From assembly GCA_023663915.1 (NCBI GenBank), contig JAMPGN010000022.1, positions 1 through 30,316 of the forward strand: a stretch of 30,316 bases of DNA, read 5' to 3'. Positions 1-30,316 of the stretch are shown here, piece by piece. The DNA is from Eubacterium sp. (GTDB lineage Bacteria > Bacillota_A > Clostridia > Lachnospirales > Lachnospiraceae). A model generated the notes under the pieces. It ran no database searches, was not told the origin of the DNA, and worked only from the letters and a program-made list of their open reading frames with translations. The position numbers and the translations under genes are program-made. The number at the start of each line of letters is the position of its first letter. The stretch's first letter is position 1.

Positions 1-1317
1 AGTGATTTCAATAATATTTTTCCAAAAAACAAGAAGATCCATGCCAACTTTTTTTTGATAATATATATTCATAATTATCCCATTAACTATAAGTAAGGAT
101 ATTCCTGTTGACATAGCTGCCCCGATCATTCCTAATTGTCGGACTAAAATAATCGTAAACGCCATGTTTATAATTGCTGATATAAAATACATTTTTGCTC
201 TAAATGCATATTTACCAACAATCTGTAAGATTGATAGTCCCATATGTTGGATAATATCAATCGTATACGGAATAATGACTATCAATGTAATAATATATGC
301 ATCAAGGTATTCATCTCCAACCCACAAAGCAATAAATTCTCTGCCAAATACGATAAAGCCAGATAAAATCAGCAATAATATCATATAAGCATATTTTCCT
401 ATCTCAGCAAACAAGTTTGACATTTGATTTATCCCATCTTCTTTTTCATTTAAACTGCTTAATTTAGGAAAAAATACAGATGAAATTGCAATTCCTATAT
501 TCATGTAACACATATTTATCTGCATAGCTATAGAATAAACTGCAACAACGGCAGTACTCAAATATTTTCCCAAGACCAACTGATCTGTTTTCCAAAAAAT
601 CTGATCGGCAATATTAGAAAATAGAATAAAACCTGCCAACGACAATATGCCTTTTAAAATCTGCTTATCATATGAATACATATGAATGCTTACACCTAAA
701 ATATGTATTGAATATTTATATTTCATCAAGGCTATTCCGGCATCCATTATAACTTGAATTATTACGATATATATTGCATATGGGTAAAAGTAAACTACAG
801 ACAAACAAACGATCGGCTGTAAAATTTGTGCTGCTAAGGTAATAAGTCTGTCTAACGTAAACTTTTCATAGGCAAAAACACTGGCAACATATATCGCATT
901 TGATGTAGAAATCAACAAATCTATAAATAACAGTCCCAACATCCATGTCGCTTCTTCTATTTGGGATTTCTGCAACGAAGCTGCATAAATAATTCTAAAT
1001 GCTATAATAATTACAACACTCAAGCTCAAAACAATTATAGATATTACTCTATATATAACTCTGGCATTCGCTAAAGTATTCTCTAACGTTTTCTTATCTG
1101 TCTGTTGAAGAGCCTTACAATAATATTTTAAAACGCCATTAGAAATGCTGGATTTAAATATAGTAATAAACGAAAAAAAGGATCCCACCATTTGATATAA
1201 ACCATATTCATCTTTACCTAACAGATTCAGTAATATCGGAACATACAACAAGCTTACGCAGATTGCTACTATCGTCTGAAGATAAGAAATAAATATACCT
1301 CTTTTTCTCTCATTCAT
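1..1317 (-). CDS. wzx: Wzx-type polysaccharide flippase, 3' end cut by window edge
   Basis: The reading frame runs open from the ATG at 1317 to base 1, giving 439 codons with no stop, so the C-terminus lies outside the window. The start MNERKRGIFISYLQ is followed by long hydrophobic segments and a KDEYGLYQMVGS-like stretch near residue 35, typical of MATE-like/MOP oligosaccharide flippases (usually about 450-520 aa). The family moves lipid-linked repeat units across the membrane for Wzy polymerisation. AAGGAG lies about 11 nt before the ATG, and the start overlaps the preceding glycosyltransferase by 8 nt, so translation is probably coupled. Very AT-rich. The class is clear; the substrate cannot be read from sequence. 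Confidence 0.88.
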   Translation of the reverse strand, partial: MNERKRGIFISYLQTIVAICVSLLYVPILLNLLGKDEYGLYQMVGSFFSFITIFKSSISNGVLKYYCKALQQTDKKTLENTLANARVIYRVISIIVLSLSVVIIIAFRIIYAASLQKSQIEEATWMLGLLFIDLLISTSNAIYVASVFAYEKFTLDRLITLAAQILQPIVCLSVVYFYPYAIYIVIIQVIMDAGIALMKYKYSIHILGVSIHMYSYDKQILKGILSLAGFILFSNIADQIFWKTDQLVLGKYLSTAVVAVYSIAMQINMCYMNIGIAISSVFFPKLSSLNEKEDGINQMSNLFAEIGKYAYMILLLILSGFIVFGREFIALWVGDEYLDAYIITLIVIIPYTIDIIQHMGLSILQIVGKYAFRAKMYFISAIINMAFTIILVRQLGMIGAAMSTGISLLIVNGIIMNIYYQKKVGMDLLVFWKNIIEIT

Positions 1318-2356
1318 TCAGAATTTTTCTCCTTAATCTTATCTTAAAATACAGATATATAATATTTACCAATTTCATTTTTATAAGCTGAAACAAAATT
1401 GCACTTTTTAAATCAACATTTTGAGTATCATAATGAAACCGGGAAAAAGATTCCCTGACAACATGCTCATTAACTATACTGGCAATTTCATTTAACATCT
1501 CCTTTTTTCCGTGCTCCGTACTATGAAATACATTTCCAATGCATTCTCTGGTATAGTTACGAATTGTATAGTCTAAACGCTTCTCATAGTCTTTTACCCC
1601 ATTTTCCTGACATAATCTCTTCAACTTTTCAATTACAATCATTCGTTTATAAAGCATATCATTTATATACTTATACTGATGTGACATCATTAACGAATCA
1701 GAATGGCAGCAATATCTATACAAACAATCTGCACTCATATACACTTTGTTACACGCCATCAAATACTCAAAAGTAAATAAAAGATCCTCGGCAAATTCAA
1801 TTCTTTCATCAAAAGAAATATTATAATTATTTATTATGTCTTTCTTATACAAATTAAGCCATACGGCTCCCCATATAACCTTATCCCTCTTTTTTTCTTT
1901 TCCTAAATAACTGTGTGCAAAACATAATATTTCTTCACGATTTTTCAAATCAACATCATTGATACATCCCATAACAGAATTTGTTCTCTCAGAAAAAAAA
2001 TTACATCCAACCATATCGTATTTTTCGATTTCAATCATTTGCAATAACTTTTCATACATTGTTCGTTCTGGAATATCATCTGCATCGCAAAAACCAATAT
2101 AATCTGCAGAACTATTTGCAATTCCCATATTTCTAGATGCACTCACTCCATTATGCGTATTTTTTATCATATTTATATTTGAATGTGTACATATAAAATC
2201 AGAAACTACCTCAACTGTAGAATCTACCGATCCATCATCAATGACTATAACCTCTATATCCTCGAATATAGTCTGATTAATTATGGCATTCAACGTCTTT
2301 CCTATACTTTTTTCTGAGTTATATGTAGGTATAATCAAACTAAGTCTTTTTTTCAT
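1310..2356 (-). CDS. GT2 family glycosyltransferase
   Basis: A 348-aa protein with a GT-A fold at the N-terminus: the LSLIIPTYN opening, EVIVIDDGS near residue 40 and the metal/nucleotide-sugar motif GFCDADD near residue 90. These are hallmarks of inverting GT2 enzymes that add a sugar to the lipid-linked repeat unit on the cytoplasmic face. The C-terminal 150 residues are divergent, rich in Lys/Ile/Tyr, with a weakly hydrophobic end that may touch the membrane. It sits between the pyruvyl transferase (72-bp gap) and the flippase (8-nt overlap). The ribosome site is weak (AGG about 9 nt before ATG). Donor and acceptor are unknown. Confidence 0.9.
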   Translation of the reverse strand: MKKRLSLIIPTYNSEKSIGKTLNAIINQTIFEDIEVIVIDDGSVDSTVEVVSDFICTHSNINMIKNTHNGVSASRNMGIANSSADYIGFCDADDIPERTMYEKLLQMIEIEKYDMVGCNFFSERTNSVMGCINDVDLKNREEILCFAHSYLGKEKKRDKVIWGAVWLNLYKKDIINNYNISFDERIEFAEDLLFTFEYLMACNKVYMSADCLYRYCCHSDSLMMSHQYKYINDMLYKRMIVIEKLKRLCQENGVKDYEKRLDYTIRNYTRECIGNVFHSTEHGKKEMLNEIASIVNEHVVRESFSRFHYDTQNVDLKSAILFQLIKMKLVNIIYLYFKIRLRRKILNE

Positions 2357-2428
2357 TACTTCAACCTAAATTTCTATTTTTACGACCACACAAAAGTCAT
2401 ATGTCTAGCATACAAAACCAACATTGTA

Positions 2429-3586
2429 TTACTCGAAAATTTTATTAATAAATTTTTTTGCGTCCTCACACTTATTTCGAGTAATTTCCTTTTTATTAGA
2501 ATAATCTATGTTTGTATTCAATTCATATATTTTCTCAATCTCTGTACTCATCAACAACTGATCTTGAAAATTATAATCCTCAATTAATGAATTCAGACGG
2601 ATATCTGGCTGTTTATGTCGATTTATACAGATAAAATTTTTTTCTAAAATAATAGATAATGCTGTTCCATGAAAGGAATCTGTAATAATCAACAACGCAT
2701 TATTAATCAACCCTGCAAAATCTTTTGGATCAGCATCCAATATCTCAATGTCTGCAAATCCTTCATCTACTTTTGAATATTTCCTATAGATGTGCGGTAT
2801 AAATACTATTTTCTTTTTTTTCCTGTTTGCATAGTCAACTATATTTTTTCGCACACTATTATCTTGTCCTAATAAATAGACAAAAATATAATCTTTTGGT
2901 AGTTGTTCCATATTTACAGAAAATTCTATCCACTCTGCCCTATCAAATAAAAAAACCGGATCTGCTATGACTGTACTCTTAACATTTATTTTCCTAAGTA
3001 ATTCATCAAATTCTCTCTCACGTACCGAAATAATATCCATCCTCTCAATATTTTTCCGTAGCTTATTTCGATAATAACCATTAAAATTTAAATTTGCACC
3101 TGCACTACAGCTATAACCTATTTTACGCGCACCTTTTATGTTTTTTCCAAAATAGTTACAATCAACCCATTCGGGATTCCACACTTGATCCCCTCCTACT
3201 ATATAATAGTCATAAACATCCTGAATTTTTTTTATTGATTGTGGTGTATAGACAGTAGTTGTTTGAAATTCCTTGTCCATAAAACTCTCAAATGCCTTCT
3301 GTATTTTATCTTCTCCAACAGACTTTAAATAATCTTCATATGCTTTTTGGTTAAATTTTTCCTGTTTTTTTTCTTTAATCCATTGCAAAGGATTAAAAAA
3401 AATTTCAAAAATCCTAAATAATCTATGCTTAATTTTTAAAATTATTCCATCAACTGCCTGCGTATATAATAATTCCTCACAATCATATCCTTTATTCTGT
3501 ATTGTTTTGTACAAAGCATATGCTTGCATCATTGCTCCATAGTTATAGTTTTTATATAGCAATGTATGTATCAATACCTTTTTCAT
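2429..3586 (-). CDS. Polysaccharide pyruvyl transferase family protein
   Basis: A 385-aa protein. The N-terminal YNYGAMMQAYALY motif (residues 14-26), the central YYIVGGDQVWNPEW and the later ITDSFHGTALSI block are characteristic of the CsaB/WcaK-like polysaccharide pyruvyl transferase superfamily. These put a ketal pyruvate on a sugar, adding negative charge; some members of the superfamily are instead glycosyltransferases, so the chemistry is inferred. I chose the ATG at 3586 because GGAGGG lies 8 nt upstream; an in-frame TTG at 3601 would overlap that ribosome site. It directly follows the polymerase gene, with 15 nt between, as part of one run of sugar-assembly genes. Confidence 0.85.
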   Translation of the reverse strand: MKKVLIHTLLYKNYNYGAMMQAYALYKTIQNKGYDCEELLYTQAVDGIILKIKHRLFRIFEIFFNPLQWIKEKKQEKFNQKAYEDYLKSVGEDKIQKAFESFMDKEFQTTTVYTPQSIKKIQDVYDYYIVGGDQVWNPEWVDCNYFGKNIKGARKIGYSCSAGANLNFNGYYRNKLRKNIERMDIISVREREFDELLRKINVKSTVIADPVFLFDRAEWIEFSVNMEQLPKDYIFVYLLGQDNSVRKNIVDYANRKKKKIVFIPHIYRKYSKVDEGFADIEILDADPKDFAGLINNALLIITDSFHGTALSIILEKNFICINRHKQPDIRLNSLIEDYNFQDQLLMSTEIEKIYELNTNIDYSNKKEITRNKCEDAKKFINKIFE

Positions 3587-3601
3587 ATCAATACCCTCCA
3601 A

Positions 3602-4759
3602 TTAGATATTCTGTTTGTTATTAGCAGCAGCCAATAACATCCCTATTGGCAATGCTGATATTGGTGTCTGTACCGTTACTTCCGTAAATGACGCTATTAA
3701 AAATCCCATGAAACCTATAACCAAAACAATTTGATAATCTTGCATTTCTTTATTCAAATATATGCCATTAACTACATACACTATATATGCCAAATAAAGT
3801 ATTAATCCAAATATTCCAAAATTCATAATGATTCCAAGATATGAATTATGAAGTGAGAAATTTTCACTAAAACTTTTTTCTATCCAAGAACCTGCTCCAA
3901 ACAAAAAGGCTTTTCTGTTGTTAAGTTCATATTTAAAAAAATTGCTCCATGCTCTCTCCCTGCCTGTATACAAATATTTACCAGTATATTTATGGATCAA
4001 TATAGATAATTCTTTACTGGAAGATTGTAATGAATACCAATAAGGAACTAAGCATCCCAATGCAAAAAAGAAAACTATCATCATTATGACAAATCTTTTC
4101 TTTTGCCAAATAGCATGCGATAAAAAGAACCAAAAAATACCAACCGCAATCACTACCATAGAATATGTTCTGCAAGACAATTTATATTCACAATATATTG
4201 TCAGCAGCCACACCAAGAAAAAAAAAGCCTTATTAAACCGACTGATAGATATTGCATAATACAGGAAAACAATAAACGCAAAATACATAAACATTCCTAC
4301 TGTATTAGGATTCAAACTATCATGCATATTTAACATCCAGTTGTAATAATATGCGCTAATTTTTAAAAAATATCGGACGACTACTAAAACACTAAAAAAT
4401 GCTATTACCTTCCATGCGCCATTTGAAAATGTGTGCTTGCTGAAAATAGATAGAACCAAAAACAACTCAATGAAAGCAACAACGGCGCCTATGCTATTCC
4501 CATTAAAAACCGAAACAATAACGGCATAACAAATCACCAATGCTACAAATATAAATTCCGCTTTCTCGTATCTATACATTTTAAACTTTATTAGCATAAC
4601 AATGTATAAACTTAAATTTATATACGCAACAACACCATAATATATAACATAAATGGGATAACTGATATGTACCACAACATTGGCAAGAATAACGGCTAAT
4701 GCAAGTAGCTCTTCTCTTTTTAAAGAAAAAAACATACACCTATTCAAAAAATCTTTCAT
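3602..4759 (-). CDS. wzy: Wzy-type O-antigen/capsule polymerase
   Basis: A 385-aa, strongly hydrophobic protein with about ten predicted membrane helices and one larger hydrophilic stretch around residues 240-290 (SSKELSILIHKYTGKYLYTGRERAWSNFF). The C-terminal HNSYLGIIMNFGIFGLILYLAYI segment resembles the Wzy/O-antigen-ligase family, where the H and the large outer loop serve polymerisation. By analogy it joins flipped repeat units on the outer face of the membrane. Sequence in this family diverges strongly, so identification rests on topology, the RERAW/HNSYL motifs and context. Only 4 nt separate it from the GT2 gene stop; no clear ribosome site is seen, consistent with coupled translation. 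Confidence 0.85.
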   Translation of the reverse strand: MKDFLNRCMFFSLKREELLALAVILANVVVHISYPIYVIYYGVVAYINLSLYIVMLIKFKMYRYEKAEFIFVALVICYAVIVSVFNGNSIGAVVAFIELFLVLSIFSKHTFSNGAWKVIAFFSVLVVVRYFLKISAYYYNWMLNMHDSLNPNTVGMFMYFAFIVFLYYAISISRFNKAFFFLVWLLTIYCEYKLSCRTYSMVVIAVGIFWFFLSHAIWQKKRFVIMMIVFFFALGCLVPYWYSLQSSSKELSILIHKYTGKYLYTGRERAWSNFFKYELNNRKAFLFGAGSWIEKSFSENFSLHNSYLGIIMNFGIFGLILYLAYIVYVVNGIYLNKEMQDYQIVLVIGFMGFLIASFTEVTVQTPISALPIGMLLAAANNKQNI

Positions 4760-4763
4760 AATC

Positions 4764-5768
4764 TTATTGATAAGAAATATTAATAAATTTCTTTCCTTTC
4801 CTCATGAGATATCGAGTTAAATCATAGTTTGTGCAAAACATAACAACTAATAATTTTCTAGATATAGGAAATGATGCCTTCAACAACTCACTTTTATGTT
4901 TTTTCAACTCCGTAATTAACTGCTTTTTTTCGTTTTCAAATAAGATATCCTTATCCTTATTGTTTAAAGCAAGCCTTACTAATAAACCCATATTTGCCCT
5001 ATAATAATTTAATTGCGCATATTCAACCCATTGAGAATGTGATATCTTGCAAAGATCAACAACTTTTTTCCAAACTGTCAGCAAATCCATCTGTTCATGA
5101 CTAAACCACCTATAAGAAATCCCATTCGGGTTTTTCCAATAATAATACAAATCCATATCAATCGTAACTATTTTATCAGCTACTAATAATGCAGTAAAAA
5201 ATCCTTCAACATCCTCATCAATAACACCTTCTGGAAAATGAATATTTTCCGCTACTTTTATATCATATAATTTATTAACCACATACAAAACTGGTTCATT
5301 TGAATTAATTCTAAAAAATTTACGTGCAAATTGTTCTTGTGTATATTCAATAATAGTACCGCTTTTTTTTCTTAAAATTATCGATTCCTTATCCGTTCTT
5401 ATAATATTTCCAACTGAAATTGAAGCATCATATTTCTGTATTATATCCAGCAAAATTTCATACATATTATTTTCCACCCAGTCATCTGAATCAACAAATC
5501 CTATATATGAACCTTGTGCTTCTGCTAATCCAGCATTTCTAGCTGAGCCTAATCCACCATTAATTTTATGTATAACTCTTACTCTCTCATCTTTCTTACT
5601 CCATTCGTCACACATTTCCGGACAATTATCTGGTGATCCATCATCTACCAAAATAATCTCAAGATTACGATATGTCTGATTAACTATTGAATTCATGCAT
5701 CTATCTAAGTATTGCTCAACCCTATATACCGGAACAATCACCGATATCAACGGATTTTTCCCTTCCAT
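4764..5768 (-). CDS. GT2 family glycosyltransferase
   Basis: A 334-aa GT-A glycosyltransferase: LISVIVPVYRVEQYLDRCM at the N-terminus, EIILVDDGSPDNCPEMCDEW, then NGGLGSARNAGL and the DxD-like GFVDSDDW. This pattern is typical of capsule GT2 enzymes such as EpsJ-like transferases. The ATG at 5768 is preferred because GGGGGA precedes it closely; an upstream in-frame start at 5801 would add MQSKSRCGGLV without a ribosome site. The gene overlaps the end of the GT4 gene by 47 nt. The boundary near 5.8 kb is also where base composition drops to the AT-rich part of the cluster. Sugar specificity is unknown. Confidence 0.9.
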   Translation of the reverse strand: MEGKNPLISVIVPVYRVEQYLDRCMNSIVNQTYRNLEIILVDDGSPDNCPEMCDEWSKKDERVRVIHKINGGLGSARNAGLAEAQGSYIGFVDSDDWVENNMYEILLDIIQKYDASISVGNIIRTDKESIILRKKSGTIIEYTQEQFARKFFRINSNEPVLYVVNKLYDIKVAENIHFPEGVIDEDVEGFFTALLVADKIVTIDMDLYYYWKNPNGISYRWFSHEQMDLLTVWKKVVDLCKISHSQWVEYAQLNYYRANMGLLVRLALNNKDKDILFENEKKQLITELKKHKSELLKASFPISRKLLVVMFCTNYDLTRYLMRKGKKFINISYQ

Positions 5769-6990
5769 TACCAATCCCCCACATCTGCTTTTGCTTTGCA
5801 ACCCTATTTACAATCCCAACAATCTTCAAATAACTCACTGCCCGGTCAAATTTTTTCTCAGCCAGTTCCCTGGCATTTTTCCCCTGACCGCCATCGCCAT
5901 CCATATATTTCTCAATCACTTCCACCAACTTCTGAATATTGCCCGGTTCAACATTAGTCCCGATATCATTCTCTCCAACCATCTTACAAAACAATGGATT
6001 TTCTAAGGTATTTATCATAGGCTTGCCGCTCGCCAGATAATCACCTATTTTATTGACAATGCTTTGCGGCGCTCCTCTCACAAAACTATTCACTACCACA
6101 TCTGACTTATTAAGCGCCGCCGCCATTTTGGGATATGCTGTAAAGCCCCAAAAATGAATATTCTCCATATCCCTGCTATAAACTTCTAATTTTTCTTTCA
6201 AGCTGCCTGTTCCAAGTATCTGTACTTGTACGCCTCTATTTCTCAGACTGTATCCTGCATCTATAAGTGTTTTGATATCATAGCTTGTACTGATAGAGCC
6301 GGCATATGTAACCCAGAACTCCCCCTCCTTTTTCTCTATCTCTGCACTGTACTTCTCAACACCATCATCGAAATCTTTCAAATTGCATCCTACATATACA
6401 GTTTCCGCCGGAATATTTCTCTTACGTCTTCTAAATGCTCTATTTGTATAGTCATCAGATGTGCCAATAATTCCATCTGCATTTCTATAAGTCTTTTCTG
6501 CATCTTTTGCAAAAGAATAAAGCAGCAGCTTTCTCAACCAGTCATTTTTGATTACCATGGACATAGCTTCCGGCCATAGATCCTCAATATCTACCACAAC
6601 TGGCACGTTATTTTTTTTACACATATCAGTTGTCATAGCAGCAATATCATTTGCCGGAATTGATATGTAAACAACATCATATTCTTTCACATGCACGGAT
6701 AAATATTTTTTCAAATTACCGGTCGCCTTCTTATTACTTAAAACTCTTCTAATATCTATATTCTTCTTATAAGCCGGCGCATCTATAAAGGTAATTTTGA
6801 AGGGATACCCCTGTTTTAGAATTAATGCTTTATCTCTCGGCATTTTTTTGAAATGTTGAAAACCCGTAGTAATGCATTCCACATCATATCCTGCATTCAC
6901 AAATGTTTTTGCTATATCAAAAAACCTTGAAGTTCCCGATTCGCATGGAAACCATAGATACCCTAGAGAAATAATAGCAATTTTCTTCAT
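5722..6990 (-). CDS. GT4 family glycosyltransferase (WbuB-like)
   Basis: A 422-aa protein with a two-domain GT-B layout. The N-terminal Rossmann half starts MKKIAIISLGYLWFP; the mid-region has VDIEDLWPEAM, seen in WbuB/WcaI-type GT4 enzymes; the C-terminal half has WVTYAGSISTSYDI, VQILGTGSLKEKLE and GAPQSIVNKIGDYLASGKP, the usual EX7E-like nucleotide-sugar region. It probably adds the second sugar of the repeat unit, acting right after the initiating transferase whose gene it overlaps by 4 nt (ATGA). Retaining chemistry is inferred from the family. Base composition is intermediate between the GC-richer export genes and the AT-rich distal genes. Confidence 0.9.
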   Translation of the reverse strand: MKKIAIISLGYLWFPCESGTSRFFDIAKTFVNAGYDVECITTGFQHFKKMPRDKALILKQGYPFKITFIDAPAYKKNIDIRRVLSNKKATGNLKKYLSVHVKEYDVVYISIPANDIAAMTTDMCKKNNVPVVVDIEDLWPEAMSMVIKNDWLRKLLLYSFAKDAEKTYRNADGIIGTSDDYTNRAFRRRKRNIPAETVYVGCNLKDFDDGVEKYSAEIEKKEGEFWVTYAGSISTSYDIKTLIDAGYSLRNRGVQVQILGTGSLKEKLEVYSRDMENIHFWGFTAYPKMAAALNKSDVVVNSFVRGAPQSIVNKIGDYLASGKPMINTLENPLFCKMVGENDIGTNVEPGNIQKLVEVIEKYMDGDGGQGKNARELAEKKFDRAVSYLKIVGIVNRVAKQKQMWGIGNGREKSVDIGDCSGI

Positions 6991-8363
6991 CCCTCAACAT
7001 CCCACTTCCCAATCATCTTACTCTTCCCCTCCTCAAACCCTTCCGTGCTCTCCGCAATAAACAGCGTCTTCACCGTCAGCATGATCATCTTCAAGTCCAG
7101 CAAAAAGCTCTGGTTCTCGATATACATCAAATCCAGCTTCAGCTTGTCATACGCGCTCGTATTATACTTCCCGAATATCTGCGCATACCCCGTCAGTCCG
7201 CCTTTCACCCGCATACGGTAAGCAAACTCCGGCACCTCCCTGCAGTACTTCTCCACATGCTCCACCCGCTCAGGCCTGGGACCAACCACGGACATATCCC
7301 CTTTCAAGATATTGAATATCTGCGGAAGTTCGTCAATTCGAAATCTCCTGATCACGTTCCCAACCTTCGTGATCCGTGGGTCATGATCCGTACAGGGAAT
7401 GACCGCGCCCTGCTTCTCCGCATCCGCAATCATGCTCCGAAACTTAATGATCTCAAACACCCTGCCATTTACGGTGCACCGCTTCTGTTTAAAGAAAACC
7501 GGCCCGCCGTCCTCTAACTTAATCGCTATGGCAGTAATGAACATCGGCACTGCCGCCAGCACAAGCGCGATCACGGACACTGTCAGGTCTAACAGGCGTT
7601 TTGCCCTGTACTGTCTCGTGTCCATATAGTGGTATTCATACTTGAACAGAGGTGTATCGATCAGCGTCCTCTCCTCAAATCCCTGCAGGATAATGTCCGA
7701 TATTCTCGGCGTGATGTAGAGGTTTTTCTGATGCTCTATACAGTACTCCATCGTGCTTGTCCTGCCGCCGTCCACGATCTCGTACAAGACGACCGTATCA
7801 TAGCGGTCTATCTTTTCATGAAGCTGTACCATTGTGCAGTCATCTATCCTGATACATTCTTTGATCCGGAAAAGATGCTCGTATTTTTTTTTGAGCTTAT
7901 CTACAAATTCATCTGCATTTTCCTTTCCATATATGACTAAGGTATCTGCCGCCTCTATGTACCGGATAAAATACTGTTTCGTATAGACCGTCCACACAAC
8001 CATTCCTATGATCTGAGCGCCCGCTGTGGCAAGTCCCGGCAGAATATTGACATAGTGGCGGCTTACCAGGCAACACTCGACATACAGTACCGTATCTGCC
8101 AGTCCGATTGCCAAAAACTGCGAAAAAATGATCTCGCTGACTTTATAAGTTCCAATCTTATAGGCACGGTACAACTTTGCAAAATAATTGTAGACAACAT
8201 AATAAATGAAAACACTGATGAACCCGCCTGCCGCGCGGTTTGTCCCAAACACAAACTGATTGTAATAACAGAACCAGACAACTGAAAACAGGAAAATAAT
8301 ATATATATTTATGATTTTTTTCGACTTGGATACGATCTTATCCTTTTCTTCCAGAAGGTTCAC
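6987..8363 (-). CDS. Initiating sugar phosphate transferase (polyprenyl glycosylphosphotransferase)
   Basis: A 458-aa WbaP/CpsE-like enzyme. Residues about 17-130 hold four predicted membrane helices, 140-235 a nucleotide-binding-like CoA_binding_3-type domain, and 255-458 the catalytic bacterial sugar transferase domain: KRLLDLTVS membrane re-entrant helix, FKQKRCTVNG at 291-300, FKxRSM-like KFRSM at 307-311, the catalytic DE pair in RIDELPQ (344-345), GDMSVVGPRPE at 355-365, and GLTGYAQI. It transfers a sugar-1-phosphate to undecaprenyl phosphate and so starts each repeat unit. Start is GTG at 8363 with GGGAG about 11 nt upstream. It follows the second LCP-like gene by 47 nt. Confidence 0.95.
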   Translation of the reverse strand: MNLLEEKDKIVSKSKKIINIYIIFLFSVVWFCYYNQFVFGTNRAAGGFISVFIYYVVYNYFAKLYRAYKIGTYKVSEIIFSQFLAIGLADTVLYVECCLVSRHYVNILPGLATAGAQIIGMVVWTVYTKQYFIRYIEAADTLVIYGKENADEFVDKLKKKYEHLFRIKECIRIDDCTMVQLHEKIDRYDTVVLYEIVDGGRTSTMEYCIEHQKNLYITPRISDIILQGFEERTLIDTPLFKYEYHYMDTRQYRAKRLLDLTVSVIALVLAAVPMFITAIAIKLEDGGPVFFKQKRCTVNGRVFEIIKFRSMIADAEKQGAVIPCTDHDPRITKVGNVIRRFRIDELPQIFNILKGDMSVVGPRPERVEHVEKYCREVPEFAYRMRVKGGLTGYAQIFGKYNTSAYDKLKLDLMYIENQSFLLDLKMIMLTVKTLFIAESTEGFEEGKSKMIGKWDVEG

Positions 8364-8410
8364 TTACTTTACCATCTCCCGTCGTGCTTCCCTATACTTC
8401 CCTGTGTTTC

Positions 8411-9379
8411 TCAGGAAACCGGCTCATAAAAAATAGCAAGGATCAATTCCTGTAAAGCATTCTGATCCACATAAAACCCGGCATATGCGCCATCTGTCCC
8501 GTTTTTACTCTGCCCCGGAATCATGGCAACCTGCCCTGTATCAAAGCGATAGCCTCCGGCAGATGCCGCCAGATACACTACTTCATCCACAGTGATATCC
8601 GTCACTACACGGTCGGATATTTCGTTATATATTCTGACGGGAATCGTAAAATCTGTGCTCGACTGCTGTTTTACTCTGCTGATAAACTCTGTCATATAAT
8701 AAATCTGCGTCGCCATCCTGCCACCTGCGGTTACTTCCTGCGGCGTTTCCTTCTCCATGCCGTCCACCAGGGCAGCCACATCGGGGAGCACATTCATATC
8801 CACCGCCAGATATCCGTTGACGGCAATCCCGTGAAAAAGATTTCTCACCGCCCCGATCTGATACTCACAGCTCTTCTTTCCTCCATCTCCAAATCCATAT
8901 TGGGAACCGATTGCCGCCGTCATGGTGCGCTCATACACGCCCTGTTCATCATAAATATCGATTGCCGTGATCGTATCAGGGTCAATCGGGATCAGTTTGA
9001 TTTTTTCCTCGTGAGGATTTAAGACCAGAAGAAACAGTGCATCCGTCTCCTGTTTTTCACCTATCCCCATAAAAAGAAACGTGAGGAGATCATCGTTATA
9101 CGCATACTCTATGTCGTCGGTTCCGTCGTCGTCTTCCTGCATGTTCTGCCTTCTCTCTGTATGCGGCGCAGCCGTCACGACCGCCATAACCTTTTCTCCC
9201 GCTGCATAACTTACCGCCTGTCTTTGCAGGTTATATCTCCCGGAAACGCCAAGCACGACGAGTCCGCCAGCCACAAAAGCCGCCACAGACAAAAGCCAGC
9301 CAAATGCAGCCATCATTTTCTGCTCTCTCTGTCCCGTTCTATATTTACTTGTAGCGTTATCTTTTCTCCTGAATTTCAT
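8411..9379 (-). CDS. LCP-like membrane protein, probably catalytically impaired
   Basis: A 322-aa protein with a basic cytoplasmic N-terminus, one helix at about 23-46 and an outer LytR-CpsA-Psr-like domain. It is a clear paralogue of the LCP protein at 11143-12285: both share FLxMGI, DALFL, NPxxxxIK, SCEYQxxAV and VTDITxDEVxYLA. The Arg of the LCP PRDT motif is replaced by Pro (IDPDT, P134), and the roughly 35-residue stretch holding the second motif (YR..RLDRQ in the paralogue) is missing after LVDG. It may bind but not transfer polyprenyl-linked glycan; this is inference. Start is uncertain: ATG 9379, TTG 9388 or TTG 9412 are in frame, none with an ideal ribosome site. Confidence 0.8.
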   Translation of the reverse strand: MKFRRKDNATSKYRTGQREQKMMAAFGWLLSVAAFVAGGLVVLGVSGRYNLQRQAVSYAAGEKVMAVVTAAPHTERRQNMQEDDDGTDDIEYAYNDDLLTFLFMGIGEKQETDALFLLVLNPHEEKIKLIPIDPDTITAIDIYDEQGVYERTMTAAIGSQYGFGDGGKKSCEYQIGAVRNLFHGIAVNGYLAVDMNVLPDVAALVDGMEKETPQEVTAGGRMATQIYYMTEFISRVKQQSSTDFTIPVRIYNEISDRVVTDITVDEVVYLAASAGGYRFDTGQVAMIPGQSKNGTDGAYAGFYVDQNALQELILAIFYEPVS

Positions 9380-9449
9380 TTTTTTCAATAGGATAAATTC
9401 TTCTTCCTTCAATGCGACGATCCCGGTTCCAAAGATTCTTTTTTAGGAA

Positions 9450-9472
9450 CAGACCGCCCATAAGGCGGTCTG
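9450..9472 (-). repeat. Hairpin downstream of the small secreted protein gene
   Basis: Perfect 9-bp inverted repeat CAGACCGCC / GGCGGTCTG with a 5-nt loop, in the 147-nt gap between the secreted-protein gene and the LCP-like gene. On the minus strand it is followed by TTCCTAAAAAAG rather than a T-run, so it is not a classical intrinsic terminator. It could be a 3'-end stabiliser or processing structure within the operon. Confidence 0.6.
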
Positions 9473-9526
9473 CCTTAAGTCCCACACTCCGTTTTCAACT
9501 AAAAAACAACTGGTAACAACACCGGC

Positions 9527-10141
9527 TTATAATGCAATAAATGCCAGTGTTCCAAGGGATGTCATGTCAACTACGACATGGTCTGCCCTGATCTCTGCTA
9601 CAGTGAGTTCCACCCACTGTCCGTTTACGAGCTGGTAAACCTTGATATTCTGTCCGGCAGTTACGCCTTTCATATAAAAGTTTACGGTCGCTGTGTTAAA
9701 TCCACTTACCGATGCTTTGATCTGTGCAACATTCATAACTCTGCCGCCCAGACTTGCTGCAAATGCTTTTGCAGATGCAACGCTTGCAGCCGCCGGCTTC
9801 AATACGGAAAATACCTGATTGCTGGGTGCGCCGTTAATAATAACGTGTCCGCCTTGTCCGAGGGGAGTTACATTCTCTAACCCCGGCACGGATACCACCG
9901 CATTGTTCATATATTCGCCGACAGTCTTGCCTTCTGCCTGCGCCGCTGCTACGACATACGCAGGCGCCTCCCCCGCCGCTACAGTCGGTGCAGGCGTTGC
10001 TGCTACTGCTGCCGGAGCCGCAGGTACAGCCACTGTGGAAGCCGACGGGCTGCTGGAACCCGCTGACGGGCTGGGCGCAGCCATGACAGGCATAGCGAAT
10101 ACCATAGTGCCTGCCAGCGCTAACGCGATTAACTTTTTCAT
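9527..10141 (-). CDS. Small secreted Ala/Ser/Pro-rich protein of unknown function
   Basis: A 204-aa protein with a clear Sec signal peptide: KK, a hydrophobic LIALALAGTMVFAM core and an AxA-type cleavage site after VMA. Residues about 24-60 form a low-complexity Ala/Pro/Ser/Val linker; the rest looks like one compact domain ending in VVVDMTSLGTLAFIAL, with no LPxTG motif and no membrane anchor. I do not recognise the domain. ATG 10141 is chosen because AGGAGG lies 9 nt upstream; this is one of the strongest ribosome sites in the cluster and suggests high expression. The gene is flanked by hairpins and by an 11-bp inverted repeat. Context suggests a surface-assembly partner; unproven. Confidence 0.8.
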   Translation of the reverse strand: MKKLIALALAGTMVFAMPVMAAPSPSAGSSSPSASTVAVPAAPAAVAATPAPTVAAGEAPAYVVAAAQAEGKTVGEYMNNAVVSVPGLENVTPLGQGGHVIINGAPSNQVFSVLKPAAASVASAKAFAASLGGRVMNVAQIKASVSGFNTATVNFYMKGVTAGQNIKVYQLVNGQWVELTVAEIRADHVVVDMTSLGTLAFIAL

Positions 10142-10177
10142 GGTCAAATTCCTCCTTTCCTAATTCTGAGTGTGGGA

Positions 10178-10250
10178 CGGGCATACCGCCTTTACAGGCA
10201 GGCATGCCCGCCGAGTGTGGTTTATATTTTCGCCCATAGGGCGGAAATAT
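10178..10250 (-). repeat. Two hairpins in the leader of the secreted protein gene
   Basis: Between the sortase-like gene and the secreted-protein gene are two strong inverted repeats. One is 10224-10250: 12-bp arms ATATTTTCGCCC / GGGCGGAAATAT, loop ATA, one G-T pair. The other is 10178-10210: outer arms CGGGCAT / ATGCCCG with an inner CCGCCT / AGGC.GG stem. Neither has a T-run after it on the minus strand. They lie in the transcript just before the ribosome site and might set relative expression by RNA processing or attenuation. The apex CGCCCATA.GGCGG recurs in the hairpin at 9450-9472. Confidence 0.6.
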
Positions 10251-10265
10251 CATGTTTCATACTGC

Positions 10266-11159
10266 CTATTCGGCAACGACCCTGTTGATGGTTCCAGCCG
10301 CATCTGTCGTCAGTACGGCGACCACTACCATCTGTCTGTCATCTGTCTCATCCTTCTGCGTCGTCAGCGTGACTAAAAACTGATAAGGCGTCAGCCCGTC
10401 CCAGCCTTCCCGCAGATTCCTGCCAAGCTCCCTTGTCCCGTACAGGTCATCCAAAAACTGCTGGCATCCGGCAAGGTAGGTAAAATCATATTCCCGGATC
10501 AGGCTTGTGTTTTCCCTCTCATACGCGGCAAAAATCTCATAAGTCAGCACATTGCCATCCAGATAGATGTATAGCTGTTCATGTTCGCTGAAATAATCCG
10601 GATCGGCAAAACGGTAAAGCTGCGCAAACGGTCCAGTCTCTTCCGTTCCCGTCCTGCCATGCACCACCGTGTTGAAATCACACATATTCGCCTGATTTGC
10701 CAGTTCTATGTAAACTGCCCCGTCCGCGTCTTCCTCCCCAGAAGCGTTATGGGTCTCGTAATAATCGTCTCCCTGCATACTCTGCAAAATCGGTACGTCA
10801 ATCTCTGTGCCCAGCACATACAGCCATGCAAATATCTCAGGATTTTCCGCCTTCAGCGCGGCAAAGTCCACTTGCGCATCCTGCGCGCCTTCTCCATCTA
10901 TCCCGGCAGCGGATACATCCGCCCCGCCTTCTGCTTCTGACGCATCCCCCGCGTCATTTCCTGCATCACCGTCTGCCGCCGTAAGATCCGTTTCCGGTGC
11001 ATTTTCTGCATCCTGTGCACCGCATCCTGCCAGTCCCAGTACCCCAGCCAGAATGCATGCAGCAAACATATATCTTCCTGCTGACACTTTCCCAGCTGTC
11101 ACTGTCCTGCCGCTTCCCGCCATTTCGTTTGCTTGCTTCCATTTACTCCACTTTTTCAT
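10266..11159 (-). CDS. Sortase-B-fold lipoprotein lacking catalytic residues
   Basis: A 297-aa protein. A basic N-terminus and hydrophobic segment end in a lipobox LAGC (43-46), so Cys46 should be lipidated. After an acidic Ala/Asp/Glu/Gly linker (50-98), residues 100-297 follow class B sortases: FAWLYVLGTEIDVPILQ, DDYYETHN, GAVYIE, DFNTVVHGRTG, FAQLYRFADPDYFSEHEQLYIY, LVTLTTQ and RQMVVVAVL. The catalytic His of the usual YGH motif is Arg169 (HGR) and the catalytic Cys of TLxTC is Gln268 (TLTTQ); only the Arg (R275) may remain. Transpeptidation is therefore unlikely; a binding or scaffold role is inferred. TGGAGA precedes the ATG; the start overlaps the LCP gene by 17 nt. Confidence 0.82.
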   Translation of the reverse strand: MKKWSKWKQANEMAGSGRTVTAGKVSAGRYMFAACILAGVLGLAGCGAQDAENAPETDLTAADGDAGNDAGDASEAEGGADVSAAGIDGEGAQDAQVDFAALKAENPEIFAWLYVLGTEIDVPILQSMQGDDYYETHNASGEEDADGAVYIELANQANMCDFNTVVHGRTGTEETGPFAQLYRFADPDYFSEHEQLYIYLDGNVLTYEIFAAYERENTSLIREYDFTYLAGCQQFLDDLYGTRELGRNLREGWDGLTPYQFLVTLTTQKDETDDRQMVVVAVLTTDAAGTINRVVAE

Positions 11160-12285
11160 AAAAAATCTCCAGAATCATCTCACACAGTTTCTCTTCATCG
11201 GGATAAAACTCTTCAAATTTTTCTCCCATGATGGTTTCCCCGCTCAACGTATAGAAACTATCTTCGCCGAAATGGTAATTAACCACAGTCGGAGCAAGGT
11301 ATGCCACCTCATCCAGTGTAATATCTGTGACCATCTGCGGCATAACCGCCTGATACAGATTCGTAACCACGGATAAATCTTTCTTTGCAGCTCCCGCCGC
11401 CGTCCCGACTAACGCTTTAAGATACTGTTTCTGCCTGTCCAGTCTCATGTCCGCCGAGCCAAACTGATCCATATTTCGATAGTCTACATACCAGAATGCG
11501 CTTTCTCCCATCAGATGCACTTCCTGCCCTTCCACGAGGCTTTTATCAACACTGGTCATATCTTCCATGACTTTCACATCCACACCGCCAACCGCATCAT
11601 TGATGGTAGCGATCGCGCTCATATTGACTGCTGCATACCCATGTATAGGCAGATTGTAAAATAATTTCTGTACCGCCTTTTTCTGGTACTCGCAGCTCTC
11701 TTCCATGCCGTTGCCGAAACCATGCTGGATGGCAAGCTGCGCTTTCGCGGTCGTCACATAAGCTCCTGTCTCGTTATAGAAATCGATGTCCGTCATCGTG
11801 TTCCGGTTAATCCCGACAATCTTAATCGTCCTGTCTTTCGGATTCATGACTGCCAGAAACAGGGCATCCGCCTGTCCGCCGTTTGTCCCTTCCGCCACCT
11901 CTCTGACATCTCCTATCTTATCGATGCCCATAATGAGAAAAGTCATGATCTCTTCATTGTATTCATAGACATTGTCCCCATATTTGATCCATCCTGCCTT
12001 CCATTCGTCCTCCTGTTCCTCTTCCGGCACTTTTTCCCCGAAAGACTCTTCCAGTATGGGCTGTGCCTCCTCCGCTGCCGCAAGCAGGCGGCTTCTTCCC
12101 ATCGCGCGCACGATCTGCAGTCCGCCTATAACGCATCCTGCAAGAACCAGAACCGATCCCGCCGCAATCCATGCCGCGCGTTTTCTTTTCTTCTTTTTTC
12201 TCCTGAGGACTTTCTCCGGGTTCAGGATCTGCTCTTTTTCCAGATCCGCTTGTTCATCCTGTTTTCTTTTCCTGTTCACACCCAT
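11143..12285 (-). CDS. LCP family glycopolymer transferase (LytR-CpsA-Psr)
   Basis: A 380-aa protein with a very basic cytoplasmic tail (residues 25-37), one helix at about 38-58, then an outer LCP domain. Key features are present: DALFLAVMNP (D140), GINRNT with R161, HGYAAVNM, GGVDVKV, LVEGQEVHLMGESAFWYVDYR and the ADMRLDRQ motif (R281, R284). LCP enzymes move lipid-linked glycopolymers onto peptidoglycan or proteins, so this is the likely ligase anchoring the capsule. The ribosome site is weak. It lies 65 nt after the Ig-like gene and overlaps the sortase-like gene. Compared with the paralogue at 8411-9379 it retains all motifs. Confidence 0.92.
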   Translation of the reverse strand: MGVNRKRKQDEQADLEKEQILNPEKVLRRKKKKRKRAAWIAAGSVLVLAGCVIGGLQIVRAMGRSRLLAAAEEAQPILEESFGEKVPEEEQEDEWKAGWIKYGDNVYEYNEEIMTFLIMGIDKIGDVREVAEGTNGGQADALFLAVMNPKDRTIKIVGINRNTMTDIDFYNETGAYVTTAKAQLAIQHGFGNGMEESCEYQKKAVQKLFYNLPIHGYAAVNMSAIATINDAVGGVDVKVMEDMTSVDKSLVEGQEVHLMGESAFWYVDYRNMDQFGSADMRLDRQKQYLKALVGTAAGAAKKDLSVVTNLYQAVMPQMVTDITLDEVAYLAPTVVNYHFGEDSFYTLSGETIMGEKFEEFYPDEEKLCEMILEIFYEKVE

Positions 12286-12350
12286 TCTCTATCCCACACT
12301 CATTCTTTCTGTTCTGCGGTATGTCCTTTCTTCTTCCGCATCCGTTTCTT

Positions 12351-13226
12351 CTATCTCACCGTGATTGTCACCGGAACCGTCTGTGAACGGTTTCCGTCAG
12401 AGTCCTCTGTGTACACCGTCACCGGATAAATTCCCGGTTTGTTTCTGTTATACTGGCTGACCTGCAGGTTGTAATACAGCGTCGCGTAATCGTCCTTGTC
12501 ATCCTTAAGCGTGCTGATAATCTCCGTCCATGGCACGTTTGCCCCGGAATGGATCGTCACCTCCGTATCGCGGAACACAAGCTCCGGCGCACCGTCATTC
12601 CGTGCCGTCTGAATCGGCTCCGGCGTATCCTCGTTGCTGTTCTCCGCCGCATCCACATGGTCTTCGCCCGCCTCCTCGTCAGAATCAGCATCTTCCCCGT
12701 CCGGACTATTGTTTTCGTTTCCTCCGTCTTCCTCCGGTTCTTCTCCGGTATCCGTCTCCGTATCTTTTCCAGTATCAGCATCCGATTTATTTTCTTCTGC
12801 CGCCGTACCGTCTGAAACCGTTCGAACCATCTCCAACTGTCTGACTGTCTGGCTGCTGCCGCCCGACTCGCTGACAGCTGCCGGCACTTCCACCGGATAT
12901 TCCGCCGAAAAAAGCTTTGAGAATTTTGCCACATTGCCTGCTGAGTCGCTTACCGCATAGTAAACGATCACACTGCCTTCCGCACGGTTCTCTACTTTTT
13001 TCTCGATCACAATCCTGTCCGTGACTTCGCCGTCCCTGTCGTCATGCGCCGCGATCCCCACGTACAAGAGCGACTCATCCATGTCTGGACTGTAGGTAAT
13101 CTCCGCCGGCTGGATGATGAACTTCGGCTCCGTCCTGTCCGTTCTAAAAAGCAGGACGATGCATATAACAGCCAGAACCGCATTGACGACGGTTAATATA
13201 ATGCAGATCACTTTATCCTGTTTCAT
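12351..13226 (-). CDS. Membrane-anchored protein with two Ig-like domains
   Basis: A 291-aa protein: one N-terminal helix (about 6-27), a first beta-sandwich-like domain (34-110; DDRDGEVTDRI and YYAVSDSAGNVA are typical of DUF5011/HYR-type bacterial Ig-like repeats), an extremely acidic Asp/Glu/Asn/Gly linker (about 140-210) and a second related domain (211-291) ending GIYPVTVYTEDSDGNRSQTVPVTITV. No enzyme motif. Anchored outside the membrane, it may hold or space cell-wall polymers or partner proteins. GGAGG lies about 9 nt before the ATG. It sits 18 nt after cpsD, an unusual position for such a gene in capsule operons. Confidence 0.8.
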   Translation of the reverse strand: MKQDKVICIILTVVNAVLAVICIVLLFRTDRTEPKFIIQPAEITYSPDMDESLLYVGIAAHDDRDGEVTDRIVIEKKVENRAEGSVIVYYAVSDSAGNVAKFSKLFSAEYPVEVPAAVSESGGSSQTVRQLEMVRTVSDGTAAEENKSDADTGKDTETDTGEEPEEDGGNENNSPDGEDADSDEEAGEDHVDAAENSNEDTPEPIQTARNDGAPELVFRDTEVTIHSGANVPWTEIISTLKDDKDDYATLYYNLQVSQYNRNKPGIYPVTVYTEDSDGNRSQTVPVTITVR

Positions 13227-13244
13227 CTGCCCTTCCTCCGAAAC

Positions 13245-14048
13245 TTACTCAAAATCTTCTATATACTCCATCTCATCTTCTTCTTCATCCTCTTCTGTCT
13301 GGATGGAAACCTCCCGTGATTTTTTGCCGCCCTGTCCGCTTTCCACCCCATATCTGCCGTAATACTTCCCATAGTACTTCCCATAGTATCTGCCGTAATG
13401 CCCATAATAGCCGCGGCTGTTCATCTCCACTTTATTCAGCACAACCCCGAGAATCTTGCTGTCCGCCTTGTCAAGCTGGTCTTTTACACGCTGGGCAAAA
13501 CGGTAGCTGACCGCGTTGCTCTCCACGACGAGTATCGTCCCGTCGCTGATCTTTGCCACCACAGCGGCGTCAATTACACTGCCAAGCGGCGGTGTGTCTA
13601 TGAATATGTAATCATAATTTCCCTTAGCAGACTCCAATAACTCTATGAATCTGCCGCTTCCAAGTAATTCACTTGGATTGGGCGGCACCGGACCGGAAAA
13701 GATCATATCAAGTCCCGGCACGTTCGTCCTGCACGCCACATCCTCATAGCCGTACTTCCTCACCAGACAATGACTCAGCCCCAGCCGCACGCCTCCGGTC
13801 TTGTAACGCCCGACCAGCACGGACTTGCGCATGTCCGCGTCAATCAGCAATATCTTATTTCCCGCTTCCGCAAAAGATCTGGCAAGCTCGACCGTGATGC
13901 TGGACTTTCCCTCGTTCGGCGTGCAGCTTGTCAGCGCCACCACCCGGACGTCACTCCCACAGAACTCCACGTTGGTTCTCAGTGTCTTATATGCTTCCTT
14001 GACGCGGTAATCTTCACTTTTGTCAAACTGTAAGTTTACTTCCTGCAT
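13245..14048 (-). CDS. cpsD: CpsD/CapB-type tyrosine autokinase
   Basis: A 267-aa bacterial tyrosine kinase. The P-loop is at about 42-50 (CTPNEGKSS), Walker A' at 68-76 (LLIDADMRKS) and Walker B at 147-154 (DYIFIDTPP). The C-terminus carries ten Tyr in residues 214-233 in a YYGKYYG repeat, the autophosphorylation cluster, followed by an acidic tail (EEDEEEDEMEYIEDFE). With CpsC it controls polymer length and export; CpsB removes the phosphates. GAGGAAAG lies just upstream of the ATG. It follows cpsC by 60 nt. The Tyr repeat is coded by near-identical short DNA units that could slip in length. Confidence 0.95.
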   Translation of the reverse strand: MQEVNLQFDKSEDYRVKEAYKTLRTNVEFCGSDVRVVALTSCTPNEGKSSITVELARSFAEAGNKILLIDADMRKSVLVGRYKTGGVRLGLSHCLVRKYGYEDVACRTNVPGLDMIFSGPVPPNPSELLGSGRFIELLESAKGNYDYIFIDTPPLGSVIDAAVVAKISDGTILVVESNAVSYRFAQRVKDQLDKADSKILGVVLNKVEMNSRGYYGHYGRYYGKYYGKYYGRYGVESGQGGKKSREVSIQTEEDEEEDEMEYIEDFE

Positions 14049-14108
14049 GATGCTTTCCTCTTTTTCCTAATAACAATAATACCGCCGGCGATTTCCGGTT
14101 CACACCGT

Positions 14109-14852
14109 CTATGCCATCTTCCGCTTTTTCTTCTTTGTTTTCTTTTTCTCCTCCGCATCTTCCACGAGCGGAATCAACGCGAGGGTGCTCAGCCCTAGAT
14201 ATTTTTCTATGTCATCAGCGGATTTCACCGTATCATCCATGAGGTACTGCACCAGAATCATCGCGCAGACGATAAGGATTCCAATCATCCCACCGATAAA
14301 TGTCCACCGGAATACCGACGGTCCCGCTTTCCTGATAGGCATATTGGCGGTTTCCACCACATTCACCGCCTCGATATCCATGACATTCTGAATGTGTTCC
14401 CCCGCCACTTCCCGGATACAGTTTGCGATCTTCATCGCCATTGCTGGGTCGGTATGCTCCACCGTGATGGACACGATCCGGGTGTCCGTCGGCGTGGTCA
14501 CGCTGACGGTGTCAAGCAGATCGTTGTACGTCATCTCTTCCAGCCCCAGCTTCTGGATGACTTCCTCCAGCACATAGCGGCTTCCGATCAGTTCCGCATA
14601 ATCTTTGGTCAGCTGCGTCCCCATCTGCACATCGCTGTAAGTGACCGATGCACTTTCCGTCTTGTTCAAAATATAGATTTTCGTAGTTGATTCATACACC
14701 GGTGTCAAGATAAATTTACTGAGAATAAAACATAAAATTGCCGCCATAAACCCGACGTTCAGGATCAGCCCGATCCTGCCAAGAAGGATGCCCAGCAGTT
14801 CCAGCAGGTCGATTTCTATTTCCTGATTCTCTCTTTCTCTCTGGCTTTCCAT
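14109..14852 (-). CDS. cpsC: CpsC/Wzz-type chain-length regulator and kinase activator
   Basis: A 247-aa polysaccharide co-polymerase. The N-terminal EIDLLELLGILLGRIG precedes membrane helix 1 (about 29-51), followed by FILTPVYESTTKIYIL typical of the Wzz domain, a periplasm-equivalent alpha-helical part, the Pro/Gly segment ANMPIRKAGPSVFRW before helix 2 (about 182-204), and a Lys-rich cytoplasmic tail (KKKTKKKKRK) that should contact CpsD. Separate membrane and kinase proteins are the Gram-positive arrangement. AAAGGA is about 12 nt before the ATG. It sits between the phosphatase and the kinase as in the standard cpsB-C-D order. Confidence 0.94.
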   Translation of the reverse strand: MESQRERENQEIEIDLLELLGILLGRIGLILNVGFMAAILCFILSKFILTPVYESTTKIYILNKTESASVTYSDVQMGTQLTKDYAELIGSRYVLEEVIQKLGLEEMTYNDLLDTVSVTTPTDTRIVSITVEHTDPAMAMKIANCIREVAGEHIQNVMDIEAVNVVETANMPIRKAGPSVFRWTFIGGMIGILIVCAMILVQYLMDDTVKSADDIEKYLGLSTLALIPLVEDAEEKKKTKKKKRKMA

Positions 14853-14944
14853 CTATGTATCCATTCCTTTCTTCCAGTCTGTCATCCCTGAACCGTAAAT
14901 GCAGGCTCTTCCACAGACCAGACAGGCTCTTTTGCGGTTTCCGC

Positions 14945-15670
14945 TCATATATATTCGTCCTCTATGACGTGCACCGGATTGCCGCAGAAAAGCTCCCGCC
15001 GGTAATCCTCCCCGAACTTCTTTCCGATATATCCCGCACACTCTGCCAGGCGCGGCGCTCTCCTGCCCGTGTCATGGGCATCCGATGCCACAAAGGAAAC
15101 CAGCCTTTGTTTTAATAATTTCCTTGTAAACTGTTTCGCCGCAAACCCGAAATTTCCCATGACGCTTCCTGCGTTGACCTGCATATAGCATCCCATCTTT
15201 ACGAGTTCATCCACGCCTGTTTTTTTGCTGCATACATTGCGGTATCTTTCCACATGTGCAAGAACCGGACGGTAGCCATGCGTCTGCAGCGAGTAGACTC
15301 CGTTCCGGATATAGTCGTACCCGGTATCCGGCGAAAACTCGATCAGCACATAATGGGAATCCGCCAGCGTCATCGCCTCGCCAGCGTCCAGCTCCTCGGC
15401 AAGCCCATCCCGATAATAGAGTTCACTGCCTGCATACAGCCTGACCGCCGTCTGCCTTTCGTCCAGGAACCCCTGCAGCTCTCCCATACGCTCCACGATC
15501 CGGTGCGGCGGCACATTCCGGTGCGCCGGCTTGTTATGCGGCGTCAAGATAATGTGCGAAATGCCGTCCTCTGCCGCCATGGTCAACATCTGACGGCTGG
15601 TTTCCGGACTGTCCGCACCGTCATCCACGCACGGTATAATATGGGAATGGATATCAATGCAGTTTTCCAT
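14945..15670 (-). CDS. cpsB: CpsB-type PHP-family protein tyrosine phosphatase
   Basis: A 241-aa metal-dependent phosphatase. PHP motifs are complete: DIHSHIIPCVDDGA (H8, H10, D16), TPH (H45), GSELYY (E83), AHVERY (H139) and SDAHD (D197, H199). It dephosphorylates the Tyr cluster of CpsD and so tunes capsule production. This is the first gene of the polysaccharide operon; its start lies 54 nt from the left recombination-like site, so any transcription from the recombinase segment enters here. The ribosome site is modest (AGAAG about 7 nt upstream of the ATG, with GGAG further away). Confidence 0.94.
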   Translation of the reverse strand: MENCIDIHSHIIPCVDDGADSPETSRQMLTMAAEDGISHIILTPHNKPAHRNVPPHRIVERMGELQGFLDERQTAVRLYAGSELYYRDGLAEELDAGEAMTLADSHYVLIEFSPDTGYDYIRNGVYSLQTHGYRPVLAHVERYRNVCSKKTGVDELVKMGCYMQVNAGSVMGNFGFAAKQFTRKLLKQRLVSFVASDAHDTGRRAPRLAECAGYIGKKFGEDYRRELFCGNPVHVIEDEYI

Positions 15671-15723
15671 GCTATTCTTCTATACTCCATCTTGGATTTA
15701 TCTTTCATTTAGTGGGAATAATA

Positions 15724-15752
15724 ATTTCGTAAAATATCTCATTTTACGAAAT
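15724..15752. repeat. Left recombination-like site of the proposed invertible segment
   Basis: A perfect palindrome: arms ATTTCGTAAAA and TTTTACGAAAT (11 bp each) around the asymmetric 7-nt spacer TATCTCA. This is the layout of a tyrosine-recombinase core site: two inverted binding arms around a crossover region. The same 27-bp core, with one mismatch and the same spacer, recurs inverted at 17259-17285. It lies between the recombinase 3' end and cpsB. Confidence 0.85.
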
Positions 15753-15793
15753 CAGACCAGGACTTCTGATTTAGACTGAAAATTCAACTTTGC

Positions 15794-15815
15794 TGACGAG
15801 AATTTTGACGGCTAT
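15794..15815 (+). repeat. Direct repeat 1 flanking the recombinase gene
   Basis: 22 bp containing AGAATTTTGACGGCTAT, repeated in the same orientation at 16989-17010 with one mismatch (G versus C at the fifth base). It lies 42 nt inside the left inverted site and 37 nt after the recombinase stop. It could be an accessory recombinase-binding site or a duplicate left by insertion of the recombinase gene. Confidence 0.75.
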
Positions 15816-15852
15816 CCGGTTGAGTCTGTGTCTGTTTTCAATTAAGTATTCG

Positions 15853-16971
15853 TTAACGGACAGCGGAATCATATTGCATCATCAGCAGCCGTTTCTGCTG
15901 GACCGTAGAATGCACATACAGTTTCAATGTCATCTGGATATTGCTGTGCCCCAATATTTCACTCAGGCTCTTGACATCCAGTCCGATCGCGACACACCTT
16001 GTCGCAAAGACATGCCGCAGCATATGGAAATTAAAATGTTCAATCTGACATTCCTGCAGAATACCTTCAAAACGGTACTGTATCGTGCGCGGCTCCGCCC
16101 ATGGCAGTTTCACGCCGTTTACGACATAATCCGTCCCGATTCTCTGATGCTGCCGCAGAATCGGAATCAGGCGCGGCGGCAGGGGAATGATTCTAAGGGA
16201 ATCGGAAGATTTCGGATTTTGTTTTACGACCTGTGTCCTGCCCTCGTCTTCTTCAGACTGTTTATTTCTATATACCCTTAACATATTTCTCCTCACGTAA
16301 AGTATCCCTTCGTCAAGATCGATATCATTCCACAAAAGTGCGCTCAATTCTCCTATGCGTATGCCTGTATGAAGGGCAATCAGAATGCCAAGGCATGTTC
16401 TGTTGTCACTGTGGCTTAACAGATAATCCTCCAGAACGGACAATGACACATCGCTCGGCAGTATGATATTTCCTGCCTTTTTCGAGGCAACTGGATTCTT
16501 AGGCACAATAATGCCGTTGTCATACTGTTTATTCATATAGAGCATGATCCTGCGCACCATGGAGCATATCTGGAACATATAATTTCCCGATAATGCACTC
16601 TCCGGTTCGTGTGCGTTTACTTTTTCCATAAAATCCATCATGATACGGTCCGTGATCTGACTGATCCTGATCTGCCCGATATAGGGAAGGATGTACTTAT
16701 CCAGCATCCGGGTGTAGGACGAGTATGTCCCCGCCTTCCAGTAAGGAGACTGGGATTTTATCCACAACTGCACCGCCTCCGCCATCGTATAATCTTCCCC
16801 GTCTTTTTTCTCAGTTTTCTGCATAAGACGGTACATCTTGTCCCTGACTTCCTTATAGGTTTTCCCGTACACCGACCGATAACCGTATCTTCCTATACCG
16901 ATCTGCTCACGGATTCTTCCCTCCCATCTCCCGTCTTTTCTCTTGTAAATGTTTTCACCTCTTTTTGGCAT
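15853..16971 (-). CDS. Tyrosine recombinase (phage-integrase family)
   Basis: A 372-aa integrase. The N-terminal RKDGRWEGRI is an AP2-like/arm-binding start seen in Tn916-type integrases; a SAM-like core-binding domain spans about 60-165; the catalytic domain from about 175 has all active residues: R205 (HTGIRIGEL), K254 in the beta hairpin, H316 and R319 (HMLRH), H342 (LGHSN) and nucleophile Y352 (LYVHS). I chose ATG 16971 because AAAGGAG lies about 6 nt upstream; an upstream frame extension to 17040 crosses the direct repeat and is unlikely. No excisionase gene is near. It lies alone between two inverted sites upstream of cpsB, suggesting a DNA invertase. Confidence 0.92.
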   Translation of the reverse strand: MPKRGENIYKRKDGRWEGRIREQIGIGRYGYRSVYGKTYKEVRDKMYRLMQKTEKKDGEDYTMAEAVQLWIKSQSPYWKAGTYSSYTRMLDKYILPYIGQIRISQITDRIMMDFMEKVNAHEPESALSGNYMFQICSMVRRIMLYMNKQYDNGIIVPKNPVASKKAGNIILPSDVSLSVLEDYLLSHSDNRTCLGILIALHTGIRIGELSALLWNDIDLDEGILYVRRNMLRVYRNKQSEEDEGRTQVVKQNPKSSDSLRIIPLPPRLIPILRQHQRIGTDYVVNGVKLPWAEPRTIQYRFEGILQECQIEHFNFHMLRHVFATRCVAIGLDVKSLSEILGHSNIQMTLKLYVHSTVQQKRLLMMQYDSAVR

Positions 16972-16988
16972 AAAAAACTCCTTTCTTT

Positions 16989-17010
16989 TGACCAGAATTT
17001 TGACGGCTAT
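16989..17010 (+). repeat. Direct repeat 2 flanking the recombinase gene
   Basis: Second copy of the 22-bp direct repeat (see 15794-15815), placed 18 nt upstream of the recombinase ATG and just downstream of a candidate promoter. The site would lie at the 5' end of the transcript or over the start region, so recombinase binding here could also repress its own gene; that is inference. Confidence 0.75.
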
Positions 17011-17011
17011 T

Positions 17012-17040
17012 ATTTTCTTATCCTTGAAAAAAAGCGTCAA
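17012..17040 (-). promoter_or_regulatory. Candidate promoter of the recombinase gene
   Basis: Minus-strand TTGACG at 17040-17035, a 17-nt spacer and GAAAAT at 17017-17012. It places a start near direct repeat 2 and about 40 nt ahead of the recombinase ATG. The -35 is good, the -10 only fair. Confidence 0.4.
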
Positions 17041-17257
17041 TTAACCGTTTGTTGTATCAATATACAGTATACAACACAGCTTTCGGATAAAGCACTCGCC
17101 GTCCTGTTTCGGACAAATCAGGACCGGATAATCAAAATTCTGTAAAAAGTCATACAACGATCTCCTATATAGAGGATATTTTCAGCATATTTCCAGTTGC
17201 TTTTTTGAAAATAATGTAGTACGATACAATAAGTTTCATGAAAAAGGGCGGATGATT
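17041..17257. other. Non-coding right part of the invertible segment
   Basis: No gene seen in this stretch or in the following 17287-17423. It is AT-rich and holds small inverted repeats: GTTGTAT / ATACAAC at about 17051-17075 and GTCCTG / CAGGAC at about 17099-17124. Together with the outward promoter candidate this is the likely regulatory part of the segment. The 17287-17423 stretch between the right site and the arsR-type gene shows no convincing terminator for that gene. Confidence 0.45.
17197..17230 (+). promoter_or_regulatory. Candidate outward promoter at the right end of the invertible segment
   Basis: On the plus strand TTGCTT (17197-17202), 17 nt, TACGAT (17220-17225), with an overlapping TACAAT at 17225-17230 preceded by a T-run. 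It reads out across the right inverted site, away from cps and antisense to the arsR-type gene. After inversion it would read across the left site into cpsB. The hexamers are imperfect; position gives most of the support. Confidence 0.35.
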
Positions 17258-17286
17258 TTTTCGTAAAATGAGATATTTAACGAAAA
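17258..17286. repeat. Right recombination-like site, inverted copy
   Basis: Arms TTTTCGTAAAA and TTTAACGAAAA around spacer TGAGATA, which is the reverse complement of the left spacer TATCTCA. Read on the minus strand it matches the left site over 27 bp with one mismatch (T for A in one arm). The matching asymmetric spacers in opposite orientation are what inversion by strand exchange requires. Confidence 0.85.
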
Positions 17287-17423
17287 GAATCAGACAGAAA
17301 TCAAGGGTTCTTTCACATCTCAAAATAACGAATGAAAGGGATTGTCACGCTCTTCTCTTACTGTAAGCGCAACAACCCCTGTGCGAAATCGAATGATAAA
17401 TATAAACAATTCTTTTTATTTCC

Positions 17424-17786
17424 CTATTCCAACGGACAAGATATTCTGAACATCTCCTCGCAGACGCGATGGACGATCTCTGCCTGCTGTGTATCCGCCA
17501 GTTTGTAATATACCTCTTTCCCGTCCCGGCGGCTTACGATCAGCCCGCTCCCCCGCAGCAGCTTGAGATGGTGCGACACCGCAGGATCGCTCATATCCAT
17601 GGCGGCGGCAATATTGCTGACGCATTCTTCGCAGTGGCACAGAAGCCACAGAATCCGTAATCTCGACCCATCGCTGATCTGCTTGAATATTTCCGCTACC
17701 TGTGCACATTCGTCCTGTCCCGGCAGTTTTGCAAGCACTTTGCCTATATTCTGCCCGTGGTCATGCGGTAGTTTTATGTCAACCAT
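17424..17786 (-). CDS. ArsR/SmtB-family metal-sensing repressor
   Basis: A 120-aa winged-helix regulator: ISDGSRLRILWLL, then CHCEECVSNIAAAMDMSDPAVSHHLKLLRGSGLIVSRRDGKEVYYKL, the classic HTH and wing. CHCEEC in helix alpha3 resembles the ELCVCDL metal site of CadC/ArsR sensors; an N-terminal HDHG and the C-terminal Cys/His (VHRVCEEMF) could add ligands. ATG 17786 is chosen for AAAGGATAGG just upstream. It follows the P-type ATPase by 113 nt, so here the regulator lies downstream of the pump rather than before it. Probably it represses the pump promoter and releases on Zn, Cd or Pb. Confidence 0.92.
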   Translation of the reverse strand: MVDIKLPHDHGQNIGKVLAKLPGQDECAQVAEIFKQISDGSRLRILWLLCHCEECVSNIAAAMDMSDPAVSHHLKLLRGSGLIVSRRDGKEVYYKLADTQQAEIVHRVCEEMFRISCPLE

Positions 17787-17899
17787 TTTCCTATCCTTTC
17801 TTCTGACAGGCAACGCCAGACAGCCCCGTGCGTCTCATCTCTCAAGTCTGCAATAGCGCCAGATCTGCCGCCTACATTGTAATAACGGCATAAGCTGTC

Positions 17900-19777
17900 T
17901 CACCTCTCCGGTTTGTTGTATCGCAGCGCCCTTGTCGCATTTAACACCGCAATAATCATGACTCCCACGTCCGCAAAGATCGCCCACCACATATTGAGTG
18001 TTCCCACTGCGCCAAGCGCTAAACATATGAATTTGACAGCCAGGGCAAAAACAATGTTCTGGTGCACAATGCCGAGCGTTTTCCTGGAAATGCCGATCGC
18101 TGTCGCAATCTTCTCCGGATCATCGTCCATCAGTACGATATCCGCCGCTTCGATTGCCGCGTCCGCGCCCAGCGCTCCCATGGCGATTCCCAAATCCACT
18201 CTGGAAAGTACCGGTGCATCGTTGATGCCGTCACCCACAAAGGCAAGTTTCTCCTTTTTGCCCTTTGCTTCCAGTAATTTCTCCACTTCCGCCACCTTAT
18301 CCGCCGGAAGAAGTTCACTCTTAACCACATCTACACCAAGTTCCCCTGCGACCGCCTCTGCCACATTACGGGCGTCGCCGGTTAACATGACTACTTGCTT
18401 GACACCCACTGACTTAAGTCCCGCTATTGCCTTTGCCGCATTGGGTTTCACCACATCGGAGATCAGGATATAACCCGCATATTTGCCATCGACCGCCACA
18501 TGCACTTCCGTCCCAGTCTTCTCCGGTATCTGATACGCAATCTGCATCTGCTTCATCAGCTTCACATTGCCTGCCGCTACTTTCCTGCCATCCACCGATG
18601 CAGTCACGCCGTGCCCGCCGATCTCCTGTACGTCGTCAATCCTTGAGGCGTCAATCGTTCTGCCATAGGCTTCTTTCAGACTTTTGCTGATGGGATGATT
18701 CGAGTAATTCTCCGCATAGGCGGCTATCTCCAAGAGCTCCTCTTTTGACATGCCTTCCGCCGGTTCCAGATCGGATACCTCAAACACGCCTTTCGTCAAT
18801 GTACCGGTTTTATCACAGACCACATATGCCGTCTGGGAAAGAGCCTCCAGATAGTTCGAGCCTTTGACAAGAATCCCCTTAGCCGATGCACCGCCAATAC
18901 CGCCGAAGAAACTGAGCGGAATCGAAATTACCAGCGCGCACGGGCAACTGATTACAAGAGTGGTCAGCGCGCGTATCAGCCACTGCGACCAACTTGCCGG
19001 ATTTCCCATAAGAAGGTTGATACATGGCGGCAGAAGAGCCAGCACAAGCGCGCCTAGACAGACCGCCGGCGTATAATATCTGGCAAACCGAGTGATAAAA
19101 TTCTCCGATCTGGATTTCTTCATACTGGAATTTTCCACCAGATCAAGGATCTTAGATACGGTAGACTCTCCAAATTCCTTCGTCGTGCGAATACGAAGTA
19201 CGCCGGACATGTTGACACAGCCGCTGATTACCTCATCGCCCTCTGCAGCTTCCCGCGGAAGGCTCTCACCCGTCAACGCACTCGTATTCAAGGAAGAGGT
19301 ACCGTCCACGATTACGCCATCAATGGGTATCTTTTCACCCGGCTGCACGACAATGACCGTCCCCACGGCAACTTCGTCCGGATCTACCTGCACGAGTTCC
19401 CCATCCTGCTCCACGTTCGCGTAGTCGGGACGAATATCCATGAGTGCCGTAATATTCTTCCGGCTCTTACCTACCGCATAACTCTGGAAAAGTTCTCCAA
19501 TCTGATAGAACAGCATAACTGCCGTTCCCTCTAAATACTCGCCCAGCACGATTGCGCCCACGGTTGCCACTGCCATGAGAAAGTTCTCGTCAAATACTTC
19601 CCCATGTATGATTCCCAATACCGCCTTTTTCAAGATATCATATCCAATGATGAGATACGGTATCATAAACAAGCCTAAGCGGATATATGGATTACTTACC
19701 GGAATAAAATGAAATCCGATCACGAGCACTGCAGATATGATGATACGGATCAATACTTTCTTTTGTTTCTTGGTCAT
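17900..19777 (-). CDS. cadA: Heavy-metal (Zn/Cd/Pb) P1B-type ATPase
   Basis: A 625-aa P-type ATPase with TGES at 169-172 (actuator), CPC at 278-280 (transmembrane metal site), DKTGT at 322-326 (phosphorylated Asp), the NHP-type ATP site SNHPI (H361), GDGINDAP, and a final helix pair with K and D (MWWAIFADVG) as in Zn/Cd/Pb pumps. It exports divalent soft metals. It lacks the N-terminal HMA metal-binding domain; the protein begins directly with the membrane helices, a known short form. AAAGGA lies about 10 nt before the ATG. The next gene is the ArsR-type regulator; a TTGACA promoter lies about 120 nt upstream. Confidence 0.94.
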   Translation of the reverse strand: MTKKQKKVLIRIIISAVLVIGFHFIPVSNPYIRLGLFMIPYLIIGYDILKKAVLGIIHGEVFDENFLMAVATVGAIVLGEYLEGTAVMLFYQIGELFQSYAVGKSRKNITALMDIRPDYANVEQDGELVQVDPDEVAVGTVIVVQPGEKIPIDGVIVDGTSSLNTSALTGESLPREAAEGDEVISGCVNMSGVLRIRTTKEFGESTVSKILDLVENSSMKKSRSENFITRFARYYTPAVCLGALVLALLPPCINLLMGNPASWSQWLIRALTTLVISCPCALVISIPLSFFGGIGGASAKGILVKGSNYLEALSQTAYVVCDKTGTLTKGVFEVSDLEPAEGMSKEELLEIAAYAENYSNHPISKSLKEAYGRTIDASRIDDVQEIGGHGVTASVDGRKVAAGNVKLMKQMQIAYQIPEKTGTEVHVAVDGKYAGYILISDVVKPNAAKAIAGLKSVGVKQVVMLTGDARNVAEAVAGELGVDVVKSELLPADKVAEVEKLLEAKGKKEKLAFVGDGINDAPVLSRVDLGIAMGALGADAAIEAADIVLMDDDPEKIATAIGISRKTLGIVHQNIVFALAVKFICLALGAVGTLNMWWAIFADVGVMIIAVLNATRALRYNKPER

Positions 19778-19883
19778 GATAAAGCATCCTTTCTTATTAA
19801 CGTTTTTGTTCTATTGCTTTAAACCTCATACGCATTTTATCATTACAAATGAATTTTTAGGAATGAGGCAGATTTAATTTGTT

Positions 19884-19920
19884 ATATGAACATTTAAACA
19901 CTTATTTAATTATTTGTCAA
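19884..19920 (-). promoter_or_regulatory. cadA promoter with possible ArsR-family operator half-site
   Basis: Minus strand TTGACA (19920-19915), 17-nt spacer, TTAAAT (19897-19892). The -10 overlaps ATATGAACA (plus 19884-19892), which resembles the ATGAACA half-sites of SmtB/CadC-type operators; the matching half is degenerate. The position, with a leader of about 110 nt before cadA, fits repression by the neighbouring ArsR-type protein. Confidence 0.55.
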
Positions 19921-20159
19921 TATTTTTTACATCTTCTTTTTCCTTATTGCACATAATATATGAATGTGTTTGATTTTGAACAGGGTGTACAGTAAACTTT
20001 TATTCTATCGATTTGATTAAAATACTTGAAATAACAGCACGAATATGATATGTTGGACATAGAGAAAGCAACCGCCCACAAAGTGGTTAGCCTCTCCCAG
20101 TCAAGTTTTTAAGCCTGCCTTGAACCGGCTAAGTACAAGGTAGGCTTATTTATTTTCGC
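19921..20159. other. Intergenic stretch upstream of the cadA promoter
   Basis: AT-rich, no gene seen. It ends with an inverted repeat after the SpoIID/LysM gene: arms AAGCCTGCCTTG (20111-20122) and CAAGGTAGGCTT (20136-20147), one G-T pair, 13-nt loop, plus a second small CCAC/GTGG hairpin at about 20085. On the minus strand the first stem is followed by AAAAAC, so if it ends transcription it is not a classical T-run terminator. Confidence 0.5.
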
Positions 20160-22007
20160 TTATTGTTCCGGAATCCGAAGCACCTGCCCCACCCGCAATG
20201 AATTGCTCGTCAATCCGTTTAATTTCTTAATCGCATCCACCGTCGTTCCAAATCGATTCGCCAGAAGCCACAGTGTATCCCCCGAACGAACCGTATACTG
20301 AAAATACTGCTCTGACTGCGATACGGGTATCCGAAGCACCTGTCCGACGGTCAAGTTGTTGCTCGTCAGCCCATTTGCCTGTTTAATCGCGTCTACCGTC
20401 GTTCCATACCATTGTGCCAGAAGCCACAGTGTATCTCCCGAACGGACAGTATGCAGAATCACATTCCCCTGTCCAGGTGTGGGATTCGGCACAGTTCCAG
20501 CCGGCGGCACATTCTGATGGATTCCTTGATAAGTCCTGTACAGCGAGTTCCACGTCGAAGCTCCCACGACTCCGTCAGCGGCAAGCCCCACCTGTCGCTG
20601 AAAAGCAATAACCGCCTGTCTCGTATCATTGCCGAATATTCCATCTTGCTTAAGACTCGGAATGCCCGCATAATAATCGGATATGACATCTAGCAGATAT
20701 TGCAGCGTAATCACATCCTGTCCCCGCGAACCCTGTCTGAGCACAGAAGACGGCGGAACCGTCCCGATTCCGAGCGTCGTGCCCTCGCTGTTTAATTCCG
20801 CGAGTCTGGTCACGGCAGTATATACACTGGAAATCTTATACCATGTGGCTTTCCCCACGATGCCGTCCGTTGCCAGATTAAAAAGACTCTGGAATTTCGT
20901 CACCGCCGCTCTTGTACTGTCACCGAACACACCTGTCTCATCCGTAACGATCGGAATTGCCGGGTAATTTTGCCGAATCCTATTTAGATATGTCTGTATT
21001 GTCTGCACATCTAATCCTGTACTCCCTGCCCTAAGTGACGTTCCCGGATAGGAAGTTGTCACATTCGATATGATATCTGTCTGTGCAATCTCGATATCAT
21101 CGGGATAGTAATAGCGCAATATCCGGATTGGTGTGTAACCCTGATTCGCAAGGCTGACTGTGCCCCACTGGGATAATCCCGAACAGTAAGCGGTTGTTCC
21201 GTTACAAAAAGACGTAAAATAGGGTGCGTTCTGTCCCTGCCTGCGTACATACTCATTAAAAATCTGATCTACAATCCGATTGATCGATTCATAAATCGGT
21301 CTTCCATTCACAAAATACTGGTCGTAAGCCGTGCTGTTCGTGATGTCGAAATTGTAGCCTCTCGACCGGTACCACTCCGTATACACCCTATTTAACGCAA
21401 AAGTGATGATGGCGTAAATATTCGCCCGAAGCGCTGCTTCCGGCCACGTCGGATAGATTTCACTGCTGGCAACATTTTTCACATAATCCGGAAAAGAAAC
21501 CTGCACATTCGATGCCGCAGAATCCGGCGTGCCAAGATGGACGGTGATCGGATTCGGGATCACCACCTGGCGCAGTACATAGGGCGCACCCATACTGCCC
21601 CTCTGTCCTTCCTGATTCCTCTCCCCGCCCATAGCAACCGCAGGCGCTCCCACCGAAATTTCCGTCTGCTCCCCACTTCTCTGTCTCTCCTGCATCGGGA
21701 CAAGCGAAAGCGGAAGAACTGCAAGCTCTCCGTCAAAGATAGGAATATCCGAGACATACAAAGCATGAAATCCTTCCGCCTGTGCAAGTACATTATAAGT
21801 TACATACGGTGTTCCCGCAAAATCTTCATTCTGTGAATAACTCTTGTCCACAGTCTCCAACGACACACTTCTCGTCTCCCCGTTTGCATCTGTCGTCAGA
21901 TCATAGACCCTGTTCTGTTCGTCATCCAGAACACTGACCTGTACGCCGCCAAGAGGCAGCGCGTCATGTGCCGTTCGCGCCTGCATCATCAGATAGCCGA
22001 TTGCCAT
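20160..22007 (-). CDS. SpoIID-like protein with two peptidoglycan-binding and two LysM domains
   Basis: A 615-aa modular protein. An N-terminal carboxypeptidase-regulatory-like beta domain (about 19-105; GGVQVSVLDDE, TTDANGETRSV) and a linker precede a SpoIID/LytB-like domain (185-305; AALRANIYAIITFALNRV, FDITNSTAYDQYF, GLSQWGTVSLANQGYTPIRILRYYYPDD). Then come two PG_binding_1 domains (328-395, 426-492) and two nearly identical LysM domains (518-561, 570-613). SpoIID relatives cut glycan strands in spore formation, but the catalytic part here is divergent. No signal peptide is visible, which fits a mother-cell, spore-coat or cortex role better than secretion; inferred. AAAGGAG lies 8 nt before the ATG. 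Confidence 0.85.
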   Translation of the reverse strand: MAIGYLMMQARTAHDALPLGGVQVSVLDDEQNRVYDLTTDANGETRSVSLETVDKSYSQNEDFAGTPYVTYNVLAQAEGFHALYVSDIPIFDGELAVLPLSLVPMQERQRSGEQTEISVGAPAVAMGGERNQEGQRGSMGAPYVLRQVVIPNPITVHLGTPDSAASNVQVSFPDYVKNVASSEIYPTWPEAALRANIYAIITFALNRVYTEWYRSRGYNFDITNSTAYDQYFVNGRPIYESINRIVDQIFNEYVRRQGQNAPYFTSFCNGTTAYCSGLSQWGTVSLANQGYTPIRILRYYYPDDIEIAQTDIISNVTTSYPGTSLRAGSTGLDVQTIQTYLNRIRQNYPAIPIVTDETGVFGDSTRAAVTKFQSLFNLATDGIVGKATWYKISSVYTAVTRLAELNSEGTTLGIGTVPPSSVLRQGSRGQDVITLQYLLDVISDYYAGIPSLKQDGIFGNDTRQAVIAFQRQVGLAADGVVGASTWNSLYRTYQGIHQNVPPAGTVPNPTPGQGNVILHTVRSGDTLWLLAQWYGTTVDAIKQANGLTSNNLTVGQVLRIPVSQSEQYFQYTVRSGDTLWLLANRFGTTVDAIKKLNGLTSNSLRVGQVLRIPEQ

Positions 22008-22103
22008 AATCCATTCTCCTTTACCGCATTATAAAAAGCAATATGCTATAAAGTATGAAGCATCATGGCTGTCAGTGACAAAAATAATTCTTTTTTTTCA
22101 TGC

Positions 22104-22190
22104 AGAGAATGCATGCTTTTTGCATTCTCTCAGAGATGACTTAGTGCAGCTTAGGTCATGTGTTTTATGACCTTAGCTGTACTTCATCTC
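22104..22190 (-). repeat. Tandem large hairpins between the glycosidase-like and SpoIID-like genes
   Basis: Two structures. (a) 22133-22190: outer arms GAGATGA / TCATCTC and inner 14-nt arms GCAGCTTAGGTCAT / ATGACCTTAGCTGT with two non-Watson-Crick positions, giving one long stem-loop that begins 3 nt after the upstream stop codon. (b) 22104-22130: perfect 10-bp arms AGAGAATGCA / TGCATTCTCT, loop 7 nt. No T-run follows on the minus strand. They may protect or separate the two transcripts; a regulatory leader for the downstream gene is also possible. Confidence 0.6.
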
Positions 22191-22193
22191 TTG

Positions 22194-23900
22194 TTATTGT
22201 ACTACTCCTGTTCCACCTCTCGTCCACATGATATTCTGGCTGATCATCTGGTCAATATCCATGCCGATGATCTCGGACGCCCTCGCCTTTGCCGCCGCTT
22301 CATTGGCTGTTCCAAGGCTTTTGTAGATATTGTAGGCAGGCTTCTTGCTGCCATCCAAATTATATAAGCCGAGTGCCAGATTGCTCTCCATCTCATGAGC
22401 GTCGTCCGTCTGCCGGAATAGCATAAACGCATCTACATCGGGCAGGGAAGCCGCTTTCAGATAACCGTATGCGATCGAAGCCTCCTGCTTGTCATCCCCG
22501 AAACTCGACGTATATCCGATCTCCGCCAGCGAAATACTCCTGACTTCGCCGCTCGGACTCAAAAATTTGGGCTGGTGCATATAATTAATCAAAATATCGA
22601 TATTCTGCATCGTAATATAAGGCGTCGAAATACTGTCCTGCACCCATACCGCCGGACCGTTCCATGCATAGGGGTCATACAGCGGAGAATTATATGGATG
22701 GTAAGAAAGCCCCCAGTCGATATTTCCCTCTCGGTTAATATAATAATTAAACTGATCTAAATATTCTTTCGCAAGAAAACTGCCGGGGTTGGATTTCCGG
22801 TTCCACTCCTGATCGATCGAGTTATAAATACGAACGTTCGCGTTCTGGCTCTTCAACTCGTTGTACATAATCCGAAAAGCCTTCACATAGATATTAACGT
22901 TATAATCCAACGAAGCAGAGTTCGTGTACCACCACGAAGTCCGCGCATTGACCTCATTGCCAATAATCCAGTTATCCACCTGTCCGCATCCTGCCTGCCC
23001 CGAATAACGTTGTCCGAGGAATGCGCCGATTGCTTTCAGATGATCGGTTCCCGCCGAGTCCGCCACGTTTAAGGCATATCCCGGACAGTCGCCGCCCTGT
23101 GCCGCCGGATGGAGAAGATGTTGCGCATATTCACTCTTTCCGCCGTTTAACAATACCATCGTAACCTGTATGCCATATACATTGAAACTCCGAATCATGG
23201 AGTCAAACTTCGTCACCATGCCGTTGTTAAAATACCATGTCTGTCCATTATATTCAAAAGGAATCGCCCCTGGAACCGATGCATCGACGCAGATATCATC
23301 GACATACATATTGTACACGACCTGCTTGACACCAAGATCCTGCAGTTCTTCCTTGGAAGCCTTCGTCAAGTCGGGCAGTATCCCTTTGATTCCGGCATCC
23401 CGGCGCGGTGATGTATGGGAAGCGATCGCTTCCGGATTCGTAATATAATGCTCGTCGCTGACCTGAACCATCTGTCCGCCGCGCTTCACGGCAATCAGAA
23501 ATTTACAGCTCAGATTGGACTCCGGCGTATTATATCCCAACGGAAAAGATGCTGTTACCGAAGAACCTGCGCCCACTGTCGCCACGATCCTGCCTGTCGG
23601 TCCATCCTGATAAACCTCATCGGCATAGACATAATATTTCCCATCATCACTGGACGGAACACTGCCCGCACTAAGCTGACATACCACGTCCCCACCCGAA
23701 ATCGTACAGGATTGGATCGTCACGGGTCGTCCGGCTGCCTCGGCGTAGAGCACGTTGTCTTTTCCCAGGACAGCCCCCAAGACCATAAATGCCATCACAA
23801 ATACTGCTGCAGTGAACAGCCGTGACCTGTTTACGCCTGCCCTCACCTTCCTGCCGTTGTTTCTTTTACTGTTATTTCTCTCTCTTTTGTCTCTCATCAT
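22194..23900 (-). CDS. Secreted putative glycoside hydrolase (DUF5722-like)
   Basis: A 568-aa exported protein. A basic N-terminus, a hydrophobic helix (about 28-46) and AEAAG form a long signal peptide or anchor. A small beta domain (about 56-155) precedes a TIM-barrel-like region with WIIGNEVNA (E316) as likely acid/base, SYHPYN (399-404) in the mid-barrel and SLAEIGYTSS (E460) as likely nucleophile, the clan GH-A spacing. Resembles the DUF5722 family of uncharacterised glycosidase-like proteins; the sugar substrate is unknown. The two Met codons at 23900 and 23897 are alternatives. It has its own promoter (TTGCCA/TATAAT). A role in trimming surface glycan is speculation from the neighbourhood. 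Confidence 0.82.
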   Translation of the reverse strand: MMRDKRERNNSKRNNGRKVRAGVNRSRLFTAAVFVMAFMVLGAVLGKDNVLYAEAAGRPVTIQSCTISGGDVVCQLSAGSVPSSDDGKYYVYADEVYQDGPTGRIVATVGAGSSVTASFPLGYNTPESNLSCKFLIAVKRGGQMVQVSDEHYITNPEAIASHTSPRRDAGIKGILPDLTKASKEELQDLGVKQVVYNMYVDDICVDASVPGAIPFEYNGQTWYFNNGMVTKFDSMIRSFNVYGIQVTMVLLNGGKSEYAQHLLHPAAQGGDCPGYALNVADSAGTDHLKAIGAFLGQRYSGQAGCGQVDNWIIGNEVNARTSWWYTNSASLDYNVNIYVKAFRIMYNELKSQNANVRIYNSIDQEWNRKSNPGSFLAKEYLDQFNYYINREGNIDWGLSYHPYNSPLYDPYAWNGPAVWVQDSISTPYITMQNIDILINYMHQPKFLSPSGEVRSISLAEIGYTSSFGDDKQEASIAYGYLKAASLPDVDAFMLFRQTDDAHEMESNLALGLYNLDGSKKPAYNIYKSLGTANEAAAKARASEIIGMDIDQMISQNIMWTRGGTGVVQ

Positions 23901-23938
23901 CTACATTACCACCATTCTTATCATCTTATCCTGCATTT

Positions 23939-23967
23939 ATTATATCGGTAAATAATTCCATTGGCAA
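23939..23967 (-). promoter_or_regulatory. Sigma-A promoter of the glycosidase-like gene
   Basis: Minus strand TTGCCA (23967-23962), exactly 17 nt, then a perfect TATAAT (23944-23939), about 40 nt before the start codon. It sits just after the cation transporter stop, so the glycosidase-like gene is probably transcribed separately. Confidence 0.7.
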
Positions 23968-23988
23968 GTACAGCCTTGCAACTTTCTG

Positions 23989-24873
23989 TTAATCCGACGG
24001 GTTCACATGCACCATAATATGCTTAACCTTCGGAAAATTTCTCTCGATTGCGTTGTGGACACGCTCTGCGATACCATGCGCGTCGCGAAGTCGCATCTCC
24101 CCATTCACCCGGATCTCGATATCGACATAAATCTTATTGCCGAAAACCCGTGTCTGCAACATATCGACTCCTTGAACACCATCCTGCCTCAAGGCGCATT
24201 CTATGAGCATCGTCTCCACCTCGTCATCGCATGCCTTATCCACCATCTTATCCACCGCATCCATGAAAATCTCGTAAGCCGCCTTTTCTATAAAAAAGCA
24301 GATCACCACGCTGGCAACGGGGTCTAAGATCGGGAATCCCATTCTCGCGCCCGCAATACCGATCAGCGCACCCACAGAAGATAATGCATCCGAGCGGTGA
24401 TGCCACGCGTCCGCCAAAAGCGCGCCCGAATCGATTTTCTTCGCATACACTCTCGTGTACTGGTACATTCCCTCCTTGACGGCAATGGAGATGACTGCCG
24501 CCGTGAGCGCCAGCACGCCCGGCACGACAAGATTCTCGTAATCTCCGCCCACGATTTTATGAAGCGCGCTGTATCCGATCCCCAGACCCGTGGCACACAG
24601 AATCGTCGCCAGCACAATTGCCGCCACGCATTCCAGTCTTTCATGCCCGTATGGATGATCTTTATCCGATTTTTTACTCGATATCTTAATGCCGATAATG
24701 ACTACAATCGTACTGAACACATCCGAAGCCGAATGGATCGCATCCGATATCATCGCGCCCGAATGAGCGATCACGCCTGCCAACAGTTTCAATACCGTAA
24801 GCGCTAAATTGGCAATGATGCTGACCCTCGACACCCTCATTGCCACTTTCTCATAATCTTGTTCGTTCTGCAT
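23989..24873 (-). CDS. Cation diffusion facilitator transporter
   Basis: A 294-aa CDF protein with six predicted helices. Metal-site residues are in helix 2 (SDAIHSASD) and helix 5 (DAWHHRSDA), with HPYGHERLE in the loop after helix 3, and a C-terminal ferredoxin-like cytoplasmic domain (about 210-294; VDIEIRVNGEMRLRDAHGIAERV ... KHIMVHVNP). Family members exchange Zn, Mn, Fe or Co for protons. The exact metal is not decided by the sequence. Alone between the amidase gene (53-nt gap) and a gene with its own promoter. GGGAG is 14 nt before the ATG, a rather distant ribosome site. Confidence 0.94.
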   Translation of the reverse strand: MQNEQDYEKVAMRVSRVSIIANLALTVLKLLAGVIAHSGAMISDAIHSASDVFSTIVVIIGIKISSKKSDKDHPYGHERLECVAAIVLATILCATGLGIGYSALHKIVGGDYENLVVPGVLALTAAVISIAVKEGMYQYTRVYAKKIDSGALLADAWHHRSDALSSVGALIGIAGARMGFPILDPVASVVICFFIEKAAYEIFMDAVDKMVDKACDDEVETMLIECALRQDGVQGVDMLQTRVFGNKIYVDIEIRVNGEMRLRDAHGIAERVHNAIERNFPKVKHIMVHVNPSD

Positions 24874-24926
24874 TCGTTTATTTGCTGCTCCCCTTGATGA
24901 AAATGATCTTTACCATTATACTTCTC

Positions 24927-25790
24927 TCATTCTCGAAAAGCAATCAAATATAAATCAATCCCCTTCGCAATCCCTTCCGCGATCTGATCCCGGTACTGCA
25001 TCGAACACAGCTTTTCACGTTCTTTCTTATTGGAAAGGAATCCCGTCTCGATCAGGCACGCCGGCATCGTGCTCTTACTCGTCACACACATTTCGGGATC
25101 GGACACCAGTTCTCGTTCTACAGCTCCCGTTGCACTTACGGTCTCCTGCTGTATCAGCATCGCCAGACGCTTGCTTTCCGCTGTCTCGTCGCTCTCATCG
25201 TACCACGTCTCAATCCCCTCCACACTGTCCGTTCCACAGAAATTCTGGTGAATGCTCACATAGATTCTGGCATTCTGCCGATTCGCCATATCCACACGCT
25301 CTTCCTTATCAATGTACTGATCTCCTTTTCTTGCAAGCTGCGCGTTGTACCCCATGCTTCTTAGTTTCTGGACGACACGGTTCGCGATCTTCCTGTTAAT
25401 CTCTTTCTCCGTGATATCTCCGAAAACACAGCCGCCGTCCATACCCCCATGTCCAGGGTCAATCACGATCACACGCTCCGCCTCACTTCTCACCTGCTCC
25501 CATGCTTGATCGGCTATGGAGAACTGTCCGAAAGATATCGCCCGTGCAATATCTATCACATTTTTGTCATCCAAAGACACATACGTATCTGCTGCCGCCG
25601 TTTCTATCATTTCCGATGTCACTTTTTCCGCCGCAATTACCTTTGATGCCTTCGATGTCTGCAAAGCCACCGTAACCGCAACAATCAGAATACACAGGAC
25701 TACCACGATCCACATCATCGTCCCCATATACCTTCTGATCTCCTCTTTTCTCCTCTGTGCCCTGTAATAGCGTCTTGTCCTTGTGTACAT
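24927..25790 (-). CDS. N-acetylmuramoyl-L-alanine amidase (Amidase_3), membrane-anchored
   Basis: A 287-aa protein. A basic cytoplasmic start (YTRTRRYYRAQRRKEEIRR), one helix (about 24-44), a 60-residue linker and an Amidase_3 domain (about 106-285) with Zn ligands H114 (DPGHGG), E128 and H181 (SIHQN) and catalytic E248 (LIETGFLSN). It cleaves the amide between MurNAc and the stem peptide, as CwlD and LytC do; size and single anchor resemble CwlD. ATG 25790 is chosen because AGGAGAGGGG lies about 9 nt upstream; longer in-frame starts would read through the 22-bp repeats. Last gene of the two-component operon, 105 nt after the preceding stop. Confidence 0.92.
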   Translation of the reverse strand: MYTRTRRYYRAQRRKEEIRRYMGTMMWIVVVLCILIVAVTVALQTSKASKVIAAEKVTSEMIETAAADTYVSLDDKNVIDIARAISFGQFSIADQAWEQVRSEAERVIVIDPGHGGMDGGCVFGDITEKEINRKIANRVVQKLRSMGYNAQLARKGDQYIDKEERVDMANRQNARIYVSIHQNFCGTDSVEGIETWYDESDETAESKRLAMLIQQETVSATGAVERELVSDPEMCVTSKSTMPACLIETGFLSNKKEREKLCSMQYRDQIAEGIAKGIDLYLIAFRE

Positions 25791-25844
25791 AAAATGATGC
25801 CCCTCTCCTGTATTTGCTACCAGCATACCGGAAAGGTGCATCAA

Positions 25845-25910
25845 AGTTTCATCATTTTTGTAACATAGTTTCATCATTTTTGCATCAAAGTTGCATCATT
25901 TTGAGACTTT
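25845..25910 (-). repeat. Three 22-bp tandem repeats upstream of the amidase gene
   Basis: Units start at 25845, 25867 and 25889. Units 1 and 2 share the 16-nt AGTTTCATCATTTTTG exactly; unit 3 is AGTTGCATCATTTTGA. The 22-bp period is about two helical turns, so a protein bound to each would lie on one DNA face. They occupy the gap before the amidase and overlap the end of the preceding gene (stop at 25896). Possible operator, or a relic of slippage. Confidence 0.65.
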
Positions 25911-26732
25911 GAGAAAAAGCTCGTCAATCCCGTCATAAAATCCGACCGTCACGACGGTTCTGTCGCCGCCCGCGCCCGAAAAAACATATTTCTTGTAATA
26001 AGGCGTTGTCTCCAAAAGCGGATTGTCCGTCTCATACGCCTCCGGCGCGGTCAGTCCCATGTAGCCGCTCCACGCCTCGACTAGCGCGTCGGGATCGATA
26101 TCCTCCCATTTTAAATGCGACCGCACGTAAAATTCATATATTTTGCCGTTATCCGCATCGATATATGCGTCCAACAGACGGTTCTCCTTGTTTGCATTCT
26201 GTAAACTCCCAAGCAGGCTTAATTTCCAGACTGCCACATTGTTCCGCGGTTCCGGAACATCGATCGCAGAATACAGCGTCGCCTCGTAAGAGTCCGCGCT
26301 CACTTCCTTGACGGCGTCCGGCAGAATACCGAGTTCTTTTAGCGTAAGAATCCCCGCATTTGCACTCTCATAGATTTCCTCGTCCGTGATCTCCTGGCCA
26401 GAAGGTCCGTTGTGATTAACCACAAAAGCATAAGTTCCCGTCAACTCCTGATAGGTATTGTCCGTTTCTTTCATCTGCAGACTCTGCTCCGTTCCAGGTA
26501 CGCTCTGGGAATTAAGGCACTGTGACAAGATATAGAGTTTCTCATTGCTGCTCAACTGGTAGCGGTAGCCCTCCCTGCCGGTCTCTTCCTCCTGCGTTCT
26601 GATCTGATCGAGCACGCTGCGGTCTTTGTAAGTTGCTAGCGACTCCGGACCCCATATGGACAGGACGACTACCAAGGCAGTCAGTACGAGGAGAGCAAGA
26701 TTAAGAATATACTTTTTCATGTACTTCTGCAT
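25896..26732 (-). CDS. Single-helix exported protein of unknown function in the two-component operon
   Basis: A 278-aa protein with one N-terminal helix (about 8-27) and a large extracytoplasmic part. I do not recognise the family with certainty. The segment LLDAYIDADNGKIYEFYVRSHLKW (about 195-218) resembles PepSY/YpmB-type beta motifs, and the topology resembles YycH/YycI-like accessory proteins that act on sensor kinases. ATG 26732 is chosen for the AAGGAGGAGGG immediately upstream, inside the end of the kinase gene (32-nt overlap). Translational coupling to the kinase suggests that it modulates or senses with it; inferred from context only. Confidence 0.75.
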   Translation of the reverse strand: MQKYMKKYILNLALLVLTALVVVLSIWGPESLATYKDRSVLDQIRTQEEETGREGYRYQLSSNEKLYILSQCLNSQSVPGTEQSLQMKETDNTYQELTGTYAFVVNHNGPSGQEITDEEIYESANAGILTLKELGILPDAVKEVSADSYEATLYSAIDVPEPRNNVAVWKLSLLGSLQNANKENRLLDAYIDADNGKIYEFYVRSHLKWEDIDPDALVEAWSGYMGLTAPEAYETDNPLLETTPYYKKYVFSGAGGDRTVVTVGFYDGIDELFLKVSK

Positions 26733-28143
26733 GTCCCTCCTCCTTCCCTTCCTTCTGCAAAAGGAATCCGACCGTCGTACCCTCACCGGGTTTACTGTTG
26801 ATCTCCAACCGACTATCATGCAAAGCAAGAATCTCCGTACTAAGCGACAACCCCAGCCCCGCGCCGTTCCTGCTGCGTGATCGGGATTTGTCCACCATAT
26901 AAAATGCCTGTGTGATCTTGGATATTTCTTCTTCCGGTATACCGATACCGTAATCCCTGACGGTAAAACGGTAGCTGTCTTCCATCAAATGCCCTTCGAT
27001 CTCGATCTTACTTCCCTGCTCCGATGCTTTGCAGGCATTGTCCAGAAGATTCACGAGCACCATCTGAATCAGGTTAGAATCCGCCATCACATACGCCTCC
27101 TCATAAGCGAACACAAACTCCATCGCCTCATTTAGAAGAAACATGCTTCTGAGATACTCAAACAAAGATGCCGCCGGCACTCTCTGTATTTTCGCCCCTT
27201 CCTTTTTCGTCACGATAATATCAAGCAGGCGCAGCGACATTGCCTCAAGCCTTTTGCCTTCCGTATAAATATAGTTTGCGGAGAGCAGGCTTTTCTCCTC
27301 GTCCAGCTTTCTAGAACGGAGCATATCGGCGTAACCGATGATCGAAGTGAGCGGCGTTTTCAGTTCGTGCGCAAACGCGCCCACGAAATCTTCCCGTGCC
27401 TGTACCTCATCTTCCAACTGCCCAATCGTCCCCTCAAGCACCTCCGACATATGATTGAAATCCTGCGTAAGCTGCCCTAATTCATCATTGCTGACCTGTT
27501 TCGCACGATAGCCGTAATCGCCCGCCGCCATCTCCTTCGTGGCGCGCATGAGAAGACGGATCGGTTTCGTCAGCCCTGCCGCGATAAAATACATGATGAC
27601 AATGCCGAGAACGAGCATGAGGATCGTCAGACGGCGATAGACCGTAAATCCCATCGCACGCTCCTCAAACACCTGCGACACATCTCGCAGCGTCTCTAAG
27701 TACAGCACTCTTCCAAGCGCATTGACGCTGCTGCCCGTCTGAATATAGTAATGTTCCCCTATGTGGATCACGCGGTACGAGTACTGGTTTTCCCCGGTGG
27801 AGTTTAACAGTTCGTCGTCCGTCTCAAATCCATCACTGGCATAGAGAACGTTTTTCCCCTCATCGGAAATCCGAAGAAGCCTTCCCGTGCCCTGCCCGCC
27901 TGCTTCCAGATTCGACGCAATCTGTTCCACGGAACTATCCTGAAGCAGATCATATTTGACCGGCACGTTGAGGGCGGCAGTCTCGAATGCAAATCGCAAA
28001 ATGCTATTCTCGTCAAGCGCTTGCCCTACTTCCCTCTCAAGCGAAGTCTCAAACACATAATTCACGAAAAAGTAACCGCTAAAGCCAAGCGTAAGGGCTA
28101 TGATGATCGTAGTCCACAATAAAAGTTTTTGGGAAAATTTCAT
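26701..28143 (-). CDS. Sensor histidine kinase
   Basis: A 480-aa class I kinase: helix 1 (about 9-30), an extracytoplasmic sensing domain of about 140 residues, helix 2 (about 170-190), HAMP (190-242), a HisKA dimerisation domain with FAHELKTPLTS (phosphorylated H259) and HATPase_c with N box NLLDNACKASEQG, DYGIGIP and GAGLGLSL. ATG 28143 has AAAGGTG at 6-7 nt; a GTG at 28152 in frame overlaps that site. The gene follows the response regulator by 13 nt. Layout resembles VanS/PhoR-type cell-envelope sensors; the signal is unknown. Downstream genes (exported protein, amidase) point to cell-wall stress or remodelling. Confidence 0.95.
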   Translation of the reverse strand: MKFSQKLLLWTTIIIALTLGFSGYFFVNYVFETSLEREVGQALDENSILRFAFETAALNVPVKYDLLQDSSVEQIASNLEAGGQGTGRLLRISDEGKNVLYASDGFETDDELLNSTGENQYSYRVIHIGEHYYIQTGSSVNALGRVLYLETLRDVSQVFEERAMGFTVYRRLTILMLVLGIVIMYFIAAGLTKPIRLLMRATKEMAAGDYGYRAKQVSNDELGQLTQDFNHMSEVLEGTIGQLEDEVQAREDFVGAFAHELKTPLTSIIGYADMLRSRKLDEEKSLLSANYIYTEGKRLEAMSLRLLDIIVTKKEGAKIQRVPAASLFEYLRSMFLLNEAMEFVFAYEEAYVMADSNLIQMVLVNLLDNACKASEQGSKIEIEGHLMEDSYRFTVRDYGIGIPEEEISKITQAFYMVDKSRSRSRNGAGLGLSLSTEILALHDSRLEINSKPGEGTTVGFLLQKEGKEEGHAEVHEKVYS

Positions 28144-28156
28144 TCTAGTCACCTTT

Positions 28157-28810
28157 TTATATTTCCAGACGATACCCTACTTTGTACACCGCTACAAGAT
28201 TCTTCTCCCAGCCCAGCTTTTTTCTAAGCCTCTGCACATGAAGATCGAGCGTCCTGCTGTTGGCATAATACTCGTCGTCCCACACTTTTTCATATAAATT
28301 TTCACGAAAAAGTGCAACATTCCGATTCTCCGCAAAAAGCATCAAAAGATCGAACTCCTTACTGGTCAGCGGCACGGGATTCCCCGATCGTGTTACTCGC
28401 CTCGCCTCGATATCGATCTCAACCTCCCCGATGGTAAGTTTCTTGTCCGCCTTGTTATACCTGCGCAGAACCGCTTCCACCCTCGCAAGAAGCTCCGTCA
28501 CATCGAAAGGCTTGATGAGATAATCGTCCGCCCCCAGTTTCAGCCCTTTGACCCGGTCTCTCACCTCGTGTTTCGCTGAGATAAAAATAACCGGAACCTT
28601 ATACGGTCTTATGTAATCCATCACGTCATAGCCGTCCGCCCCCGGCAGCATAATGTCGAGGAGTACAAGGTCAAACGTATTCTTTTCCACCTCATCAATC
28701 GCCGCAAGCCCGTCCTGAACCGCCGTGCAGGAATACCCTGCGGCAGACAGATTCATATCGATCAGGTCACAGATCGGCTTTTCATCATCTACAATCAGTA
28801 TTTTAATCAT
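28157..28810 (-). CDS. OmpR/PhoB-family response regulator
   Basis: A 217-aa regulator. The receiver domain (1-115) has D8/D9, phosphoacceptor D52 (LLDIMLP), S78 and K100; the trans_reg_C winged helix follows (about 125-217; LTSKEFDLLMLFAENRNVALFRENLYEKVW, SRTLDLHVQRLRKKLG, VYKVGYRLEI). The ATG at 28810 overlaps the stop of the upstream gene by 4 nt (ATGA), which together with GGAG close by decides the start. Partner of the kinase gene downstream. Probable targets include its own operon; the 22-bp repeats at 25845-25910 are one candidate site, unproven. Confidence 0.95.
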   Translation of the reverse strand: MIKILIVDDEKPICDLIDMNLSAAGYSCTAVQDGLAAIDEVEKNTFDLVLLDIMLPGADGYDVMDYIRPYKVPVIFISAKHEVRDRVKGLKLGADDYLIKPFDVTELLARVEAVLRRYNKADKKLTIGEVEIDIEARRVTRSGNPVPLTSKEFDLLMLFAENRNVALFRENLYEKVWDDEYYANSRTLDLHVQRLRKKLGWEKNLVAVYKVGYRLEI

Positions 28811-30111
28811 GTCTCCGGACTCCACCCCCAATAGGCTCTCGCCTTTTCTACTAGTTCCGCAACCGTATCTTCCTCGCTGCAAATCACTTTTTTCTTCACT
28901 TCCGTATCCGTCTCAAATCCGCTGGTACGCTGATAGTAAATCGCGTAATCATTTCTTACGACAACCTCATTATCATTGCCCGCATAGCTGTAACGAGCAA
29001 GCACCAGCAAATCCTTCATCCCGTCCCCGTCAATATCCCTGCACGCGATCCCCTTGAGCGCATACAGGTTATCGAAATCGCCCATCGGCTGAAAACTCCA
29101 TACGATCTCGCCTTGCTCGTTCACCAGATAGATCATAAACGTGGTAAACTCCGCCATCGTATAAGTCCCCGGCATCACCTCCAGATAGCCCAACTTTTCA
29201 AATTGCCTGGAATAGTCCTGCTCGGCGGTAATCACAAATCCATTCTTAAGAAGCTCCCTCTTCGTCGAAGCAGTGTAAAGAAATTCCGTCGAATACCCAT
29301 CCCGCACATAGGCGATAATGCTCTCCGCACTCTTGTTCATACCAAACCGATTAATCTTGTCAGAAACCCTGTAATCATCATAAAATCCCTCACTGTCCTG
29401 AAACAGTACATCCCCCACCTTGTAACTCTTGCCCGAATAAGCTCCCGTCTTGTTCCTGCAGTCAACAATCAATATAATATCCATCCTGCCATCCCGGTTC
29501 AAATCCTGAAAAGAGACCGCCGAGATCGCACGGATCGGCTGTTCCAGACTACCAATGTTCCAACTGTTCGCCGCAAGCTGGTCCGTTCGGTACACCACCG
29601 TCCCGTCTTCCTTCGTGAAAAAAAGAGCGAGCCGGTGATACTTCTCCTCCATGGCCGGCACCAGATAAACGCTGCCGTAACCTGCCGTCTCAATCGGGAA
29701 AATCTGATCCTCAATCACCGAAAATCCATACTCCCCAATCTCCCGCTGCCTTTCGACCGCATAGAGCCTCGCCTGATAGTCCTCATAATCCGCAAGAAGC
29801 TGACGCTGTGCGATTTCGTCCTCGGAATCTGCTGCCCTGTTATCCAAACTGTCTACCCCAGCCGCTACCACAAATCTTCCACTTTCCGCTAACATCGAGA
29901 GTCCTTCACCCTTCAAGCCATTCCCTCCAGCCACCGCATAAACCCCCACCGGACAACTCCCAGCTAACAAAGCAATCATACAAACTAGCCCAACACTTCT
30001 TACCAGAACTGCCAAATTTCTTCCTCTATTTAATTTGCTCTTTCTTTTCCTAGTAATTCTATCTATCCTAAGCACCCCAAACACCAATTCTTCCTTCGTA
30101 ACTCCGAACAT
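28807..30111 (-). CDS. Exported FG-GAP/VCBS-like repeat protein heading the two-component operon
   Basis: About 434 aa. A signal-like helix lies at about 33-60 (LAVLVRSVGLVCMIALLAG) behind an unusually long basic N-terminus. The exported part has two calcium-loop-like motifs, DLNRDGRMD (203-211) and DIDGDGMKD (359-367), as in FG-GAP/VCBS beta-propeller repeats, among beta-rich sequence. Its stop overlaps the response regulator start by 4 nt, so it is translationally coupled to the two-component pair and may be an outside sensor or target. Start is uncertain: ATG 30111 (weak ribosome site), TTG 30114, or GTG 30084 preceded by AAGGAAG; a later start would give a normal signal peptide length. 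Confidence 0.78.
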   Translation of the reverse strand: MFGVTKEELVFGVLRIDRITRKRKSKLNRGRNLAVLVRSVGLVCMIALLAGSCPVGVYAVAGGNGLKGEGLSMLAESGRFVVAAGVDSLDNRAADSEDEIAQRQLLADYEDYQARLYAVERQREIGEYGFSVIEDQIFPIETAGYGSVYLVPAMEEKYHRLALFFTKEDGTVVYRTDQLAANSWNIGSLEQPIRAISAVSFQDLNRDGRMDIILIVDCRNKTGAYSGKSYKVGDVLFQDSEGFYDDYRVSDKINRFGMNKSAESIIAYVRDGYSTEFLYTASTKRELLKNGFVITAEQDYSRQFEKLGYLEVMPGTYTMAEFTTFMIYLVNEQGEIVWSFQPMGDFDNLYALKGIACRDIDGDGMKDLLVLARYSYAGNDNEVVVRNDYAIYYQRTSGFETDTEVKKKVICSEEDTVAELVEKARAYWGWSPET

Positions 30112-30114
30112 CAA

Positions 30115-30316
30115 CTAAACTGCCAAATCCATATCACTCTATCAACCTTTTCCAAATCCTCGTATAAATTCAGGTATCAAAATGTCTATCGTATAAGTTG
30201 TGAAGGCAGATTGCACAAAAAGTTCTCTTGTGTCGGGTTTCGTCGAATGGATTTTCTAAGTATTCCGATGTAAACAGTGACACCGGACGCAACCGCCCTC
30301 AACGCGCATCCATGCG
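30115..30316. other. Intergenic region at the right edge
   Basis: About 200 nt upstream of the first operon gene. No gene is supported; the only open stretch at the edge on the minus strand ends at a stop within 60 nt and could at most be the tail of an unseen gene. A TTGTGC, 17-nt, TATACG pair on the minus strand near 30190-30220 is a weak promoter candidate for the operon. Confidence 0.3.

Follow-up and report, generated by a model that had tools for sequence, protein, structure and literature searches.

In Bacteroides, the inversion of promoters as a basis of capsule phase variation has been studied extensively, and the capsules of Bacteroides fragilis are switched mostly in trans by the serine invertase Mpi. 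Hin, the enzyme of the Salmonella switch, is a serine recombinase as well. In the available part of PMC5903667, recombinase genes are described as lying occasionally within the invertible segment, with Hin as the example. Arm-binding domains are tied, in the accessible sections of PMC8138268, to integrases of mobile elements, among them the IntTn916 subgroup with the integrases of Tn916 and Tn1549. As far as the available text of PMC11892184 describes it, inverton group 139 holds 33 invertons, 32 of which come from Clostridia, and a tyrosine-type recombinase, invertase group 35, is linked to one repeat family. In that text, an invertase is termed proximal if it intersects an inverton or lies within 5 kb of it, and the recombinase family of group 139 is placed among the non-regulatable, i.e. 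not intersecting, genes.

Here, we analysed a putative inverton in the window, the whole 30,316-base stretch of DNA presented above. It consists of two core sites in inverted orientation and, between them, one complete recombinase ORF, which reads toward cpsB:

15725..15751, plus strand: left core recombination site, next to cpsB, with a 10-bp arm, the 7-bp spacer TATCTCA and a 10-bp arm; sequence TTTCGTAAAATATCTCATTTTACGAAA
17259..17285, minus strand: right core recombination site, inverted, with identical spacer and one arm mismatch
15853..16971, minus strand: tyrosine recombinase (invertase) gene, 372 aa, with N-terminal arm-binding-type, core-binding and catalytic domains

Over the 27 bp compared, the right site is the reverse complement of TTTCGTAAAATATCTCATTTTACGAAA with one mismatch, and the 7-bp spacer is the same at both oppositely oriented sites, the matching crossover region of an inverton. 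Elsewhere in the window no further match to TTTCGTAAAATATCTCATTTTACGAAA at up to 3 mismatches was found, and shuffled sequences gave 0/100. At the left site, 12-bp arms around a 5-bp loop form a perfect palindrome (equivalent to 11+7+11 in the framing of the sequence-only reading), while the palindrome at the right site has a single arm mismatch. That reading had proposed two inverted sites with an identical asymmetric spacer, a complete tyrosine recombinase gene inside the segment and a left site 54 nt from the first codon of cpsB; the match between 15725-15751 and 17259-17285, the Pfam-supported gene at 15853-16971 and the cpsB start at 15670, 54 nt from the left core site, bear out all of this.

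With the Bacteroides capsule promoters, the cassette shares inverted repeats around a putative promoter ahead of a polysaccharide operon and relatives with opposite orientations, but it differs by its internal recombinase, by the arm-binding type of this enzyme together with candidate arm sites, and by its length of ~1.5 kb. The Salmonella Hin switch likewise carries its recombinase gene inside the flipping segment, according to the available part of PMC5903667, whereas the cassette enzyme is a tyrosine and not a serine recombinase and comes with arm-type sites. The same part of PMC5903667 describes the RecV switches of Clostridioides difficile, which resemble the cassette in their tyrosine recombinase, their occurrence in Clostridia and the switching of surface genes, but RecV serves several switches, and arm sites are not mentioned for it there. 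Likeness to the IntTn916 subgroup lies in the N-terminal three strands plus helix, in Tn1549 Int as best fold match and in arm-type sites; however, the members described in the accessible sections of PMC8138268 serve ICEs or phages, while the cassette comprises a putative promoter and the recombinase as its only gene between inverted sites, an arrangement in which no mobile element of this type is recognised. Group 139 with invertase group 35, in the available text of PMC11892184, is similar in being mostly clostridial and in having a tyrosine-type recombinase, a comparison made by description rather than by repeat motif; the cassette-side repeat to be set against the group 139 motif is TTTCRYARADNNNNNNNHTYTRYGAAA. 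Among the titles and abstract beginnings listed by a literature search, with subscription papers and preprints lying outside it and thus weak evidence of absence, there was no self-encoded tyrosine-recombinase inverton with arm sites from Clostridia and, within the same limits, no comparable capsule promoter inversion from Lachnospiraceae or Oscillospiraceae.

The recombinase matches the Pfam families Phage_integrase (E 8.4e-23) and a SAM-like domain (E 9.9e-11). Residues R205, K254, H316, R319, H342 and Y352, which are of the catalytic type, are invariant across 33 aligned recombinases, the window's included. A longer ORF of 395 aa is possible, while the alignment places the conserved start at the ATG at 16971. 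In the predicted model (pLDDT 84), the N-terminal domain is composed of three strands and a helix (E8-10, E16-25, E28-36, H39-56), the arrangement of the IntTn916 type, and a second model was similar. Foldseek comparison of this domain with solved structures gave no significant E-value among the top three ranks: rank 1 was an unrelated Dicer-like protein, rank 2 was the arm domain of Tn916 Int (1bb8, E-value 1.2), and rank 3 was 1gcc, a domain of AP2 type (E-value 1.5). For the whole model, the best fold match was the Tn1549 integrase with a TM-score of 0.57-0.60 by query length. In the model of the catalytic domain, strand 246-251 is placed between strands 229-234 and 260-263, in a low-confidence stretch; recombinases of the IntTn916 type have a beta-stranded insertion between catalytic strands 2 and 3. 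Judged by its model, the window recombinase appears to be of the arm-binding (IntTn916) type.

A protein search scored 7,998 candidates, of which 6,518 proteins reached E<=1e-20, the nearest besides the window's own showing 71% identity. In 397 sampled genomes of the family of Lachnospiraceae bacterium 28-4, 45 contained a relative at E<=1e-80, with at most five candidates scored per genome. Genomic loci were scanned for the best 80 of 563 relatives, which is a biased sample; cps genes like those of the window adjoin 8 of these 80 (L006, L007, L009, L010, L011, L013, L015 and L016). Inverted repeats flank the recombinase in 63 of the best 80 of 563, a figure from a search which itself required inverted matching at a low cut-off. 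For the spacer test, sites were therefore selected by their 10-bp arms alone, so that inverted matching was not presupposed; the finder used a 27-bp frame and accepted scores above 18.5, a threshold exceeding the value of 18.2 that marks the 99th percentile in 268 background intervals. The 29-bp frame with 11-bp arms, tried as a site model, recovered both sites in merely 3 of 81 loci and was replaced by this frame. Among the 81 loci (the best 80 of 563 relatives plus the window), both sites exceeded the cut-off in 49, the left site alone in 10, the right alone in 9 and neither in 13, so that 32 failed the two-site test. In 48 of the 49 two-site loci from this sample the inverted spacer was identical at 7/7 positions, and in the remaining one at 6/7, compared to a mean of 2.8/7 between loci and of 2.2/7 in direct reading. 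The spacer thus differs among loci yet is the same at both sites of a given locus, which is what an exchange of strands between inverted sites demands. Separately, inverted site pairs around the recombinase were seen in 4 of 14 IMG/VR loci examined (L085, L087, L088, L104), while at L082 and L083, which are identical to each other, a flanking repeat was not found; some cassettes may ride on prophages, or may be host DNA in viral contigs.

Besides the core sites, the segment contains a direct repeat of 17 identical bases, absent from the sequence-only reading and conserved in relatives, which constitutes two candidate arm-type sites beside the core sites, as in the IntTn916 type:

16989..17007, minus strand: candidate 5' arm-type site GCCGTCAAAATTCTGGTCA, its end separated by 17 nt from the start codon of the recombinase
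15794..15812, minus strand: candidate 3' arm-type site GCCGTCAAAATTCTCGTCA, with 42 nt between it and the inner boundary of the left core site

The 19-bp motif RCCGTCAAAnnnnnnGTCA, derived from repeats in the same loci that were later scored, was present, reading the same way as the recombinase gene, on the 5' side of 47/49 and on the 3' side of 46/49 loci from the best 80 of 563 plus the window. On the opposite strand the counts were 3/49 (5' side) and 7/49 (3' side), and in shuffles 19/245 and 18/245. Between the end of the 5' motif and the recombinase start there are 11-29 nt (40 in one locus), and the 3' motif and the core are 40-51 nt apart (64 in one locus). The distance between 5' core and arm varies from 114 to 356 nt in steps of ~10 bp, with a helical phasing of R 0.57 at 10.1 bp that was equalled in 0/5,000 jittered sets, or in 4/5,000 with each of the 39 distances counted once; the loci being related, these are not strict probabilities. 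An N-terminal motif is encoded by 79 of 82 non-identical segments, 75 of which have both arms, 4 one and 0 none. The other three segments are L204, in which the N-terminus was missed by the motif search and the arms are variant, and L009 and L213, which have neither the N-terminal domain nor true arm sites, the one weak match in L213 (10.6) lying in a stretch extended into the gene. Since L009 and L213 share a clade, in which L210 also groups, and hence represent one event, the joint absence of domain and arm sites is suggestive only. The recombinase probably works with arm-type sites.

Evidence for flipping comes from relatives. In the draft genome of Lachnospiraceae bacterium 28-4 (L011), the segment is present in two opposite orientations, identical over 1,501 bp, around a 200-N gap; both contigs break where the identity of the 19-bp repeat ends, and the 5' side of the recombinase adjoins lytR in one copy and the opposite flank in the other. 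The pair could also be a true inverted duplication. The orientation comparison among related genomes that had been suggested as a check revealed both orientations at cps operons: of the unique cps-linked cassettes, 25 (window included) share the window's orientation and 3 are opposite (L011, L197, L201). Flanking repeats were looked for at the 25 cassettes of the first group, and none was found at 4 (L007, L010, L216, L222). L197 and L201 are congeneric with cassettes oriented as in the window (L015, L016, L198 and L202). The sister cassettes L198, L197 and L201 group in a single recombinase clade and share the outward promoter TTGCCA-17-TATAAT, with L198 opposite to the others relative to cpsB.

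Exact sites numbered 51 in 20 genomes, while a reversed control pattern gave none. Seven of these 51 sites coincide with a contig end to within 1 bp (20 genomes, the length of contig G406:C1 being unseen), where ~0.05 are expected assuming 500 contigs per genome:

G001: contig-end site on C128
G421: contig-end sites on C64, C71, C83 and C121
G484: contig-end site on C78
G490: contig-end site on C109

G421 displays two contig pairs, each reading from two flanks into one site and stopping there, the pattern expected if the assembly forks between two orientations. The recombinase is in view for one contig-end site only (G001:C128). It is possible that repeated elements caused the breaks, and TnpB-like genes adjoin three of the seven sites; low-k repeat forks are likewise possible, but the contigs involved are long, e.g. 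183,811 bp. Contigs which start within the 5' flank (L007, L010, L022, L057, L058, L064) do not fit the fork argument, and a cpsB search in G001 and G004 gave no match. On G533:C1 the site is duplicated 51 bp apart (298368-298394 and 298419-298445), placing three sites at one cassette. L199 and L200 (in G410 and G405) have recombinase genes and unrecognisable sites, and are apparently decayed and locked. Taken together, the spacers identical in inverted orientation in 48/49 loci, L011, the opposite cps orientations and the contig ends argue for inversion, as the sequence-only reading had predicted, rather than for excision or repressor binding. For the window's own strain, flipping is predicted by sequence comparison.

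The genes which the switch would control read away from the left site; a hairpin and a candidate promoter within the segment are listed after them:

14945..15670, minus strand: cpsB (CpsB/CapC family), first gene of the operon; PF19567, E 3.8e-93
14109..14852, minus strand: Wzz-type chain length determinant, by Pfam
13245..14048, minus strand: CpsD-type ATPase; AAA_31 and ParA, the CpsD role inferred by position
11143..12285, minus strand: LytR-CpsA-Psr family protein, by Pfam
6987..8363, minus strand: initiating sugar transferase; Bac_transf, E 5.1e-64, role inferred
1..6990, minus strand: glycosyltransferases, pyruvyl transferase, Wzy-like polymerase (below the Pfam cut-off) and Wzx-like flippase
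15752..15779, minus strand: weak hairpin (-4.5 kcal/mol) that separates the recombinase stop from the left site; a terminator role is unsupported here
17197..17225, plus strand: candidate outward promoter TTGCTT-17-TACGAT, a weak match picked by eye from its position in relatives

The gene of the Wzx-like flippase extends past the window edge. Because the operon has cpsB, wzz, cpsD-like, LytR-type, transferase, Wzy-like and Wzx-like genes, capsule operon, of the Wzx/Wzy type, seems a fair description, within which sequence cannot separate a capsule from an exopolysaccharide. Past the right site, an ArsR-type regulator and a P-type ATPase (17424-19777) read toward the cassette, and the candidate outward promoter is currently directed at the 3' end of these genes.

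Scored as a sigma-70-type promoter against mononucleotide shuffles, an outward promoter in the 5' flank of the recombinase reached z>1.5 in 54/64 segments (mean z 3.5). The other three combinations of flank and strand did so in 6/64, 3/62 and 3/62, the 6/64 referring to the 5' flank read on the strand of the recombinase, where promoters are thus not enriched. In the window itself, the best outward match of the script lay elsewhere and was not significant (z 0.8), and a general promoter scan of the window missed the candidate at 17197-17225 and gave nothing useful; in relatives, comparable hexamers, likewise spaced by 17 nt, occur at about this position. As the candidate promoter points away from cpsB, the present orientation of the window is probably OFF. 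That the on/off phase variation of the polysaccharide, as proposed earlier, works by a promoter switch is supported by an outward promoter that the family has on one side only. No clear terminator was found in the window (fold z -0.56), and read-through from the recombinase into cpsB is therefore possible. Terminators were rejected as a directional signal, since forward and reverse scores are alike: terminator-like hairpins precede the 3' site in 25/49 loci and equally in 25/49 in reverse direction (shuffled 6/49). Just beyond the 3' site of L040, L061, L063 and L073, TATTATACCA-like stretches were noticed by eye, which resemble extended -10 elements directed into the segment.

We consider it very probable, judging from sequence, that 15725-17285 is a self-encoded inverton with an arm-binding recombinase, in which an outward promoter is flipped to switch the polysaccharide operon, and that the window captures the OFF or low state. 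In this model, the core-binding and catalytic domains of the recombinase would bind both inverted core sites while the N-terminal domain would bind both arm-type sites, and strand exchange within the identical 7-bp spacers would invert the 1.5-kb segment. In the present orientation, the promoter upstream of the recombinase gene would face away from cpsB, leaving the operon OFF or low; after inversion it would adjoin cpsB and drive cpsB-wzz-cpsD and the downstream genes. Since the gene moves with the segment, the recombinase would keep its own upstream region in both states.

The polarity could also be the opposite one: the window would then show the ON state, in which the recombinase promoter transcribes the cps operon together with the recombinase, and inversion would turn it OFF. 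Recombinase and operon are indeed codirectional in 25 of the 28 unique cps-linked cassettes, and the window is without a strong terminator between the two, but the outward promoter is the sole enriched one of the four flank/strand combinations and strong hairpins lie ahead of the 3' site in L030, L037, L075 and L076, which makes this polarity unlikely in our view.

A minimal mobile element, with the sites as ends of a moving integrase-only element and no switch at all, would agree with the resemblance of the recombinase to conjugative-transposon integrases (with Tn1549 Int as the best fold match) and with the many unrelated genes that cassettes precede. We nevertheless regard it as highly improbable, since inverted spacer identity in 48/49 loci predicts inversion, outward promoter and arm geometry are conserved, and segments too short for the gene still have inverted sites; the cassette may have spread over evolutionary time. 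That the palindromes bind a regulator and do not recombine is suggested by their symmetry and their closeness to the promoter region, but nothing requires an operator to have a centre that agrees at both sites of one locus and differs from locus to locus, the pattern seen here, and relatives show both orientations, so that we give an operator almost no credence.

The inversion switch may also extend to sites without a recombinase gene of their own. G003 and G406 contain further cpsB genes behind short inverted site pairs, whose spacing is too small for a recombinase gene; the recombinase beside cps is L010 in G003, its own sites unseen, and L198 in G406, with both sites present. Three such satellites were characterised:

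L243: core sites 5727-5753 and 6231-6257, with two arm sites (by arm pattern) between them
L265: core sites 649-675 and 1000-1026, with one arm site
L266: core sites 685-711 and 1038-1064, with one arm site

In each of them 26/27 inverted bases match and the spacers are identical; the contigs of L265 and L266 hold only the first part of cpsB, behind an HTH gene. The satellites suggest that the function of arm sites would lie in recombination and not with the recombinase gene, and that the enzyme may act in trans. Small Cro/CI-type HTH genes were also observed first beyond the cassette or satellite (L265:255-623, L266:291-659, L017:7237-7668), HTH_3 occurs in 5 of 46 right-hand neighbours, and by eye, outside the scan, an HTH gene is present in L197 and L201.

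In a quick tree, 27 of 28 rows of cps-linked recombinases fall into one 43-row clade (SH-aLRT 98), and the cps label changes 11 times versus 25 in shuffles, with many rows drawn from genera already known for such loci. Cassettes not linked to cps precede response regulators, surface proteins, FtsK/FHA proteins and others, as seen from 46/53 right-hand and 24/28 left-hand neighbours scanned. Cas12f1-like or TnpB-domain genes start beyond the sites in six loci (L042:3717-5069, L077:7324-8640, L272:5301-6656, L263:28-1431, L268:4051-5355, L273:5060-6445), the domains of L042 and L077 scoring slightly below the Pfam cut-off; a TnpB-like protein may thus be under inverton control.

The cassette belongs to a widespread family which uses an integrase type normal for mobile elements. 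We find it reasonably likely that a Clostridia clade of ICE/phage-type arm-binding integrases became portable, self-contained promoter-inversion cassettes with helically phased, intasome-like arm-site control, some of which flip recombinase-less satellite capsule promoters in trans. Arm-binding integrases, linked to mobile elements in the accessible sections of PMC8138268, would here appear in a regulatory role, and arm-less recombinases and recombinase-less satellites constitute natural variants for probing arm-site function. If true, Firmicutes would have in this system a counterpart to the phase variation of multiple capsules in Bacteroides. The cassette architecture, recognisable from sequence alone, predicts where bistability may be expected among the surface polysaccharides and other operons of these gut bacteria.
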